DNA from: Flavobacterium dauae
Lineage (GTDB): Bacteria > Bacteroidota > Bacteroidia > Flavobacteriales > Flavobacteriaceae
Assembly: GCF_004151275.2 (NCBI RefSeq)
Contig: NZ_CP130821.1
Span: 868,001-932,000, forward strand
DNA length: 64,000 bases
Reading direction: 5' to 3'
The notes under the pieces are model-generated. The model saw only the letters and a program-made list of their open reading frames with translations. It did not search any database and was not told the DNA's origin. This document shows, one piece after another, positions 1 to 64,000 of the stretch. Numbering within the stretch: position 1 is the first letter of the stretch; every line of letters begins with the position of its first letter. A program made the translations under genes and the position numbers.

Positions 1-354
1 ATAATAATAATTGGTGGCTTTAGTTTGTAAGGCTCTTATATAGTAAAATTCAGGTAGTTTTTTAGCCACACTAAATAAGCTGTCGGTATAAATATGGGCA
101 ATTTTGGCAGAAGGTTCATAGCCCGAAAGTCTGTAATAAGCCTCAAACAAATGTTCTGTATGTTGTTCTTTTTTGGCTTTATTCAAATACAACTGTAAAA
201 AAAATCGGTAAGAACCATCTTCTCTGTTGGCTACATTTAAGGTGTCATTTAGCTGTTTAAAGGTAAAAGAATCTTCGTTATATTTTAAAACCGGCTGCCC
301 CTTTACAGAGAAAAATACCCAAAAAAGGACTAAAAAAAAGTAATATTTTAACAT
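1..354 (-). CDS. Exported protein, N-terminal part only (TPR-like helical)
   Basis: The reading frame is open from an ATG at 354 to the window edge, giving 118 codons with no stop, so the C-terminus lies outside. It starts with a hydrophobic signal peptide (MLKYYFFLVLFWVFFSVKGQ). A helical stretch follows, with alternating Tyr/Leu/Ala positions (HLFEAYYRLSGYE, SLFSVAKKLPEFYYIRA) that resemble tetratricopeptide repeats. In flavobacteria such N-termini often belong to TPR-containing histidine kinases or LuxR-type regulators, but that part is not visible. It is divergent from the lipoprotein gene at 559. The coding call is good; function is unknown. Confidence 0.7.
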   Translation of the reverse strand, partial: MLKYYFFLVLFWVFFSVKGQPVLKYNEDSFTFKQLNDTLNVANREDGSYRFFLQLYLNKAKKEQHTEHLFEAYYRLSGYEPSAKIAHIYTDSLFSVAKKLPEFYYIRALQTKATNYYY

Positions 355-478
355 ATATATGCTTTTATTTTTCTGCAAAGTACAATTTTATGTCGATACC
401 ACCAAAAAAAACTGTTGTTGATAATCAGTATTTTAAGTCGTTTTTAACTGCAAATTGATCAATCTGCATAACAACTTT

Positions 479-509
479 TTGCATAAAGTTTGGTTAAATA
501 ATAATTTTG
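479..509 (+). promoter_or_regulatory. Bacteroidota-type promoter for the lipoprotein gene
   Basis: A TTG at 479-481 and TAATTTTG at 502-509 are separated by 20 bp. This fits the Bacteroidota primary sigma consensus (TTG, 17-23 bp, TAnnTTTG). The predicted start of transcription is about 40 bp upstream of the ATG at 559. Confidence 0.5.
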
Positions 510-558
510 AGATACTTACAAAACAATTTTTATAAACCATTTTAAAAAGTACTACACC

Positions 559-1179
559 ATGAAAAATTATTACCTGTTATTTTTATTGTTAACCATAACC
601 ATTTCCTGTTCGGAAGATTTTAATGAGTCTGCCGAAACCGTTTCTTTAGAAAATTATGCAACCAACAGCGTGCAGGCAAATGCACCCATTAGTTTAAACA
701 CTATTGTTTCACAGTTGGTATCGGGCTATACGACGGCAGTTTCAGAAAACACCCCCACAACACTTACCCAAAAAATAACGTTGTTAGACAGTGTTTCTTT
801 ACAAAACACCGCCTTTTTACAAATTAAACCGGCAGGTTACACCCTGATAAGTAACACTCAGGCTCAACGTTTTTTACAGAATTATGAAGAAGAATATACC
901 GTATTAAACACTTCGGCGGCTGTTAACGACTATTTTGAACTGATTATCGCTGAACAGGATAACCTGACTACCATAATGGGGTGGGTGAATACAGATACCG
1001 TGCTTACCAATAACGAAAAACAGTTGTTGCATTTTATTATTAGTTGCCTGGACAACAATCCGCCACCGGGTGGAGGAGATGATGTTTGGAGTAAAAAAAT
1101 GATTGTTGCAGCTACCTTAGGCTTTAACCAAAATGCAGCACAGGCAGTATTTAATGCATCATTGCTTATTGTGTATTAA
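559..1179 (+). CDS. Hypothetical lipoprotein
   Basis: This 206-residue protein has a lipoprotein signal peptide with Cys17 in a TISC lipobox, so it should be lipidated and membrane anchored. The mature part is Thr/Asn-rich with no motif I recognise. Near the C-terminus a proline-glycine stretch (NPPPGGGDDVW) leads into a short hydrophobic tail ending in LLIVY. It is followed 50 bp downstream by the HU-family gene and then by the large T9SS protein, so the three may be co-transcribed. No enzymatic function can be assigned. The start is supported by the promoter match upstream and the signal peptide. Confidence 0.8.
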   Translation: MKNYYLLFLLLTITISCSEDFNESAETVSLENYATNSVQANAPISLNTIVSQLVSGYTTAVSENTPTTLTQKITLLDSVSLQNTAFLQIKPAGYTLISNTQAQRFLQNYEEEYTVLNTSAAVNDYFELIIAEQDNLTTIMGWVNTDTVLTNNEKQLLHFIISCLDNNPPPGGGDDVWSKKMIVAATLGFNQNAAQAVFNASLLIVY

Positions 1180-1229
1180 CACCTGTAACAAAACATAAAA
1201 AAGAAATTAACCCTAAAACAAATAAAATT

Positions 1230-1619
1230 ATGGCAATTAAGTACAAATTAATCGAAAAAGGAGAGCCGGGCGTAGTAGGCGGCGGCACCAAAAAATGGTA
1301 TGCAAACATTGTTACCGATGGCGAAGAAACAATAGACGATTTGGTAAAAGCTATTGAAAAATTTAGTGCATTGAGCGAGGCAGACATCCGCGGCGTTATC
1401 ATTGCCTTAGAAAACGTAATGCAAGATGCCCTTGGCAACGGCAAAATTGTACGTTTAGACAAAATCGGTTCGTTGTATCCTTCCTTGTCAAGCGAAGGTA
1501 CAGCTACCCCCGAAGAGTTTAATGCACAAAAGCATGTGCGTAATATAAAAGTAAATTACCGCCCGGGCAAACGCCTTTCAGACAGTATGAAAGCCGCTGT
1601 GTTACAGCGGGTAAAATAG
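1230..1619 (+). CDS. HU-family DNA-binding protein (HU-HIG type)
   Basis: At 129 residues it is longer than classical HU (about 90), as is usual for the Bacteroidota HU-HIG group. Those carry an extra N-terminal segment (here IEKGEPGVVGGGTKKWYANI) before the HU fold. The HU-like core is visible as a helical part (TIDDLVKAIEKFSALSEADI, then GVIIALENVM), a GKIVRLDKIGSLYPSLSSEG strand region, and a basic C-terminus (NIKVNYRPGKRLSDSMK). It presumably binds DNA as a dimer; the specific role is unknown. It lies between a lipoprotein gene and a large secreted protein gene, an association worth checking in relatives. A hairpin and tandem repeats follow it directly. Confidence 0.88.
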   Translation: MAIKYKLIEKGEPGVVGGGTKKWYANIVTDGEETIDDLVKAIEKFSALSEADIRGVIIALENVMQDALGNGKIVRLDKIGSLYPSLSSEGTATPEEFNAQKHVRNIKVNYRPGKRLSDSMKAAVLQRVK

Positions 1620-1651
1620 CATTTTTTTAAACACCTATGTATTTGTTGTTT

Positions 1652-1690
1652 AAACCACGTGTGCTTTAGTTAGTTGGCACGCGTGGTTTT
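1652..1690 (+). terminator. Hairpin terminator after the HU gene
   Basis: AAACCACGTGTGC and GCACGCGTGGTTT form a 13-bp stem with one G-U pair and a 12-nt loop, followed by a short T run. The right arm is also the first unit of the 22-bp tandem repeat. Confidence 0.5.
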
Positions 1691-1764
1691 ACTAAAAAGC
1701 ACGTTAGGTTTTACCCAAAACCACACGTGGTTTCACTCAAAAGCAGGCGTGGTTTAAATTCCCT
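1677..1764 (+). repeat. 22-bp tandem repeat, about four units
   Basis: Units begin at 1677, 1699, 1721 and 1743, giving an exact 22-bp period. The shared core is CACGCGTGGTTTTAC with variation; unit 3 reads CACACGTGGTTTCAC. A weaker unit may start at 1655. The core CACGTG/CGCGTG is itself nearly palindromic. It lies between the HU gene and the large PKD/T9SS gene and does not encode anything. Confidence 0.7.
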
Positions 1765-1793
1765 CCTCGAGGAGGGATTAAGGGAGGTGTAAA
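1761..1793. repeat. Dispersed palindromic repeat A, copy 1
   Basis: CCCTCCTCGAGGAGGG is followed by TTAAGGGAGGTGTAAAAC. The same unit recurs at 8816 and 10900, each time in the leader of a T9SS-secreted gene. The arms form an 8-bp perfect palindrome, and the trailing GGGAGG can pair with CCCTCC as an alternative. Confidence 0.75.
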
Positions 1794-1808
1794 ACAAATA
1801 ACACCCAA

Positions 1809-1829
1809 CAACCCCCTCAAGGGGGCAAT
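1809..1829. repeat. Dispersed palindromic repeat B, copy 1
   Basis: AACCCCCTCAAGGGGGCAAT is a short perfect-arm palindrome. The identical 20-mer recurs at about 10870, again next to a copy of repeat A. Confidence 0.7.
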
Positions 1830-1911
1830 TAAAACAATTATTAACCTTTAAACTATCGGTTTAGGTATCGGTAGGATATATAAAATGAGTTTTAATTAAA
1901 ATTATTAAAAA

Positions 1912-4900
1912 ATGAAAAATATTACCAGACCGCCCATTCGGGCATTGGGCATTATACTAATGTTCCTGCTGTCTTTACAATTAAAGGCACAAACAACAAA
2001 TACCCCTGTACTTACCTGGGATCAGGAAGTAGGGTGTATAGAGTACGATGACGAACGCAGTTTACCCTATGTTTACTCATTTGAAAGTGTAGAAAACGCA
2101 GAATGCTTGCGCTTTTGCGAAGGCAGCGTGGTAAATTATACACTGCAGGCAAATAATGTACAGCAGGTAACCTGGCAGCCAACCGGTGGTACGTTACAAC
2201 CCGGTAGCACCAATACCAATGCTACCATAAAATGGGGCAGTTCGGGTATGGGAAGCCTTACAATTACTATTTCTTATACCAACGGTATGGTTGATATCCG
2301 TACTATATGTATAGAAAAAATTGTAAGCCCGTATGCCGAATTTGCAATCAATGGTATAGATCCGAAGCAAACGGAATTTTGCATAGACATGCCTATCTCG
2401 TTTGACAATCTTTCTACACCAAAGAGCGGATCGGCAATAGTACATTATTTCTGGGATTTTGGCGACGGTACCACATCGTCTTTATTTGAACCTACCCATA
2501 CATATAGTACTGGAGGTGTTTATACGGTACGGTTAACCGTTACCAATAGTTGTAATTGCACCGAGGAATACACTATGGATATTAGGGTAAGAGACGTTAA
2601 AGCCATTGAAATTACCTGTGCCAATGTAACTTGTGAACACGATCAGGAAAGATACGAATCAAACGATGGCTGTGGTGGCGAATGGGAGGTTATAGGCGGC
2701 ACTATAGTAGGTGGCGGTACTGGTAACCCATTTGTTGATGTGGTTTGGGATCAGGTAGATCCTGTAGATGGTTTTGGTTATGTAAGTTATAAATCAGATT
2801 GTGGATGTCCGCACTGGAACACCGTGAAAATTCCGGTGGTCTTGCACAACGGCATTATTCAAGGACCTGATATTATTTGCGAAGGCAAACAAGGTAGGTT
2901 TAACTTACCGCAATGGCCGGCAACCGATTTTGAATGGGAACTTAACGGTAATCCTAACCATCAGCAATTGGTATATGTTGATCACAGAAATGAAGTAGTA
3001 GTAGATGGCTTAACTGCGGGAAACTATACCTTAACAGTAAAATATCACAACACATTGTACGAAAACTGCGAAGGTACAGCCAAATTCTCTTTTACGGTAG
3101 TAGAGAATGTTGAGGTGGTTACAAGCGGACCGTTAACTTTTTGTACAGGTACTTCCAAATCGTTTAGCAGCAGTACCGGTCAGCCGGTAACCTGGCAGAT
3201 ACGTTTGGGTGGGGCAATTGTTTATACGGCTACCGGTGTAAGCACTTCTTATACCTTTAACACCGGCGGTACCTATGTGGTAACGGCAAATCAAGGCGGT
3301 TGCGAAAGCGAACCTGTGGTGGTAGATGTTATTGCAAAGCCTGTTGTGCCGGGTGGTATCAGCGGACCTGATAAAGTGTGCTTAAATGTACCATATACCT
3401 ATTCTGTAAACGAAGACGATCCCGAGGCGGTTTATGTGTGGAGTGTGGTTCCCGTAGCCAATGGTTCGGTAGTGGGTAGCAACGCAGGTACACAAGCCGA
3501 AATTATCATTACAGCACCAACAGCAACCGTACGTGTGGTAAAACAATACACCAAAAACGGTGTTACCTGTTATTCAGACCCGGTTGATTACGCAGTAAGC
3601 CAGTTAGTGCCTAACCCAACCATTATAAACGACAGTGGATTAACCACGTTTTGCCCAAGCAGTATATACACTTTTACTGCCAATATGAATGGTTTTGTGG
3701 CAGACCATATAGAATGGGAAATTGTAGGAATACAGTCTCCGGGTAATTATACCACAAACTTTGGTAACGTTATAAACGGTATCAACAGTGCTACTGCAAC
3801 CGTAAGTTTTAACGAAATAAGCAACGGCGTAAATACCGGCGAATTACGCTTAAAAGTTACCAAATGCGGTGTTACCACTACTAAAACATATACGGTAACA
3901 ATAGTATCGCCGCCTACATTAACGGTGTCTTTGGATAATATATGCCCTGGTAAAGATGATTTTCCGGTTACTGTAACCACAAGTGCATCAAGCGGTACAC
4001 TGGAATTTAGATACAGCAACAATGAACCCGCTTTATACACCCATACATTTACCGGACCTTTAACATTGCAAACAATTGATGTTCCGCAGGAATTTGTTGC
4101 AAGTACAACAAATTCTGTGGGGGCTACTTTAATAGTTACCTTAAAAGAAACCGGCGGCTGCCAGCAAAAAGTAACAGTAAACCAACCGGTATTAATATTG
4201 CCTTTGGTAACGGTAGAAATATACCTTTCTAAACGTACGTTATGTGCAAGCAGCACTACCGATAGTGTTACCATTACCGCAACGGTATCTACCGGTATAA
4301 CGGCAACTACAATGTTTAAATGGTTTAAAGATAATGCTTTAATTCCTTTTGATACCACTGATGGTGCTACGGGTGCTATTAAATCTGTAAACGAAACAGG
4401 TACTTATTATGTAGTGGTTACCGATATCAACGGCTGCGAAATAAAATCCAAGCCTAAAGGGATATCTGATTATTGCGGATCTTCAGGTGGTGGTTGCTTT
4501 GGTGTAACCCCAACATTGACTTATGAATGGATAAATTGCACCACCGTAGAAGTAACAGCAACCTACACATCAATGACCAATGTTTCCAATTTTTATTTTA
4601 CGGCTTCCGAAGGTGGCATTATTGATCCGGTAGTTACTAATCCAGACACAAACGTTTATGTGGCTCAGATACAGTTTACCGAACCCGGTGGGCACAATGT
4701 AGGCGTACAGACAAATTACACGAATTGTGGGGCTGTTGGGCGCTCGTCAATTAACATTCCAAAAGCATATAAACCCGATTTAAGATACGAAGTGGTTTGT
4801 AACGGCGATGGTACGTATGATGTTACACTGCACAATAACAGCAAATTGTATTTAATTGATATAAATAATATTGCTCTTGATCTTGACTATACAGGGCCTG

Positions 4901-6624
4901 GAGTACCACCACCACCAATAGGAGGGTACGGAGAAAGTGTAACCATACCAAACCTTTCGGCAGGTACGTACACGTACAATTTAGAATTGTCTACTACTTT
5001 AACATCATACGATTTAGATAATACATTATATCCGTTGTCAGAACATAACGTAGCTATACCGGACTGTAGCACATCGGTAACTTTTACATTACTGCCGCAA
5101 CCGGTACTTAATTTTACACTGGCAGAAGACTATTGTGCCGAAGAACCTATTACCTTAACCATAGGTTCGCCAACAGCTGGTTACGAATACAGCTGGTGGT
5201 TTAGCGATACCCATTATAAGGTAGAGGGCACCGGTGCTGTTGATATTAATGTTTCGGAAGAAGGCCCTTTACGAATTACCTTAAAAGCTTTGGCACCTGA
5301 TGGTTGCGAATATGTAAGTGCAGAACAAACCACAACCATTAAAAAAGCAAAATTTTCTGGTAGCATCAGTCCTAACCCGGTAGATGCCTGCGAAGGCAAC
5401 GTACCTGCGTTGAGTTTTAGTCCTGTTTTAGGCACATCATCACCTACAAGTGTGATCTGGATGCACGACGACCAGCAGGTAGCCACCACTACAACCTATA
5501 CTCCAACCGAAAGCGGCAGCTACTGGGCGGTATTGGTAAACGGCGACGGTTGTAAGTTCTATGGCATGGCAGAAAAACCTGCAATAGTAACGGTACGCAA
5601 GCCCCCGTTTGTAAGCATTAACGGCGATACCAGCGTGTGCTTTGGCGAAAACACTACCTTAACCGGTATTGTTACCGACCCTACCGTACAGCATCGCTGG
5701 TCAGGTCCGGGGGTACCTTTTAGTTACACCCTTTGGACAACAGGTTTATCAACAAACCTTAGCGTGCCGCTAAACGGTTTGGCAACAGGTACTTATACTT
5801 ATACCCTGTATGCCCGCCCTGTAAGCGACCCAACTTGTGCCAGCCAGTTTACGGTAACCGTAACGGTACACCCGCAGGTAACCGCACCAACCATTAGTTA
5901 TGTGGTGGTAAAATGCGATCCATATACCCTGCGTTTAACCGCAAGCGGTCCGGCAGCAGGTACCTATAACTGGAGCAACGGTATGGTGGGGCAAACCATA
6001 GAAGTGCTGCATGGCGGTGCCTACAGCGTAACCTATACCGCACCAACAGGTTGCAGTGCCACGGGTTATAACAACAGCATACCGCACAGCCCCGAACGTG
6101 CCTTGTGGATTGTACCAACAGGCTGTTACGGCTTGTGTGGCTACAAAGGTTATTTAATAGGCCCTTGGGGGCAGTACGCAGGCTTTGAATGGAGTGTAGA
6201 TGGTATGGTACTGCAAACAGGCACAGGTACCATTTTAAACCAGCCTATTGTGCAGCCGGGTACGTACCAGTTAAGCATTACGCAAAACGGCTGTACCTTT
6301 TACAGCGGTAAACCGTTTATTGATCCGGGGGCTTGTAACAAACCGTTTGCTGCGTTTAACAATACGGTAAGCGAGATCACGTTTATTTTATCGCCCAACC
6401 CGGCTACCGATGTAACTACGGCGGTATATGATACCGGCAGTAACCTTAAAGCTACCGCTATTACGGTACACGACGTTACCGGTGTGCAGCGATTACAGCA
6501 AAGCGTAACCGAAATAAAAGGCGAGGTGTTACTAAACGTAAGCCGCCTGGCACCGGGTACCTATTTGGTAAACCTGCACGCAGGCGGCACTGTAGTAGCA
6601 CAACAAAAATTAATTAAAAGGTAA
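1912..6624 (+). CDS. Large secreted PKD-domain protein with T9SS sorting domain
   Basis: The 1570-residue protein has a signal peptide (residues 1-27, ending LQLKAQ). A clear PKD domain spans about 143-228 (YFWDFGDGTTS, then PTHTYSTGGVYTVRLTV). Many further Ig/PKD-like beta-sandwich modules follow, rich in Thr, Gly and scattered cysteines, with repeating GTYxVxVT-type strands. The last 80 residues (FILSPNPATDVTTAVYD to VVAQQKLIKR) are a type A T9SS C-terminal sorting domain. It should therefore be exported by the T9SS and attached to, or released from, the cell surface. It is probably an adhesin or matrix protein; the ligand is unknown. The start gives an intact signal peptide. The upstream region carries tandem and palindromic repeats. 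Confidence 0.9.
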   Translation: MKNITRPPIRALGIILMFLLSLQLKAQTTNTPVLTWDQEVGCIEYDDERSLPYVYSFESVENAECLRFCEGSVVNYTLQANNVQQVTWQPTGGTLQPGSTNTNATIKWGSSGMGSLTITISYTNGMVDIRTICIEKIVSPYAEFAINGIDPKQTEFCIDMPISFDNLSTPKSGSAIVHYFWDFGDGTTSSLFEPTHTYSTGGVYTVRLTVTNSCNCTEEYTMDIRVRDVKAIEITCANVTCEHDQERYESNDGCGGEWEVIGGTIVGGGTGNPFVDVVWDQVDPVDGFGYVSYKSDCGCPHWNTVKIPVVLHNGIIQGPDIICEGKQGRFNLPQWPATDFEWELNGNPNHQQLVYVDHRNEVVVDGLTAGNYTLTVKYHNTLYENCEGTAKFSFTVVENVEVVTSGPLTFCTGTSKSFSSSTGQPVTWQIRLGGAIVYTATGVSTSYTFNTGGTYVVTANQGGCESEPVVVDVIAKPVVPGGISGPDKVCLNVPYTYSVNEDDPEAVYVWSVVPVANGSVVGSNAGTQAEIIITAPTATVRVVKQYTKNGVTCYSDPVDYAVSQLVPNPTIINDSGLTTFCPSSIYTFTANMNGFVADHIEWEIVGIQSPGNYTTNFGNVINGINSATATVSFNEISNGVNTGELRLKVTKCGVTTTKTYTVTIVSPPTLTVSLDNICPGKDDFPVTVTTSASSGTLEFRYSNNEPALYTHTFTGPLTLQTIDVPQEFVASTTNSVGATLIVTLKETGGCQQKVTVNQPVLILPLVTVEIYLSKRTLCASSTTDSVTITATVSTGITATTMFKWFKDNALIPFDTTDGATGAIKSVNETGTYYVVVTDINGCEIKSKPKGISDYCGSSGGGCFGVTPTLTYEWINCTTVEVTATYTSMTNVSNFYFTASEGGIIDPVVTNPDTNVYVAQIQFTEPGGHNVGVQTNYTNCGAVGRSSINIPKAYKPDLRYEVVCNGDGTYDVTLHNNSKLYLIDINNIALDLDYTGPGVPPPPIGGYGESVTIPNLSAGTYTYNLELSTTLTSYDLDNTLYPLSEHNVAIPDCSTSVTFTLLPQPVLNFTLAEDYCAEEPITLTIGSPTAGYEYSWWFSDTHYKVEGTGAVDINVSEEGPLRITLKALAPDGCEYVSAEQTTTIKKAKFSGSISPNPVDACEGNVPALSFSPVLGTSSPTSVIWMHDDQQVATTTTYTPTESGSYWAVLVNGDGCKFYGMAEKPAIVTVRKPPFVSINGDTSVCFGENTTLTGIVTDPTVQHRWSGPGVPFSYTLWTTGLSTNLSVPLNGLATGTYTYTLYARPVSDPTCASQFTVTVTVHPQVTAPTISYVVVKCDPYTLRLTASGPAAGTYNWSNGMVGQTIEVLHGGAYSVTYTAPTGCSATGYNNSIPHSPERALWIVPTGCYGLCGYKGYLIGPWGQYAGFEWSVDGMVLQTGTGTILNQPIVQPGTYQLSITQNGCTFYSGKPFIDPGACNKPFAAFNNTVSEITFILSPNPATDVTTAVYDTGSNLKATAITVHDVTGVQRLQQSVTEIKGEVLLNVSRLAPGTYLVNLHAGGTVVAQQKLIKR

Positions 6625-6713
6625 GCTTTATAGTCTTAAAGCCGAACGTCAAAAGTCAAACGACTAACGGTTGCTGAGCTTAACGAAGCAATATTCTTTA
6701 AGACATAAGCAAA

Positions 6714-6756
6714 CTCCAACAGCATTTTAAATGCTGTTGGAGTTATTTTAATTTAT
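6714..6756. terminator. Strong hairpin terminator
   Basis: CTCCAACAGCAT and ATGCTGTTGGAG form a 12-bp perfect stem followed by a T-rich run (TTATTTTAATTTATTTTT). It ends the 1912-6624 transcription unit. Confidence 0.75.
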
Positions 6757-6794
6757 TTTTATTATTTTTATAACACCTTAAAAATAAAAGAATT

Positions 6795-8741
6795 ATGCAA
6801 AATAAACTACACACAACATCTCATTATACAAGTAATCATGTCACTTCGAGCTTGTCGAGAAGTCAACATACTATAATGCTGAAATCTCGACCACATTCTA
6901 TACTCTATGTTCTATTTTCTATACTCTTAACACTATTCTCTATCCCAGCAGCAGCCCAACCCTACCAATGGGACTGGGCATTAAACGGCGGCGGCAGCAC
7001 AGCACCTATGGGGCCAGGCGGTTGGGATTTTGAAGTAGAACAGGTTTTTGATATTGCCATAGACAGTAACAACAATTACTACTTTTTAGCCAAAATAACC
7101 AGTGGTACCCCAAAATTAGACGGGCAGTCAGTGACAGCTTATGGTAACCCACAGGGGGGTAATAACATCTTTATCTTCTCAACCACCTGCGACGGGCAAG
7201 TGCGTTGGAGCCAGGCAATTGGGGGAGGGGGGCTGTTTGATGCCGCTTATAGCATTGCTTTAGACAGTAACAACAATGTATATGTGGGTGTAAATGTATT
7301 TCTTGCAGGACCTATTTATCCCGTACATTTCAGTCCCACAGAAACATTACCCCCCCCCCCGGCAAACCCCGGACCAATAAGCGATTACTACAAAACCACT
7401 TTTTTGGTAAAATACGATACCAACGGACAGTTTGTATGGAAACGTGCCTTGCAGGGTGATGTTGATTGGAATAATTGGGATTCTACAGTTTTGTCTATAT
7501 TGATAGACAGCAACGATATCATTCATTTTATAGTAGGTCTTTTTCACGGTACACATTTAAACAATACGGTAACAGTGCCAACTACAAGTACAGGTTATCA
7601 GTATTATTTGGTACGTTACACTGCTGCCGGGCAATTAATAAACAGTACGTTGCTGCCTGTGACAGACGGTACATTTTTTGTGTCGCCCAGTTTTACCTTT
7701 AAGTTAGACGAAGCCAATAACCGTTATTACATAGCCGGTTTCCGTTCGTATAATAATTCTAACGAAGACATTCCTTTAACATACGGTGGCAGTGCCGTTA
7801 TAAACAATGCGTATATACTGGCAATAAACGCTACCAACGGCAGTGAAATATGGCGTAGGGAAATGGAAGCAACAGCTCCTGTTTATCACGACAACCGTAT
7901 TTATGATTTAGATGTAGATACCAATGGAGATATTTTTATAGCGGGTAAATTGTTTCTTGAAGCAGCTAAATATCAAATAAAAATAGTTAACCCTAAAAAC
8001 CCTACCAATAACCCTTATACATTTAACATTACGTCCACTCAAGGCAATATGCCTTTTATAGCCAAATTAAATAAAAACGGTGTGGTGCAATGGGCACGTA
8101 CCCCCACCAATGATGTAAGCAATATGTACTATTCGCATAGTTTAGCGATTCGTGGCAATGAAGTAGCTTTGGCAACCGAAGGAGGTAGCGGTATGGTTTG
8201 GGATAGTTTTAGCATGAGTCGTCCTGCGGGTGTAGGTTACCAGCCAGACCCTGTATTGGTACGTTTTAGCAAACAAACCGGTACGGTGGTGGGCTTGCAT
8301 GATATAGAAGGCAATATGACCTATGATAAACTTACCGTTGTAGAAGTAGATAACGACGGCAACTATGTGGTAGGCGGTGCTTTTAAAAGTAATTTATTTG
8401 GTACGCACCCCACTATAAACATGCTGGTAACCAATGGTCATTACGATTTCTTTGTAGCCAAACTGGCAGCCAGTGTATGCGGTACTACGGTAAGCAACAA
8501 AGAGTTTAACAACATTACCGTAAATGTGTACCCTAACCCAACCACCGATATTGTAAACATAGAAACACAGGAAACCCTGCAAAACTACGAGGTGTACAAC
8601 GTACTGGGGCAACAAATACAGAAAGGCAACTTTAACGGCAACACCCAAATAAACTTACACGGTGCAACCGCAGGTACCTACTTTGTAAAAGTAACCACCA
8701 CCCAAGGCAGTAGTGCTACGGTAAAAGTGGTTAAGAAGTAG
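6795..8741 (+). CDS. T9SS-secreted beta-propeller-like protein, paralog 1
   Basis: This is a 648-residue protein. The mature part starts near PYQWDWALNGGG. It contains repeated blade-like segments (AIDSNNNYYFLAK, ALDSNNNVYVGVN, DVDTNGDIFIAGK, EVDNDGNYVVGGAF), the pattern of SBBP/NHL-type propellers. The C-terminal 75 residues (VYPNPTTDIVNIETQE to SSATVKVVKK) are a type A T9SS sorting domain. It is a tandem paralog of 8877-10796. The N-terminal region contains a short dispersed repeat (TCACTTCGAGCTTGTCGAGA, 6841-6860) before the signal peptide. An internal Met28 at 6876 would give a normal signal peptide, so the start is either 6795 (matches the paralog leader) or 6876. A run of 11 C at 7350-7360 lies in frame (LPPPPANPG). 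Function is unknown. Confidence 0.88.
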   Translation: MQNKLHTTSHYTSNHVTSSLSRSQHTIMLKSRPHSILYVLFSILLTLFSIPAAAQPYQWDWALNGGGSTAPMGPGGWDFEVEQVFDIAIDSNNNYYFLAKITSGTPKLDGQSVTAYGNPQGGNNIFIFSTTCDGQVRWSQAIGGGGLFDAAYSIALDSNNNVYVGVNVFLAGPIYPVHFSPTETLPPPPANPGPISDYYKTTFLVKYDTNGQFVWKRALQGDVDWNNWDSTVLSILIDSNDIIHFIVGLFHGTHLNNTVTVPTTSTGYQYYLVRYTAAGQLINSTLLPVTDGTFFVSPSFTFKLDEANNRYYIAGFRSYNNSNEDIPLTYGGSAVINNAYILAINATNGSEIWRREMEATAPVYHDNRIYDLDVDTNGDIFIAGKLFLEAAKYQIKIVNPKNPTNNPYTFNITSTQGNMPFIAKLNKNGVVQWARTPTNDVSNMYYSHSLAIRGNEVALATEGGSGMVWDSFSMSRPAGVGYQPDPVLVRFSKQTGTVVGLHDIEGNMTYDKLTVVEVDNDGNYVVGGAFKSNLFGTHPTINMLVTNGHYDFFVAKLAASVCGTTVSNKEFNNITVNVYPNPTTDIVNIETQETLQNYEVYNVLGQQIQKGNFNGNTQINLHGATAGTYFVKVTTTQGSSATVKVVKK

Positions 8742-8754
8742 TTTTCTTAATAGT

Positions 8755-8796
8755 AGAATGTATATTGTATTAACGTATAATATACATTCTATTTTA
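8755..8796. terminator. Hairpin terminator of propeller paralog 1
   Basis: AGAATGTATATT and AATATACATTCT form a 12-bp stem followed by ATTTT. An identical copy follows paralog 2 at 10810, so it was duplicated together with the gene. Confidence 0.65.
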
Positions 8797-8813
8797 AAAC
8801 ACCAACCCACTTA

Positions 8814-8847
8814 TTCCCTCCTTGAGGAGGGTTAGGGAGGTGTAAAC
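8814..8847. repeat. Dispersed palindromic repeat A, copy 2
   Basis: TTCCCTCCTTGAGGAGGG is followed by TTAGGGAGGTGTAAAC in the leader of propeller paralog 2. It is nearly identical to copies at 1761 and 10897. Confidence 0.75.
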
Positions 8848-8876
8848 AAATCAACGATTCAACAACATACATAATT

Positions 8877-10796
8877 ATGAAAAATAAACTACATAAAAAT
8901 AATACCCCTTGTCATTCCGAACGAAGTGAGGGATCTCATTCTCTAATTCGCAAATTACCTCATTGGCTAATTTTCTCATTCTTATTCATCAGCCTATCGG
9001 GTTACGCCCAAAACTACCAATGGGACTGGGCAATAAACGGTGGCGGTAGTTTAGGTGAAAGCGGCTGGTCTTACACGGTTGAACAAGTGTTTGATGTACA
9101 GGTAGGAACCGACGATAATTACTATTTTATAGCCCAAATAAAAAGTGGTACCTCACAATTAGGTGGGCAGCCGGTAACAGTATATGGCAACCAAATGGGC
9201 GGTAACGATATTTTTATTTTCTCCACTACCTGCGATGGACAAGTACGCTGGAGCCAGGCAATTGGGGGGGGGGGGCTCTTTGATGCTGCCTATAACATTG
9301 CGTTAGACGACAAGAACAATGTATATGTGGGTGCTAGTGTAAGTTTAGGCAATACTACTTATCCGGTACGTTTTAGCCCCACGGAAGCTTTACCAGCACC
9401 TCCAAATAATCTAAATACTATAAGCGATGGTTGGAAAACCCACTTTTTGGTTAAATATAATAGTAGCGGACAATTTCAGTGGAGAAAAGCGTTGCAAGGA
9501 GATGTAAATGGTCTAACTTACAATACTACTATATTATATGATTTATTGATAGACAGTAACAATATAATTCATTTTATAGCAGGATTTAAAGCAGGTACAT
9601 TTTTAGATGGAAACCTAATTGTACCGTTTACAGTAACAGGTTCTCAACATCATTTAATTAAGTATGATACTAATGGGAATTATATAAGTAATGTACAACT
9701 ACCAATGGCAGATGGTTCTTTTTTTGTACCACCAAGCTATACTTTTAGATACGACGAACCCCGCAACCGCTATCTTATAGGTGGCTTTCGTTCAAGGGTA
9801 AATGCCAATGAAGACATCCCATTAACTTACGGTGGCACCGCGTTTACCGAAAATGCTTATATACTAGCTATAAACGCCACCAACGGCAACGAACTATGGC
9901 GCCGTGAGATGGCATCTAGTGGCAACTTTCAAGATAACCGCATCTACGATTTAGTGGTTGACAATGCTAATGGTGATGTATATATTAGCGGCAAACTTGT
10001 TGCAACGGGACAACCTGGTGAAGATATTAAAATAAAAGATCCTAAAAACCTTACCGCAACACCCTATACTTTTAATATTTCCGTTTGGGGCAACATGCCT
10101 TTTATCGCCAAGTTAAACAGCAACGGGACCACTCAATGGGCACGTACGCCTACAGGCTATAATTGGACTGGTGCCCAAACAGGAGATTATTGGGGTTTTG
10201 GTATGGCACTGCGTAACAACGAGGTAGCCTTTGCTACTATGGGCAGCCATACTATTTGGGATGGGTTTAGCATAAACCGCCCGCAAGGCCATCAAAGCGA
10301 CCCGTTATTAATGCGTTTTAACAAACAAACCGGAGCGGTTGTAGGTATGCACGATATAGAAGGCAGTACCGGTAATAACCATATGTTAACCGCCGTAGCT
10401 GTAGATAACGACGGCAACTATGTGGTAGGCGGTTGCTACCAGGGTAATTTGTTTACAGGCGGTGGCAGCGTTGGTTTATTAGGCGCTATTGGCAAATACG
10501 ATTTTTTTGTAGCCAAGCTGGCAGCCAGCGTTTGCGGTACACCTGTAAGCAATGAAGAGTTTAACAAACTAAACGTAAATGTGTACCCTAACCCAACTAC
10601 CGATATAGTAAACATAGAAACCGCAGAAACCTTAGAAAGTTACACGGTTTACAACATCGCAGGTCAACAAGTGCAAAAAGGTCTGTTTAATAGCAACAAC
10701 CAAATAAACCTGCATGGTGCAGCAGCCGGTACCTACTTTATAAAGGTAACCACCACACAAGGCAGTACTGCTACGGTAAAAGTGGTTAAAAAGTAG
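8877..10796 (+). CDS. T9SS-secreted beta-propeller-like protein, paralog 2
   Basis: At 639 residues it is strongly similar along its length to the 6795-8741 product: the mature start NYQWDWAINGGG, then blade motifs such as ALDDKNNVYVGAS and VDNANGDVYISGK. The C-terminus ends in the same type A T9SS sorting domain (VYPNPTTDIVNIETAE to TATVKVVKK). Its N-terminus contains the peptide CHSERSEGSHS before the signal-peptide core. This is the translation of a widespread dispersed DNA repeat (CATTCCGAACGAAGTGAGGG, 8912-8931), so a repeat has entered the coding start. A run of 12 G at 9264-9275 encodes the glycines of AIGGGGLFDAAY; a change of one base there would truncate the protein. Function is unknown, but surface location is likely. 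Confidence 0.88.
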   Translation: MKNKLHKNNTPCHSERSEGSHSLIRKLPHWLIFSFLFISLSGYAQNYQWDWAINGGGSLGESGWSYTVEQVFDVQVGTDDNYYFIAQIKSGTSQLGGQPVTVYGNQMGGNDIFIFSTTCDGQVRWSQAIGGGGLFDAAYNIALDDKNNVYVGASVSLGNTTYPVRFSPTEALPAPPNNLNTISDGWKTHFLVKYNSSGQFQWRKALQGDVNGLTYNTTILYDLLIDSNNIIHFIAGFKAGTFLDGNLIVPFTVTGSQHHLIKYDTNGNYISNVQLPMADGSFFVPPSYTFRYDEPRNRYLIGGFRSRVNANEDIPLTYGGTAFTENAYILAINATNGNELWRREMASSGNFQDNRIYDLVVDNANGDVYISGKLVATGQPGEDIKIKDPKNLTATPYTFNISVWGNMPFIAKLNSNGTTQWARTPTGYNWTGAQTGDYWGFGMALRNNEVAFATMGSHTIWDGFSINRPQGHQSDPLLMRFNKQTGAVVGMHDIEGSTGNNHMLTAVAVDNDGNYVVGGCYQGNLFTGGGSVGLLGAIGKYDFFVAKLAASVCGTPVSNEEFNKLNVNVYPNPTTDIVNIETAETLESYTVYNIAGQQVQKGLFNSNNQINLHGAAAGTYFIKVTTTQGSTATVKVVKK

Positions 10797-10809
10797 TTTT
10801 CTTAATAGT

Positions 10810-10851
10810 AGAATGTATATTGTATTAACGTATAATATACATTCTATTTTA
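10810..10851. terminator. Hairpin terminator of propeller paralog 2
   Basis: The 12-bp stem AGAATGTATATT/AATATACATTCT plus T-rich tail is identical to the one at 8755, which shows the extent of the tandem duplication. Confidence 0.65.
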
Positions 10852-10869
10852 AAACACAAACACCCCCAC

Positions 10870-10890
10870 AACCCCCTCAAGGGGGCAATA
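10870..10890. repeat. Dispersed palindromic repeat B, copy 2
   Basis: The same AACCCCCTCAAGGGGGCAAT element as at 1809. Repeat A follows within about 10 bp. Confidence 0.7.
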
Positions 10891-10896
10891 AGTGAA

Positions 10897-10930
10897 TTCC
10901 CTCCTTGAGGAGGGCTAGGGAGGTGTAAAC
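10897..10930. repeat. Dispersed palindromic repeat A, copy 3
   Basis: TTCCCTCCTTGAGGAGGG then CTAGGGAGGTGTAAACAAATC matches the leader of paralog 2 and continues into the relic leader at 10931-10991. Confidence 0.75.
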
Positions 10931-10967
10931 AAATCAACGATTAATCGATTCAACAAAATATACAATT

Positions 10968-10991
10968 ATGCAAAAAAAAACAACTACATAA
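10968..10991 (+). pseudogene. Relic start of a third propeller paralog
   Basis: The leader 10908-10991 matches that of the 8877 gene (GGAGGTGTAAACAAATCAAC, then CAATTATG and CAACTACATAAA). The frame stops after seven codons (MQKKTTT) and no propeller sequence follows. This looks like the remaining 5' end of a deleted third tandem copy, or the leftover junction of the duplication. Confidence 0.55.
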
Positions 10992-11102
10992 AGAAATCTT
11001 CTAATTATTAACTTTAATTTTTTTGTAACTACAAAACAAATAATTTGTAACATTTTACCTCATTTGCATACTAACAGAAAAGATTAAATAACAAATAAAG
11101 AA

Positions 11103-12875
11103 ATGAATTTTTTTAAAAACGTACTGGCAACATTTGTAGGAATCATCCTGTTTTGTATGATGTCTTTTTTCTTGTTGCTAATTGTAGGTGTAGTTGCAGC
11201 GGCAGGTTCAGGTGGATCGTCAAAATCAACAAAGAGCAATTCAATCATTAAGTTAGATTTAGAAGATGTTTCCAACGATTATGGCGGAAGTGTTTATATT
11301 GAAGATTTCGATTATAAAGAAACCAATAACGACGGTTTGATAAACGTTTTACAGGCAATTGAATATGCCAAAACCGATGATAAAATTAAAGGGATTTCAA
11401 TAGAAAATAATGCTTCTTATTTAGGATTAACACAACGCAAAGCAATTGTTGATAAATTGAATGAATTTAAGAAAACCGGTAAATTCGTTGTAGCTTATTC
11501 CGATTTTTACACGCAAGGCGAATATTATTTGGCATCGGTAGCCGATACGGTTTATATGAACCCAATGGGAAGTATTGATTTTAAAGGTTTGGCTTCTGAG
11601 GTTTTGTATATGAAAGATTTACAGGAAAAAACCGGAATTAAAATGGAAGTTATCCGTCACGGAAAATACAAAAGTGCCGTTGAACCGTTTTTACAGCAGC
11701 ATATGAGTGATGAAAACCGTGAGCAGTTAACCGTTCTTTTAAACTCTATGTGGGATGCTTACGTGGGCGACGTTGCTAAAAACCGTAAAATTTCGGTTGA
11801 AACCTTAAACGATATTGCAACCAACTTAAATGCACGTAATGCAAATTTGGCACTGCAGAATAAGTTAATCGATAAAATTGCATACATCGATCAATATCAA
11901 AACGGAATTAAAAAAGCATTAAACATAAAATATGACGATGACATCAACGAAATTGATATTTTAGATTACATTGACGATGTTAATTTAAATATCAAGAAAA
12001 TTTCTGCCAAAGACCAAATCGCAGTTGTTTTTGCACAAGGCGAAATTAAGGACGGCGAAGGAAATGTAAATACAATTGGCGAAGGTTCTATTAACCGTGC
12101 GTTGAAGGCAGCCCGTAAAAACGACAAAATTAAAGCGGTTGTTTTACGTGTAAATTCCCCTGGTGGAAGTGCCTTGACATCAGATATCATCTGGCGTGAA
12201 ATTGAGCTGACTAAAAAAGTGAAACCCGTAATTGTTTCAATGGGCGATGTAGCTGCATCGGGCGGATATTACATTTCGTGCAACGCAAACAAAATTTTTG
12301 CCGAACCAGGTACCATAACAGGATCAATCGGCGTTTTTGGAATGATTCCCAACTTTAAAGATGTTGCAGAAAAATTCGGAGTAAATTCCGAAGTCGTTAC
12401 CACACACGAAAACGCATTAGGACATAGTTCTTTTAAAGATATGTCGCCAAAATACAGAGAAACCATTACAGAAAGTATTGAAATTATTTACGATACATTC
12501 ATTTCCCGTGTAGCAGAAGGAAGAAAAATGGATAAAACCAAAGTTGATGAAATTGCACAAGGCAGGGTTTGGACAGGAACCATGGCGAAGGAATTAGGCT
12601 TGGTTGATGAACTGGGAAGTTTAGATGACGCCATTACTTATGCCGCTAAATTAGTGAACAGTACCAATTATAAAGTTTCTCTTTATCCGGAATACAAAAT
12701 AGAATTAAATGATTTGTTCCGCAAGTTTTTAGGGCTGTCTGTTTCAAGTGTTAAAGAAGAGGTGATTAAAAACGAAATCGGAGCAGAAAATTACGAACTG
12801 TTACAACGTATGAACTACATCAAACAATCAGAAGGTGTTCAGGCAATGTTGCCTTATCAGTTGAACATCAAATAA
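11103..12875 (+). CDS. sppA: Signal peptide peptidase SppA (67K type)
   Basis: This 590-residue membrane-bound serine protease digests cleaved signal peptides. It has an N-terminal membrane segment (residues 9-35) and two peptidase S49 halves, as in E. coli SppA. The expected Lys general base is in GKYKSAVEPF (Lys190), and the catalytic Ser is in GDVAASGGYYIS (Ser386); the supporting NSPGGS loop is at 351-356. Length and both catalytic residues match the family, so it should be active. It stands alone, with a terminator 25 bp after its stop. The start at 11103 gives the full membrane anchor. Confidence 0.95.
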   Translation: MNFFKNVLATFVGIILFCMMSFFLLLIVGVVAAAGSGGSSKSTKSNSIIKLDLEDVSNDYGGSVYIEDFDYKETNNDGLINVLQAIEYAKTDDKIKGISIENNASYLGLTQRKAIVDKLNEFKKTGKFVVAYSDFYTQGEYYLASVADTVYMNPMGSIDFKGLASEVLYMKDLQEKTGIKMEVIRHGKYKSAVEPFLQQHMSDENREQLTVLLNSMWDAYVGDVAKNRKISVETLNDIATNLNARNANLALQNKLIDKIAYIDQYQNGIKKALNIKYDDDINEIDILDYIDDVNLNIKKISAKDQIAVVFAQGEIKDGEGNVNTIGEGSINRALKAARKNDKIKAVVLRVNSPGGSALTSDIIWREIELTKKVKPVIVSMGDVAASGGYYISCNANKIFAEPGTITGSIGVFGMIPNFKDVAEKFGVNSEVVTTHENALGHSSFKDMSPKYRETITESIEIIYDTFISRVAEGRKMDKTKVDEIAQGRVWTGTMAKELGLVDELGSLDDAITYAAKLVNSTNYKVSLYPEYKIELNDLFRKFLGLSVSSVKEEVIKNEIGAENYELLQRMNYIKQSEGVQAMLPYQLNIK

Positions 12876-12897
12876 TTTAATGTTTACTTACTCAACG

Positions 12898-12929
12898 AAA
12901 AATCCTTTGGTTCTGCTAAAGGATTTTTT
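12898..12929. terminator. Bidirectional terminator after sppA
   Basis: AAATCCTTT and AAAGGATTT flank a short loop (GGTTCTGCT) and a T run follows. It separates sppA from the convergent gene ending at 12928. Confidence 0.7.
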
Positions 12930-13173
12930 ATGCAATATCAGTATAAAGTTCACCACGATGCGGTTTTAAAACATCGCGTACTTTTCGCATTAGTTCGTCG
13001 TTAACAACAATAAAAGCAATCGAATGAAATTCGTTAATTTGCTCAAAACCCGAAATTGATATTGGTAATTGTTCTATAACAATAAATTCTTTTAAATGAA
13101 TTTCCTGATGTTCAGCGGTTTTCAAGGCATCGGGACCTCTAAAATCCCAGATTAATTTTATCTGTCGTTCCAT
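12928..13173 (-). CDS. Small hypothetical protein
   Basis: This 81-residue protein starts MERQIKLIWDFRGPDALKTA and contains a HQEIHLKEF segment. A longer frame exists upstream to 13353, but it would overlap the divergent gene at 13263, so the ATG at 13173 is preferred. No signal peptide or membrane segment is visible. The WDFRGPDA and HHxxHLxEF-like pattern resembles short conserved flavobacterial proteins of unknown role. It is divergent from the FAD-dependent dehydrogenase with a 90-bp gap. Confidence 0.65.
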   Translation of the reverse strand: MERQIKLIWDFRGPDALKTAEHQEIHLKEFIVIEQLPISISGFEQINEFHSIAFIVVNDELMRKVRDVLKPHRGELYTDIA

Positions 13174-13262
13174 TTTATCAAATTTTCGTAAATTTAAAAC
13201 ATCCTTTTCAACAAATCTATAATTAATGTATTTTTGTAGTTTCAAATTTGCTTTATAACAAA

Positions 13263-14834
13263 ATGCCTCAAGAAATACAAATACAAGTCCTTCCGGAAAT
13301 TGCAGCCACCAATCATTTGCTGGTAGATTACGTTGCAAAATTAACGCATACATCTGCTAACGAAATTCAACATGTTACCATTTTAAAAAGATCGATCGAT
13401 GCCCGACAAAAACAGGTAAAAATCAATCTTAAAGTTCAGGTTTTCTTTCAAGGCGAAGATGTACAACACAGATCTATTTCGTTTCCCGATTATAAAAATG
13501 TGAAAAATGCACCGGTAGCAATTGTAGTTGGGGCAGGGCCTGCAGGATATTTTGCGGCATTGCAATTGATAGAATTAGGCGTAAAACCTGTTGTTGTAGA
13601 ACGAGGGAAAGATGTTCGTGGTCGCCGTAGAGATTTAAAGGCAATTAATGTAGATCATATTGTAAATCCCGATTCTAATTACTGTTTTGGCGAAGGTGGT
13701 GCAGGAACATATTCAGACGGAAAATTGTACACCCGATCTAAAAAACGAGGCGATGTAAACCGTATTTTAGAACTTTTGGTTGCTTTTGGGGCATCGCAAG
13801 ATATTTTGGTTGAAGCACATCCGCATATCGGTACCAACAAACTACCAAAAATTATGGAAGATATGCGTCATAAAATTACCGAATTTGGTGGCGAAGTTTT
13901 GTTTGATAAACGCGTGGTTGATTTTGATGTTAAGGGCAACGAAATAAAAGGAGCGGTGTTACATACAGGCGAAACCATTGCGGCAAATCAGGTTATTTTG
14001 GCAACCGGGCATTCGGCACGAGATATTTTTGAATTGTTAGATCGAAAAAAGATTTTAATTGAAGCAAAACCTTTTGCATTGGGCGTACGTGCAGAACATC
14101 CGCAAAGTTTAATAGATAGTATTCAGTATTCATGTGATTTTCGTGGCGATTTTCTTCCGCCAGCACCGTATTCCATTGTAAAACAGGTTAATGGTCGCGG
14201 AATGTATTCGTTTTGTATGTGTCCGGGCGGAGTTATTGCGCCTTGTGCTACCGATGTTGAAGAAGTTGTTACCAACGGTTGGTCGCCTTCAAAACGAGAT
14301 CAAATCACGGCAAATTCGGGAATTGTGGTAGAACTAAAGTTAGAAGATTTTAAACCTTATGCAAAGCACGGAGCGTTGGCAGGAATGTATTTTCAGAAAG
14401 AAATAGAAAACACCGCATGGAAAGTTGCAGGTAAAACACAGCAAGTTCCGGCACAGCGGATGGTCGATTTTTCAAACAAAAAAGTTTCCGAATCATTACC
14501 TAAAACATCGTATGTTCCCGGAGTTGTTTCAACGGAATTAGGCGATGTTTTTCCAAAGTTTTTAACAGGAATTATGCGTCAGGGGTTTCAGGAATTCGGT
14601 AAAAGTATGAAAGGTTATTTTACAAACGATGCTATTTTGCATGCTCCAGAAAGCCGTACATCATCACCGGTTCGTATTCCAAGAAACGATGATACGCTGG
14701 AGCATCTGCAAATAAAAGGCTTGTATCCTTGTGGCGAAGGGGCAGGTTACGCTGGCGGAATTATTTCTGCAGCAATCGATGGCGAAAAATGTGCCATAAA
14801 ATGTGCCGAACAAATTTTTGAATATAGAAATTAA
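13263..14834 (+). CDS. FAD-dependent dehydrogenase (COG2509-like)
   Basis: From the ATG at 13263 the protein has 523 residues. An N-terminal domain (about 1-85) precedes a Rossmann FAD-binding site, VAIVVGAGPAGYFAALQLIE, followed by the acidic end of the second strand (VVVERG). NYCFGEGGAGTYSDGKLYTR and a C-terminal GLYPCGEGAGYAGGIISAAI segment complete the FAD-binding fold. The substrate is not known for this family. A TTG at 13248 would add five residues, but the ATG fits better. TATTTTTG at 13229-13236 looks like its -7 element. It is monocistronic, with about 250 bp to the next gene. Confidence 0.88.
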   Translation: MPQEIQIQVLPEIAATNHLLVDYVAKLTHTSANEIQHVTILKRSIDARQKQVKINLKVQVFFQGEDVQHRSISFPDYKNVKNAPVAIVVGAGPAGYFAALQLIELGVKPVVVERGKDVRGRRRDLKAINVDHIVNPDSNYCFGEGGAGTYSDGKLYTRSKKRGDVNRILELLVAFGASQDILVEAHPHIGTNKLPKIMEDMRHKITEFGGEVLFDKRVVDFDVKGNEIKGAVLHTGETIAANQVILATGHSARDIFELLDRKKILIEAKPFALGVRAEHPQSLIDSIQYSCDFRGDFLPPAPYSIVKQVNGRGMYSFCMCPGGVIAPCATDVEEVVTNGWSPSKRDQITANSGIVVELKLEDFKPYAKHGALAGMYFQKEIENTAWKVAGKTQQVPAQRMVDFSNKKVSESLPKTSYVPGVVSTELGDVFPKFLTGIMRQGFQEFGKSMKGYFTNDAILHAPESRTSSPVRIPRNDDTLEHLQIKGLYPCGEGAGYAGGIISAAIDGEKCAIKCAEQIFEYRN

Positions 14835-14930
14835 ACCCGTTGGGGTAATTCAAAATAAATAAAAATTAACCACATAGACGAATAGAATGATAACTAATTG
14901 TCAAAGACGGGATAAAAAATTATATTATTT

Positions 14931-14957
14931 TTCACATAGTTTGCTATGCGAAAAGTA
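14931..14957. terminator. Possible bidirectional terminator
   Basis: TTTTTCACATAG and CTATGCGAAAAG form a stem with one mismatch and a TTTG loop, flanked by T and A runs. It lies in the 252-bp gap 14835-15086, where I see nothing else. Confidence 0.35.
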
Positions 14958-15086
14958 AAACGCCTATCATAATCTATGTTTCTATGTTGTGGAAATAATT
15001 ACACCCAAAGGGTTAGAAATTAAATAATTAAAGTATATGTTTTAAGATTGATTTTAACTTGAAACATTAAACCTTAAACAAAAAAT

Positions 15087-15860
15087 ATGGAATTAAAATT
15101 AAACCGCCCGATTTGCTTTTTCGATTTAGAAACAACGGGAATAGATGTAGCAAAAGATAGAATTGTAGAAATATCGATACTAAAAATTTTTCCGAACGGA
15201 AATAAAGAAAGCAAAACCTGGCTGGTAAACCCAACGGTTTCAATTCCTGCACACGCAACGGCTGTTCACGGAATTACAAATGAAAAAGTAGCGAACGAAC
15301 CCACTTTTAAAGAACTGGCAGGTCAAGTTTACAATATGATTAAAGATGCCGATTTGGCTGGATACAATTCAGACCGATTCGACATTCCTTTGTTGGTAGA
15401 AGAATTATTGCGTGCCGATGTTGATTTTGATATGAAAAACCGTGTTTCGGTTGATGTGCAAACGATCTTTCATAAAAAAGAAGAACGTACGTTAAGTGCT
15501 GCGTTAAAGTTTTATTGCAATCAATCGTTAGAAAATGCACATTCTGCAGCAGCCGATACCGAAGCTACGTACGAAATTTTAAAGGCGCAGTTAGATCGTT
15601 ACGAAGATTTAGAAAACGATATGAAAGCTCTTTCGGTATTCACTACTCGTAAAAAATCGGTCGATTTTGCAGGATTTATCGCCTTGAATGATAATGGAGA
15701 AGAAATTTTTACATTCGGTAAACATAAAGGAGCTTTGGTTGATGATGTTTTAGATCGCGAACCGGGTTACTTTGGTTGGATACAAAATGCCGATTTTCCG
15801 TTGTACACAAAAAAAGTACTGACAGGAATCAAGTTGCGTAAACTAACTAATAAGTTTTAG
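15087..15860 (+). CDS. DEDDh 3'-5' exonuclease (DnaQ-like)
   Basis: The 257-residue protein has the DEDDh exonuclease motifs ExoI (FFDLETTGID), ExoII (AGYNSDRFDIPLL) and ExoIII (HSAAADTEAT). A short C-terminal domain follows, FTFGKHKGALVDDV ... GYFGWI, of the type seen at the end of exodeoxyribonuclease X-like proteins. It probably acts in DNA proofreading or repair as a stand-alone nuclease rather than as the main Pol III epsilon subunit. It starts a compact run: the FAH-family gene begins 1 bp after its stop and cinA overlaps that. Confidence 0.9.
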   Translation: MELKLNRPICFFDLETTGIDVAKDRIVEISILKIFPNGNKESKTWLVNPTVSIPAHATAVHGITNEKVANEPTFKELAGQVYNMIKDADLAGYNSDRFDIPLLVEELLRADVDFDMKNRVSVDVQTIFHKKEERTLSAALKFYCNQSLENAHSAAADTEATYEILKAQLDRYEDLENDMKALSVFTTRKKSVDFAGFIALNDNGEEIFTFGKHKGALVDDVLDREPGYFGWIQNADFPLYTKKVLTGIKLRKLTNKF

Positions 15861-15861
15861 T

Positions 15862-16473
15862 ATGAAAATTATTTGCGTAGGCAGAAATTATATTGATCAT
15901 ATCAACGAACTTTCGAACCAAAAACCAACAGAGCCTGTACTTTTTATGAAGCCTGATACATCGGTTTTACTAAAAACGTTTCCGTTTGTAATTCCCGATT
16001 TTTCAAACGATGTACATCACGAAGTAGAAGTTTTGGTTAAAATATGCAAGGTTGGTAAAAGTATCAGCCCAAAATTCGCTCATAAATATTACAATCAAAT
16101 TGGGTTGGGAGTCGATTTTACCGCACGCGATGTTCAATCTAAATTAAAAGAAAAAGGTTTGCCTTGGGAAATAGCTAAAGGCTTTGATGGTGCAACGGTT
16201 ATAGGTGATTTTGTTGATAAAGATCAGTTTGAAAATCTTCAGAATATATCTTTTCAATTAATGAAAAACGATGAGGTGGTTCAAAACGGAAACACACAGG
16301 ATATGTTGTGGCAAATTGATGAATTAATTTCGTACATATCACAGTTTTTTACGTTAAAAATTGGCGACATTATTTTTACGGGAACACCAAGCGGTGTATC
16401 AAAAGTAAATAGTGGCGATGTGTTGGAAGGTTTCTTGGAAGATAAAAAAATGTTTGGCTTTAAAGTTTTGTAA
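15862..16473 (+). CDS. Fumarylacetoacetate hydrolase family protein
   Basis: At 203 residues this is the size of short FAH-family members (acylpyruvase/oxaloacetate decarboxylase type). Visible motifs are the N-terminal VGRNYIDHINEL, the metal-binding HHEVEVLVKICK, and the C-terminal IGDIIFTGTPSGVSKVNSGD. These enzymes cleave or decarboxylate short 2-oxo acids using a divalent metal; the exact substrate cannot be read from sequence. It sits in an operon between the exonuclease and cinA, and its stop overlaps the cinA start (TAATG). Confidence 0.9.
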   Translation: MKIICVGRNYIDHINELSNQKPTEPVLFMKPDTSVLLKTFPFVIPDFSNDVHHEVEVLVKICKVGKSISPKFAHKYYNQIGLGVDFTARDVQSKLKEKGLPWEIAKGFDGATVIGDFVDKDQFENLQNISFQLMKNDEVVQNGNTQDMLWQIDELISYISQFFTLKIGDIIFTGTPSGVSKVNSGDVLEGFLEDKKMFGFKVL

Positions 16474-17726
16474 TGAAAGCGGCAATTGTAACCATAGGTG
16501 ATGAACTGTTAATTGGGCAGGTAATTGATACCAACAGCGTTTTTATAGGTCAGGAATTAGAGGCGATTGGTTGTACCGTTGTAGAAAAAGTTGCGATTTC
16601 GGATACCATTGAAGCCATTACCAATACAATGATTCGTTATCAAAACAAGGTTGATCTGGTTATTCTTACCGGTGGTTTGGGACCGACAAAAGACGATGTT
16701 ACCAAAAAAACGCTGGCAAATTATTTTAATGACGAGCTGATTTTTAACGATGAGGTTTTTCTTCACGTAAAAAAACTAATCAAAGGTTATTACAACCGAC
16801 CAATTACCGAAATGAACCGTCAGCAGGCTTATGTTCCATCTAAATGTACGGTTTTGTTTAACGAAGTTGGTACAGCGCCGGGCATGTTAATGGTAAAAGG
16901 ACAAACAACTTTTGTGTCGTTACCAGGTGTGCCTTACGAAATGAAATTTCTGGTAACCGAAAAATTACTTCCTTATATAAAAGAGCAGTTTAAGTTAGAA
17001 GCGATTGTTCATAAAACTATTTTAACTGTTGGAATTGGCGAAAGTTTATTAGCAGAAAAAATAGAGCAGTGGGAAGATAATTTACAACTTTTAAACATTC
17101 ATTTGGCGTATTTGCCTCAATTTGGTTTGGTGCGTTTGCGATTAAGTAAAACAGGAAGTTCTGTTCATGAAATTGAAGCTGAGATGATTCAAAAGATTTC
17201 TGAATTGGAATTATTGATTCCCGAGTTTTTCATAGGAATAACAAATGCCGATTCGCTTTTTAACGAAGTGGTGTTGCTTTTAAAACAAAGCGGATTGACA
17301 ATTGCAACTGCCGAAAGTTGTACGGGTGGAAGCATCGCTCAAAAATTAACATCGGTAGAAGGATCTTCGGGGTATTTTAAAGGAAGTGTCGTAACTTATG
17401 CAACCGAATCTAAAGTGAATATTTTAGGCGTTCAGCAGCAAACAATTAATGATTTTAGTGTAGTTAGTGAAGAAGTTGCCCGCGAAATGGCGGTTGGTGT
17501 AAAAAGAATATATCAGACCGATTTAGCTATTTCAACAACCGGAAACGCAGGTCCGTTAAAAGGAGATGCCGATGCCGAAGTAGGAACCGTTTGTATGGCA
17601 TTTGCTTTTAATGATCAGGTAGAATCGTTTACGTTTAATTTTGGTCAGCCACGAAACAAGGTAATACAGGCAGCTGTAGAAAAAGTATGGTTAATTCTGT
17701 ATAAATATTTAAAAAATAAGCAATAA
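16473..17726 (+). CDS. cinA: CinA family protein (competence/damage-inducible, PncC domain)
   Basis: This 417-residue protein has two domains. The N-terminal molybdopterin-binding-like domain carries GDELLIGQVIDTNS, LTGGLGPTKDD and SLPGVPYEMKFL. The C-terminal CinA domain (about 255-415) carries ATAESCTGGSIAQKL and STTGNAGP, the nicotinamide-nucleotide amidase signature with its catalytic serine. The likely role is pyridine-nucleotide recycling, removing NMN formed by DNA ligase. The start codon overlaps the previous stop by one base, so translation is probably coupled. No competence genes are nearby. Confidence 0.95.
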   Translation: MKAAIVTIGDELLIGQVIDTNSVFIGQELEAIGCTVVEKVAISDTIEAITNTMIRYQNKVDLVILTGGLGPTKDDVTKKTLANYFNDELIFNDEVFLHVKKLIKGYYNRPITEMNRQQAYVPSKCTVLFNEVGTAPGMLMVKGQTTFVSLPGVPYEMKFLVTEKLLPYIKEQFKLEAIVHKTILTVGIGESLLAEKIEQWEDNLQLLNIHLAYLPQFGLVRLRLSKTGSSVHEIEAEMIQKISELELLIPEFFIGITNADSLFNEVVLLLKQSGLTIATAESCTGGSIAQKLTSVEGSSGYFKGSVVTYATESKVNILGVQQQTINDFSVVSEEVAREMAVGVKRIYQTDLAISTTGNAGPLKGDADAEVGTVCMAFAFNDQVESFTFNFGQPRNKVIQAAVEKVWLILYKYLKNKQ

Positions 17727-17728
17727 CA

Positions 17729-17760
17729 TTTGTTTAAATAAAATTTAAGTTGTTATTTTG
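17729..17760 (+). promoter_or_regulatory. Promoter of the rpmB-rpmG-DUF4295 operon
   Basis: TTTG at 17729-17732 and TATTTTG at 17754-17760 are 21 bp apart, close to the Bacteroidota consensus. The leader would be about 20 nt. Confidence 0.45.
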
Positions 17761-17786
17761 CACACTGATTTTAAAAGTAAGAAATA

Positions 17787-18023
17787 ATGTCAAGAGTTTG
17801 TCAAATTACAGGAAAGCGCGCGATGGTTGGAAACAACGTATCACACGCTATGAACAAAACTAAGAGAAAGTTTTCTGTAAACTTAGTTAAGAAGCGTTTT
17901 TACATCGCTGAAGAAGACAGATGGGTAACTTTAAAAGTATCTACATCTGCATTAAAAACAATTAACAAAAAAGGTATTGCTGCAGTTTTAAAAGAAGCTA
18001 AAGCAAACGGATTATTAAAGTAA
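17787..18023 (+). CDS. rpmB: 50S ribosomal protein L28
   Basis: This 78-residue protein has the L28 signature: N-terminal [20 protein letters not shown], then [16 protein letters not shown]. It is a structural component of the large ribosomal subunit. It is the first gene of a tight operon with rpmG and the DUF4295 gene (28- and 11-bp gaps), the standard flavobacterial order. Confidence 0.97.
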
Positions 18024-18051
18024 TTCAGTTCACCATTAAAATTTTATCAAG

Positions 18052-18240
18052 ATGGCAAAGAAAGCAAAAGGAAATAGAATTCAAGTAATTTTAGAATGTA
18101 CTGAGCATAAAGCAACTGGATTACCAGGTACTTCACGTTACATTACTACAAAAAACAAGAAAAATACTCCAGATAGAATGGAAATCAAAAAATTCAATCC
18201 TATCTTAAAGAAAGTAACAGTTCATAAAGAAATTAAATAA
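18052..18240 (+). CDS. rpmG: 50S ribosomal protein L33
   Basis: This 62-residue protein contains [20 protein letters not shown] and [20 protein letters not shown], typical of L33. It lacks the four-cysteine zinc site (one Cys only), so it is the zinc-independent form. It lies between rpmB and the DUF4295 gene in one operon. Confidence 0.97.
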
Positions 18241-18251
18241 TTTAGTTAGTC

Positions 18252-18404
18252 ATGGCAAAGAAAACCGTAGCAACATTACAAGGAGGTTCTAAAAAATTAA
18301 CCAAAGCTATTAAAATGGTTAAGTCTCCAAAAACAGGCGCTTACACATTCGTTGAGTCAGTAATGGCTCCTGAGTTAGTTGATGAATTTTTAGCAAAAAA
18401 ATAA
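18252..18404 (+). CDS. DUF4295 protein, Bacteroidota ribosome-associated
   Basis: This 50-residue, very basic protein begins MAKKTVATLQGGSKKLTKAI and ends in APELVDEFLAKK. It matches the small DUF4295 family found downstream of rpmG across Bacteroidota. From memory, structural work on a flavobacterial ribosome identified a lineage-specific large-subunit protein of this kind (bL38); I cannot confirm that here. It starts 11 bp after rpmG and a terminator follows directly, so it is clearly expressed with the ribosomal genes. Confidence 0.9.
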   Translation: MAKKTVATLQGGSKKLTKAIKMVKSPKTGAYTFVESVMAPELVDEFLAKK

Positions 18405-18424
18405 TCATTCAACAAAAAAGCATT

Positions 18425-18456
18425 AAAGCTATCTAATTTTTAGGTAGCTTTTTTTA
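18425..18456 (+). terminator. Terminator of the ribosomal protein operon
   Basis: AAAGCTATCT and AGGTAGCTTT form a 10-bp stem with one G-U pair, followed by seven T. Confidence 0.8.
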
Positions 18457-18579
18457 TTGGTTTTAATTTTAATGAACCCTTTTTCAATATCTCACAGGTT
18501 TTAAAAACTATGAAATCTTGACAAAGACACAAAATTTTTAAAATTTTTGTTAGGTGTTAAAGAAAATAGACACTATTTG

Positions 18580-19302
18580 TTATACCCAACCCGTACGTGC
18601 GGCGTTCACTAAAAGTTCCTGAACACTTTCATACCCTGATTTCTTTAAAATACTTTTTCTGTGATTCCGAATTGTATGAATACTTTTGTTTAATTTTTTT
18701 GAGATGGCATCACTGGATAATCCTTGTACCATTAAGTTTAAAATTTCTTTCTCTTTTTGTGTATAGGTTGTACAAGAATCTTGAACATTGTAGTAGGACG
18801 GATAGCCGTTTAAACCTATAAAGTGTAATTTATATTTATCGTAATGGTTAAGATTGGTAATATTAGAATGAATAACAAGGGTTTTCTTTAAAACTCCATT
18901 TTTTACTTCGCAGGCATACGCTTGTTGCTGAATCCAAACATAAGTTTCGAATTTTGTTTTGATTCTAAAATCGTGCATCACGCAATATTTATCCTGAAGT
19001 TCGGGGCTTAATTGCTTACAAAATTCTAAAGCCTTGGTTTCGTGTTGAATAAATATAGAATGATCTTCTGGATGAATATAATCTAACAAAAGCTGAATTG
19101 TAAACTCCTCTTCTTTGTATCCCAATACCTCTATTAGTTCGGGACTGATATAAGCAATTTCGGAAGTTTCACAGTTAAAAATAAAATAAAACGTCGGAAA
19201 AGGATTAATTGGACTCTTTAACGAAAAGTTCAATTGATGGGTTAAATGATGCTCTTCCGAAAAAATATCGATCCCTTTTTTAAGTAAATTTTCCCAAGCC
19301 AT
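18580..19302 (-). CDS. PAS-LuxR type transcriptional regulator
   Basis: From the ATG at 19302 the protein has 240 residues (MAWENLLKKG); the frame extends to 19356 but adds only a basic, unlikely N-terminus. Residues about 35-155 form a PAS/PAC-like sensor domain (FIFNCETSEIAYISPEL, then VWIQQQAYACEVKNG). The C-terminal 65 residues are a LuxR/GerE helix-turn-helix (YTQKEKEILNLMVQGLSSDA, then LNKSIHTIRNHRKSILKKSG). It is probably a cytoplasmic regulator responding to an unknown signal. It is divergent from the small secreted protein cluster at 19436, which makes that cluster a plausible target. The 174-bp gap 18406-18579 holds only the ribosomal terminator. Confidence 0.85.
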   Translation of the reverse strand: MAWENLLKKGIDIFSEEHHLTHQLNFSLKSPINPFPTFYFIFNCETSEIAYISPELIEVLGYKEEEFTIQLLLDYIHPEDHSIFIQHETKALEFCKQLSPELQDKYCVMHDFRIKTKFETYVWIQQQAYACEVKNGVLKKTLVIHSNITNLNHYDKYKLHFIGLNGYPSYYNVQDSCTTYTQKEKEILNLMVQGLSSDAISKKLNKSIHTIRNHRKSILKKSGYESVQELLVNAARTGWV

Positions 19303-19435
19303 AAAGTAGTATTTAGTAGTTTTTGTTTTATATGTTTTTATTTTTTTTAGATACAAAATAGCTACATATAGCTATTTTTTTATAAATATATTAAAATTAA
19401 ATTTGTTAAAACAATTAACATTTAAAAATTTTATT

Positions 19436-19894
19436 ATGAAAACAATTACAAAATTAGGATTAGCTGTAACTATGTTTATGGCAACCGCAATGTTTAACAG
19501 TACAATGGCACAGACTTACTACGGAGGCAGCGCGTATGTGCACGTGAAAGACGACCAAGGCAATAGCCGTGTTGTAACTGCTACGGTTTCTTGTGCGTAC
19601 AGCACCGAAGCAGACGCGAAGAGAGCATTGGAGCCGGTTAAAGGTTACAACGAAGAATTTAACAGCCAAATTTATTACAGCATAGATCGCTGTTCGTCAA
19701 ATGATGACAAGTACTATGGCGGTTCGTCGTCTGCCCGTGTAAAAGATAGTGACGGCAATAGCCGTGTTGTAACCGCCACCGTTTCTTGTGCATACAGCAC
19801 TGTTTCAGATGCCAAAAAAGCATTGGAACCGGTAAAAAGCTATAACGAAGAATTTATATCAGGCATTACCTATGACATAGACAGCTGTAATTAA
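19436..19894 (+). CDS. Small secreted protein with two tandem 60-residue repeats
   Basis: This 152-residue protein has a signal peptide (residues 1-26, ending STMAQ). The mature part is two near-identical modules of about 60 residues, each YYGGS-x4-VK-x3-GNSRVVTATVSCAYST ... ALEPVK-x-YNEEF and ending in ID-x-C. Each module carries two cysteines, suggesting one disulphide per module. The DNA of the modules is also close, so the duplication is recent. I know no function. It is divergent from the PAS-LuxR regulator and starts a cluster of secreted proteins. The start at 19436, not 19403, begins the signal peptide. Confidence 0.82.
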   Translation: MKTITKLGLAVTMFMATAMFNSTMAQTYYGGSAYVHVKDDQGNSRVVTATVSCAYSTEADAKRALEPVKGYNEEFNSQIYYSIDRCSSNDDKYYGGSSSARVKDSDGNSRVVTATVSCAYSTVSDAKKALEPVKSYNEEFISGITYDIDSCN

Positions 19895-19900
19895 CCCCAT

Positions 19901-19938
19901 AACTCCAACGGAGTTTTACACTCCGTTGGAGTTAAAAC
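19901..19938. terminator. Hairpin terminator
   Basis: AACTCCAACGGAG and CTCCGTTGGAGTT form a 13-bp perfect stem with a 7-nt loop. The A-rich tail on the plus strand makes it only a moderate intrinsic terminator. Confidence 0.6.
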
Positions 19939-19973
19939 AAATTAAATTTTTAAACATAAAATAAATAAAGAAT

Positions 19974-20411
19974 ATGAAAACCATTACAAAATTAGGATTG
20001 GCTGTACTACTATTTATGGCAACCGCAGTAAGTAACCACGCACAGGCATAAACTAAAGAGGAAACTATAAGCTGGTTAAAAGAAAAATTAAGCAAGTATA
20101 TGTATCAGGATAAAACTAGTAACATAACCTTACAAAGTATAGACGAATGCAAAATGGTTTTTAACTATACTTATAATGGTACTAAGCAGTACCAACAAAT
20201 ATTGCCCACTGCAATTACAGGTATTAACAATGATGATCGATTTACGTATAGTGCACAAGTAGCATCAGATCAAGAACAAGGAAAAGAAGCTACTTTCAGT
20301 TCTTCTAGTTATTTAAAACTTGGCGAAAGAGAAGAAAATATTAAGGCACGTGTAGAAAAAGCCTTAAAACACTTGGCAACTTTTTGCCCTAAAAAACAAG
20401 AAACGTTTTAA
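19974..20411 (+). pseudogene. Secreted protein gene with in-frame nonsense codon
   Basis: An ATG at 19974 encodes a signal peptide (MKTITKLGLAVLLFMATAVS then NHAQA). TAA at 20049-20051 interrupts it right at the predicted cleavage site. The same frame continues without a break: TKEETISWLKEKLSKYMYQD to the stop at 20411. One base change (for example CAA to TAA) explains it. The signal-peptide DNA is nearly identical to that of the gene at 19436. The mature part (about 120 residues) resembles the start of the 21250 product (KEETEKYLVKMI). An internal ATG at 20100 could still give a cytoplasmic 103-residue fragment. Intact function is unlikely unless the stop is read through. Confidence 0.75.
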
Positions 20412-20430
20412 CTTTTAAAACTTAGAAAGT

Positions 20431-21231
20431 ATGAGAACAAAACTACTATTAATACCATTGTTGTTAATAACAGGAGTGGTTTGGGGGCAGGAAGATAATA
20501 TTAAAATCGGCAATCAGTTTATTTTAAGAGCCTCTGCAAAACATTCTACAACAGATGTAAACCAAAGCACTATATATAATGAAACAAGTGAAACTGCTAA
20601 TTATTTAGATGATGGTATTAAATATAAAATTGTAGATATTGAGGGAGATAATATTATAGTGAAAGTTTATCCTCTTTTTAAAAAACCTGGAAAAAAATTT
20701 AAAGGTGTTTCAAAAGCTACATATTATAACAACAAATTATTTTCAATAACTAAGGCTGAATATTTAGCTAAAGCAGAAAAATTTGTAAAAGAGGATGTGC
20801 CTGATCGGTTGTCAATAGGAATACTTACTTTGCCGTTTAAATTCAGACCTCAGGATGAAAAAACTTTTGAAGCTCAATTTAATTTAAACTCAACTTTAAA
20901 TATACTTTTGGGAGTTCCGCGTCCTTCTCATAATTATTTTATTCAGGTAGGTGCTGGCTTAGGAAGTGTAGAACTTAATTCAAATAATTCCCTAGGAATT
21001 GGAGTTGATGAAAATATCAATGCAGCTACGCTAACAATGTTTAGTGGAGTAATGCTTCAGTATAAAAAAGTTCAAGCAGGAATTTATGTTGGTGTAGATC
21101 ATATAAACAATCAAAATCACTATCAATGGAAAAACAATGGTAACATGTGGTTTGGGTTTGGAGTTGGATACCAACTTTTTAATGTCGGCTTAGGTGAGGA
21201 TAGAAAAAAAACTCAAGAACAAAATAAATAA
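20431..21231 (+). CDS. Exported hypothetical protein, beta-rich C-terminus
   Basis: This 266-residue protein has a signal peptide ending near VVWGQ (residues 1-20). The C-terminal half has alternating aromatic strands (NYFIQVGAGLGSVEL, AGIYVGVDHINN, NMWFGFGVGYQLFNVGLG), like a small outer-membrane barrel. I do not recognise the family. It lies 19 bp after the broken secreted gene and 18 bp before the next one, so the three form one unit. Codon and base use look like the AT-rich neighbours. Confidence 0.75.
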   Translation: MRTKLLLIPLLLITGVVWGQEDNIKIGNQFILRASAKHSTTDVNQSTIYNETSETANYLDDGIKYKIVDIEGDNIIVKVYPLFKKPGKKFKGVSKATYYNNKLFSITKAEYLAKAEKFVKEDVPDRLSIGILTLPFKFRPQDEKTFEAQFNLNSTLNILLGVPRPSHNYFIQVGAGLGSVELNSNNSLGIGVDENINAATLTMFSGVMLQYKKVQAGIYVGVDHINNQNHYQWKNNGNMWFGFGVGYQLFNVGLGEDRKKTQEQNK

Positions 21232-21249
21232 TTTTAAAATTCAAATAAT

Positions 21250-21855
21250 ATGAAAACAATAGCAACACTTTTAATTCTTTTTTGTGGCGTTACCTTTAGT
21301 AACGCACAAGAAAAAAAACTCCCTAATAAAGAGGAAACAGAAAAATATTTAGTTAAAATGATTACGGAGGGTAATGGAAAAGAATATGCATGGGGTGATA
21401 ACAATAGAGTGTCAAAAAACTGGTATACATCCAATGGATTATTTGATTATATTGTTTATTACGAAGGTCAAGACCAATTTTTATGTAATACACGATATAC
21501 AGGACAGCAAGTTACAGTTACATATGATAAATATATAACTTATAGTACAATAGATATAAGTAAACTGATTAATGTTGAACAAACTTCTAAAAGTGCATCA
21601 AATGCAACTTCATTAAAAGTTAAGTTAACATTCGATGGAAGATTTATTACAGAAAATATTGGATATAAAAAATTCAGCATTACCTCTGTTGGTCAATGTG
21701 TTAATGATGAAACATATAAAATTGATTTCATATATCTTTACATCCCCAACGAAGAAGGTAGTTTTGACCGTTTCAAAAAAGCATTATTTCATTACAAAGA
21801 TCTTTTAATTGCCGAGCAAAAACAAAAAATTGCAGACGACCCTTTTGCAAACTAA
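21250..21855 (+). CDS. Exported hypothetical protein
   Basis: This 201-residue protein has a signal peptide ending at SNAQ (residue 20). The mature N-terminus KKLPNKEETEKYLVKMITEG resembles TKEETISWLKEKLSKY of the broken gene at 19974, so the two are probably distant paralogs. The mature part has one Cys in a predicted strand (FLCNTRYTGQ) and another in SVGQCVNDE. No enzymatic motif is visible. A strong terminator follows. Confidence 0.75.
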   Translation: MKTIATLLILFCGVTFSNAQEKKLPNKEETEKYLVKMITEGNGKEYAWGDNNRVSKNWYTSNGLFDYIVYYEGQDQFLCNTRYTGQQVTVTYDKYITYSTIDISKLINVEQTSKSASNATSLKVKLTFDGRFITENIGYKKFSITSVGQCVNDETYKIDFIYLYIPNEEGSFDRFKKALFHYKDLLIAEQKQKIADDPFAN

Positions 21856-21864
21856 ACTACAACC

Positions 21865-21903
21865 AACCCTAACGGTGTTTTTAAACGCTGTTAGGGTTTA
21901 TAT
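21865..21903. terminator. Hairpin terminator
   Basis: AACCCTAACGGTGTTT pairs with AAACGCTGTTAGGGTT (16 positions, two G-U pairs). It closes the secreted-protein unit 19974-21855. Confidence 0.65.
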
Positions 21904-21912
21904 AAAAAAACT

Positions 21913-22326
21913 ATGAACCTATTCAATTTATTCAACAAAAAAGAAACACCAACGCCTGCTTACCAAGTGGGGCAAGAGTGGCAGTACCATACGCGCCCAG
22001 GCGAAGAGGCTTCTACCATAAAAATAACCAAAATAGAATATTATACAGGGGTGGGCTGCATTATTCATATTGCGATACTCAATGTCAATATTCAAAATCC
22101 GCAACACCCTGACGGATTAAAAGAAATATTGCACATCCCTATTGCCGAAGCCGCTTTGCGAAACAGTACCACACAACTCAAGGACGACCGTTGCGAATTG
22201 CCCGATTACGAGTTTGGTTTTGTACATTGGAAAAACTTATACGACGAAGAAAAAGCTGGCTATTTTGATACGTCAGTAAACGAAATTGTCAATTATTTAG
22301 AATCGGGTTCTTTTGAAAAAAGCTAA
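21913..22326 (+). CDS. Hypothetical cytoplasmic protein
   Basis: This 137-residue protein has no signal peptide. It contains VGQEWQYHTRPGEEASTIKI, a pattern I have seen in uncharacterised small proteins where a W-x-Y-x-TRPGEE segment opens a beta-rich domain. A FVHWKNLYDEEKAGYFDTSV segment lies near the C-terminus. Its base composition is more GC-rich than the genes before it. It starts after a terminator and runs 5 bp short of the next gene, so the two are coupled. Function is unknown; an immunity-type or binding protein is possible. Confidence 0.7.
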   Translation: MNLFNLFNKKETPTPAYQVGQEWQYHTRPGEEASTIKITKIEYYTGVGCIIHIAILNVNIQNPQHPDGLKEILHIPIAEAALRNSTTQLKDDRCELPDYEFGFVHWKNLYDEEKAGYFDTSVNEIVNYLESGSFEKS

Positions 22327-22330
22327 AGAA

Positions 22331-22813
22331 ATGAAAAAACTGTTTTTAATCCTTTTGTTAGGGGTAAGTCAATTATCGTTGGCTCAAAACCATAAAATTG
22401 TAACACTGTTCAACAAGCAATTGCAAAAAGAGATGACGCATTTTTACACCGATGAAGAAAGAAAAAACTTTATTGTTACAGAAGCTTTTCGGATAGATAA
22501 AAACAACATCTTGCACTTTGGTTATACAATAAAGAGTTACGATGGAGGAAAAATAAGCGTCTACAGTCAAATTCCATTAAACAAGATAATGAATATTGGA
22601 AAGGATTACACTATTTATTTTGAATCGTTAGACAACGACGTTACCCAAACCCAAACCCACTACGAGAAAAACGGCAATATCCTGAAAACAAAAACAGACA
22701 AAACGCATTTGTTTTCCACAGAAATAAACAAAGAACATTACCCAAACCGATTTATGAAACGCCTAGCTAAAGCGTTAAGAAAAATAGGTTATGATGTTGA
22801 ATGTGGATATTAA
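22331..22813 (+). CDS. Exported hypothetical protein
   Basis: From the ATG at 22331 the protein has 160 residues with a signal peptide ending LSLAQ (residue 19). The longer frame from 22313 adds six residues overlapping the previous gene and is less likely. The mature part is mixed alpha/beta with a basic helical end (KRLAKALRKIGYDVECGY). It is translationally close to the preceding cytoplasmic protein. Pairing of a cytoplasmic and an exported protein might suggest a functional pair; this is inference only. Confidence 0.72.
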   Translation: MKKLFLILLLGVSQLSLAQNHKIVTLFNKQLQKEMTHFYTDEERKNFIVTEAFRIDKNNILHFGYTIKSYDGGKISVYSQIPLNKIMNIGKDYTIYFESLDNDVTQTQTHYEKNGNILKTKTDKTHLFSTEINKEHYPNRFMKRLAKALRKIGYDVECGY

Positions 22814-22898
22814 TAGGCAAAAAATCGGTTTAATCATCTTGTAAAGTAAAATTTTCAAACAACTAACATTTATCACAAATCCATTCAATTAATATCAG

Positions 22899-22906
22899 TA
22901 TATTTG
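22899..22906 (+). promoter_or_regulatory. -7 promoter element upstream of ftsY
   Basis: TATATTTG matches TAnnTTTG and is 20 bp upstream of the ftsY ATG. No clear TTG element is found at the usual distance, so the call is weak. Confidence 0.35.
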
Positions 22907-22926
22907 TTACTTAAAAATTGTAGAAT

Positions 22927-23880
22927 ATGAGTTTTTTTAAGCGTTTATTTTCATCTGAAAAGAAAGAAACACTTGATAAAGGGCTTGAAAAGTCAAAAAC
23001 ATCTTTTTTTGATAAACTTTCAAAAGCAGTTGCCGGAAAATCAAAAGTAGATGACGATGTTTTAGATAATCTTGAAGATATCCTAATCACCTCAGACGTA
23101 GGTGTGAATACCACTTTAAAGATTATCGACCGTATTGAAAAGCGTGTAGCCGAAGATAAATATTTGGGAACCGATGAGTTGAACAAAATTTTGCGCGAAG
23201 AAATTTCAGGTTTACTTTCTGAAACAAAATCGGGCGAAGCCATAGAATTTGAAGTTCCAAAAGACAAAAAACCGTACGTAATTATGGTTGTTGGCGTAAA
23301 TGGTGTTGGTAAAACAACAACTATTGGCAAGCTGGCGTATCAGTTTAAAAAAGCGGGGCACAAAGTAGTTTTAGGTGCGGCAGATACGTTTCGTGCAGCA
23401 GCTATCGATCAGTTACAAATTTGGGCAGATCGCGTTCAGGTGCCAATCGTAAAGCAGCAAATGGGATCAGATCCGGCTTCGGTGGCTTTTGATACCTTAG
23501 AATCTGCGGTTGCACAAAATGCCGATGTGGTAATTATTGATACCGCGGGGCGTTTGCACAACAAAGTAGGTTTAATGAACGAATTAACCAAGGTAAAACG
23601 CGTTATGCAAAAGGTTATTGGCGATGCACCGCACGATGTAATGTTGGTTTTAGACGGATCAACCGGTCAAAATGCCTTTGAGCAGGCAAAACAATTCACC
23701 GCAGCAACCGAAGTTTCGTCGTTAGCCGTAACAAAATTAGACGGTACGGCAAAAGGTGGTGTGGTAATTGGTATTTCAGATCAGTTTCAAATTCCGGTAA
23801 AATACATCGGGGTAGGAGAAGGGATTGAAGATTTACAGGTTTTTAATAAATACGAATTCGTAGATTCATTCTTTAAATAA
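22927..23880 (+). CDS. ftsY: Signal recognition particle receptor FtsY
   Basis: This 317-residue SRP-type GTPase docks ribosome-nascent chain complexes at the inner membrane. It has a short N-terminal helical N domain (1-100), then the G domain with P-loop GVNGVGKTTTIGKLAYQF, DTFRAAAIDQL, DTAGRLHNKVGL and TKLDGTAKGGVV. The long acidic A domain of E. coli is absent, as in most Bacteroidota. Its stop overlaps the start of a lipoprotein gene by one base (TAATG). Confidence 0.97.
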   Translation: MSFFKRLFSSEKKETLDKGLEKSKTSFFDKLSKAVAGKSKVDDDVLDNLEDILITSDVGVNTTLKIIDRIEKRVAEDKYLGTDELNKILREEISGLLSETKSGEAIEFEVPKDKKPYVIMVVGVNGVGKTTTIGKLAYQFKKAGHKVVLGAADTFRAAAIDQLQIWADRVQVPIVKQQMGSDPASVAFDTLESAVAQNADVVIIDTAGRLHNKVGLMNELTKVKRVMQKVIGDAPHDVMLVLDGSTGQNAFEQAKQFTAATEVSSLAVTKLDGTAKGGVVIGISDQFQIPVKYIGVGEGIEDLQVFNKYEFVDSFFK

Positions 23881-24302
23881 TGAAAAATATTATAGGCTTA
23901 TTTGTTTTTAGTTTGTTAGCAGTTTCTTGTTCAAAACCAATTTCTACCGAAGAATTAAAGAATTTAAACGGATATTGGGAAATAAACGAAGTAAAAACAT
24001 CTGATGGAGATACCAAAGAATTTCAATCAAACAACAATGTAGATTTGTTTGAATTGGACGGTTTAAAGGGAACTCGAACTAAAGTTGTTCCACAACTCGA
24101 TGGAAAAAAGGCATCAAACGGTATCAAAGAACAATTTACGGTTTTAGATTCTGCCAACGCAACCTATTTGAAATATACTACAGATTTTTCTAAATGGACA
24201 GAAAAAGTTGATAAATTAACTAAAGATGAACTGGTAATTATCAACCAAAACGATATAAAATACACATATAAAAGGGTTACACCGATTGTAGTAAATGAAT
24301 AA
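23880..24302 (+). CDS. Lipocalin-like lipoprotein
   Basis: This 140-residue protein has lipobox Cys17 (LLAVSC) and is predicted lipidated. NLNGYWEINEV near the mature N-terminus is typical of lipocalin-like small lipoproteins, and the C-terminus KDELVIINQNDIKYTYKRV fits a final beta strand. It overlaps ftsY by 1 bp upstream and the DUF721 gene by 8 bp downstream, so the three genes form one translationally coupled operon. The ligand is unknown. Confidence 0.85.
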   Translation: MKNIIGLFVFSLLAVSCSKPISTEELKNLNGYWEINEVKTSDGDTKEFQSNNNVDLFELDGLKGTRTKVVPQLDGKKASNGIKEQFTVLDSANATYLKYTTDFSKWTEKVDKLTKDELVIINQNDIKYTYKRVTPIVVNE

Positions 24303-24612
24303 TAAAAGATTTAATCCTTACAAACGTTTGCACGAAGAATCATCGGTTCAAGATATTTTGGGGAAAATGATTTCGGGCTATAATTTAGAAAAAGGAATTG
24401 ATAAACTAAATGTTCGCGAAGCCTGGATAAAGCTTTTAGGTCCGGGAATTGCAGCTTACACACAACAGGTAGAGTTACGGAAAGATACGTTGTTTGTTTC
24501 GTTGTCGTCTAATGTTTTGCGAGAAGAATTAAGTTACGGTTTAGATAAAATAATACGAATGATTAACGAAGATCTGAACAAAGAAATCATTAAAAAAATA
24601 ATTTTAAGATGA
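24295..24612 (+). CDS. DUF721 family protein
   Basis: This 105-residue protein has the DUF721 pattern: DILGKMISGYNLEKGIDKLN, then VREAWIKLLGPGIAAYTQQV and LRKDTLFVSLSSNVLREEL. The family is thought to bind nucleic acid, but its role is not settled. It overlaps the preceding lipoprotein gene by 8 bp and ends one operon with ftsY; a terminator follows immediately. Confidence 0.88.
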   Translation: MNNKRFNPYKRLHEESSVQDILGKMISGYNLEKGIDKLNVREAWIKLLGPGIAAYTQQVELRKDTLFVSLSSNVLREELSYGLDKIIRMINEDLNKEIIKKIILR

Positions 24613-24638
24613 ACTCATAAATTTTATGAGTTTTTTTA
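24612..24638 (+). terminator. Terminator of the ftsY operon
   Basis: AACTCATAAA and TTTATGAGTT form a 10-bp perfect stem directly after the DUF721 stop, followed by seven T. Confidence 0.85.
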
Positions 24639-24685
24639 TGTTATTTATTTTTTTGTTTGTATATTCGGTTAAAATTCAAAATATT

Positions 24686-25990
24686 ATGAAAAGAACAATA
24701 CTTTTAACAGCAGTTTTATTTGCATCGGTAACCACTTTTGCACAAAAGTTTGAAAACCGTGCATCTTTTTGGGCAAAACCGGGTAGTACAGAAAATACCA
24801 AGCAAGTAGTTGGTAAAGCGGCGATAGACAACCCATCAAATCAATCGTTAACAACATCAATTGGAGCGGGAAGTTCAAATTTCTATGTAGTTTTTAAATC
24901 AGAAGACAATGTAGAAAAAGATTTAATGGATTTTACGTTTACTTGCTATCAACATACGTTAACCACACACAACATCAATTATACCGATGTTAAAAAGGTG
25001 GAAGAAAAAAGACGTACAGGTGCCATTGTAAAATACGGTTTTGATTTTCCTAATGCAAGTGGCGATAAAAATTATGTAACCATTGTTGATAAACCAAACG
25101 ATTTAACAAATGTGTACGAAGTAATTTATGTAAACGATAAATTTACCGAGTTAGATCATCAGCAAATTCAAACCTATTTATCGGTGAATTACGGAATTTC
25201 GTTAATAAATTCAGCGAATTACTTTGATGCCAACGGAAAACAGATTTGGAACAACAATTTAAATCCACAATACAATAATGCCATTACCGGTTTAGGCAGA
25301 AGCGATTATTTTAAGCTGAATAAAATCCAAACAGTAAATTCGGTTGATAAACGTTTAGAAATCAGTACCACTAATTTTAATGATAACGAGTATTTATTTA
25401 TTGGAACAAATAATGAAAATACAGCTTTTGTAAAAACAAACGATGGCGAAATTTTAGATTCGTCTTGGTTGGTACAAACAAATGCAACATCTAATTTAAC
25501 TACATTGCGTTTTAATTTAAAATCGATAAAATCAGCCGGAACGTATGAGTTGTTAATCAATCAAAACGCTACAGCGTTTGTTAATGATAACGTATTAAAA
25601 GTTCAAGGCAAAGTAGAAGGAAACCAATTGGTTTTTGAAAACGTGTTGTTTGATGCAGATGGCAATGGATACGACACCTTTTCTATAGGATACACAACCA
25701 CAGCAAAAGAAAACACAAAACCAGAGGTTGTTTCTGCAAACACATCTCGTGTAAATGCTTATCCAAATCCGGCGGGAGTTAACGAAACAGTTAGCGTATC
25801 TTATAATTTTGGAAAAACAACCAATTTATATATTCACGTTTTTACTGTTGACGGCAAACTTATCAATAAAAAAGAAATCAACAATATTGATCATTACGTA
25901 TTCGATACCAAATTTAATGCAAGCGGCGTTTACTTAATTGTATCAACCTATAACGGCGAAGTGTCCACAAATAAAATAGTTGTCAAATAA
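24686..25990 (+). CDS. T9SS-secreted protein with DUF8202-like domain
   Basis: From the ATG at 24686 the protein has 434 residues; the frame from 24626 runs through the terminator T-tract and is rejected. The signal peptide ends TTFAQ (residue 20). The middle (IYVNDKFTELDHQQIQTYLS, then VNYGISLINSANYFDANGKQ and NAITGLGRSDYFKLNKIQ) matches the conserved module of many flavobacterial surface proteins, which I recall as DUF8202. The last 75 residues (NAYPNPAGVNETVSVSYNFG to VSTNKIVVK) are a type A T9SS sorting domain. It is probably surface exposed; function is unknown. It stands alone between two terminators. Confidence 0.88.
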   Translation: MKRTILLTAVLFASVTTFAQKFENRASFWAKPGSTENTKQVVGKAAIDNPSNQSLTTSIGAGSSNFYVVFKSEDNVEKDLMDFTFTCYQHTLTTHNINYTDVKKVEEKRRTGAIVKYGFDFPNASGDKNYVTIVDKPNDLTNVYEVIYVNDKFTELDHQQIQTYLSVNYGISLINSANYFDANGKQIWNNNLNPQYNNAITGLGRSDYFKLNKIQTVNSVDKRLEISTTNFNDNEYLFIGTNNENTAFVKTNDGEILDSSWLVQTNATSNLTTLRFNLKSIKSAGTYELLINQNATAFVNDNVLKVQGKVEGNQLVFENVLFDADGNGYDTFSIGYTTTAKENTKPEVVSANTSRVNAYPNPAGVNETVSVSYNFGKTTNLYIHVFTVDGKLINKKEINNIDHYVFDTKFNASGVYLIVSTYNGEVSTNKIVVK

Positions 25991-26010
25991 GTTAAATTTA
26001 AGTTAGTTTA

Positions 26011-26041
26011 AAACACCCTTTCTGCAAAGGGTGTTTTTTAT
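26011..26041 (+). terminator. Terminator after the T9SS protein gene
   Basis: AACACCCTTT and AAAGGGTGTT form a 10-bp perfect stem with a CTGC loop and a T6 tail. Confidence 0.85.
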
Positions 26042-26083
26042 TCGTATTAATTGTAGTAAATTTGAATTTTACTTTAGTACGAT

Positions 26084-26614
26084 ATGATAGCCAAAGAACA
26101 AGTGATTTTAGTGAATGAAAACGATGAACCTATTGGTTTGATGGAAAAGATCGAAGCACACCAAAAAGCTTTGCTGCACCGGGCTTTTTCGGTTTTTATT
26201 TTAAACAATAAAAATCAAATAATGTTGCAACAGCGTGCTGCGGGTAAGTATCATTCGCCGTTATTGTGGACCAACACTTGTTGCAGTCATCAGCGTAAAG
26301 ACGAAACCAGTATTCAGGCAGGTAAACGCCGTTTACACGAAGAAATGGGCTTTTCGGTGGAATTAAAAGAATTATTTTCGTTTATTTATAAAGCTCCGTT
26401 TGACAATGGTTTAACCGAACACGAGTTAGATCACGTAATGATTGGCTATTTTAATAACGAACCTGTAATTAATAAAGAAGAAGTAGAAAGCTGGAAATGG
26501 ATGGGAATTGAAGAAATTAATGAAGATATACAGCAACATCCTGAAATTTATACCGCCTGGTTTAAAATTATTTTCGACAAGTTTTATCATCACATCGAAG
26601 CACAGAAAATTTAA
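26084..26614 (+). CDS. idi: Isopentenyl-diphosphate delta-isomerase, type 1
   Basis: This 176-residue Nudix-fold enzyme interconverts IPP and DMAPP in isoprenoid synthesis. The expected motifs are present: TNTCCSHQ with the catalytic Cys and a metal-binding His, and the Nudix-type helix GKRRLHEEMGF. ESWKWMGIEEIN closes the fold. Length fits the family. TAAATTTG at 26057-26064 may be its -7 element. queD starts 3 bp after its stop, so the two share a transcript although the pathways differ. Confidence 0.95.
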   Translation: MIAKEQVILVNENDEPIGLMEKIEAHQKALLHRAFSVFILNNKNQIMLQQRAAGKYHSPLLWTNTCCSHQRKDETSIQAGKRRLHEEMGFSVELKELFSFIYKAPFDNGLTEHELDHVMIGYFNNEPVINKEEVESWKWMGIEEINEDIQQHPEIYTAWFKIIFDKFYHHIEAQKI

Positions 26615-26617
26615 TTT

Positions 26618-27028
26618 ATGAGAGTTACTGTTTGTAGAAAAGCACATTTTAATGCTGCACACCGTTTATACAGAAAAGATTGGACAGATGAACAAAACCA
26701 AAAGATTTTTGGTAAATGTAACAATCCTAATTTTCACGGACACAATTATGAGTTAATTGTAGAGGTAACAGGAACGGTAGATCCGGAAACAGGTTATGTA
26801 ATTGATATTAAAGATTTAAGCGATATTATTTACGAAGAAATAGAAATTCCATTCGATCATAAAAATCTAAATTTAGATGTGCCCGAATTTCAAGATTTGA
26901 ACCCAACAGCAGAACATATTGCGTATGTAATCTGGCATAAATTGCGCCAACGTCTTGCGTTAAAATTAGATTTGGAAATAACCTTGTACGAAACTCCACG
27001 AAATTTTGTAAAGTATTGTGGTTTATGA
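26618..27028 (+). CDS. queD: 6-carboxytetrahydropterin synthase / PTPS family
   Basis: This 136-residue protein has the zinc-binding histidines in HFNAAHRL and HGHNYEL, the catalytic Cys in FGKCNNPNFHGHNY, and the Glu-rich C-terminus LEITLYETPRNFVKYCG. It should convert dihydroneopterin triphosphate to 6-carboxytetrahydropterin in queuosine synthesis; a 6-pyruvoyl-tetrahydropterin synthase role is the alternative within the family. It is 3 bp downstream of idi. Confidence 0.92.
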   Translation: MRVTVCRKAHFNAAHRLYRKDWTDEQNQKIFGKCNNPNFHGHNYELIVEVTGTVDPETGYVIDIKDLSDIIYEEIEIPFDHKNLNLDVPEFQDLNPTAEHIAYVIWHKLRQRLALKLDLEITLYETPRNFVKYCGL

Positions 27029-27097
27029 TAATTTTAAAAAAAATTATTTAATAAAATTTGTAAATTGCACACTTAATTTTACGCGAACGTATTTAAT

Positions 27098-28111
27098 TTG
27101 AATTCAACAAAACAACATATAAATAATCCACTAAATACTACCGGTTTTAAGAGTTATCCCCTTCATTTTCAGCCTATTTTTAAAGAGCGTATTTGGGGAG
27201 GCAACAAATTAAAATCTTTAGGAAAAGAACTTCCAAATGATGCTATTGGCGAAAGTTGGGAGATTTCTATGATTGACACCGATATAAATATTGTAACAAA
27301 CGGTATTTATAAAGAAAAATCATTAGCAGAATTGATTGATTTGTATCCAAACGAAATATTGGGTACTAAAGTTTATCACAAATACGGTAAACAATTCCCT
27401 TTGCTTTTTAAGTTTTTAGATGCAAAAACCGATTTATCTATTCAGTTACACCCAAATGATGAATTAGCAAAACAACGACACAATTCTTTTGGCAAAACAG
27501 AAATGTGGTACATTATACAGGCAGATGAAAATGCACGCATTATTTTAGGTTTTAAAAACGATAGTTCGTCAGAAGAATATCTACAGCATTTAGAAAATAA
27601 AACCCTGCCAAGTGTTTTACAGGAATATTACGTGAAGAAAGGCGACGTGTTTTTCATAGAAACCGGAACTATTCATGCCATTGGTGGCGGTATTTTGTTA
27701 GCAGAAATCCAGCAAACGTCAGATATCACGTATCGAGTTTATGATTGGGATAGGGTAGATGATCAGGGAAATGAACGCGAACTCCATATTGATATGGCTT
27801 TAGAAGCGATTCATTACGGAAAAAGAAATCCGCAGATCAAATACATAAAGAAAGAAAATCAGTCTGTAGAATTGGTAGATTGCCCTTTTTTTACCACAAA
27901 GATTATTTCTTTAACAACAGCTTATAAGGTTCAAAAAAGCACCGATTGTTTTTTGGTGTATATTTGTACCGAAGGAAGTGCAAAATTGTATATGGGTCAA
28001 GAATTTTTTGATATTAAACAAGGAGAAACTATTTTGATTCCGGCACAACTAAACCAATTTGAATTAAAAGGAGAAGCAACATTATTAGAAGTATTTATAA
28101 ATAAAATATAA
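27098..28111 (+). CDS. manA: Mannose-6-phosphate isomerase, class I
   Basis: This 337-residue cupin-type, zinc-dependent enzyme interconverts mannose-6-phosphate and fructose-6-phosphate. Motifs: YPLHFQPIFKERIWGGNKL, the zinc-site QLHPND, KTEMWYII and the active-site ETGTIHAIGGGILLAEIQQ. No ATG lies between the upstream in-frame stop (27074) and the first conserved residues, so the start must be a non-ATG codon; TTG at 27098 is the best choice. A small helical protein gene follows 5 bp later. Confidence 0.93.
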   Translation: MNSTKQHINNPLNTTGFKSYPLHFQPIFKERIWGGNKLKSLGKELPNDAIGESWEISMIDTDINIVTNGIYKEKSLAELIDLYPNEILGTKVYHKYGKQFPLLFKFLDAKTDLSIQLHPNDELAKQRHNSFGKTEMWYIIQADENARIILGFKNDSSSEEYLQHLENKTLPSVLQEYYVKKGDVFFIETGTIHAIGGGILLAEIQQTSDITYRVYDWDRVDDQGNERELHIDMALEAIHYGKRNPQIKYIKKENQSVELVDCPFFTTKIISLTTAYKVQKSTDCFLVYICTEGSAKLYMGQEFFDIKQGETILIPAQLNQFELKGEATLLEVFINKI

Positions 28112-28116
28112 TTATT

Positions 28117-28383
28117 ATGGCAAACATTAGAAATTTAAAAAAAGACATCAATTTTGTTTTAGGCGATATTATAGAAGCAGTTTACATTTGGGAGCTGTCA
28201 ACATCAGGAAAACCAACAAATGAATCAGAAGCAATTATAGATGAAGCAATTGAAAAATTTGATTCTTTAATTGAGCGTGTAAATGATAAAAAAGCAGAAA
28301 ATAAAAAAGCACACTTTAAAGCAATTTATTCAGATTTAGAAGAAACTGCTACTCAATTAGTTGAAAAAATTAATGCTTTATAG
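28117..28383 (+). CDS. Small helical hypothetical protein
   Basis: This 88-residue, mostly helical and charged protein starts MANIRNLKKDINFVLGDIIE. It has no membrane segment or signal peptide. The Lys/Glu heptad-like C-terminal half suggests a coiled coil. It lies 5 bp after manA and 80 bp before the tRNA cluster. The family is common next to manA in flavobacteria as far as I recall, but its role is unknown. Confidence 0.78.
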   Translation: MANIRNLKKDINFVLGDIIEAVYIWELSTSGKPTNESEAIIDEAIEKFDSLIERVNDKKAENKKAHFKAIYSDLEETATQLVEKINAL

Positions 28384-28416
28384 TTTAAAAAACTAATAAA
28401 AAAGTTACGGTAGCTC

Positions 28417-28446
28417 TTGTAAAATCAAAAAACAGCAGTATATTTG
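28417..28446 (+). promoter_or_regulatory. Promoter of the tRNA-Thr operon
   Basis: TTG at 28417-28419 and TATATTTG at 28439-28446 are 19 bp apart, a very good Bacteroidota consensus match. The start of transcription would lie about 10 nt before the first tRNA. Confidence 0.65.
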
Positions 28447-28462
28447 CAACCGTAAATGAGTC

Positions 28463-28536
28463 GCCTCTGTAGCTCAGCTGGCTAGAGCAGCTGATTTGTA
28501 ATCAGCAGGTCGTGGGTTCGAGTCCCTCCAGAGGCT
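28463..28536 (+). tRNA. tRNA-Thr (anticodon TGT), copy 1
   Basis: 74 nt with acceptor GCCTCTG/CAGAGGC, D-arm GCTCAGCTGGCTAGAGC, anticodon stem GCTGA/TCAGC with loop TTTGTAA (TGT), and T-loop TTCGAGT. The second T-stem pair is T-T. No encoded CCA. Confidence 0.95.
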
Positions 28537-28545
28537 CAAGTTCTT

Positions 28546-28662
28546 AATCAAATTGAAAATATTGTTTATGCCTCTGTAGCTCAGCTGGCTAGAGCAGCTG
28601 ATTTGTAATCAGCAGGTCGTGGGTTCGAGTCCCTCTAGAGGCTCAAAATTTTCAATTTGATT
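28546..28662 (+). repeat. 15-bp inverted repeat enclosing tRNA-Thr copy 2
   Basis: AATCAAATTGAAAAT at 28546-28560 and its exact reverse complement at 28648-28662 flank the middle tRNA. In the precursor RNA they would pair as a stem closing around the tRNA. Confidence 0.7.
28570..28643 (+). tRNA. tRNA-Thr (anticodon TGT), copy 2
   Basis: Identical to copy 1 except for one base, which turns the seventh acceptor pair into G-U (TAGAGGC). It is flanked by a perfect 15-bp inverted repeat (see findings). Confidence 0.95.
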
Positions 28663-28684
28663 TTTTACTAAATTTACAATATTT

Positions 28685-28758
28685 GCCTCTGTAGCTCAGC
28701 TGGCTAGAGCAGCTGATTTGTAATCAGCAGGTCGTGGGTTCGAGTCCCTCTAGAGGCT
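28685..28758 (+). tRNA. tRNA-Thr (anticodon TGT), copy 3
   Basis: Identical to copy 2. The terminator follows 8 nt downstream, so the three copies form one transcript. Confidence 0.95.
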
Positions 28759-28765
28759 CCATAAA

Positions 28766-28802
28766 AAAACAGTTTAGATATTTTTCTAAACTGTTTTTTT
28801 TT
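28766..28802 (+). terminator. Terminator of the tRNA-Thr operon
   Basis: AAACAGTTTAGA and TCTAAACTGTTT form a 12-bp perfect stem followed by a long T run. Confidence 0.9.
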
Positions 28803-28927
28803 CTTATAAGTTAAAATACGTTTATAATTGCTGTATAAAACGGTAAGTTTAATAATTATCTACAAAAACAATAACGTATTTTTTGAATGAACTTTCTATA
28901 TAAAATTGTAAATTCATACAAATAAAA

Positions 28928-30175
28928 ATGGTTATGAGCGAACAGTTAAAAAAAGAACGACTTAAAAAGCATAAATTATTAGCCACAGGATTGTTTATTT
29001 TAATGGCAGCCGTATATGGTGTAATGATGTACCTTTTAAAACACCAGCCAGAAAAGTGGATGGACTATGTACGAGCCTTTTCAGAAGCCGGAATGGTTGG
29101 TGCATTGGCAGACTGGTTTGCAGTTACTGCGTTGTTTAAATATCCGTTAGGTATTAAAATTCCTCATACAAATTTAATCACAAAAAATAAAAACACATTG
29201 GGTGAAAACTTAGGAATCTTTGTTAGTAATAATTTTTTAACAACTGACACTATTCGCCCGTATATTGATAAATTATCAGTAAGTGAATACCTGACCAATT
29301 GGTTGTCTAAAGAAAAAAATATTGAAATAATTAATAAAGAGTGCGGTAGAATAATTTATCAGATTGTAGATAATTTGAATGATGAATCAATTGCAGAATT
29401 TTTGGCTAAAAAAGGTTTTGAACTTACCGAAGAGATTAAACTTGAGAGGTTGGCGGCAACATCGCTTCTTTATCTTTTAGAACAAAAGGAACACGACCGA
29501 CTTTTAAATATCATTTTACCACAGGCACAACAGTACGTTGAAAATAATAGGGAGTTGATTTATAAAAAAGTTGTTGAAAAACAACCTATTTTGGGGTTAA
29601 TCGGCGGAAAATCGGTTACTAATCAACTAATTTCGGGTATTACAACTTTTTTACAAGAAATAGTGCAAAATCCAGAACATACTATTCGCAATACTCTTAC
29701 AGAAAAATTGTACCAGATTGTTGAAGATTTAAATGAAAAAGATGACTGGCACGATAAATTTACTCAAATAAAAAATGAATTTATTACACAAGAAAAACTG
29801 TATAGTTACACAAAAGATATTTGGCTGCGTTTAAAAGAAGATTTGTTGTTAAAACTTAAGGATATAGACGGAACGGTTAATCAATACATTAGACAAAATA
29901 TTGATTTAATGGTTCATAAATTTAAAGAAGATCAAGAAATGCAACAGAATATTGATAAATATGTTAGACAATATGTCTATAAAATGGTACTTAAAAACAG
30001 TAACGAGGTAGGCATTATTATTACCAATACCGTACAAAAATGGGACGGTAACGAATTAAGCGAGAAGTTAGAGTTAGAAGTTGGTAAAGACTTGCAATAT
30101 ATACGCATTAACGGCACACTAGTAGGCGGTTTGGTTGGTTTGGTGATATATGCCTTAACACAATTGTTTGTGTAA
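28928..30175 (+). CDS. DUF445 membrane protein
   Basis: This 415-residue protein has an N-terminal membrane segment (LLATGLFILMAAVYGVMMYL), the conserved VGALADWFAVTALFKYPLGI of DUF445 (the loop just after the first helix), a long charged helical middle part, and a C-terminal membrane segment (GTLVGGLVGLVIYALTQLFV). The family (YjiN-like) is widespread but of unknown function. An ATG at 28934 is a possible alternative start. It is convergent with porT. Confidence 0.88.
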   Translation: MVMSEQLKKERLKKHKLLATGLFILMAAVYGVMMYLLKHQPEKWMDYVRAFSEAGMVGALADWFAVTALFKYPLGIKIPHTNLITKNKNTLGENLGIFVSNNFLTTDTIRPYIDKLSVSEYLTNWLSKEKNIEIINKECGRIIYQIVDNLNDESIAEFLAKKGFELTEEIKLERLAATSLLYLLEQKEHDRLLNIILPQAQQYVENNRELIYKKVVEKQPILGLIGGKSVTNQLISGITTFLQEIVQNPEHTIRNTLTEKLYQIVEDLNEKDDWHDKFTQIKNEFITQEKLYSYTKDIWLRLKEDLLLKLKDIDGTVNQYIRQNIDLMVHKFKEDQEMQQNIDKYVRQYVYKMVLKNSNEVGIIITNTVQKWDGNELSEKLELEVGKDLQYIRINGTLVGGLVGLVIYALTQLFV

Positions 30176-30202
30176 CAATGTGGTAAATTTTTATAAATAG
30201 TA

Positions 30203-30916
30203 TTAATGAAACGTAAAATTTATAAATAAACCACGTGTTTTCATAGATTCTATATCTCCGGTCCACGGGCTGTTAGGATTTTTGTCGCGAATCAATTCAT
30301 CTTGCAAGCCAAATACCCCACGGATAGACGGCGAAAATTTAAAATGCTCAAAATAAAAATCAATTCCTAAACCTAATTCGTAGTTCGAAGTCCACTTTTT
30401 CATTCTAAAACGTCCCTGGTAATTGTCTTCCTTTGCTGTTTCGTTGCTGCTTAAATTCAATGATTGCGACAATCCGGCTAAAATATACGGACGAATATTT
30501 CCGGCACGTAACGCAGAAAATTTTAGCAACAACGGAAAATGAATATACGTAGAAGCAACATTACGCATACGTTGATCCGGGTTTTCTATGTGCGGATAAA
30601 TCAAATTTCTTTTCGTGTAATACAATCCAGGTTCAAAACGTAAATCTAAATATTCCATTAAGCGTAAATTTCCTACCAATCCCACGTTAAATCCAAAAGT
30701 AGGTTCTACCAAAATTTCATTACTTCCGTTTTTTTCATAAAAGCTTTTAGAATAATCAATCTTAAAGTTATAAGAGCTGAATCCTAAAAAATAACCATAA
30801 TGTACACGTTGCTGATCCCAGTCTTGCTGATTTCTGTATGGATTTTTACCAAACATTCCCTGTGCAAACGTATTTGCAGTTAAAAGTAAACAAAAAGCAA
30901 TAAAAAGTTTTTTCAT
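30203..30916 (-). CDS. porT: PorT/SprT family outer-membrane T9SS component
   Basis: This 237-residue protein has a signal peptide (ending NTFAQ, residue 19) and a predicted small beta barrel (HYGYFLGFSSYNFKIDYSKS, NVGLVGNLRLMEYLDLRFEP, YELGLGIDFYFEHFKFSPS). PorT (SprT in Flavobacterium) is needed for T9SS secretion and gliding. Linkage to ubiE, whose stop is 3 bp upstream, is the common flavobacterial arrangement. It is likely required to secrete the sorting-domain proteins seen elsewhere in this window. Confidence 0.9.
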   Translation of the reverse strand: MKKLFIAFCLLLTANTFAQGMFGKNPYRNQQDWDQQRVHYGYFLGFSSYNFKIDYSKSFYEKNGSNEILVEPTFGFNVGLVGNLRLMEYLDLRFEPGLYYTKRNLIYPHIENPDQRMRNVASTYIHFPLLLKFSALRAGNIRPYILAGLSQSLNLSSNETAKEDNYQGRFRMKKWTSNYELGLGIDFYFEHFKFSPSIRGVFGLQDELIRDKNPNSPWTGDIESMKTRGLFINFTFH

Positions 30917-30919
30917 ATT

Positions 30920-31648
30920 TTATTTTGATGCCGAATAAATGGTTGCCACGCCCATTGTTTGCGGATTGTGTTTAACATTTTTAAACCCAACGGTTCTTAA
31001 AATACCGTTTAAAGTTTCTCCGTAAGGGAAATTTTTAGCCGATTCGGAAAGATATTCATACGCTTTCTGATCTTTTGAAAACAGTTTGCCCATTAATGGC
31101 ATTAGGGTTTTCATATAAAAATTGTAACCTTGTTTGTACGGAAACTTTGTTGGAACCGAGGTTTCTAAGATAACAAAAATTCCATTAGGTTTCAACACTC
31201 TTAAAATTTCTGCCAAACCTTTTTCCAATGTTTCAAAATTGCGTACACCAAAAGCAACGGTAATTGCATCAAAAGTATTGTCTTGAAACGGCAAATTTTC
31301 AGAATCGCCCTGCATCATTTCTATTTTATCCTGTAAGTCCAAAGCTTTTACTTTTTCTTTACCTACCTCAAGCATACCTGCCGATAAATCTAAACCTACA
31401 ATGCGTTTAGCGTTTGATTTTGATAGTAAAATTGCCAAATCGCCCGTACCTGTTGCAATATCCAAAATAGATTCAGGGTGGGTGTCTGTTACCATTTTTA
31501 AAACATTTCGCCGCCAACCTTGGTCAGTCCCCAAAGAAATCATTCGGTTTAAGCTGTCATAATTTCCAGAAATGGTATCAAACATTTGTTCAACCTGTTG
31601 TTTTTTACCTAATTCAGAATCTTTATATGGATTGATTTGATCTGCCAT
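30920..31648 (-). CDS. ubiE: Demethylmenaquinone methyltransferase
   Basis: This 242-residue class I SAM-dependent methyltransferase has the SAM motif [15 protein letters not shown], then [15 protein letters not shown], and the UbiE signatures [17 protein letters not shown] and [20 protein letters not shown]. It performs the last step of menaquinone synthesis, the quinone expected in this group. It is transcribed with porT. Confidence 0.95.
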
Positions 31649-31726
31649 TTTTAATGAAATTTTTACAAATATAAGGATATTCGTAAAAAACAGATTTGTT
31701 TATTTAACTTGATTTTACTTTAAAAA

Positions 31727-32758
31727 TCACTTTGTTTTTTTTCTGTAAACACACAAACAATCATTTTCTATAAATACCGATGTTGTTTTTTGATAATTGC
31801 AAAGTTTGGGTGCTGTAATTCCGTTGTTTAAAATAACAGTTGTTTTAAAAACGCGTGCTTCGTCCCACTGTTTAGCATCGATAAAAGACTGGAACGTTTT
31901 TTGTCCACCTTCAATAATTACTGATTGAATGTTTTGGTTGAAACAGAAATCACAAATTTCTTTTACCGTGTTTTCAAAAGGAATCACAACATCTTTTTCC
32001 GATTTTTTTATTTTTGTAAAACGATAAGTTTCACTTTCGTTATTTAGAATTTGAAAGGAATTATCTATTTCGTTTCGAGCATCAATGAAAAGTCGGACAG
32101 GATTTTTTCCTTTCCAATCTCTTGTGGTTAAACTCGGATTATCGTCTAAAATAGTTTGCTTGCCAACTAAAATTGCCATTTCTTCACTGCGCCATTTATG
32201 CGTTAATTGTCGGGAATAAACATTCGACAACCAAACGGGTTTGTTTTCATTTTTCGAAATCGGAGCAATAAAGCCATCTGCCGATTCTGCCCATTTTAAA
32301 ATGATATATGGTCGTTTTTTTAAATGAAATGTAAAAAATCTTTTGTGCGATTGCTGGCATTCTTTCTCTAAAACTCCTGTAATTACTTCAATTCCGTTAT
32401 CTTTTAAAATTTGAATTCCTTTTCCCGAAACTTTAGCAAACGGATCCACACAGCCAATTACCACTTTTGGAATTTTTTTTTCAACAATTAAGTTGGCACA
32501 AGGCGGTGTTTTTCCAAAATGACTGCAAGGTTCCAGCGTAACATACAAGGTACTTTCTTTTAACAACGCTTGATTTTTAACCGAATTTATAGCATTGACT
32601 TCGGAGTGCGAACCACCAAAAGCCGAGGTGTAACCTTCGCCAATTATTGTATCTTTGTAAACAATTACAGCACCTACCGATGGATTAGGCAAGGCATTTG
32701 CCAAACCAATTTTCGCCAGCTGTAAGGCACGTTGCATATATTGTTTGTGAACAGACAT
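31727..32758 (-). CDS. ribD: Riboflavin biosynthesis protein RibD
   Basis: From the ATG at 32758 (MSVHKQYMQRALQLAKIGLA) the protein has 343 residues; the frame to 32878 overlaps the divergent prmC and is rejected. The deaminase domain has the zinc ligands in HSEVNAI and TLEPCSHFGKTPPC. The reductase domain (about 145-343) contains ILKWAESADGFIAP and VIIEGGQKTFQSFID. It performs deamination then reduction of the pyrimidine intermediate of riboflavin synthesis. It is divergent from prmC. Confidence 0.95.
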   Translation of the reverse strand: MSVHKQYMQRALQLAKIGLANALPNPSVGAVIVYKDTIIGEGYTSAFGGSHSEVNAINSVKNQALLKESTLYVTLEPCSHFGKTPPCANLIVEKKIPKVVIGCVDPFAKVSGKGIQILKDNGIEVITGVLEKECQQSHKRFFTFHLKKRPYIILKWAESADGFIAPISKNENKPVWLSNVYSRQLTHKWRSEEMAILVGKQTILDDNPSLTTRDWKGKNPVRLFIDARNEIDNSFQILNNESETYRFTKIKKSEKDVVIPFENTVKEICDFCFNQNIQSVIIEGGQKTFQSFIDAKQWDEARVFKTTVILNNGITAPKLCNYQKTTSVFIENDCLCVYRKKTK

Positions 32759-32787
32759 AAAAAAGATTTTTACAAAATTAAAAAAAG

Positions 32788-33642
32788 ATGACGGTAAACG
32801 ACTATAAAAAACAATTTCTAAACCAACTTCCTGCTTTTTATGAGGAAACAGAGTGTTTAAATTTGTTTTATCTTTCAATGGAATTTGTGTTGAATTTCAA
32901 TAAAACCGATTGTGTTTTGAATGGAAATGAATCAATTTCTATTGAAAATCAGCAAAAAATAGATGAAATTGTAAAACGTTTACAAGATAATGAACCTATA
33001 CAATATATCACGCAACAAGCGAATTTTTACGGTTACGAATTTAAAGTCAGTCCCGCAACGTTGATTCCGCGACCAGAAACCGAAGAATTGGTCGAATGGA
33101 TTTTGGAAGAACTAAACAAACAGCCCGAAAAAAAATGGAAGGTATTAGATATTGGTACCGGAACAGGTTGTATTCCTATAACCATTAAAAAGGAATTTCC
33201 TTTGGCAATTGTTTCGGCGATCGATGTTTCTGTTGATGCTTTACAAATTGCTCAAGAAAATGCAATCAATTTACAAGCTGAGGTTACTTTTATACAGCAG
33301 GATATTTTACAGACAGAAAAATTAGATGCTTATGATATCATTATTTCTAATCCGCCGTATGTTCGCAATTTGGAAAAAGCCGAAATTAAAAACAATGTGT
33401 TACAGCACGAACCCCATTTGGCATTGTTTGTTGATGATAATGATCCGTTGATTTTCTATCGAAAAATTACGCAATTAGCACATAAAAGCTTGAATGAAAA
33501 CGGAATGTTGTTTTTCGAGATTAATCAATATTTAGGCAATGAAATGCAAGAAATGGTTTCAGAATATTTCAAAAACATCGAACTAAAAAAAGATTTTATA
33601 CAGAATGATAGAATGATGAAGGCAGACTTCCCAATCAAGTAA
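32788..33642 (+). CDS. prmC: Release factor glutamine methyltransferase PrmC
   Basis: This 284-residue enzyme methylates the GGQ glutamine of release factors. The N-terminal helical domain is followed by the SAM site VLDIGTGTGCIPITIKKEF, the substrate motif ISNPPYVRNLEK, and the C-terminal LFFEINQYLGNEM. Its conserved QYITQQANFYGYEFKVSPA and LIPRPETEELVEWIL are typical of PrmC/HemK. It is divergent from ribD. Confidence 0.94.
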   Translation: MTVNDYKKQFLNQLPAFYEETECLNLFYLSMEFVLNFNKTDCVLNGNESISIENQQKIDEIVKRLQDNEPIQYITQQANFYGYEFKVSPATLIPRPETEELVEWILEELNKQPEKKWKVLDIGTGTGCIPITIKKEFPLAIVSAIDVSVDALQIAQENAINLQAEVTFIQQDILQTEKLDAYDIIISNPPYVRNLEKAEIKNNVLQHEPHLALFVDDNDPLIFYRKITQLAHKSLNENGMLFFEINQYLGNEMQEMVSEYFKNIELKKDFIQNDRMMKADFPIK

Positions 33643-33703
33643 ACTTTCGACTTTCAACGTTACAACTTTCAGACTATAACTATTATATTTGCATAAACCA
33701 ATT

Positions 33704-33736
33704 AATCCTACAAGGTTTCAGAAACCTTGCAGGATA
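33704..33736. repeat. Dispersed hairpin repeat before hisS
   Basis: ATCCTACAAGGTTTC and GAAACCTTGCAGGAT form a near-perfect 15-bp stem (one mismatch). Palindromes of the type CCTACAAGGTTT...AAACCTTGTAGG are common intergenic elements in flavobacteria. It may act as terminator for prmC. Confidence 0.55.
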
Positions 33737-33761
33737 CTTGATATAAAAAACAAAAATTAAA

Positions 33762-35135
33762 ATGGCACAAAAACCAAGTATTCCAAAAGGAACAAGAGAT
33801 TTTTCTCCGATCGAAGTAGCAAAGCGTCAATACATCATGTCTGTTATAAAAAAGCATTTTGAACGCAGCGGTTTTCAACCAATTGAAACACCTTCGTTTG
33901 AAAATTCTGAAACCTTAATGGGGAAATATGGCGAAGAAGGCGACCGTTTAATTTTTAAGATTTTAAATTCTGGCGATTTTTTAGCCAAAACCAATGAGGA
34001 ATTTCTGCAAACAAAAAACAGCCTGAAAATTACTTCACAAATATCTGAAAAAGCGTTGCGTTACGATTTAACCGTTCCGTTTGCTCGTTACGTTGTGCAA
34101 CATCAAAACGAATTAGAGTTTCCTTTTAAACGTTACCAAATTCAGCCGGTTTGGCGTGCCGATCGCCCTCAAAAGGGTCGTTTTCGCGAATTTTACCAGT
34201 GCGATGCTGATGTAGTTGGATCAACGTCATTGTGGCAAGAAGTGGAATTGGTGCAGTTGTACGATGCTGTTTTTACCGATTTAAAGGTAGAAGGTGTTAC
34301 CATTAAAATCAATAACCGAAAAATATTGTCGGGTATCGCCGAGGTGATTGGTGCAAGTGACAAGCTGATTGATTTTACTGTTGCGTTGGATAAATTAGAC
34401 AAAATTGGCGAAGACGGCGTGAAAGCAGAAATGTTGGCGAAAGGAATTTCTGAAGAAGCCTTGGTTAAAGTACAACCGTTATTTAATTTTAATGGATCGT
34501 TAACCGAAAAGTTAAATCAGTTACGCGAATTATTGTCAACATCGGTTGAAGGAACTAAAGGCGTTGACGAGCTAACGTTTATCTGCGAAACCGTGGAAGA
34601 ATTAGGCTTGAAATCAGCAACATTAAATTTAGATGTTACATTAGCGCGTGGTTTAAATTATTATACCGGAGCCATTTTTGAAGTTGCAGCACCAGAAACC
34701 GTTAAGCTGGGGTCAATTGGCGGCGGCGGTCGTTACGATGATTTAACAGGGATTTTTGGTTTGAAAAATATGAGTGGTGTTGGTATTTCGTTTGGATTGG
34801 ACAGAATTTATCTGGTTATTGAAGAACTGAATGTTTTCCCAGAAACCGTTTCAAATGTTACCGATGTTTTGTTTTTAAACTTTGGCGATAACGAAGCTAA
34901 ATATTGTTTAAAAGTGATTCGTGAGTTGCGTGACGATGGAGTGAATGCTGAATTGTATCCTGATAAAACAAAAATGGCAAAACAGTTTCAGTTTGCCGAG
35001 AAAAAAGGAATTAAATACGCGGTAATTGTTGGCGAAACCGAAATGCAGCAAAACATTTTTGCCTTAAAGAATCTTAATTCAGGCGAACAAAAAAATGTTA
35101 CGTTACAAGAATTACAACAAGTTTTATTGAAATAA
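33762..35135 (+). CDS. hisS: Histidine-tRNA ligase
   Basis: This 457-residue class II synthetase has motif 1 region ([18 protein letters not shown]), motif 2 ([20 protein letters not shown]), the HisA-type segment [13 protein letters not shown], motif 3 ([15 protein letters not shown]), and a C-terminal anticodon-binding domain (about 365-457). It charges tRNA-His. It is the last clearly chromosomal gene before the mobile element. Confidence 0.97.
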
Positions 35136-35160
35136 AGCTTAATATCAGGTACTATAACTT

Positions 35161-35656
35161 ATGAAGTTTATTTTTTTGATGCTTTTTTTTGGGGCCTTAA
35201 TAGGAGTAATTCTTCTAAAGTATGGGGAATCGAAAAAACAAAGAAACATTGGGGGGGGTATTATTTTCTTTACCTTTTGTTCTTTCTGCTATATTTTTCA
35301 CAATTAAGACCATAATGATAAATAACGAAGTAAAGGCGATTAAAAATTTAATGGAAGATAAAAAAATTAATCTTTATGTTAATAATCACAAGCAATCCGA
35401 AGTTACCAAAAAAGAAATTAAAAATGAATTTGAAAAAATGAGAAGGGAATCTCTTGATAAGTTTGTTGATACACAAAATAAAGTTATTATTTCTTTAAGA
35501 TATTTAGATGAAGAACGAAAAAGCTTTTATGTTTGTAAAGATACTTTTCATACAGAATTAAATATTTTTTGGTTTTATTTAAAAAACGATGATGAAATGA
35601 AACCTATAGGTATAGTTAAGTCAGAATATTTACATAATAACTGGGCTAATTTTTAA
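35161..35656 (+). pseudogene. Membrane protein gene split at a G8 tract
   Basis: An ATG at 35161 opens a frame with a membrane helix (MKFIFLMLFFGALIGVILLK) that stops at 35307. A second frame, offset by one base, starts at 35222 with a second hydrophobic segment (LPFVLSAIFFTIKTIMI) and runs to 35656. Both share the run of eight G at 35251-35258. With seven G they would join as one two-span protein of about 164 residues (...QRNIGGVLFSLPF...). This is either a phase-variable tract, a fixed frameshift, or a sequencing error. The soluble C-terminal part (KKEIKNEFEKMRRESLDKF) has no recognised family. Confidence 0.6.
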
Positions 35657-35785
35657 ATCATTCAAAAGCTTTACTTTCTTTTAGTTTGAAACATTGATGA
35701 TTAGGAATTAATGAAAGTGTTTCAATTTTTCATACTATTTTAAAATAAATTTTCAGCAAATATACATCAAAGATTAAAAACAGGT

Positions 35786-35829
35786 AAAACGGTTGTAGAT
35801 AAAGGCTTTATAGCCGTTTTATGATTTTT
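35786..35829 (+). terminator. Terminator-like hairpin at element left boundary
   Basis: AAAACGGTTGTA pairs with TATAGCCGTTTT (12 positions, two G-U), then ATGATTTTTT. Its T run forms the beginning of the candidate attachment core. Confidence 0.55.
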
Positions 35830-35835
35830 TGGTAA
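35824..35835 (+). other. Candidate left attachment core
   Basis: TTTTTTGGTAAT here and TTTTTTGATAAT at 62467-62478 form an 11/12 direct repeat. At both ends a paired GTTAC motif lies on the inner side, as expected for integrase arm sites. T-richness makes chance similarity possible. Confidence 0.3.
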
Positions 35836-36006
35836 TGAAGGAAAAAGCAGGAAAAAGCAAGGTTTCGCAAAAGTAAGGTTACTAAAACGTTACTTTTAAA
35901 AATTGAAAACAATAATATTAAAATACTGTATTTCAGCTTTCTGCATAGTTTTTCATATTGTTCCGTAGCTCACTTAGTTTTAATTTTAACATTAAGAATT
36001 GTGAGT

Positions 36007-37257
36007 ATGGAAACGACAAAAAAATCAACGTTTAAGGTTCTTTTCTACCTTAAAAAGAATGCTCCGAAGAAGAACGGAAAGGTTACGGTTATGTGCAGGA
36101 TTACCGTAAATGGTAAACAATCTGCATTCAGTACAAAGCTGGATATTACCGCAACAAATTGGGATTTGAAGTACGGCAGGGTTTTAGGAAAAAGCCGAGA
36201 AGCCCAAGATGTGAACAGCAAACTTGACAAAATCCGTTCAGGTATTGAGGAATGCTATTCCAAAATTCTGAAGAACGAGGGGGCTGTAAACAGTACTAAA
36301 CTTAAAAATGCCTTCCTCGGTATGGAAAGCGGAGAACTTACTTTTTTTAAATTTTACGAACAGTTTCTGTCTGACTATGAGAAAAAAGTCAATAGCGGAC
36401 TTCGGGTAAATGGAACACGGAGTAAGTACAAAACACTATTAAGACATCTTCGCAATTTTGTACGTACAAGATACGGTTACTCCGATGTATCTTTTAACGA
36501 CCTTACTCCTGATTTTGTACAGGACTTTGATTACTACCTGCGTGATGACCAAAGCTTGACACATAACACGATTTGGCTGTATATGATTGGCTTTACCACG
36601 CTTTGCCGATTGGCAATGAGCAGAAATCATCTTGCTTTTAATCCGTTCAGCGAGTATAAGAACACAAAAAAGGACAAAGACAGAGGTTATCTGTTACGGA
36701 ATGAATTGGAACAACTTGTAACGTTCAACTGCGATAAAAAGAAAGACGAATTGGTTAAAGACCTGTTTGTTTTCAGTTGCTTTACTGGTCTTTCCTATTC
36801 AGATATGAAAGGGCTTAGAAACAGCAATATTCAGGATTTTTTTGACGGTAACCAGTGGATTATCATACGTAGGAAAAAAACAGCCACATCGTCAAATGTG
36901 ATGCTGTTGGATATTCCAAAAATGATTATCGAAAAATATGCAGGATTTTCAAAAGACGGAAAGGTATTTTCTGTACCATCAAATACAGTCTGTAATGATA
37001 GTTTGAAACGAATATCCCAACAGATTGAATGCCTGAAAGAAAAGAAAGTAACCTTTCATTTGGCACGCCATACGTTTGCCACGCTGTTTTTGAGCGAGGG
37101 CGTTCCGCTCGAAAGTTTGAGCAAGATGTTAGGGCATAAAAACATTGCTACTACACAGATTTACGCAAAAATTCTCAACGAGAAAGTTGGTAAGGATATG
37201 CAAAAGGTATCGCATAAGTTTAAAAGTATGGAAAGCTCTTTTGGGGCTCAACTTTAA
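36007..37257 (+). CDS. int: Tyrosine recombinase / integrase (CTnDOT-like)
   Basis: From the ATG at 36007 the protein has 416 residues (a GTG at 36001 would add two). An Arm-binding N-terminal domain (FKVLFYLKKNAPKKNGKVTV) is followed by a SAM-like core-binding domain (about 110-210) and the catalytic domain with HLARHTFATLFLSEGV, LGHKNIATTQIYAKI and the nucleophile Tyr. The first catalytic Arg is replaced: the motif reads CFTGLSYSDMKGL, with Ser where most tyrosine recombinases have Arg, as described for IntDOT. It should catalyse integration and excision of the surrounding element. Confidence 0.93.
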   Translation: METTKKSTFKVLFYLKKNAPKKNGKVTVMCRITVNGKQSAFSTKLDITATNWDLKYGRVLGKSREAQDVNSKLDKIRSGIEECYSKILKNEGAVNSTKLKNAFLGMESGELTFFKFYEQFLSDYEKKVNSGLRVNGTRSKYKTLLRHLRNFVRTRYGYSDVSFNDLTPDFVQDFDYYLRDDQSLTHNTIWLYMIGFTTLCRLAMSRNHLAFNPFSEYKNTKKDKDRGYLLRNELEQLVTFNCDKKKDELVKDLFVFSCFTGLSYSDMKGLRNSNIQDFFDGNQWIIIRRKKTATSSNVMLLDIPKMIIEKYAGFSKDGKVFSVPSNTVCNDSLKRISQQIECLKEKKVTFHLARHTFATLFLSEGVPLESLSKMLGHKNIATTQIYAKILNEKVGKDMQKVSHKFKSMESSFGAQL

Positions 37258-37277
37258 AACCTATAAAACAATCAAGG

Positions 37278-37309
37278 AAAGCTAATGTTATTTTACGTTG
37301 GCTTTTTGT
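37278..37309 (+). terminator. Terminator after the integrase gene
   Basis: AAAGCTAATGT and ACGTTGGCTTT form an 11-position stem with two G-U pairs, followed by TTT. Confidence 0.55.
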
Positions 37310-37495
37310 ATTTTAGCAAGTCCAAAACAGTTAATTGTATTTGTTTCAAACTCAATTAAGAAAAATACTCACAATGAAAATTATTAAACAAACTGAATTA
37401 GATCAAAAGCAAAAAATACAAATCTTTGAGCTATGGAACTGTAGGCTTCCCCTTTTTAGTACAGGTTATAATTATACAATATAATACATAGTTTA

Positions 37496-38335
37496 TCACA
37501 GTTGAAGGACTGCGTGAGGCGAAGGCGTAGCCGTAGCGGAACGCAGTCCTTCAACTGTTTTTTCTTTCTTTATTTTATAGTTCACCGGGCTAATTCCTCC
37601 TAAGGCATCGTGTGGTCTGTGGTAATTATAATCTTCTATCCATTGGTCGCTTATTTCTCTGACTTGGTCAATGCTATCGAACAAATATGCATCGAGTACG
37701 TTTTCACGATAACTTTTATTAAAACGTTCTATTAAAGCGTTTTGTGTTGGTTTACCTGGTTGGGTGTATTTAAATTCAATTTCCATAACCTGGCTCCAAT
37801 CCTGTGCTAATTTAGCAATAAATTCAGGTCCATTATCCATTCGTATTCGTTTTGGCTTTCCGTGTTTATTTACAAGGTGTTTTAAAACCCAAATAACTCT
37901 GCTGCTTTTAAGTGAATAATCGGTTTCTATAAATAATACTTCTCTATTAAAATCATCAATAACATTAAAGCTTCTGAACTTTCTTCCGTTGGTTAAACTA
38001 TCGCTCATAAAATCAATACTCCAAGTATGGGTAAAACTTTCAGGAATTTCAATAGTTTCTTTAACTCGCTGCGGTAAGTGTTTTTTAGTCTTTCTACGAT
38101 GAGGAAGACCAATCTGTTTATAAACCCTATGCAATCGCTTATGATTTACTTTGTCTCCATCATTACGAAGGCGATAATAACATTTCCAAAAACCTTCTCT
38201 TGGATGGTCTTGAGCAAATTTCTCTAATCGCTGGATTAAATCAGAATCATTTTTGATGGATTGATACTCCAAGCTACTTCGACTAGTCTGTAAAATACGG
38301 CAAGCCTTGCTTTTGCCTTTTGGATATTTGGTCAA
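37496..38335 (-). CDS. IS3-family transposase OrfB
   Basis: This 279-residue integrase-core protein carries the DDE triad: THTWSIDFMSDSL, RIRMDNGPEFIAKLAQDW and NALIERFNKSYREN. An HTH_21 region (EKFAQDHPREGFWKCYYRLR) lies upstream. Its isolated start is a TTG; in practice it is likely made as an OrfAB fusion by -1 frameshifting at 38377-38383, the frame being open from there. The last 20 residues (GLRSATATPSPHAVLQL) are encoded by a long inverted repeat and look added to the family core. Confidence 0.92.
   Translation of the reverse strand: MTKYPKGKSKACRILQTSRSSLEYQSIKNDSDLIQRLEKFAQDHPREGFWKCYYRLRNDGDKVNHKRLHRVYKQIGLPHRRKTKKHLPQRVKETIEIPESFTHTWSIDFMSDSLTNGRKFRSFNVIDDFNREVLFIETDYSLKSSRVIWVLKHLVNKHGKPKRIRMDNGPEFIAKLAQDWSQVMEIEFKYTQPGKPTQNALIERFNKSYRENVLDAYLFDSIDQVREISDQWIEDYNYHRPHDALGGISPVNYKIKKEKTVEGLRSATATPSPHAVLQL
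37499..37557. repeat. 16-bp inverted repeat inside the end of orfB
   Basis: CAGTTGAAGGACTGCG at 37499 and its exact complement at 37542-37557 enclose a 27-bp GC-rich loop. It overlaps the last codons of orfB. Confidence 0.8.
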
Positions 38336-38370
38336 AATATCTTTTATGATAGCTCTTTTATGGCAAGGCT

Positions 38371-38637
38371 TTAAAGCTTTTTTTCAATGATGTACTTAGC
38401 CATATCTAATTCTAAAGCCAAATCAGCATACATCCGTTTGAGTTTGGCGTTTTCTTCTTCAAGAGCTTTTATTTTCTTTAATTCACTTGCTTCCATGCCG
38501 CCGTAGCGTTGACGCCACTTATAAAACGTAGCTTTGCTAACTCCATGTTCTCTAACAATTGTATTAATATCTTTTCCAGATTCAAATTCTTGAAGGATCT
38601 TCGAGATTTGAGTGGGACTAAATTTACTACTCTTCAT
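38371..38637 (-). CDS. IS3-family transposase OrfA
   Basis: This 88-residue protein has the helix-turn-helix [20 protein letters not shown] ... [20 protein letters not shown] and a leucine-zipper-like tail ([18 protein letters not shown]). It resembles IS407-group OrfA. It binds the IS ends and supplies the N-terminus of the OrfAB transposase. The stop at 38371 follows the slippery site by a few codons. Confidence 0.93.
38377..38383 (-). promoter_or_regulatory. Programmed -1 frameshift site (A AAA AAG)
   Basis: Read on the minus strand in the orfA frame, GAA AAA AAG CTT TAA contains the heptamer A-AAA-AAG. A -1 shift enters the open orfB frame (AAA GCT TTA AAG ...), the standard way IS3 elements make OrfAB. 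Confidence 0.75.
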
Positions 38638-39160
38638 AATTACAGTTTAGTTTAAAATTAATAATTTTTCTCGTTTTAAACTGTACTTTTTTTGGGGGAG
38701 CTTACAGAACAATGAATACCCTGAAAAACTTGCTTACAAAACAGTTGAGGAGTTTGAAAATTATCTGAATAACTTAATTGAACAAAGCCACTACTTGTTA
38801 TTAGACGAAGTTGGACAATATAGTGGTTGGGCGACAACTTTTACAAGAGATAATGAAATATGGTTTGCTATTATCATCTCTGAAAAACTTCACGGAAAAG
38901 GTATCGGAACAAAAATATTGAATAGTCTTAAAGAAGATAAACATGCTCTGAATGGTTGGGTAATCGATCATAATTCTGACAAAAAATTAAACGGAAGTAT
39001 TTATAAATCTCTTTTAGATTTCTATATAAAAAACAATTTTAATGTCATTAATGACACAAGACTTGAACTCGAAATAATGTCAGGTGTAAAAATCAAATGG
39101 ACAAAATGAGCTTAAACACAAAACTAAAAAAATAGTCATTTGTAGGAGGGTGTAAATCAA

Positions 39161-39196
39161 CACAGCCCACCGCTTTAAGCAGTGGGCTGTTTCTTT
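39161..39196. terminator. Bidirectional terminator
   Basis: ACAGCCCAC and GTGGGCTGT form a 9-bp stem, extended by inner GCTT/AAGC pairing, followed by TTTCTTT. It separates the GNAT remnant from the convergent HTH pair. Confidence 0.8.
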
Positions 39197-39232
39197 AATT
39201 GACCTTATACGGTTATAGTTTCAGACAATCAG

Positions 39233-39514
39233 CTAACGCTGATAGTTGTCTTCCAACACCTTGATAATATCACTTTCTCGAAAAAGGATTTTCCGTTCGA
39301 GCTTGATAAAAGGTATTAGTCCGTCGTCCCTGTACTGTTGCAACGTCCGTTTGCTGATATGCAACATCTCGCAAACCTGTTCGCCTGACAGGTAAATTTC
39401 CCCTTTTAAAAGTGGATGAAAATATTCCCTGATATACAGCAGTTCATTTTTGATGCCTACCACAGCTTCGAGCAAGGCAAGCATATCCTCGTTTGAATTT
39501 CCAATCTGTTTCAT
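39233..39514 (-). CDS. HTH-17 type DNA-binding protein (Xis-like), second of pair
   Basis: From the ATG at 39514 the protein has 93 residues: a helical N-terminus (NEDMLALLEAVVGIKNELLY) and a MerR-like winged HTH (YLSGEQVCEMLHISKRTLQQ, YRDDGLIPFIKLERKILFRE). Such proteins act as excision factors or regulators in Bacteroidota conjugative elements. Its start overlaps the stop of the upstream gene (ATGA), so the two are coupled. The longer frame to 39688 lies inside the partner and is rejected. Confidence 0.88.
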   Translation of the reverse strand: MKQIGNSNEDMLALLEAVVGIKNELLYIREYFHPLLKGEIYLSGEQVCEMLHISKRTLQQYRDDGLIPFIKLERKILFRESDIIKVLEDNYQR

Positions 39515-39807
39515 TTCTTTTGCTTTTTTAATGGTCGCTCTCCCTGCATAAGTAATTCCACTTCGGATAATCTGAAATACGTTTTCCGATTGATTTGTGT
39601 TGCCCCAAGAATGCCCTTTGCCCTGTACGTCTGCAAAGTTCTTTTGCTGATGTTCAGTAGTTGACAGGCTTCCTGTTGGTCGAGCCATTTCGTTGCCTGT
39701 TGCAATGCTTTGTAGGGTGCAGTCATTTCTCTTATCAAATTGGAAACTTCCTTAACTTCCCTATGCAATGCTTTCAAAATCTGAATGTCTAAAACCGTTA
39801 TTTCCAT
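39511..39807 (-). CDS. HTH-17 type DNA-binding protein (Xis-like), first of pair
   Basis: This 98-residue protein has a helical N-terminus (VLDIQILKALHREVKEVSNL) and the same HTH-17 fold (WLDQQEACQLLNISKRTLQT, YRAKGILGATQINRKTYFRL). It is paralogous to the overlapping downstream gene. In CTnDOT-like elements, pairs of this type (xis2c/xis2d) control excision together with the integrase. Divergent from the GNAT gene at 39930; one copy of the 27-bp repeat lies in the shared promoter region. Confidence 0.88.
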   Translation of the reverse strand: MEITVLDIQILKALHREVKEVSNLIREMTAPYKALQQATKWLDQQEACQLLNISKRTLQTYRAKGILGATQINRKTYFRLSEVELLMQGERPLKKQKK

Positions 39808-39869
39808 ATCTAATCAATTTAGACTTCGAAAATAAAAGCTATTTACATAGGTCATTCCAATGTTGCCGT

Positions 39870-39896
39870 CAGAGGTAGCGTTTGGCGTTCAGATGC
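39870..39896 (+). repeat. 27-bp element repeat, copy 1
   Basis: The core is AGAGGTAGCGTTTGGCGTTC. Related copies lie at 41991, 42348 and 42368 (shared pattern AGWGGYAGYRTTTGGCKTTC). This copy contains the TTTG of the GNAT promoter. Confidence 0.6.
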
Positions 39897-39912
39897 TAAA
39901 TGTATAATTTTG
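39881..39912 (+). promoter_or_regulatory. Promoter of the GNAT gene
   Basis: TTTG at 39881-39884 and TAATTTTG at 39905-39912 are 20 bp apart, an excellent Bacteroidota consensus match 18 bp before the ATG. Confidence 0.65.
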
Positions 39913-39929
39913 TGTATTTAATAATGATA

Positions 39930-40451
39930 ATGGAAAACATAACAATACAAAAGACGACATTAAGCGATATTGAACAGCTTCAAAAAATAGGCAGGGAAAC
40001 ATTTGCAGAAACTTTTTCTTCGAGCAATACAAAAGAAAATATGAAGAAATATTTAGAAGAGGGCTTTTCTTTTGAAAAGCTAACCGATGAACTGAATAAT
40101 AAAAATTCAGAGTTTTATTTTGCCTTATCTGAAAATGAAGTAATCGGTTATTTAAAAATCAATTTCGGACAATCGCAAACTGAATTACAGGACAGCACAG
40201 CACTTGAAATAGAACGTATTTATGTTCTCAAAGAGTTTCACGGTAAAAAAGTCGGGCAAGTGCTTTATGAAAAAGCTATTGAAATTGCCAAACAGAAAAA
40301 TGCAGACTATGTTTGGTTAGGCGTTTGGGAAGAAAACCCAAGAGCTATAAGCTTTTACAAGAAAAATGGTTTTGTAGAATTTGATAAGCACATTTTCAAA
40401 TTGGGCGATGATGAACAGACCGATATAATGATGAAATTAAAATTGGGATAA
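39930..40451 (+). CDS. GNAT family N-acetyltransferase
   Basis: From the ATG at 39930 (MENITIQKTTLSDIEQLQKI) the protein has 173 residues; the frame to 39900 would overlap the promoter. GNAT signatures: LEIERIYVLKEFHGKKVGQV (acetyl-CoA loop) and NPRAISFYKKNGFVEFDKHI. It resembles spermidine/amine or YjcK-type acetyltransferases; the substrate is uncertain. It is element cargo and has its own promoter and terminator. Confidence 0.92.
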   Translation: MENITIQKTTLSDIEQLQKIGRETFAETFSSSNTKENMKKYLEEGFSFEKLTDELNNKNSEFYFALSENEVIGYLKINFGQSQTELQDSTALEIERIYVLKEFHGKKVGQVLYEKAIEIAKQKNADYVWLGVWEENPRAISFYKKNGFVEFDKHIFKLGDDEQTDIMMKLKLG

Positions 40452-40482
40452 ACCTTTTGATTATCTCTTATGAAAGAAAAAA

Positions 40483-40517
40483 GAGCCTTTCAACAACTTG
40501 CTGAAAGGTCTTTTTAG
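40483..40517 (+). terminator. Terminator after the GNAT gene
   Basis: AGCCTTTCA and TGAAAGGTCT enclose a 9-nt loop (ACAACTTGC) and a T5 tail follows. Confidence 0.7.
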
Positions 40518-40900
40518 GGATTAAAACCATTCCCAAAAAAGAATAAAAAGGTTGCAAAGTTAAGGCGGACACCCACCGCACCTCCCAACCAAAAGACTAC
40601 GGCATAATGGCAGGGCAAATGGTGGCTTCGCCGAGTTGTTGTATTGCCCTGCCACCCTTCGGGACTTATTCCGTTTCCTTTTGGTTTTTCCGCTTGTCCG
40701 CCTTGATTGGACGGCTTTCTTTTTTTTCTGTTTTTTGTTTTGGAAAATATTTTTTGAGAGGGGTTTCGGCTATCTACAATCGGCAAGGATGCAGGTAACA
40801 CTTGTGTCCGTTAAAAACTTGCTGTGACTTCTTTTTCTTGTAGGATTTGCGGAGCAAGAAAAAAGAAGCAAAAAGAACACCGCTTTTAGAACTGGATTTT
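40516..40900. other. GC-richer non-coding block
   Basis: About 385 bp with no convincing gene. Overlapping frames on both strands exist (40514-40801, 40607-40798) but are low-complexity and lack family features. Composition is clearly more GC-rich than the flanks, with short palindromic pieces (for example TTTTCTTGTAGGATTTGCGG with AAGCAAAAAGAA). I recall similar sequence near mobilization regions of other Bacteroidota elements, so it may be structural or an RNA; this is not proven. Confidence 0.4.
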
Positions 40901-41218
40901 TTATATCCAATGGTAAGGTTTGTCCTTACGGTTCAGGTAACAGTACATTTCTTCCTTTTTAAGTTCAGGGAAGAATTTTAAAGCTTTGTCAATGGCATAA
41001 TTGGGAAGGAAGTAAATTTCGTCACGGATAGCCGTGACTACTTTATCATAACCGTAGAAACGGATGATTTCATCAATTTCCTGCTGACCGCCACGCTCCA
41101 CAATACGGGCAATAATAGTCTTATAGGCTTTGTTAAAGTCCATTGCATCAATATCGAAATCCCAAAAAAAAACACGGTCAAGATTTGGAATGTTAGTATG
41201 TTCTCTTTTTAATTCCAT
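40901..41218 (-). CDS. DUF6922-like protein, AbiEii partner
   Basis: This 105-residue protein has no HTH that I can see. It contains RVFFWDFDIDAMDFNKAYKT and IDEIIRFYGYDKVVTAIRDE, the pattern of small DUF6922-type proteins that pair with AbiEii nucleotidyltransferase toxins. It lies 39 bp downstream of the toxin gene on the same strand. It is the likely antitoxin or regulator, although antitoxin genes usually come first. Confidence 0.78.
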   Translation of the reverse strand: MELKREHTNIPNLDRVFFWDFDIDAMDFNKAYKTIIARIVERGGQQEIDEIIRFYGYDKVVTAIRDEIYFLPNYAIDKALKFFPELKKEEMYCYLNRKDKPYHWI

Positions 41219-41257
41219 ATAGTAAATATACGATTTTTTTAGCTTCTTTACTGGTTT

Positions 41258-41932
41258 TTAACGCCTGAAACCTCTCCCTTTTTTTGGCAGGTTTGGTCTT
41301 TCTCCGAACTTGAACATTGGATTATCAACGGCTTTTTTTAATCTCTCAGCAATCTTTTTCAGATCACTTTCTTTCTCTCCCAGTATCTTTACTTTTGCTT
41401 CCTTATCTATATTGTCGTGATGTAACAAGGCATATGAAGCCATCGCAGGATTACCGCCATATTTACTTTGGTAGGTCTGCAAATAAGTTTTGAGCGGATA
41501 ATGTTCTAAAAGAAAATGCATATCTATAAAATCCTTTATACGAGTGCCATTTTGAAAGATAGCGTGGAGTTTCATTGCCCCTATATCTTCTAAGGAAGCT
41601 AAGCGTACTCCTTCTTTTGTTTCAATAGGCTTTTGCCAAAGATATTTGTGAGCGAGAATATCTACTTTAATCTTGTCTATATCGAGCAGGATTGTATTGT
41701 CAAACATATCCCTTATCACTACCGCTGGATACTTATCGGCTAAATGTTTCAATAGAGTTTGTTCATCAAAGCCTTTTGTAGTGAACAGGTCTATATCAAT
41801 ACTTATGCGATGACCAATTTGTAGGCTTAATGCAGTACCTCCAACGAGATTAAAGTCTTTCAGCTTTTCATCTTTCATCAGCCTTTGGAGAAGATCCCAC
41901 ATCTCTGTACTGATCGTTTCTTTGTGTAGCAT
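41258..41932 (-). CDS. AbiEii/AbiGii-type nucleotidyltransferase toxin
   Basis: This 224-residue protein has the family core: FNLVGGTALSLQIGHRISID with the catalytic DxD (SIDIDLFT), then DKIKVDILAHKYLW and VRLASLEDIGAMKLHAI. AbiEii proteins are abortive-infection toxins that modify tRNA ends or similar nucleic acid targets. The protein is somewhat shorter than AbiEii of type IV systems. Paired with the DUF6922-like gene it would form a toxin-antitoxin or phage-defence unit on the element. Confidence 0.9.
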   Translation of the reverse strand: MLHKETISTEMWDLLQRLMKDEKLKDFNLVGGTALSLQIGHRISIDIDLFTTKGFDEQTLLKHLADKYPAVVIRDMFDNTILLDIDKIKVDILAHKYLWQKPIETKEGVRLASLEDIGAMKLHAIFQNGTRIKDFIDMHFLLEHYPLKTYLQTYQSKYGGNPAMASYALLHHDNIDKEAKVKILGEKESDLKKIAERLKKAVDNPMFKFGERPNLPKKGRGFRR

Positions 41933-41990
41933 AATTTTCGTTTTTCGGAAATTTAATCCCGAAAGCGAAGTCCTTGCTCAAAGTGGCAGT

Positions 41991-42017
41991 CAGTGGCACT
42001 ATTTGGCGTTCATTGGC
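41991..42017 (+). repeat. 27-bp element repeat, copy 2
   Basis: Core CAGTGGCACTATTTGGCGTT, matching copy 1 at 39870 in 15 or more positions. Confidence 0.55.
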
Positions 42018-42114
42018 TGTTTGCTGTATTTTCAGGCTGACCTTTCAACTTCTAAAAGAACTCAAAAAAGGGTTTACTTTTTTCATTGAAGTTTGACATT
42101 ATAGGTTGTCAGAT

Positions 42115-42312
42115 ACTTAGGTGTCGATATAATTAAATGGGTAATTATGTATTACTGTAATTGACTATCTATGCACCTGCATTTCTCAATACACAACTAC
42201 CTAACCAGATAGCTGAACAGGTATCTTTCTAAATACCCACTTAGTTACTTGTATCTTCAAGTAGGTACTTATGTTGTTACCTACATAGATACCTACATTG
42301 TTATGTCTGTTT
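42115..42312. repeat. Iteron-like GGTA/TACC motif cluster
   Basis: Short motifs in both orientations recur: ACTTAGGTGTC (42116), ACTACCTAACC (42197), CAGGTATCTTT (42219), AAGTAGGTACTT (42259), GTTACCTACATAGATACCTA (42276) and the following ACATTGTTATG. The 12-bp piece TACCTACATAGA has a partner TACCTACATTGT. This density is not seen elsewhere in the window. Confidence 0.45.
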
Positions 42313-42347
42313 GTAAGTATAAATAAAGCAATCATTTATCTGATTTT

Positions 42348-42390
42348 ACGTGGTAGCATTTGGCTTTCAGAGGCAGTATTTGGCTGAATA
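42348..42390 (+). repeat. 27-bp element repeat, copies 3 and 4 in tandem
   Basis: GTGGTAGCATTTGGCTTTCA is followed without gap by GAGGCAGTATTTGGCTGAAT. The two share CAG/GGCAG junction bases, giving a period of about 20 bp. Confidence 0.55.
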
Positions 42391-42539
42391 CATTATAGCA
42401 ATACTCTGTTAAAGAGGTGTTTACTTTGTAAACACGAAACGAATTTTATTAATAGGGTTCTACGCAAACATATTTTGAAAAATCGGAAGTAACCGGGAAC
42501 GTCATCGAGCCGTTTTTTCCCTGCTAATTTTAATCCGTT

Positions 42540-42680
42540 TGCAAAACGGATTTTTCTGAACTCCTGTTCAGAGCAAGTTATGTCCTGAGGTCCTCGAAAT
42601 GAATTTCCGTACCTCTGAACAACTTGCCCTTGCAGGGGGCTGGAAACGGCTCCGAAGTCGCTCGTTTGTGTAAAATTAAA
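42540..42680 (+). other. Candidate origin of transfer (oriT) region
   Basis: The segment contains GTTCAGAGCAAGTTATGTCC and CTCTGAACAACTTGCCCTTG, sharing the blocks CAGAG/CTCTG and AAGTT/AACTTG, then GCAGGGGGCTGGAAACGGCT. It sits directly upstream of the mobA-mobB pair, the usual oriT location in Bacteroidota mobilizable elements. The nick site is not identified. Confidence 0.4.
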
Positions 42681-42692
42681 AATGGATTTATT

Positions 42693-43127
42693 ATGGAAGA
42701 GAAGAACAGAAAACAGATTAGGAAAACAGGAAGAAAACCAAAGATTGACCCTGCGGTCAATAGGTATTCCATTAACCTGAATGCGGAGGACAATGCCAAA
42801 TTTCTTGCACTCTTTGACCAGTCAGAAATGAAAGTCATTGCTCATTTTATCACAGCCTGCATCTTTCAGAAGACGGTAAAGACCGTCAAAATTGATATGG
42901 ATGCCATCGAGTATCACGAAAAACTGACCCGATTTTTTAGCCAGTTCCGATCAATCGGAACAAATTACAATCAGATTGTGAAGATATTGTACCACAATTT
43001 TTCCGAGAAAAAAGCAGGAACATACCTGTTTAAATTGGAAAAGAAAACCATAGAATTGGTACAAGTTACTAAAGAAGTCATCCGTTTGACACAGGAGTTT
43101 GAAGAGAAGTATTTGAAAAAAGAGTAA
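42693..43127 (+). CDS. mobA: Mobilization accessory protein MobA
   Basis: From the ATG at 42693 the protein has 144 residues (MEEKNRKQIRKTGRKPKIDP). The frame from 42624 has no support. It has a basic N-terminus, a ribbon-helix-helix-like start (VNRYSINLNAEDNAKFLALF) and a helical C-terminus with FRSIGTNYNQIVKILYHNF, typical of MobA/MobC-type relaxosome proteins. It should bind oriT and help the relaxase, whose gene starts 5 bp downstream. Confidence 0.85.
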   Translation: MEEKNRKQIRKTGRKPKIDPAVNRYSINLNAEDNAKFLALFDQSEMKVIAHFITACIFQKTVKTVKIDMDAIEYHEKLTRFFSQFRSIGTNYNQIVKILYHNFSEKKAGTYLFKLEKKTIELVQVTKEVIRLTQEFEEKYLKKE

Positions 43128-43131
43128 AGTT

Positions 43132-44394
43132 ATGATTGCAAAAATTGGAAAGGGAAGCAATATGTACGGTGCAATTTTGTACAATCAGCAGAAAGTGGAC
43201 AATGAAAACGGGGCAGTTTTGTTATTGAACAAGATACCCGATACAGTGGACGGAAGGTATTCTGTAGCCTATTTTAATAAATGCTTTGAGCCGTATCTAT
43301 CGGCAAATATCAAAACGGAAAAGACAGTAAGGCATATTTCACTGAACCCAGATCCTTCGGATAAGGTCAGCGATGAACAGTTTATGGAAATGGCACAGGA
43401 GTATATGGAAAGTATGGGGTATGGTAATCAACCTTATATTGTTTTCAAGCATACGGATATTGACCGAACACATATACACATTGTTTCAACCTGTGTAGGC
43501 ATTGACGGTAAGAAAATCACTGATACTTACGATCATCCACGCTCAATGGCAATTTGTAGGGATTTAGAACAGAAATATAATCTGCAAAAGGTGACCGAAC
43601 AGGAACATAAACAAGCCAACAAAATTTTCAGACCTGTGGATTACCACAAAGGCGACATCAAAAGTCAGATTGCTTCGGTAGTAAGACATCTGCCAAAGCA
43701 TTATAGTTTTTCTACTATGGGAAACTACAATGCTTTGCTATCACTATTCAACATTACAGCGGAAGAAGTCAAAGGAGAGCGGAACGGACAACCTGTAAAC
43801 GGATTGGTGTATGTAGCATTGGATGAGAAAGGAAACAAGGTAAGCAATCCATTTAAAGCATCGCTATTCGGGAAAGATGCAGGCGTGGCACAACTACAAA
43901 AACATTTTGAGCAATCTAACGAGAAAATGAAAACCCACCCTGTAAGGGCTGTTTTGAAAAATACGGTGGAACTTGCCATACATACAACAGGCAATGAAAT
44001 GGAGTTTAAAAAGCAACTTGTAGAACAGGGTATCAGTATGATTGTCCGCCGGAACGAAAGCGGACGGATTTACGGAATGACCTTGATCGACCACGAAAAC
44101 CGAAGTGTTTGGAACGGCTCACAATTAGACAGAAATTTGTCGGCAAACGTATTCAATGATTGGTGGAACAACGGAAACAAACCCGAATTAAAAATACAGG
44201 ACACCCCTGTTTCCAAAACAAACACATCGGACGATTTGCCAATGAAAGACCTTTTTGAGTTTAGTTCACAGGAACATTCCCACAGTTCAGATTTAGGATT
44301 GTTGAGTGTGTTATCTGATACACAAGGAGAGGATTACGAAGAGGAAAAGTTTGCTAATCAGATGAAGAAGAGGTGGAAAAGACGAAAACACTAG
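43132..44394 (+). CDS. mobB: Relaxase MobB (relaxase/mobilization nuclease domain)
   Basis: This 420-residue protein has the relaxase metal site FKHTDIDRTHIHIVST (His107, Asp109, His114, His116) and N-terminal tyrosines (GAILYNQQKV) expected for the nicking residue. A second conserved segment is ARVLKN-like HPVRAVLKNTVELAI. It would nick oriT and lead the strand into the recipient. No coupling protein gene is present, so the element needs a helper for transfer. It is in operon with mobA. Confidence 0.92.
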   Translation: MIAKIGKGSNMYGAILYNQQKVDNENGAVLLLNKIPDTVDGRYSVAYFNKCFEPYLSANIKTEKTVRHISLNPDPSDKVSDEQFMEMAQEYMESMGYGNQPYIVFKHTDIDRTHIHIVSTCVGIDGKKITDTYDHPRSMAICRDLEQKYNLQKVTEQEHKQANKIFRPVDYHKGDIKSQIASVVRHLPKHYSFSTMGNYNALLSLFNITAEEVKGERNGQPVNGLVYVALDEKGNKVSNPFKASLFGKDAGVAQLQKHFEQSNEKMKTHPVRAVLKNTVELAIHTTGNEMEFKKQLVEQGISMIVRRNESGRIYGMTLIDHENRSVWNGSQLDRNLSANVFNDWWNNGNKPELKIQDTPVSKTNTSDDLPMKDLFEFSSQEHSHSSDLGLLSVLSDTQGEDYEEEKFANQMKKRWKRRKH

Positions 44395-44510
44395 TACTAA
44401 TAAAATATTCACTCATGATTCATAAACTTCTTTCGCAGATGTTATAATAAATTGGTACAATAAACTTAAAACAGCTATAATAATTGTAAATTCGCATATA
44501 ACAATTTAGC

Positions 44511-45854
44511 TTGAACGTGGGCAGAGTATTAATAATAGACGATGAGGAAAAATTGAGAAACCTCCTTTCAAAAATAATTGGTTTTGAAGGTTTTGAGGTT
44601 TTTCAGGCATCCAATATCAAATCGGGTTTACAAAGGTTAGAAGCAGAAGAAATAGATGTTATTATCTGCGATGTCAAGCTTCCTGATGGAAGCGGTGTGG
44701 ACACCGCAAAACTGATTAAAGAAAAATTCACATCAGTAGAAGTTATTCTGCTGACCGCCTACGGCAATATACCGGATGGCGTACAAGCTATTAAGAACGG
44801 TGCGTTCGATTATATAACCAAAGGTGATGATAACAATAAGATTATTCCACTTCTTTATAAAGCCAGTGAAAAGGTAGCTTTAAACAAAAGAGTTCAACAA
44901 TTAGAAAAGCAGTTAGGCAAAAAATATTCCTTTGATAAAATTATCGGTACATCAAAGCCAATCCTAAAAGCAATTGAATTGGCTAAAAAAGTCGCACCAA
45001 AAGATACAACAGTATTATTAACCGGAGAAACAGGAACTGGTAAGGAGGTTTTTTCACAGGCCATTCATCAAGGTAGCCCGAGAGCAAACCAAAATTTTGT
45101 TGCGATAAACTGCTCTGCATTTAGTAAAGAGCTCTTAGAAAACGAATTATTTGGTCACAAAGCGGGTTCATTTACAGGTGCTAATAAAGATCAAAAAGGA
45201 CTTTTTGAGGAGGCTCATAATGGAACCATATTCTTGGATGAAATAGGAGAAATGGCTATGGACTTGCAAGCTAAAATTTTACGTGTATTAGAAACGGGTG
45301 AATTTTTGCGTGTTGGTGATGCCAAACCCATAAAAGTCAATGTGCGTGTAATCGCTGCAACTAATCGAAATCTGGAAAACGAAATTGAGTTAGGTCATTT
45401 CAGAAGTGATTTGTTTTACAGACTTTCTGTATTTGGTATAGAACTTCCATCTTTGAGAGAGCGTGTAAAAGACATCAAATTGTTGGCACAGTATTATGCC
45501 GATCTTTTTGCAATCAAATCCAATAGAAAGCCATTAGCCCTATCTGAGGATTATGTTACAGCGTTGGAAAACAATCCCTGGAAAGGAAATATACGCGAGT
45601 TGAAAAACGTGATTGAAAGAAGCGTGATTTTAGCGGATGATGACCTGCTTGACTTAGATACGCTGCCGGTAGACCTTCAATATGCAAAATCAAATGCAAA
45701 ACAATTGTCTGCATTTTCTATGGCCAGTGCAGAGAAACTGCACATTCAGAAAATACTAAATCATACCAATGGAAATAAAGCAGAAACAGCTCGCTTGTTA
45801 GAAATCGGGATTGCAACCCTTTACCGAAAAATGGAGTTGTATAAACTTCAGTAG
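44511..45854 (+). CDS. Sigma-54-dependent response regulator (NtrC/RteB type)
   Basis: This 447-residue protein has a receiver domain (VLIIDDEEKL; phospho-acceptor Asp54 in ICDVKLPDGSG), an AAA+ domain (GETGTGKEVFSQAI; sigma-54 contact loop GSFTGA instead of GAFTGA; LFEEAHNGTIFLDEIGEMAM) and a C-terminal Fis-type HTH (NKAETARLLEIGIATLYRKM). Start: an in-frame stop lies 12 bp upstream, so the gene must begin at TTG 44511 or GTG 44517. AATTGT...ACAATT upstream (44483-44506) is a possible operator. It probably pairs with the kinase at 59706 and controls the Kdp/Trk block; a CTnDOT RteB role is also possible. Confidence 0.9.
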   Translation: MNVGRVLIIDDEEKLRNLLSKIIGFEGFEVFQASNIKSGLQRLEAEEIDVIICDVKLPDGSGVDTAKLIKEKFTSVEVILLTAYGNIPDGVQAIKNGAFDYITKGDDNNKIIPLLYKASEKVALNKRVQQLEKQLGKKYSFDKIIGTSKPILKAIELAKKVAPKDTTVLLTGETGTGKEVFSQAIHQGSPRANQNFVAINCSAFSKELLENELFGHKAGSFTGANKDQKGLFEEAHNGTIFLDEIGEMAMDLQAKILRVLETGEFLRVGDAKPIKVNVRVIAATNRNLENEIELGHFRSDLFYRLSVFGIELPSLRERVKDIKLLAQYYADLFAIKSNRKPLALSEDYVTALENNPWKGNIRELKNVIERSVILADDDLLDLDTLPVDLQYAKSNAKQLSAFSMASAEKLHIQKILNHTNGNKAETARLLEIGIATLYRKMELYKLQ

Positions 45855-45897
45855 CAGTTTGATATCTAATGCATTTTTGATTGAGAAATAATATAGG

Positions 45898-46590
45898 CTA
45901 TTCATATTTTACTTTTGCAAATCTTTGCAGATCTTCATTATTACCATAAATAACGATGATATCATTTTTTTGTAGCATGGTAGTCGGTTCCGGAATTCCT
46001 TGTACGTTAGCAACGGTTTTGCTTCTTCCTAAGAAGCTTTTCTCTTGGGCATCTCTGATAATCGTCAGAATTAACACATTATGCAATTCTCTGAATTTTA
46101 CTTCTTCTATGGTTTTTCCAATGTATTTTTCCGGCACCACAATCTCTACAATACTATAACTTTTGTTCAGGTCAAAAGAGTCTATAACTCCTTTTAAACA
46201 TAGTTTTTTAGCCCATCTTTCAGCCGTTTCTTCTTCCGGACGCACAATTTCGTTAACGCCTATAGCTTGTAGAACACTTTCGTGAAGTGGATTAATGGCA
46301 CGACTGATCAATCGTTTTATACCCAGATTTTTAAAATGTGCTGTGACCATGATATTTGCACCTTCGTCTTCACCAATACAAACCATCACGATATCCGTAT
46401 TCTTCAGCGGCAAATGAGTAATGGCTGATTGATCTGTAGCATTCATACAGATGGTGTGAGACAATTTATCTTTTAATGCTACAACTTTTTCCGAGCGTGA
46501 ATCCACACCGATAACTTCATTTCCTTGTTGGGTTAGTTTTTCTGCCAATGAGCCTCCAAAATTTCCCAATCCTATAATTATAAATTTCAT
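45898..46590 (-). CDS. trkA: Potassium uptake regulatory subunit TrkA
   Basis: This 230-residue cytoplasmic RCK protein has a Rossmann NAD site (IIGLGNFGGSLAEKLTQQGN, then VIGVDSRSEKV) and an RCK_C domain (about 135-225, SIVEIVVPEKYIGKTIEEVK). It gates the TrkH/KtrB channel encoded 13 bp upstream on the same strand. A single RCK module makes it KtrA-like in size. Confidence 0.94.
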   Translation of the reverse strand: MKFIIIGLGNFGGSLAEKLTQQGNEVIGVDSRSEKVVALKDKLSHTICMNATDQSAITHLPLKNTDIVMVCIGEDEGANIMVTAHFKNLGIKRLISRAINPLHESVLQAIGVNEIVRPEEETAERWAKKLCLKGVIDSFDLNKSYSIVEIVVPEKYIGKTIEEVKFRELHNVLILTIIRDAQEKSFLGRSKTVANVQGIPEPTTMLQKNDIIVIYGNNEDLQRFAKVKYE

Positions 46591-46603
46591 TTCAATTTTT
46601 CTT

Positions 46604-48343
46604 TTAGTTGATTAATATTTCATCCGATGGATAATGGTAATTTCCCTGTCTGACCTTTTTAAAAAAGGCAATCAGAATGGTTAACATACTTACCCTTCCT
46701 ACGAACATAGTTCCAATAAGAACCAATTTACTTTCACTACTTAAATCTCCGGTTATTCCTAAACTAAGCCCAACAGTGCTATAAGCTGAGAAGCTTTCAA
46801 ATGCGATATCCAAAAGAGGTACATGATTATCATAATGAGAAATCAGATAAACACTTATTCCTATTACCAATAAGGATAGACTCATTACCGCAAAAGCTCT
46901 TCTAACCGAGATATCAGCAATCTCTCTTCTGAAGACTTCTATCCTGGTTTTTCCTTTTGCAAGACTAAAATAGTTTAAAGTAGCAATGGCAAACGTACTT
47001 GTTTTAATTCCACCACCAGTTGAAGCCGGAGATGCACCTACCCACATTAAAAAAATGATGATAATGATGGAAGAAAAGTGCATTTGGCTAAAGTCTATCG
47101 AATTAAAACCCGCCGTTCTGGGTGTAGTTGCTGTAAATAATGCCGTAACAACCTTTCCCAAACCTTGATGATTTCCAAGTACATTGTAATATTCTTTGAT
47201 GTAGATAATGACGGTTCCTAAAACAATCAATATGAAAGTGGTCAATAAATTTATCTTATTACTCAAGGTTAAAATCCATGGACGGTAATTGTTCTTTTTC
47301 TCTACAAACCAAAGAATATATCTGGATATTAGATGTTTAATATATCGAACGGAATTAATAACAATCGGAAAACCTAAACCTCCGAATACAAAGATGATGA
47401 CAATAATGAACTGTAAGGGATAATTATACACATAACTGTCTTCCATCATTCCATTGGGTAAAGTCGAAAATCCCGCATTACAGAATGCAGATATAGAATG
47501 AAACACAGAAAAATAAACTCTTTCTGAAAAGGACGGAATTAAAGCTTTATCCAAATTAAAGAAAATAAATATAGCTCCAATAAACTCTATTAAAAAAGTA
47601 ATGGTTAAAATCCTCTTTACCGTTGTAAAAACCTCGCCTATTTTCTCAGAATTGGTCATATCACTCAATGCCAATTGATTTTCGTAAGTAGATCCACCTT
47701 TGAAGAAGTAACTGAAGTAACTGGCAAATGTAAGGATCCCTAATCCACCAGCTTGGATCAATAGCATGATTAAGGTTTGCCCAAAAGCTGTAAAATAACT
47801 GCTCGTATCGACCACTATTAATCCCGTTACGCACACTGCACTGGTAGAAGTGAATAGAGCATCCACAAAGCTTATACCTTGATAGGTTGCATTAGGCAGC
47901 ATTAATAGTAAGGCTCCCACGACAATTAATCCCATGAAGCTGATGATAAATAATTGGGCAGGATTGAGTAAAGAACGCTTATAGCTCAAACGCGGGCGTG
48001 TAAATTCCCGTATCAATTTTAAGATAACAGCCAACCGTATCCAATGGGTTATTTCTGAGATTCCCCCTGTTGATAATTGTTTGTATAAGCAATAAAACAC
48101 AAACAAAACACTCAATGTATCAAAGATAAAAACACTTAATATGAATTCTTTTCGATGATAATAGTATTTCAAAACAGTATAAAAAACACCAATAACCAAT
48201 ACAAACAGATACAAAGAAATGATACTTAATTGTAAGGTTGGGTTTAGTATAAAACCGTAATCAGCTATTAGTGCTGTAAGTGCAACCAAGTGTAATACAA
48301 CAATGAGCTGTTGTATCCATTTGGCATATAAAAACTCTTTCAT
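46604..48343 (-). CDS. trkH: Potassium transporter TrkH/KtrB
   Basis: This 579-residue membrane protein has four pore-loop repeats with the selectivity glycines (FTSTSAVCVTGL, SISAFCNAGFSTL, TTPRTAGFNSID, FSAYSTVGLSLG). The N-terminus has extra hydrophobic segments (IVVLHLVALTALIADYGFIL) not in basic KtrB, common in Bacteroidota homologs. It forms a K+ uptake channel with TrkA. Confidence 0.94.
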   Translation of the reverse strand: MKEFLYAKWIQQLIVVLHLVALTALIADYGFILNPTLQLSIISLYLFVLVIGVFYTVLKYYYHRKEFILSVFIFDTLSVLFVFYCLYKQLSTGGISEITHWIRLAVILKLIREFTRPRLSYKRSLLNPAQLFIISFMGLIVVGALLLMLPNATYQGISFVDALFTSTSAVCVTGLIVVDTSSYFTAFGQTLIMLLIQAGGLGILTFASYFSYFFKGGSTYENQLALSDMTNSEKIGEVFTTVKRILTITFLIEFIGAIFIFFNLDKALIPSFSERVYFSVFHSISAFCNAGFSTLPNGMMEDSYVYNYPLQFIIVIIFVFGGLGFPIVINSVRYIKHLISRYILWFVEKKNNYRPWILTLSNKINLLTTFILIVLGTVIIYIKEYYNVLGNHQGLGKVVTALFTATTPRTAGFNSIDFSQMHFSSIIIIIFLMWVGASPASTGGGIKTSTFAIATLNYFSLAKGKTRIEVFRREIADISVRRAFAVMSLSLLVIGISVYLISHYDNHVPLLDIAFESFSAYSTVGLSLGITGDLSSESKLVLIGTMFVGRVSMLTILIAFFKKVRQGNYHYPSDEILIN

Positions 48344-48360
48344 TTAAAAATTCTCTCAGG

Positions 48361-49668
48361 CTATTCGGATTGGGTGTCTTGTAATATCAGTGTATTATCA
48401 ACATTAAGCCGCTCGTTCAGCCATTTTTTCATTTTCGATTTATCAATTTCTTTTGTCCCTTTCTCCAAATGATATAACACCAACCATTCAACTTTGGCAC
48501 TATCTGTTCCTGAAAATTTTTCTATTTTACCAAGAGACACATCTTTCAGTTCAGGGAAAAGAACGTTCAGTTCTCTAACAAGTCCTGGTTCATTTACTTT
48601 ATATTTATTCAGTTCTTGTCGAAGGTTGTTGATGGTCACATCTTTTTCTGACAAAGAAGCATCCTGCTTATTCAGTTCACTGAGTATCTCCGACTTAAGA
48701 TCTGCATCATCCTGTCTGAAATTCAGCATCGTATTATGAATACCTCTTTCATCCAGTAATCGGTTATACATTTCCATTTCTTCTTTGCTGAGTTTTTTAT
48801 TCAGAAATGCCAGATCCACCTTTTTTGGATTGGAATTATAATTCAGTTTTTTGTAAATCACCGTATATCCTCTGCTACTGAATTCAGAATTGATGAATTC
48901 TTCAACGGTTTTAGTAAACTTCTTTTCTTCAAATAGATTATACGCCAGATAAAAACTGGGGATGATCATAATCATCATCAAGGTGGTAATTCCGTACCGG
49001 ATGCGTTTTTCATTCTTTGGTTCAATCGTAGCAGAAGCAGGATATTTTAAATATTTGATAACTAAAAACGTGGCAATACAAATAAAAAAACAGTTGATGG
49101 TGTACAGGTAAAACGCCCCAAAGAAATAGCTAAAATTAAAGGTAGCCAGTCCATACCCTGCCGTACACAATGGAGGCATTAAAGCCGTAGCAATGGCTAC
49201 ACCGGGAATGGGATTTCCTTTTTCTACCCTTGTGATGGCAATAACACCTACTAAACCTCCAAAAAAAGCGATCAATACATCATAAATATTCGGAGAAGTT
49301 CGGGCTAATAATTCGGATTGCACATCTTTGAATGGACTGATATAAAAGTAAAAGGCTGAGACCAATAAACTAACTACAGTTGCTATTAAAAGATTTTTAA
49401 TAGATTTCCGTAAGAGTAAAAAATTGTACGTTCCCAATGCAAATCCTGCTCCTAAAATAGGCCCCATCAAAGGAGATATCAACATGGCTCCAATAATCAC
49501 AGCTGTTGAATTGACATTTAATCCAACAGAAGCGATAAGGATAGCACAAGCCAATATCCATAGGTTAGATCCCCTGAAAGAAATGTTAGCGGTTACATTT
49601 TCTAAAACTTTCTGTTTATCTTCTTCACCGTTGTGCAGATTGATAAAATCCCATAATTTATTGCTCAT
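48361..49668 (-). CDS. DUF389 (TIGR00341) membrane protein
   Basis: This 435-residue protein has about six membrane segments in the first 230 residues (ACAILIASVGLNVNSTAVII with GAMLISPLMGPILGAGFALG, the DUF389 signature) and a soluble, charged C-terminal half (230-435). The family has no firm function. Placement between trkH and nhaA suggests a role in ion balance; this is inference. Gaps to its neighbours are 17 and 13 bp, so the four minus-strand genes form one operon. Confidence 0.9.
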   Translation of the reverse strand: MSNKLWDFINLHNGEEDKQKVLENVTANISFRGSNLWILACAILIASVGLNVNSTAVIIGAMLISPLMGPILGAGFALGTYNFLLLRKSIKNLLIATVVSLLVSAFYFYISPFKDVQSELLARTSPNIYDVLIAFFGGLVGVIAITRVEKGNPIPGVAIATALMPPLCTAGYGLATFNFSYFFGAFYLYTINCFFICIATFLVIKYLKYPASATIEPKNEKRIRYGITTLMMIMIIPSFYLAYNLFEEKKFTKTVEEFINSEFSSRGYTVIYKKLNYNSNPKKVDLAFLNKKLSKEEMEMYNRLLDERGIHNTMLNFRQDDADLKSEILSELNKQDASLSEKDVTINNLRQELNKYKVNEPGLVRELNVLFPELKDVSLGKIEKFSGTDSAKVEWLVLYHLEKGTKEIDKSKMKKWLNERLNVDNTLILQDTQSE

Positions 49669-49681
49669 TTGCTTACAACGT

Positions 49682-51013
49682 TTACAGTTGCTTTTTAGAC
49701 TGCTTACTCAGCACGTAATAACCCAATACACCGCCAATAATAGAAGCTGCAAAAATTCCAATCTTCGCCTGTGTCATGTATTCCTCATGCGAGAACGCCA
49801 AAGAAGTTACAAATAACGACATCGTAAAACCTATAGAAGCCAGTAAACCTAGTCCAAACAGGTTTCTTACATTCATTCCTTCTGGAAAAGGAGCCACTTT
49901 CAGCATCACCAAAAGCAATGTAAAACCAACCACGCCAACAACCTTACCGACCAAAAGACCTAAGGCAACACCCAACGCTACATTGGTACTGAATAAATGT
50001 TCCATATCGATAGCCAATGAAACACCGGCATTTGCTAAAGCGAAAATAGGGATGATTAAGAAGGTCACCATGGGATGCATTGCATGTTCTAATCGTTGCA
50101 ATGGCGGAGTTGCTGCTACCGTACTATTTTGAATTTCTTCCAGAATATGTAATTGCTCATTTGTCAAAGTAGGTTTGCTGTTATCCGGGTCAATGCCCTT
50201 AAACTTGTCTAAAAGTTTTTGGATATTATTACTGAATATTTTCTCATTGATTTTCACATCTGCCGGAATGGTAAATGCTGCTAAAACAGCTGCGATAGTG
50301 GCGTGTACACCCGAAAGTAAAAAAGTTGTCCAAACACCGCCAATTCCTAAAATGGCATAGAATAAAATGCTTCTTACTCCCATTTTATTACCGATATACA
50401 TCGTCAAAAGCACCAAAGCACCGATAATGAGATGGAACATGGAGATATCTGAAGTATAGAAAAAAGCGATAACCAAAACAGCACCTAAGTCATCAACAAT
50501 AGCTAAAGCAGTTAAAAAAACTTTTAGTGTAAGCGGAATTCTGTTTCCCAATAAATAAAGCACTCCTAACGCAAAGGCTATATCTGTTGCCATTGGAATT
50601 CCCCAACCGCTGTGCACTTCTCCTGTTGGATTCAAGAATAAATAAATCGCAGCCGGCACAGCCATTCCTCCAAATGCAGCAGCGATGGGTAATAAAGCTT
50701 TTCGTGGATTGGATAACTCTCCCCCAACGATTTCTCTTTTTAGTTCTAAACCCACTACAAAGAAAAATATAGCCATCAAACCATCATTGATCCAATGATG
50801 AAGATTGTATTCAAAATACGTGCTTCCGTCTAACTGAAGTCCAAATTTATGTTCCAGAACATGATGGTACTCTTCAGCTAAAGGCGAATTGGCTAATATC
50901 AATGCAATCACCACACTGATTCCTAATACAATGCCACCTGCTTTTTCATTTTTAATAAAGCTTTGAATGGGTGATACGATTTTCTCAATAGGAGTCTTTT
51001 TTAATTTATTCAT
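49682..51013 (-). CDS. nhaA: Na+/H+ antiporter NhaA
   Basis: This 443-residue protein shows the 12-segment NhaA layout. ALAIVDDLGAVLVIAFFY carries the two adjacent Asp residues that bind Na+ and H+. ATDIAFALGVLYLLG and a TIAAVLAAFTIPADVKINEK loop are typical; a cytoplasmic loop (about 240-300) is longer than in E. coli. It exchanges internal Na+ for external H+. It is the first gene of the minus-strand nhaA-DUF389-trkH-trkA operon and is divergent from the kdp block. Confidence 0.95.
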   Translation of the reverse strand: MNKLKKTPIEKIVSPIQSFIKNEKAGGIVLGISVVIALILANSPLAEEYHHVLEHKFGLQLDGSTYFEYNLHHWINDGLMAIFFFVVGLELKREIVGGELSNPRKALLPIAAAFGGMAVPAAIYLFLNPTGEVHSGWGIPMATDIAFALGVLYLLGNRIPLTLKVFLTALAIVDDLGAVLVIAFFYTSDISMFHLIIGALVLLTMYIGNKMGVRSILFYAILGIGGVWTTFLLSGVHATIAAVLAAFTIPADVKINEKIFSNNIQKLLDKFKGIDPDNSKPTLTNEQLHILEEIQNSTVAATPPLQRLEHAMHPMVTFLIIPIFALANAGVSLAIDMEHLFSTNVALGVALGLLVGKVVGVVGFTLLLVMLKVAPFPEGMNVRNLFGLGLLASIGFTMSLFVTSLAFSHEEYMTQAKIGIFAASIIGGVLGYYVLSKQSKKQL

Positions 51014-51331
51014 CTTTCTTTGCTTATCCCTCTGATTTATGCTGAAAAATGACTTAGAAACCAGTCATTTTATGATTAATAAAGTACAAAAATATAAAAT
51101 TAAAAACGATTCCCCATATTAATCAAGGTGATATAGTCCTTTAGAATTTCGCTCGTTATCCCCAAAAAATCTGTGCTCTTATCAAAATGATAATCATCCT
51201 ATCATTTTGATAAGGTTTTTGTTTCAATAAATTCCGTGAGATCGGAATAAAATATTGATTTTCAATTTATTATGACTTGTGAAATTCTATTGGAATAAGT
51301 TTTGGCATAGAGGATATAAAAGAAATTAAAA
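51014..51331. other. Divergent control region between nhaA and the kdp block
   Basis: This 318-bp region holds no credible gene. AAAATGACT and AGTCATTTT (51044-51069) form a hairpin close to the nhaA start. A second inverted repeat lies at 51181-51211. TATTTTTG read on the minus strand at 51087-51094 may be the nhaA -7 element. I found no clear -24/-12 sigma-54 site; TGGCATAGAGGATATA at 51302-51317 has only the -24 half. Confidence 0.5.
51181..51211. promoter_or_regulatory. 12-bp inverted repeat, candidate operator
   Basis: ATCAAAATGATA and TATCATTTTGAT are separated by 7 bp. It sits midway between the divergent nhaA and kdp-side genes, the right place for an operator of the sigma-54 regulator or RteC. 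Confidence 0.45.
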
Positions 51332-51475
51332 ATGAGGAAAAGAAATGTCAAATGGAAACAGCAGAAAGAACCGCCTTCGTTTCCAAAATGGCTAAAATCA
51401 TACCACTTATTGCTTTTCGCATTTATTGTGGTTATGATTTTTGGAGCAATTATGAAGCACATTAGTACCACTTAA
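51332..51475 (+). CDS. Single-span microprotein 1 (47 aa)
   Basis: This 47-residue protein starts MRKRNVKWKQQKEPPSFPKW, a basic cytoplasmic part, and continues into one membrane helix (YHLLLFAFIVVMIFGAIM). It is the first gene of the kdp-side transcript. No family is recognised. A start with the basic stretch inside and a short tail outside fits the positive-inside rule. Confidence 0.6.
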   Translation: MRKRNVKWKQQKEPPSFPKWLKSYHLLLFAFIVVMIFGAIMKHISTT

Positions 51476-51487
51476 AAATAAATAAAA

Positions 51488-51571
51488 ATGATAACAATAG
51501 TTTTAGTACTCGCAGGTTTAGCCTGTTTCGGTCTGTTCATTAAGTCAATTGACTTCTTTGAGAAAATCTAA
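51488..51571 (+). CDS. Single-span microprotein 2 (27 aa)
   Basis: This 27-residue protein (MITIVLVLAGLACFGLFIKS then IDFFEKI) is almost all membrane helix. Its size resembles KdpF-type peptides, but the true KdpF lies at 52618. It is 12 bp after microprotein 1 and 6 bp before the first DUF7674-like gene. Confidence 0.55.
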   Translation: MITIVLVLAGLACFGLFIKSIDFFEKI

Positions 51572-51577
51572 AATAAA

Positions 51578-51937
51578 ATGAAAACAAAAATCATAAATAC
51601 GATACAACAATGGGCTCCTGAAGCCGCAAGACTCATTCCTGATTTGGATACTTTGGACGATTCTATTGCAGACTATCTGCTACTGCATAAACTGGCAGAA
51701 GTTTGTTCACAAAAAATAGGTTCTGGATTAGAAGATGAATTAGAGCGTGTTCAAGAGATAGCCAAAGTTATAAATCTTTTGTATCAAGGAGGAAATCAAT
51801 ACACGCGGAATGCCATTGAAAATGAGTTTCTGACAGCGCTATCTTTTGAAGAAAGCCCAGGAAGCCTAAAAAAACATATGGATTTATTTCCGATCGAATT
51901 ACGGAAAGGGTATATCAAAACCATTTTAGAAAACTAA
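51578..51937 (+). CDS. DUF7674-like protein, paralog 1
   Basis: This 119-residue soluble helical protein contains YLLLHKLAEVCSQKIGSGLE and YQGGNQYTRNAIENEFLTAL, with a helical end (DLFPIELRKGYIKTILEN). It is homologous to the product of 52238 (matching GN-x-Y-x4-IEN-x-F). I recall the family as DUF7674, often near kdp genes in Bacteroidota. Function is unknown. Confidence 0.75.
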   Translation: MKTKIINTIQQWAPEAARLIPDLDTLDDSIADYLLLHKLAEVCSQKIGSGLEDELERVQEIAKVINLLYQGGNQYTRNAIENEFLTALSFEESPGSLKKHMDLFPIELRKGYIKTILEN

Positions 51938-51944
51938 TTAAGTA

Positions 51945-52112
51945 ATGAAAGTTTTAAAAGAAAAAACACATTGGTCGGCTAAAATAAAAAAAGCAGTATT
52001 AGCAATTTTATTGTTTGTCCTGTTTGCCGTATGCGTAAAGCTTGGCGGATTCGCAGGTCTTTTGATCGGCTTTGTATTTTTCTTTTTATTCTTTCAATTA
52101 ATAAGCAGATGA
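51945..52112 (+). CDS. Small membrane protein (55 aa), microprotein 3
   Basis: This 55-residue protein has a basic start (MKVLKEKTHWSAKIKKAVLA) and two close hydrophobic stretches (ILLFVLFAVCV, LLIGFVFFFLFFQL). It is 7 bp after DUF7674 paralog 1 and its stop overlaps the next ATG (ATGA). It is too short for the usual gene callers. Confidence 0.6.
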   Translation: MKVLKEKTHWSAKIKKAVLAILLFVLFAVCVKLGGFAGLLIGFVFFFLFFQLISR

Positions 52113-52219
52113 AAAAAGAACGAAAATCAAATAGGGAAATAGTTACGGATATATTGGCAAAAGTACTTTTAGCTTTTATTGTCTTCTGTATTTTCTATGC
52201 GATGTTCTCCAGTAAATAA
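52109..52219 (+). CDS. Single-span microprotein 4 (36 aa)
   Basis: This 36-residue protein, MKKERKSNREIVTDILAKVL then a helix LAFIVFCIFYAMF, begins in the stop of the gene before (ATGA overlap). It ends 18 bp before the second DUF7674-like gene. Unknown role. Confidence 0.58.
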   Translation: MKKERKSNREIVTDILAKVLLAFIVFCIFYAMFSSK

Positions 52220-52237
52220 AAAGAAGTTTTTAAATCA

Positions 52238-52621
52238 ATGAACGAAATAAATGAAAACACAGCCAGTACTTATCTGGCACATCACTACGGTGAAATTAAA
52301 GAAGAAATCAATGAACTATCCATGCGAAAAAATTTTGCAGGAATATTTCAGGCAATTGTCAACCACATCAATCTCTTGCTTTCCAAAGGACAGATAGAGA
52401 AAATTGGGGTAAAGATTAAGTTCATCGGTTGGCTTCATAAAAGAGGAAATGAGTATGTACAATACATCATTGAAAATTTGTTTGTGCGCTCTTTTGAAGG
52501 AATGAAAAGACGTTGCACTACAGAACAATGGATTTATATGTACCAGCTCATTCCCAATAACCTGAAGCATGTTTATCAGCTTCAGAACACAAATTATTTA
52601 ACACAAAAAACAAGTCTATGA
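52238..52621 (+). CDS. DUF7674-like protein, paralog 2
   Basis: This 127-residue soluble protein contains YLAHHYGEIKEEINELSMRK and KRGNEYVQYIIENLFVRSFE, aligning with paralog 1 in the GN-x-Y-x4-IEN-x-F core and in the final helix (YQLIPNNLKHVYQLQN). Its stop overlaps the kdpF start. Two diverged copies in one operon suggest a hetero-oligomer or two targets; inference only. Confidence 0.75.
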   Translation: MNEINENTASTYLAHHYGEIKEEINELSMRKNFAGIFQAIVNHINLLLSKGQIEKIGVKIKFIGWLHKRGNEYVQYIIENLFVRSFEGMKRRCTTEQWIYMYQLIPNNLKHVYQLQNTNYLTQKTSL

Positions 52622-52695
52622 CAGCATTATTCATAGTAGCCATAGGTGTATTTGTCTATATATGCTACGTATTGCTCAAACCAGAAAAATTTTAA
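52618..52695 (+). CDS. kdpF: Potassium-transporting ATPase subunit KdpF
   Basis: This 25-residue peptide (MTALFIVAIGVFVYICYVLL then KPEKF) has the KdpF pattern of one helix ending in LLKPEKF. KdpF stabilises the KdpABC complex. The start overlaps the previous stop (ATGA). In most operons kdpF directly precedes kdpA; here two more microproteins come between. Confidence 0.8.
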   Translation: MTALFIVAIGVFVYICYVLLKPEKF

Positions 52696-52708
52696 AACGC
52701 TTCAGCAG

Positions 52709-52822
52709 ATGAAGAAAGATACAAAAGGAAAAATCAAGGAATGGGTATCCATCATATTCTGGATACTGTTCTTCATTTCGATCATTTATCTGGCTTTTCT
52801 AAAAATTCAAATATTGCTATGA
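52709..52822 (+). CDS. Single-span microprotein 6 (37 aa)
   Basis: This 37-residue protein, MKKDTKGKIKEWVSIIFWIL then FFISIIYLAFLKIQ, has a basic start and one helix. It ends in an ATGA overlap with the next microprotein. It sits between kdpF and kdpA. Confidence 0.58.
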   Translation: MKKDTKGKIKEWVSIIFWILFFISIIYLAFLKIQILL

Positions 52823-52932
52823 AAAAGATACTTACTGAAATGAAAGATGTAGCCCGAATTGCTTTGATATTCCTGATTGTATTAGCATTGGTCAGGCTGT
52901 TCGGATGGATGTTTAAAACCATATTTAATTAA
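52819..52932 (+). CDS. Single-span microprotein 7 (37 aa)
   Basis: This 37-residue protein, MKKILTEMKDVARIALIFLI then VLALVRLFGWMFKTIFN, has one helix and an amphipathic end. The longer frame from 52741 is out of place, so the ATG at 52819 is chosen. kdpA starts 5 bp after its stop. Confidence 0.6.
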   Translation: MKKILTEMKDVARIALIFLIVLALVRLFGWMFKTIFN

Positions 52933-52937
52933 TAAAA

Positions 52938-54626
52938 ATGAATACAGAAATTTTAGGAATAATCGTAATGTTTACCCTGTCGATATTGCTTGCAATACCC
53001 TTCGGTAAATACATTGCAAAAGTCTATGGCGGTGAAAAAACGCTGCTCGATCCGATTTTTAATCCGATAGAGCGAATCTTTTACAAAATAAGCGGTATCA
53101 ATCCGCAAACAGAAATGAACTGGAAACAGCAGATGGTAGCCATGATCACGATCAATATGGTGTGGTTCCTGTTGGGAATGGTTGTTCTAATGACGCAGGG
53201 AAGCCTACCGCTTAATCCGGATAACAATCCAAGTATGTCCGCAGACCTTGCATTCAATACCGTGATATCATTTGTGGTAAACTGTAATCTGCAACACTAT
53301 TCCGGGGAATCAGGATTAAGTTATCTTGGACAATACTGGTTAATGTTCTTACAGTTTGTAAGTGCGGGAACTGGTATGGCTGCTGCTGTAGTGTTATTTA
53401 GAGCATTCAGAGACAAATCATCTGAAACCTTGGGTAATTTTTACAACACCTTTGTAAAATCTTGTACACGTATTTTATTACCTGTATCATTTGTAATTGC
53501 CATCATTCTTGCATTTGAAGGTACCCCGATGACTTTTGAAGGTAAAGACGCTATTACCACTTTACAAGGTGATTCTGTGGAAGTATCAAGAGGACCCGCA
53601 GCGGCATTTGTGCCTATTAAACACGTAGGAACCAACGGAGGTGGATTCTTTGGAGTGAATTCTGCCCATCCGTTTGAAAATCCATCCTACCTATCCAATA
53701 TGGTCGAAATGGTGGCTCAGCTGATCGTACCATTAGCGATGATCTTTGCCTTTGGCTATTTTATCAGAAGAAGAAAATTATCGTGGATGATATTCGGTGT
53801 AATGACAGTAGGTTTTTTAATGCTGACCATTCCAAATATCAACATGGAAATGAACGGAAATCCTGCTATTGCAGCTATGGGAATTGATAATTCTCTTGGA
53901 GCAATGGAAGGAAAGGAAATTCGATTAGGAGCACCTGCATCTGGCTTTTGGAGCATTGTCACCACTGTAATCTCTACTGGATCAGTAAACTCTATGCACG
54001 ATAGCTCAATGGCATTGTCAGGCATGAATGAGCTATTGGCAATGATGATCAATGCGTTTTATGGAGGAGTCGGTGTAGGAATACTTAACTTCTTTATTTT
54101 CATCATTCTTGCTGTATTTATCAGTGGATTGATGGTAGGAAGAACACCTGAATTCTTAGGTAAAAAAGTGGAGGCAAGAGAAATGAAAATAGCGATGATT
54201 ATTGCCTTGCTTCATCCTTTCCTAATATTAGTAGGAACAGCATTAGCCGCTGCATCACCACAATATACTATGGACTCTCTAAATAACCCTGCATTTCACG
54301 GATTGAGTGAAATGCTTTACGAATACACCTCATCATCTGCCAACAACGGTAGTGGATTTGAAGGATTGGGCGATAATACACCTTGGTGGAATATCAGCAC
54401 CGGATTTGTGCTTATCCTTTCACGATTCCTACCGATCATAGGTCCTGTAGCAATTGCAGGCTTGTTAGCCCAAAAGAAATATGTACCAGAGGGAGACGGA
54501 ACCCTAAAAACCGATACGGCAACTTTCGGACTGATGGTATTCGCTGTAATCGCCATCGTAGCTGCTTTGGCATTCTTCCCGGTATTGGCTTTAGGACCTA
54601 TTGCAGAGTACTTTTCACTTTATTAA
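52938..54626 (+). CDS. kdpA: Potassium-transporting ATPase subunit KdpA
   Basis: This 562-residue membrane protein is the K+-selective channel-like subunit of the high-affinity KdpFABC pump. Selectivity-filter regions are seen as NTVISFVVNCNLQHYSGESG, KHVGTNGGGFFGVNSAHPFE, TGSVNSMHDSSMALSG and EYTSSSANNGSGFEGL. Length and pore loops are normal. kdpB follows 20 bp downstream. Confidence 0.97.
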   Translation: MNTEILGIIVMFTLSILLAIPFGKYIAKVYGGEKTLLDPIFNPIERIFYKISGINPQTEMNWKQQMVAMITINMVWFLLGMVVLMTQGSLPLNPDNNPSMSADLAFNTVISFVVNCNLQHYSGESGLSYLGQYWLMFLQFVSAGTGMAAAVVLFRAFRDKSSETLGNFYNTFVKSCTRILLPVSFVIAIILAFEGTPMTFEGKDAITTLQGDSVEVSRGPAAAFVPIKHVGTNGGGFFGVNSAHPFENPSYLSNMVEMVAQLIVPLAMIFAFGYFIRRRKLSWMIFGVMTVGFLMLTIPNINMEMNGNPAIAAMGIDNSLGAMEGKEIRLGAPASGFWSIVTTVISTGSVNSMHDSSMALSGMNELLAMMINAFYGGVGVGILNFFIFIILAVFISGLMVGRTPEFLGKKVEAREMKIAMIIALLHPFLILVGTALAAASPQYTMDSLNNPAFHGLSEMLYEYTSSSANNGSGFEGLGDNTPWWNISTGFVLILSRFLPIIGPVAIAGLLAQKKYVPEGDGTLKTDTATFGLMVFAVIAIVAALAFFPVLALGPIAEYFSLY

Positions 54627-54646
54627 ACTGATTAAAGAATTTAGAA

Positions 54647-56656
54647 ATGAACAATAATACATCATTGTTTCAAAAAGATATGGTTCAGGAAGCACTGAAA
54701 CAATCTTTTGTGAAACTCAATCCGAAAACCATGTTCCGTAATCCGGTTATGTTTACCGTATGGATCGGTACTTTGGTTATGCTGGTCGTGAGTTTATGGA
54801 CGTTGGCAGGAGCTCAGGAACAGGGAAGTTTTGGCTATAATTTTACCGTCTTTATCATCCTTTTGCTTACCCTGTTATTTGCGAATTTTGCAGAGGCAAT
54901 TGCTGAAGCAAGAGGTAAAGCACAAGCAGATAGTTTGCGTAAGACAAGAGAGGAAACTCCTGCAAGATTAAAAAATGGGAAAATGATCTCCTCTGCTCAA
55001 TTACAAAAAGGTGATGTTTTCATCTGTGAAGCTGGCGACATCATTCCTTCTGATGGGGAAATTATTGAAGGCTTAGCGACCATCGATGAAAGTGCAATTA
55101 CCGGAGAATCTGCTCCTGTGATTCGTGAAGCAGGTGGTGACAAAAGTTCTGTTACCGGTGGTACCAAAGTTTTGTCCGATAAAATCGTGGTGCAGGTAAC
55201 AACGCAACCGGGCGAAAGTTTTCTAGATAAAATGATTGCCTTGGTAGAAGGTGCTGCCCGACAAAAAACACCTAATGAAATCGCTTTAACGATTTTGTTG
55301 GCAGGATTTACACTTGTGTTTATCATTGTCTGTGTCACACTCAAACCATTTGCCGATTATGCAAATGTTGGGATTACCATTGTTTCTTTTATCTCTTTAT
55401 TTGTATGTCTTATTCCGACTACCATTGGTGGATTGTTGTCTGCAATCGGTATTGCAGGGATGGACAGAGCATTGAGAGCCAATGTGATTACAAAAAGTGG
55501 GAAAGCAGTAGAAACCGCAGGTGATATCGATGTGTTGCTGTTGGATAAAACCGGTACGATTACTATTGGTAACCGTAAAGCCACCCATTTTCACCCTGCT
55601 AATGGCATTGACGAGAAAAAACTTATAAAAGCAGCTGTACTAAGTTCCATGGCTGATGAAACTCCCGAAGGAAAATCTATCATTGAATTAGCAGGAATCA
55701 ATCCGTTAAGTTATGAAGTTAGAAATCCTCAATTCATCAAGTTTACAGCTGAAACAAGAAGTTCAGGAATTGATTATGAAAATACACGTATTCGAAAAGG
55801 TGCAACCGATGCAATAAAAAATCTGGTTACAAAAGCAGGTAATAATTTCCCAAAAGAGATTGAAGAAAGAGTGAAAGCCATATCCTCTAATGGAGGTACG
55901 CCGTTGGTCGTATCAGAAAACGAAATTGCATTGGGAGTAATTGAGCTACAGGACATCATCAAACCGGGTATTCAGGAACGTTTCGAACGTCTGCGTAAAA
56001 TGGGTATCAAAACCGTCATGGTAACGGGTGACAATCCTTTGACTGCTAAATTTATAGCTGAAAAAGCAGGTGTAGACGATTTCATCGCGGAGGCTAAACC
56101 CGAAGACAAGATGAACTACATTAAAAAAGAACAGTCAGAAGGTCGCTTGGTCGCTATGATGGGTGATGGAACAAATGATGCACCAGCCTTAGCACAGGCT
56201 GATGTAGGTGTAGCAATGAACTCTGGTACACAGGCTGCAAAAGAAGCGGGAAACATGGTCGATCTGGATAATGACCCGACTAAACTGATTGAAGTAGTAG
56301 AAATCGGAAAACAATTACTGATGACCCGTGGTACATTGACCACTTTCAGTATTGCAAATGATGTGGCCAAGTATTTCGCTATCATCCCTGCACTGTTTAT
56401 CACAGCGATTCCTGCATTGCAAGGACTGAATATTATGAATTTACACAGTCCGGAAAGTGCAATACTATCAGCTGTAATTTTCAACGCAATCATCATTCCA
56501 ATGTTGATACCATTAGCATTGAAAGGTGTAGCTTACAAACCTATTGGAGCAAGTGCATTACTTCGAAGAAACCTGTTTATTTATGGTTTAGGCGGTGTAC
56601 TGATACCTTTTGTAGGAATCAAGCTGATTGATATGCTTATATCAATTTTCTTTTAA
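54647..56656 (+). CDS. kdpB: Potassium-transporting ATPase subunit KdpB
   Basis: This 669-residue P-type ATPase is the catalytic subunit. It has [20 protein letters not shown] (actuator, TGES), the phosphorylation site [25 protein letters not shown] and [20 protein letters not shown] (hinge). ATP hydrolysis drives K+ uptake through KdpA. All catalytic motifs are intact. Confidence 0.97.
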
Positions 56657-56678
56657 TCCTTTATAAAATTTAGATAAA

Positions 56679-57239
56679 ATGAAAAAACATATTTTGCCCG
56701 CAATAAAATTGACTGCTGTTATGATCCTGTTTTTTACGGTCATTTACCCACTTGCAGTCTGGGGTATCGCACAGTTTGCTCCTAATGCTGGAAAAGGAGA
56801 AATTATAGAGCACAACGGAAAGAAACATTATGTCAATATTGGTCAGTCTTTTACAGAAGACAACTATTTCTGGCCAAGACCATCGGCCGTAGATTACAAT
56901 GCTGCTGGTTCAGGAGGTAGTAACAAAGGTCCTTCTAATGAGGAATACTTGGCAGAAGTTCAGGCACGAATTGATACTTTTTTAGTGCACAATCCCGGAG
57001 TTGATAAATCTGAAATACCTGTTGACCTGGTTACGGCTAGTGGAAGTGGACTGGATCCTAACTTCTCTGTTCAGGCTGCAAAGGTACAGGTAGCACGAAT
57101 CGCTAAAATAAGGGGTATTGATGAGGTTAAATTGAATCAATTAATTGATGAACAAACCGAAAAACCTTTGTGGGGTATGTTTGGTCCCGAAAAAATCAAT
57201 GTACTTAAATTAAATATCGCTCTGGATCAACTTAAATAA
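56679..57239 (+). CDS. kdpC: Potassium-transporting ATPase subunit KdpC
   Basis: This 186-residue protein has one N-terminal membrane helix (AIKLTAVMILFFTVIYPLAV) and a soluble domain with YFWPRPSAVDYNAAGSGGSN and ASGSGLDPNFSVQAAKVQVA. It is an accessory subunit that raises the affinity of the complex for ATP. Gap to kdpB is 22 bp. The 182-bp space after it holds no gene I can support. Confidence 0.96.
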   Translation: MKKHILPAIKLTAVMILFFTVIYPLAVWGIAQFAPNAGKGEIIEHNGKKHYVNIGQSFTEDNYFWPRPSAVDYNAAGSGGSNKGPSNEEYLAEVQARIDTFLVHNPGVDKSEIPVDLVTASGSGLDPNFSVQAAKVQVARIAKIRGIDEVKLNQLIDEQTEKPLWGMFGPEKINVLKLNIALDQLK

Positions 57240-57421
57240 GTAATTCCTAAAAAAACTTACGGGTTTTCAAATGTATGTGTAGCCATTGAAAATGCCTTGT
57301 AGGAGTATTCAATAAACAGTAAAATTTTAATAATTCAAAAATGAAACCATCATGATTTATTCAACCACACAGGGAGGATAAATCTGATAGCTTCATCACG
57401 TTTAAAAATCAAATTAATAAG

Positions 57422-58504
57422 ATGAAAAAAATAATTATGTTCTCAGCTATTCTGCTGGGAGCAACAGGAAGTGTATGTGCTCAGGAAACTGAAAAAAAAC
57501 CATTAACCATCAGTGGATATGCAGAAGTATATTATCAGCAGGATTTTAATAACCCGAAATCCAATACCAGACCGGGATTTGTGTACAGCCACAACCGTAG
57601 CAATGAAGTGAGTCTAAATTTGGGATTTATAAAAGCGGCTTATGAAACAAAAAATATGAGAGCGAACCTGGCTCTTGGAGTAGGCTCTTATATGAATGCT
57701 AATTATGCAACTGAAGAAGGCGTGCTGAAAAACATTTATGAAGCAAATGTAGGTGTGAAACTATCTAAAACGAAAAATTTATGGTTAGATGCAGGTATAT
57801 TACCATCTCACATTGGTTTTGAAAGTGCCATCGGGGCAGACTGCTTTACACTGACCAGAAGTATGATGGCAGATAATTCGCCCTATTTTGAAACCGGGGC
57901 TAAGTTGTCGTATGCTACCGATAATGGTAAATGGAATATGGCTTTTTTAGTGATGAACAGTTGGCAAAGAATACAACGGGTTGAAGGCAATAGCACACCA
58001 GCTTTTGGTCATCAATTAACTTACCGTCCTTCAGATAAAATGACTTTAAACAGTAGTTCTTTCATAGGCAACGACTTCCCTGATGAAGAGCGTAAGATGC
58101 GTTACTTCCACAATCTGTATGGGCAGTTTCAAATCAGCAATCAATTTGCATTGATCGCTGGCTTTGATATCGGAGCACAACAAAAAGAAAAAGCAAGTGA
58201 TGACTACGATACATGGTATACGCCTGTACTGATTGCAAAATACAGCCCGACTGAAAAAGTAAATATCGCTGCAAGAGGAGAATATTACCAGGATAAGAAT
58301 GGCGTTATCATCAATTCGGGAACGGAAAACGGATTTCAAACATTTGGGGCTTCAATAAACGTTGATTATCAAATTCTGCCTAATTTGGTATGGAGAACAG
58401 AAGTTAAAAGCTTAAATAGTAAAGATGCCATTTTCTTAAACAGAGATGATAATATGAAAAAAGACAACGTTATGGCGGTTACATCGCTGGCGATACGTTT
58501 CTAA
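57422..58504 (+). CDS. Outer-membrane porin of the OmpL-like/bbp2 type
   Basis: This 360-residue protein has a signal peptide (ending GSVCAQ, residue 21). The mature barrel has alternating aromatic strands, starting with TISGYAEVYYQQDFNNPKSN and ending in AVTSLAIRF with the terminal Phe typical of outer-membrane barrels. It is likely a porin that lets K+ or small solutes pass. Its place between kdpC and the KdpD gene is typical in Bacteroidota Kdp regions. Confidence 0.88.
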   Translation: MKKIIMFSAILLGATGSVCAQETEKKPLTISGYAEVYYQQDFNNPKSNTRPGFVYSHNRSNEVSLNLGFIKAAYETKNMRANLALGVGSYMNANYATEEGVLKNIYEANVGVKLSKTKNLWLDAGILPSHIGFESAIGADCFTLTRSMMADNSPYFETGAKLSYATDNGKWNMAFLVMNSWQRIQRVEGNSTPAFGHQLTYRPSDKMTLNSSSFIGNDFPDEERKMRYFHNLYGQFQISNQFALIAGFDIGAQQKEKASDDYDTWYTPVLIAKYSPTEKVNIAARGEYYQDKNGVIINSGTENGFQTFGASINVDYQILPNLVWRTEVKSLNSKDAIFLNRDDNMKKDNVMAVTSLAIRF

Positions 58505-58522
58505 ATAGTTCCATTTACTAAT

Positions 58523-58556
58523 GATTCCCCTGGACAATTTGTCTAAGGGGAATTTG
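58523..58556. terminator. Possible terminator after the porin gene
   Basis: GATTCCCCT and AAGGGGAATTT flank GGACAATTTGTCT, whose GGACA/TGTCT arms also pair. A short T/A tail follows, so termination may be partial before the sensor gene. Confidence 0.45.
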
Positions 58557-58582
58557 TAAATTTATATAAGCAAACAGATTGT

Positions 58583-59704
58583 ATGGACGAAAGAAAAAGT
58601 GCAGAACATTTTTTAGACCTCATTCAGAAATCCCGAAGAGGAAAATTCAAGCTCTATATCGGGATGAGTGCCGGTGTGGGTAAAACCTATCGAATGTTAC
58701 AGGAAGCACATACGCTATTGCGAAACGGTATCGATGTGAAAATCGGATATATCGAAACACACAAAAGACCAGAGACCCATGCTTTGTTGGATGGGCTTCC
58801 GGTCATTCCACGCAGAAAACTTTTCTATAAGGGGAAAGAATTAGAGGAACTGGATCTGCAAGCCATTATAAACCTTCGTCCAGAAGTTGTGATTGTTGAT
58901 GAATTGGCTCATACCAATATTGAAGGTAGCAATAACGAAAAGCGATGGCAGGACGTACTCGATATTTTAGATGCCGGGATTAATGTAATCAGTGCAGTAA
59001 ATATTCAACACATTGAAAGTTTGAATGAAGAAGTGCGGGAAATTACAGGAATTGATGTACAGGAACGTATTCCCGACAGCGTAGTCGCTCAGGCTGATGA
59101 GGTGGTCAATATTGATCTTACAGCAGAAGATTTGATAGATCGTTTAAAAGCCGGAAAAATATATGAAAGCTCTAAAATAACAGCAGCACTTAATAATTTT
59201 TTTAAGAGTGAGCATATTTTACAGCTTCGTGAGTTGGCGTTAAAGGAGGTAGCTTCGCAGGTGCAGCGAAAAGTAGAAACCGAAGTTGTACTTACAAGAA
59301 GCATCAAAAAGGAACGTTTCCTGGCCTGCATCAGTTCAAACGAAAAAACAGCCAAAAACGTTATTAGGAAAACGGCACGATTAGCTAATTATTACAACAG
59401 TAAATGGTATGTGATGTATGTGCAAATACCTAAAGAAAGCCCTGATAAAATTGCTCTGGATAAACAACGGCATTTGATTAATAATTTTAAATTAGCTACT
59501 GAATTAGGAGCAGAAATAATTAAGGTAAAGGCCAAAAACACCACTAAGGCAATCATCAAAGAGTGTGAAGATCGTAAGATAACTACGGTCTGTATCGGTA
59601 AACCACATTTAAACTTAGCTAAAATTATTTTAGCGACTGATACATTCAATGCCTTGCTGAACAAGCTGTCACAGGAAAATATTGATCTCGTAATACTATC
59701 ATAA
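58583..59704 (+). CDS. KdpD N-terminal sensor domain plus Usp domain, no kinase
   Basis: This 373-residue protein matches only the N-terminal half of KdpD. The KdpD domain has Walker A GMSAGVGKTYRML (27-39), Walker B VVIVDELAHTN and NVISAVNIQHIESLNEEV; a Usp-like domain (about 250-373) has FLACISSNEKTAKNVIRK and TVCIGKPHLNLAKIIL. The membrane and histidine-kinase part of KdpD is absent. A separate kinase begins 1 bp after its stop. It should sense K+ state and signal through that kinase. Confidence 0.9.
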   Translation: MDERKSAEHFLDLIQKSRRGKFKLYIGMSAGVGKTYRMLQEAHTLLRNGIDVKIGYIETHKRPETHALLDGLPVIPRRKLFYKGKELEELDLQAIINLRPEVVIVDELAHTNIEGSNNEKRWQDVLDILDAGINVISAVNIQHIESLNEEVREITGIDVQERIPDSVVAQADEVVNIDLTAEDLIDRLKAGKIYESSKITAALNNFFKSEHILQLRELALKEVASQVQRKVETEVVLTRSIKKERFLACISSNEKTAKNVIRKTARLANYYNSKWYVMYVQIPKESPDKIALDKQRHLINNFKLATELGAEIIKVKAKNTTKAIIKECEDRKITTVCIGKPHLNLAKIILATDTFNALLNKLSQENIDLVILS

Positions 59705-59705
59705 A

Positions 59706-61442
59706 ATGAGAATTAAAGCAAAATTAACGGTTGGAGTTGGTGCTCTATTTTTATTGATACTGGCACTGGCAATTGTTAGTGGCTGGTATGTAAACCAACT
59801 GAAAAAAGATACTAATAATATCTTAGTTGCCAATTACAATACCTTACAGTATGCCCGTAACATGCTTTTGTCTTTGGAAGATGTTCGTTCAGACAAATCT
59901 GCTGTAGATACTTTTCAAAAAAATCTCGATCTGCAAAAGCAGAATGTAACGGAGATTGGAGAAATCGAAGCTACCAATCTTATCGTTAAACATTTTAAAG
60001 ATTTAAAAGAAAACCCGGAAGATTCTATCGTAATATCATCTATAAGGAAAGACATCACGGAGTTAATGCGTCTAAACATGGAAGCTATCAACAGGAAGAG
60101 TGATATTGCCGACGATACCGCTCAAAAAGCAATTGTCATCATTTCAGTTACTGGCTCACTATGCTTCCTGATTGCATTTATTTTATTGGTCAATTTACCT
60201 TCTAATATAGCCAATCCCATTAAGGAATTAACCGATAGTATAAAAGAAATAGCTGGGCAGAATTATAAAAAGAGGGTGCATTTTGAAAGCCATAATGAGT
60301 TTGGTGACTTAGCAAAATCATTCAACACGATGGCGGAGAAGCTGGAAGAATATTCCGAGAGTAAGCTCGATAAAATCCTAAAAGGCAAAAAACGAATTGA
60401 AACGTTGATTGATAATCTTCATGATCCCGTTATTGGAATTGATGAAAACAAAAAAGTGCTTTTCGCTAATGAAGAAGCTTTGAATATTTGCGGTCTAAAA
60501 AAAGAAGAGTTCATTGGCAAACAAATACAGGATATAGCCGTTACCAATGATTTAATTAGAAATATCATTAAGGATATTTTTCTTCTTAAGCCCGAAAATG
60601 CTAAATCCGAACAATTAAAGATTTATGCCGACAGAAAGGAAAGCTATTTTGAGAAAGAGGTTGTTGACATCAATATCGTTCCAACCGGAGAAGCGGATAG
60701 TGAATTTATCGGTCAGGTTATTCTTCTGAGAAATATCACACCATTTAAAGAGCTGGATCTGGCAAAGACCAATTTTATGGGAACTGTTTCCCATGAATTT
60801 AAAACACCTATTTCGTCGATGCAATTAGGTATTCAAATTCTTGAGAATGAAAAGACAGGTCACTTAAATGAGGAACAAAAAGGATTAATTAATGGTATAA
60901 AGGACGATGCTGACAGGCTTTTACGAATTACCGGAGAGTTATTAAACATCGCACAGGTTGAAAGTGGTGCTATTCAAGTAAACTTAATTAGTTCAGAAAT
61001 TAAGCCCATGATTGAGTATGCTGTAAATGCCAATAAATCTGCTGCTGATCACAAGAATATTAAAATCGATGTTGATATAGATAATAATGCACTCGTTGCT
61101 GCCGATAGTGAAAAAACGGCATGGGTTCTTACCAATCTCATCTCCAATGCCGTTCGGTATTCGTATGAGAATGCAACGATTTTTGTTAAAGCCGAAAAAG
61201 AAAACGATCAGATAAAATTTTCCGTCACCGACACAGGGCAGGGAATACAACCTCAATTTCTGGATAAAATATTTGAACGCTATTTCCGTATTCCCGGTAC
61301 TAAAAAAGAAGGTACAGGATTAGGATTAAGTATCAGCAAAGAGTTTATTGAAGCTCAGGGAGGAAAAATCTGGATAGAGAGTGAGTATGGTACTGGTAGT
61401 ACTTTTTGCTTTACGCTAAATTCCATAGATAAAGACTTCTAA
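59706..61442 (+). CDS. HAMP-PAS sensor histidine kinase
   Basis: This 578-residue protein has two membrane segments (8-28 and about 147-167), a HAMP domain (SNIANPIKELTDSIKEIAGQ), a PAS domain (DNLHDPVIGIDENKKVLFAN), a dimerisation box with His363 (MGTVSHEFKTPISSMQLG), and an ATPase domain (NLISNAVRYS, DTGQGI, KKEGTGLGLSISKEF). It replaces the kinase half of KdpD and is translationally coupled to the KdpD-N gene. The sigma-54 regulator at 44511 is the obvious partner. Confidence 0.94.
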   Translation: MRIKAKLTVGVGALFLLILALAIVSGWYVNQLKKDTNNILVANYNTLQYARNMLLSLEDVRSDKSAVDTFQKNLDLQKQNVTEIGEIEATNLIVKHFKDLKENPEDSIVISSIRKDITELMRLNMEAINRKSDIADDTAQKAIVIISVTGSLCFLIAFILLVNLPSNIANPIKELTDSIKEIAGQNYKKRVHFESHNEFGDLAKSFNTMAEKLEEYSESKLDKILKGKKRIETLIDNLHDPVIGIDENKKVLFANEEALNICGLKKEEFIGKQIQDIAVTNDLIRNIIKDIFLLKPENAKSEQLKIYADRKESYFEKEVVDINIVPTGEADSEFIGQVILLRNITPFKELDLAKTNFMGTVSHEFKTPISSMQLGIQILENEKTGHLNEEQKGLINGIKDDADRLLRITGELLNIAQVESGAIQVNLISSEIKPMIEYAVNANKSAADHKNIKIDVDIDNNALVAADSEKTAWVLTNLISNAVRYSYENATIFVKAEKENDQIKFSVTDTGQGIQPQFLDKIFERYFRIPGTKKEGTGLGLSISKEFIEAQGGKIWIESEYGTGSTFCFTLNSIDKDF

Positions 61443-61522
61443 CATATTAATACCAATAATTTTAAGTGTCCGAGCTAATATTTTATTTGGTTCGTTGTTG
61501 ACATTTATATCATATTTTTAAA

Positions 61523-62345
61523 ATGCATAAATTTTATAGAGATAAACTAAAAGAACTTGATGAACGAATTGAAGTATATAAAATTGAGTTTGATGAACCA
61601 ATTCAGCTGGCAGAAGCATCTGTTTCTCTCATCCTAAATTATCTTAAGGAAGTCAAACTATATGTTCTGGAAAAAGGATTTGACAAGGAAGAAGATGAAA
61701 TATATTTCTTTAAAAAACTGAAGCCAGATATTTTGTCTAAATTAATATACTATAATGCTATTTTTAAGATTGAATCGAAAAAAACCTCACGGCTCATATA
61801 AATTAATAAAAAAGTATCTTAGCAACGAACAAATAAGGCTGAAAAAATACTTTGATAATAATTTGGAATTTTATAAATACTGTAGAACGAATAGCACTTA
61901 TATGGATCAAAAATATTTTGTAAGGGGTAAACATGATATCAAGCTTAGCCTTGACACATATTTTTTTGAATCAGATCATAATTTTTCAACATCCCACGAT
62001 TATAAAGTTGCAAAAATTTTGGCAAATGATTTAATACAAGTCTATTTGGAGGATCGACTTTCCCACTTACAAAAAAGGAGCAAACCAATAAATCATTCAA
62101 ATTTAAATTGGACTGCAAGTAAAACTGTATTAATAGAGTTAATTTATGCATTGCACTCCCAAGGAGTATTCGAAAATGGAAATGTAAAGCATATTGCAAA
62201 GTATTTTGATAGCGTTTTCAATATCGAATTAGGTGATTTTTACCATACGTTTATGGAAATTAAATCTCGAAAAATAAATCGTACAAAATTTATTGATACC
62301 CTTAAACTTAGTTTGGTTCGAAAGATAGAAGAGTATGAAAAATAG
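61523..62345 (+). pseudogene. rteC: rteC, frameshifted in an A7 run
   Basis: The first frame (61523-61801, HKFYRDKLKELDERIEVYKI) and second frame (61755-62345, KKYLSNEQIRLKKYFDNNLE ... KIEEYEK) are both parts of RteC, the CTnDOT excision/transfer regulator of about 275 residues. They join at seven A (61778-61784): with six A the reading would be ESKKPHGSYKLI in one frame. The DNA-binding C-terminal part is intact. Either a true loss of function or slippage control. Confidence 0.82.
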
Positions 62346-62392
62346 ATTTTAAAATCATTTTCTTTAAACTAATAGAACAGAATTAAATTTCA

Positions 62393-62400
62393 TATATTTG
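62393..62400 (+). promoter_or_regulatory. Outward-facing -7 element at element right end
   Basis: TATATTTG matches TAnnTTTG exactly. No plus-strand gene follows in the window, but in a circular form it would face the integrase gene. The -33 element is not clear. Confidence 0.25.
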
Positions 62401-62466
62401 CTATGAGCTAACGGAAACACGTTGAAAAGCAAAGCAATAAGCACCGTTACCAAATCGTTACCTGAC

Positions 62467-62478
62467 TTTTTTGATAAT
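62467..62478 (+). other. Candidate right attachment core
   Basis: TTTTTTGATAAT, partner of TTTTTTGGTAAT at 35824. The inner-side motif CGTTACCAAATCGTTACC resembles GTTACTAAAACGTTAC near the left end. Confidence 0.3.
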
Positions 62479-62535
62479 CTTTATAAAAGCTTAGTATTCA
62501 ACCGATACAGCTTTTTCCTGAAAACTTTAAAATAA

Positions 62536-62567
62536 AAATCCCGAATAAAGTTCGGGATTCCATTTTT
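62536..62567. terminator. Bidirectional hairpin terminator
   Basis: AATCCCGAA and TTCGGGATT form a 9-bp perfect stem with a TAAAG loop, flanked by A and T runs. It can end the minus-strand AhpD-like gene. Confidence 0.65.
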
Positions 62568-62647
62568 ATATTACAAAGGATGAGAAGCTGACTCGAGCTT
62601 ACGAACAGAACGAAGTTAATCAAGTTTAGGATGACACTTGCGGTTCA

Positions 62648-63094
62648 TTAAAACTCACCAACCTGCAAATGTGTGCTCACAGCAATGCGGTTCCAGGCGT
62701 TAATGGTTACAATAGCCATAATAATTTCTGCAATCTGATTTTCGCTAAAGAATTTAGAAGCATTTTCGTAAGCTTCTTCGCTTAAACCGATTTTGCTTAT
62801 CATAGTAATTTCTTCGGTCATTACCAACACAGCCTGTTCTTCTTCGGTAAAAAACGATTTCGCTTCTTTCCAGGCACTCAATAGAAAAATACGTTGATTG
62901 GTTTCTCCGTTTTTTAGTGCATCTTTGGTGTGCATATCAATACAATAAGCACAGTTATTTAGTTGCGACGCACGAATTTTAATCAGTTCTTTTAATGATT
63001 TTGAAATTTCTACGTTAGCAAGATACATTTCTAATCCCATCATTGCTTTATAAGCCTGTGGTGCTACGTTGTTAATGTTGATACGTTTTGACAT
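62648..63094 (-). CDS. AhpD-like carboxymuconolactone decarboxylase family protein
   Basis: From the ATG at 63094 (MSKRININNVAPQAYKAMMG) the protein has 148 residues. It has the alkylhydroperoxidase core IRASQLNNCAYCIDMHTKDA with the paired cysteines CxxC and the nearby His. The family reduces peroxides or acts on lactones. It lies downstream of a Crp/Fnr gene on the same strand, a common pairing where the regulator controls the peroxidase-like gene. Confidence 0.93.
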   Translation of the reverse strand: MSKRININNVAPQAYKAMMGLEMYLANVEISKSLKELIKIRASQLNNCAYCIDMHTKDALKNGETNQRIFLLSAWKEAKSFFTEEEQAVLVMTEEITMISKIGLSEEAYENASKFFSENQIAEIIMAIVTINAWNRIAVSTHLQVGEF

Positions 63095-63157
63095 AATTTC
63101 TTGATTTTTATTTGATACAAAGTTGAGAAACAATCTAATGTAAAAACTTAAACTGGT

Positions 63158-63733
63158 TTAAGAAAGATTTTTCTTGCGAATTTCGCTTAGATATTCTGGA
63201 GTAAAACCCAAAAAAGATGCGATTAAATATTGTGGAACACGCTGAACAAATTCGGGATGTTTCTTTAAAAGGTTAAAATAAAACTCGTCTTTAGCAAAAG
63301 AGAAAATGTATTTAATACGCATTTGTGCAGCCGCATACGCACGTTGGTAAACAAAACGAAAATAACGTTCTAACTGCGGAAATTTATTTAAAAGTAATTC
63401 CTGATTTTTTTGAGTGATGACTAAAATCTCTGCTTTTTCAACTGCCTGAATGTAAAATTCGGTTTGTAATTGATGTTCGTACGCCATATTATCTGTAATC
63501 CACCAGTTTTCAATAGCAAATTCGGTAGTTTGTTCAGATCCTTTTTCGTTGATATAAAATTTGCGTAAAATACCTTTCAAAACAAAAAAATGTTCTTTAC
63601 AGATTTGTCCTTCTTCCAAAATATTTTCTTTTTTACGTACTGATCTCACTTCAAAAAAGGAAATTATTTCTGAGAATTCTTCATCGTTTATCGTAACAAA
63701 TTTATCTAAATGCGTTTTGAAAAGTTCAACCAT
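63158..63733 (-). CDS. Crp/Fnr family transcriptional regulator
   Basis: This 191-residue protein has a cyclic-nucleotide-binding fold (VRKKENILEEGQICKEHFFV, LKGILRKFYINEKGSEQTTE) and a C-terminal helix-turn-helix (VPQYLIASFLGFTPEYLSEI). It lacks iron-sulphur cysteines. It is probably a regulator of the neighbouring AhpD-like gene, 63 bp downstream. The sigma-factor gene upstream ends 3 bp before its start codon, so they may be co-transcribed. Confidence 0.92.
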   Translation of the reverse strand: MVELFKTHLDKFVTINDEEFSEIISFFEVRSVRKKENILEEGQICKEHFFVLKGILRKFYINEKGSEQTTEFAIENWWITDNMAYEHQLQTEFYIQAVEKAEILVITQKNQELLLNKFPQLERYFRFVYQRAYAAAQMRIKYIFSFAKDEFYFNLLKKHPEFVQRVPQYLIASFLGFTPEYLSEIRKKNLS

Positions 63734-63735
63734 AG

Positions 63736-64000
63736 CTACTCGTTTTGCTTTTTAATCAATTCGGTCAACAGTTTTTTTGCACGTAAAATCTTAATTTTTA
63801 CGTTGTTTAACGGCTCGTTGATTATTTCGGCAATTTCGTTATAGCTGCGTTCCTGAAAATAACGTAACTGAATAATTTGCTGATAATGAGGTTTTAACTG
63901 TTTAATGCAGTGTTTTAAAGTTGCCAGATTTTGTTCGTAAATCAATTGGTCTTCCAGTGTATCGTCATCTGCAATTTCTTGAAACAGGTATTCTTCGTCT
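63736..64000 (-). CDS. RNA polymerase sigma factor (ECF type), C-terminal part
   Basis: The frame is open to the window edge, so the N-terminus is missing. Region 4 is clear: LKPHYQQIIQLRYFQERSYN then EIAEIINEPLNNVKIKILRA. Before it lies an acidic linker (DEEYLFQEIADDDTLEDQ). It resembles ECF sigma factors; an anti-sigma gene may lie outside. It is 2 bp from the Crp/Fnr gene on the same strand. Confidence 0.9.
   Translation of the reverse strand, partial: DEEYLFQEIADDDTLEDQLIYEQNLATLKHCIKQLKPHYQQIIQLRYFQERSYNEIAEIINEPLNNVKIKILRAKKLLTELIKKQNE

Follow-up and report, generated by a model that had tools for sequence, protein, structure and literature searches.

A kdp operon on a CTnDOT-like element of Flavobacterium dauae holds six small membrane protein genes besides kdpF, one of which resembles frames beside kdpF in other bacteria

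Kdp is a model P-type ATPase whose solved structures come from Escherichia coli. The 25 PDB entries containing relatives of KdpA collapsed to three sequences of 557 residues, presumably those of E. coli. The pump includes KdpF (PF09604, TIGR02115), a single-span component of 25–30 amino acids encoded just ahead of kdpA. CTnDOT-type integrative conjugative elements of Bacteroidota carry a tyrosine integrase, a MobA/VirD2 relaxase and RteC. A described parallel to the proteins reported here is provided by CydX, CydY and CydZ of cytochrome bd, short single-helix proteins conserved in a membrane-complex operon and found by operon-level comparison; CydX is backed by complementation data and is reported in the Alpha-, Beta- and Gammaproteobacteria, with one further occurrence likely due to transfer (PMC4325964). 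An unannotated kdpF-like gene was reported in Caulobacter, and the available part of the article names no companion (PMC8552747). The literature searched, which was a partial collection, did not mention any further microprotein accompanying KdpF.

The window analysed here is a stretch of 64,000 nt, and L-numbers designate the individual kdp loci compared with it. Its kdp block is carried by an integrative element of CTnDOT-like type, as indicated by genes for RteC, a MobA/VirD2 relaxase and a tyrosine integrase that surround it, but unlike in CTnDOT-type elements the cargo is K+/Na+ transport (kdp, trk, nhaA). In L089, L090, L091, L093 and L097 an RteC match was located 9.4–9.5 kb downstream of the second DUF7674 gene, the distance seen in the window; in L096 it was 10.7 kb away, giving 6 of 11 loci, with the shared contig deduced from coordinates. 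The features of the block and its regulators, all on the + strand, are as follows.

44511..45854, + strand, sigma54-activating response regulator (PF00158, E 7.8e-70; PF00072, E 9.8e-26), probable regulator of the kdp operon
51198..51215, + strand, palindrome CCTATCATTTTGATAAGG, candidate upstream activating site (enhancer) at which the sigma54 response regulator would act
51292..51308, + strand, sigma54-like -24/-12 element GGAATAAGTTTTGGCAT (GG-N11-GC)
51332..51475, + strand, sm1, 47 aa, basic N-terminus, one hydrophobic segment, opens the gene row after the promoter motif
51488..51571, + strand, sm2, 27 aa, single-span microprotein of the KdpF-companion class, ending in KSIDFFEKI
51578..51937, + strand, DUF7674 protein a, 119 aa (PF24722, E 1.2e-17)
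51945..52112, + strand, sm3, 55 aa, probably a hairpin of two hydrophobic segments
52109..52219, + strand, sm4, 36 aa, basic N-terminus, one hydrophobic segment
52238..52621, + strand, DUF7674 protein b, 127 aa (PF24722, E 9.1e-20)
52618..52695, + strand, kdpF, 25 aa (PF09604, E 4.9e-7, and TIGR02115, both above cut-off)
52709..52822, + strand, sm5, 37 aa, basic N-terminus, one hydrophobic segment
52819..52932, + strand, sm6, 37 aa, basic N-terminus, one hydrophobic segment
52938..54626, + strand, kdpA (PF03814, E 3.3e-229)
54647..56656, + strand, kdpB, named by eye from the translation, present in 11 of 11 named loci
56679..57239, + strand, kdpC, named by eye from the translation
58583..59704, + strand, protein with the KdpD N-terminal sensor domain (PF02702, E 2e-92)
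59706..61442, + strand, HAMP/PAS histidine kinase that probably works together with the KdpD-type sensor protein above

Analysis of the ORF listing and the PF24722 matches revealed that positions 51332–52932 are tiled by seven small frames and two DUF7674 genes standing between them, as the first-pass annotation had proposed, with all seven frames at the starts given above. The + strand held seven ATG frames of 25–60 aa with a hydrophobic segment (7 of 7 small frames) and the opposite strand one, compared to a mean of 0.27 and a maximum of 3 in 500 dinucleotide shuffles. The repeated ATGA overlaps also noted there were confirmed at three sites (52109, 52618 and 52819), and the remaining gaps measured 5 to 18 nt. 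The description of every frame as a basic start followed by one hydrophobic helix held for sm1, sm4, sm5 and sm6 and failed for sm3, which has two segments, and for sm2 and KdpF, which have zero basic residues before the helix and carry theirs C-terminally. The frame at 52618–52695, directly in the kdp operon, is KdpF, scoring 29.9 bits against PF09604 (cut-off 21.2) and 27.5 against TIGR02115 (26.85). The small membrane frames additional to KdpF are six real genes. Like KdpF, sm2 has its place in the operon, its small size and its C-terminal charge; unlike KdpF, it ends in F-[ED]-K-I instead of P-E-K-F, and the other microproteins are also without match to the KdpF models.

Upstream of sm1, a search of both strands of the whole window returned two matches to the promoter motif and a single one to the palindrome. 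The promoter motif was found in 23 of 25 relatives, 9 of 11 named loci and, in two wider Bacteroidota sets, 5 of 40 and 5 of 19 loci (10/59 outside the genus), and the palindrome in 14 of 25, 6 of 11, 6 of 40 and 0 of 19, respectively (6/59). The distance between them was 92–95 nt in all 23 loci holding both, and this spacing is the better check because the N11 motif, which was read from a listing and counted with the window as background, was defined on the same loci in which it was counted. The spacer has 11 nt in the window and its genus relatives against the canonical 10 of GG-N10-GC; the strict canonical sigma54 pattern was not found in the relatives L028–L052, and N10-like variants were seen by eye only in L115, L120, L123, L135 and L140. 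The enhancer-like site at fixed distance and the PF00158 activator are as expected of a sigma54 promoter. Since the small genes lie between the sigma54-like motif and kdpA, they are probably co-transcribed with the pump.

Comparison of the 11 named loci showed that sm2, KdpF and both DUF7674 genes were intact in all of them. The other frames varied: sm1 was intact in 10 of 11 (the L098 copy is frameshifted) and sm3 in 8 of 11, with a frameshift in L091, while sm4 and sm6 were each present in 9 of 11, and sm5 was present in 9 and of full length in 7 of 11, the copies of L092 and L094 being shortened to 30 aa by a one-base deletion. All four genes sm3 to sm6 are missing in both L098 and L099; this absence, together with the broken sm1, sm3 and sm5 copies of other loci, indicates that most of the array is dispensable. 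The first-pass annotation had named broken or unconserved frames as grounds for giving up its idea of extra subunits; sm1 and sm3–sm6 are lost or broken in some loci, and sm2, KdpF and the DUF7674 pair are intact in all 11.

The sm2 frame belongs to an unnamed class defined here, the Kdp companion microprotein, of 21–60 aa with a hydrophobic segment and located next to kdpF. Bacteroidota were represented by 84 kdpA loci (67 of 117 KdpA places were used, and many of the 50 left out belonged to family f31 or to the window's genus), of which 81 had KdpF and L117, L133 and L162 by rule did not; L167, on too short a contig, stands outside the 84. These loci are not independent, 21 being from the window's genus and 9 from f31. 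A transmembrane (TM) microprotein adjoined kdpF in 70 of the 81 other loci with KdpF, compared to 4.1% of shuffles, so that about 3 of the 70 matches are expected by chance. The sm2-type C-terminal motif, which was set after viewing the sequences and scored by the identical rule in shuffles, occurred at kdpF in 52 of 81 loci and in 0 of 1620 shuffles. In the window, a segment of DUF7674a, sm3, sm4 and DUF7674b stands between sm2 and kdpF, and sm2 still has the family sequence. Scans with Pfam and NCBIfam assigned sm2 to no family up to E 1, and nine other scanned companions matched neither a family nor KdpF; one companion searched against the PDB had no match, and a PHROGs search gave nothing below E 0.03. 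Some individual companion matches, such as that of L109, look like chance.

Outside Bacteroidota, a similar frame by kdpF was scored in 18 of 26 loci, hand-picked for taxonomic spread (not at random) from two listings of 465 records, and in 0 of the 3 Enterobacterales loci among them. By rule-based counting, a TM frame no more than 130 nt ahead of KdpF was present in 17 of 21 other-phyla loci (shuffles 5.5%), and a TM frame with both end motifs in 11 of 21 (shuffles 0.2%). The KdpF proteins of L146 and L177 were accepted by eye, and in L176 the companion ends 121 nt ahead of KdpF; L173, L175, L178, L180 and L194 were scored as having a companion with one of the two end motifs missing, and Levilactobacillus L177, where the loose rule gave a TM frame with neither motif, as having none. 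A strict profile test, in which the sets shared no member and the other-phyla set held no Bacteroidota loci, gave a weak match between sm2 and the other-phyla companions (probability 34%, score 17.1, the same score as companion against KdpF) that 0 of 200 column permutations equalled. Homology of the companion across phyla is thus suggestive only. The companion is not essential to the Kdp enzyme, because 11 of 81 Bacteroidota loci with KdpF have no adjacent TM frame and the Enterobacterales operons are without it.

Both DUF7674 paralogs matched PF24722, with 64.5 (a) and 71.2 bits (b) against a cut-off of 27. Pfam gives no function for this family, and its frequent siting in kdp operons is reported here; the term DUF7674 was not found in the partial literature collection. 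KdpA was present in 27 of 29 DUF7674-positive genomes and in 112 of 395 overall, a co-occurrence that may partly reflect shared ancestry because 18 of the 29 positives come from two genera. Of 21 relatives of the genus, 19 were judged by eye to have a DUF7674-like gene inside the kdp locus; L114 and L116 have one there as well, and in L058 it stood between a porin and the kdpD sensor. Among 299 genomes of the genus, DUF7674b gave, beyond the window's own, only weak matches (23–27% identity) in 3, and the plasmid search gave no match. The best PDB hit of the DUF7674 profile (E 0.013) was a stretch of a CBS-domain protein and not usable.

These data are best read as indicating that sm2 may be an accessory Kdp subunit like KdpF, and that the others may be lineage-specific modulators. 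Positions 51332–52932 form the 5' half of the kdp operon on the integrative element, whose response regulator would activate transcription of the nine genes with kdpABC from the sigma54 promoter when potassium is short, a scheme suggested by the conserved promoter motif and palindrome and by the regulator in the element. In the membrane, sm2 is predicted to lie N-out/C-in like KdpF and could serve as a further small subunit or an assembly or stability factor on KdpA/KdpB. The other small proteins, with their basic N-termini, would lie N-in by the positive-inside rule and modulate this complex or pack against it as additional helices, and the two soluble DUF7674 proteins could be cytoplasmic regulators tied to Kdp. 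This explanation as a whole, a mobile, sigma54-driven operon with sm2 as accessory subunit and the others as modulators, is favoured by a modest degree of confidence just above even. The earlier suggestion of extra KdpFABC subunits gains circumstantial support for sm2 only, from the similar microprotein adjoining kdpF across Bacteroidota and in other phyla; sm1 and sm3–sm6, which other kdp loci lack or carry variably, could also be such subunits. Nothing found supported the suggested link to TrkH, which was set aside: trkA, trkH and nhaA are on the opposite strand, trkH lying on the far side of nhaA, and sm2 is retained in L098 and L099, where the roughly 12 kb covered contain no match to trkH. 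A broader proposal, held with somewhat less than even confidence, is that most KdpF-bearing bacteria have a fifth, single-helix Kdp subunit encoded next to kdpF, and that the pump of this mobile element has recruited as many as five more small membrane proteins together with two soluble regulators of the DUF7674 family; such a subunit would have stayed unnamed because E. coli, the source of the solved structures, seems to be without the companion.

A different role, less probable though still to be reckoned with, is that the microproteins regulate the KdpD-type sensor or switch the pump off as phospholamban-like inhibitors, and are not structural subunits. The sensor genes lie within the same element, the interaction of mycobacterial KdpF with KdpD is a section heading in the available part of one article (PMC3618439), and animal P2A pumps can carry single-helix subunits such as phospholamban, according to the part available of another (PMC10654040). 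No finding spoke against this role.

The retained frames and dN/dS, proposed by the first-pass annotation as a check, pointed to purifying selection on all nine genes across the 11 named loci. The pN/pS ratio between the window and L097 was 0.04 to 0.19 for the nine genes. Significance was not reached in some comparisons: for sm4 (P 0.075) and sm5 (P 0.127) between the window and L095, for sm4, sm6 and kdpF between the window and L092 (2–3 differences), and for sm2 between L095 and L097 (P 0.054) and between the window and L098 (P 0.085). It is quite unlikely that the frames are translational-coupling or leader devices in which ribosome traffic sets kdpF/kdpA output and the peptides do little: the ATGA overlaps, the gaps of at most 18 nt and the two truncated sm5 copies in otherwise intact operons would fit such devices, but the amino-acid sequences are conserved at the pN/pS values above, the C-terminal motif of sm2 is retained across the phylum and all seven frames have hydrophobic segments. 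That sm2 is a second KdpF, derived by duplication and covered by the KdpF family, is very improbable. Its size, charge-based orientation and genomic neighbour would fit this, and hhalign of Bacteroidota sm2 with Bacteroidota KdpF gave a probability of 65% over the helix, but a plain KdpF copy is unsupported by the Pfam/NCBIfam scans and profile alignment: the curated models PF09604 and TIGR02115 miss sm2 yet match the neighbouring KdpF, the Y-L...P-E-x-F signature is lacking, and alignment to other-phyla KdpF collapses to a probability of 6%.

As a putative accessory subunit or assembly factor, sm2 looks like a widespread unnamed pump partner, seemingly missing in E. coli. It differs from CydX in that the complex is another one, that sm2 is known here from sequence and that the Kdp companion is seen in several phyla. 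If the companion is a subunit, the known Kdp structures show a stripped-down pump. The operon would offer a natural series of one to seven small membrane proteins for studying how pumps gain accessory microproteins; it further connects the uncharacterised DUF7674 family with the pump and suggests that Kdp is under sigma54 control at least in this Bacteroidota group. The prediction that standard gene callers miss most of these frames was supported indirectly, as 15 public records carrying the companion annotated KdpF in 9 and the companion in 1 (the gene table being incomplete, and the window's own genome having no annotation in it).

Relationships among the microproteins were assessed with layout-preserving shuffles of pairs scoring 28 or more only. 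The candidate that all form one family was rejected: the best shuffle values for sm1, sm3, sm4 and sm6 were 0.013–0.033, unremarkable because so many pairs were compared, and their kinship is therefore not claimed. By the same procedure, sm5 resembled TM microproteins of L124 (0 of 300 shuffles) and, more weakly, of L129 (0.023) and L029 (0.07).

The interval 51332-52932 was found to encode, in order, sm1, sm2, DUF7674a, sm3, sm4, DUF7674b, kdpF, sm5 and sm6, where sm1 to sm6 are small membrane-protein frames and the DUF7674 genes are soluble PF24722 paralogs; kdpA starts at 52938. The seven small transmembrane (TM) frames and two DUF7674 genes described in the first-pass annotation were present as claimed, with seven TM-bearing frames observed against a mean of 0.27 and a maximum of 3 in 500 dinucleotide-preserving shuffles of the stretch. 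The basic start and single helix ascribed to the small proteins applied to most of them, but not to sm3, which has two hydrophobic segments, nor to sm2 and KdpF, in which basic residues follow the helix. Because these residues lie mostly before the helix in the other five, the positive-inside rule predicts opposite membrane orientations for the two groups.

DUF7674b was scanned against 84,980 species genomes, seeded by exact peptide patterns and therefore reaching close relatives only, which yielded 11 named loci at 71-100% identity (four Sphingobacterium, four Chryseobacterium, Weeksella, Pedobacter and one metagenome-assembled Bacteroidetes genome). Codon counts for the window versus L097 gave pN/pS values of 0.15 (sm1), 0.07 (sm2), 0.05 (DUF7674a), 0.15 (sm3), 0.10 (sm4), 0.10 (DUF7674b), 0.04 (kdpF), 0.19 (sm5) and 0.13 (sm6), and each of the nine genes showed fewer amino-acid changes than expected under random substitution (P 0.02 or less); the range across all locus pairs was 0.00 to 0.48. 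The test was not significant between the window and L095 for sm4 (P 0.075) and sm5 (P 0.127), between the window and L092 (2-3 differences) for sm4, sm6 and kdpF, or for sm2 between L095 and L097 (P 0.054) and between the window and L098 (P 0.085). While sm2, DUF7674a, DUF7674b and KdpF were retained in 11/11 named loci, the remaining frames were lost or broken in some: sm1 is frameshifted in L098 and sm3 in L091, truncation to 30 aa affects sm5 of L092 and L094, and L098 and L099 are without sm3-sm6.

The window spans positions 868001 to 932000 of a genome assembled as one contig of 2.94 Mb, from a large genus with genomes of about 2-6 Mb, and an integrative element with ion-transport cargo occupies it from about 36 kb onward.

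Main features of the element (trkA, trkH, nhaA, kdpB, kdpC and porin named from translations, the remainder from Pfam)
36001-37257, tyrosine integrase
43132-44394, relaxase
44511-45854, sigma54 response regulator
up to 51013, minus strand, trkA, trkH, DUF389 protein and nhaA
plus strand, kdp operon, followed by porin, KdpD sensor-domain protein and histidine kinase
61755-62345, RteC

Contigs matched by coordinates placed an RteC match 9.4-9.5 kb downstream of DUF7674b, as in the window, in 5/11 named loci; a sixth has it at 10.7 kb. Matches to trkH and nhaA were obtained in nine of the 11 and to DUF389 in six, and the neighbouring proteins detected were 77-100% identical to those of the window. 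Chryseobacterium and Sphingobacterium belong to different orders, while a search of the window's own genus (299 genomes) gave just three weak DUF7674b matches besides its own; this distribution points to horizontal movement. The element, CTnDOT-like and carrying potassium/sodium transport cargo, starts near hisS, and stretches of about 9-12 kb in genomes of Chryseobacterium, Weeksella and Sphingobacterium alimentarium share 94-96% DNA identity with its cargo. It also contains an AbiEii-type nucleotidyltransferase gene (41258-41932, minus strand) and a split KdpD (58583-61442), in which a sensor-domain protein without kinase domain precedes a separate HAMP/PAS histidine kinase. Three tRNA-Thr(TGT) genes stand in a row at 28463-28761.

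The sm2 class is not local to this element. Of the Bacteroidota kdpA loci outside the window, 84 were examined (25 relatives, 40 across the phylum and 19 further, with 67 of 117 listed KdpA places used), and a KdpF frame was recognized by rule in 81. A companion, defined as a TM frame of 21-60 aa with its stop no more than 70 nt upstream or 12 nt downstream of the KdpF start, was present in 70 of these 81, against 4.1% in shuffles of the 200 nt upstream, and no TM frame adjoined KdpF in the other 11. The C-terminal motif [FYWLCAI][EDAS][KNHRQD][ILV] ended the companion in 52/81 loci and in 0/1620 shuffles. The family pattern resembles MITFLLLALAVVLFAICFKSVEFFEKI; frames resembling MDDIIYICIAVVFFLLTWGLMKMCE occurred in five Bacteroidota loci, and frames resembling MNVYQTLYLGILIFLV in most of nine loci of one family (f31). 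The window's sm2 belongs to the same family, separated from kdpF by the DUF7674a-sm3-sm4-DUF7674b segment.

Since the genome collection carries no annotation, 26 non-Bacteroidota kdp loci were drawn from a plasmid collection for taxonomic spread. A TM microprotein by KdpF was found in 18: Deinococcus (two), Allomeiothermus, Rhizobium, Sinorhizobium, Acetobacter, Roseomonas, Azospirillum, Thalassospira, Novosphingobium, Burkholderia, Caballeronia, Variovorax, Arthrobacter, Listeria, Bacillus, Niallia and Subdoligranulum. It precedes KdpF in 16 and follows it in Allomeiothermus and Burkholderia; MMDIILLGTAILFFALCLAYTRACDRL and MLDIIALAITAAFFAASIAYVHACDRL are typical. By rule, a TM frame lay at most 130 nt before KdpF in 17/21 loci (shuffles 5.5%), a count including Levilactobacillus, whose frame has no motif, and 11/21 additionally carried the C-terminal motif together with an acidic second or third residue (shuffles 0.2%). 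KdpF stood without a companion in E. coli, Pluralibacter, Providencia, Levilactobacillus and Halobacterium, and KdpF was not detected in the sampled Sphingobium, Picosynechococcus and Synechocystis loci. Because it is absent from some kdp loci, the companion is an accessory and not a core part of Kdp. Across 15 annotated companion-carrying records (Bacteroides included; gene table incomplete), KdpF was annotated in nine and the companion in one, as a hypothetical protein of Arthrobacter. Pfam and NCBIfam models gave no match above cut-off for sm2 and nine other companions. The Bacteroidota and other-phyla companions may form one family: profiles of the two independent sets aligned in register over 23 columns (probability 34%; 0/200 column permutations as good), a score equalled by companion versus KdpF.

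Upstream of the operon, a sigma54-like motif, GGAATAAGTTTTGGCAT (51292-51308), and a palindrome (51198-51215) recurred in 23/25 and 14/25 relatives, respectively. Their starts were 92-95 nt apart in 23/23 loci holding both, a set that includes the window, named loci and wider loci and in which several are near-identical copies. Counted over both strands together, the window has two copies of the motif and one of the palindrome; both were rarer beyond the genus set, in 10 and 6 of 59 Bacteroidota loci, respectively. The motif was read as a putative sigma54 promoter whose spacing, 11 nt, is a variant, and the palindrome as a putative enhancer, so sm1 would head the kdp transcript. A sigma54-activating response regulator is encoded in the element, and similar-looking translations were seen by eye upstream of kdp in many relatives. 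The main text of two sigma54 papers (PMC12316311, PMC9723704) did not contain 'kdp'.

These comparisons demonstrated coding, conservation, operon arrangement and association with Kdp. Functionally, low potassium may activate the sensor pair, after which the response regulator would drive the kdp operon and the microproteins would be produced together with the pump. There, sm2 might join KdpF on the membrane subunits, stabilising or tuning the pump, with the basic microproteins and DUF7674 as possible added layers differing by lineage. KdpF itself reportedly stabilises the E. coli complex, in work attributed to Gassel in 1999. The closest parallel for a complex equipped with several small proteins is CydX/CydY/CydZ (PMC4325964).

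DUF7674 was detected in 29/296 genomes of the phylum sample, 27 of which were also in the KdpA listing, against 112/395 there (G521 and G588 perhaps fall outside that search); this association is inflated by shared ancestry, as 18 of the 29 come from two genera. Within the window's genus, KdpA occurred in 13/13 DUF7674-positive genomes and in none of five listed negative ones. By eye, a 93-94 residue DUF7674 form followed the promoter motif and preceded the sm2-like gene in 19/21 kdp loci of the genus, L031 and L038 having none there; PF24722 was confirmed at the kdp locus in G049, G060 and G234. In another genus of the same order (g5), five genomes carry a DUF7674 pair resembling that of the window, 594-646 nt apart and away from kdp, as at L059 (1456-2449), L060, L061 and L063. 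The L059 pair encloses a 42-aa TM microprotein, recalling the DUF7674a-sm3-sm4-DUF7674b segment. A distant genome (L078, 547-1887, minus strand) apparently has DUF7674 fused to a metallophosphoesterase-like domain, the second domain recognized by eye.
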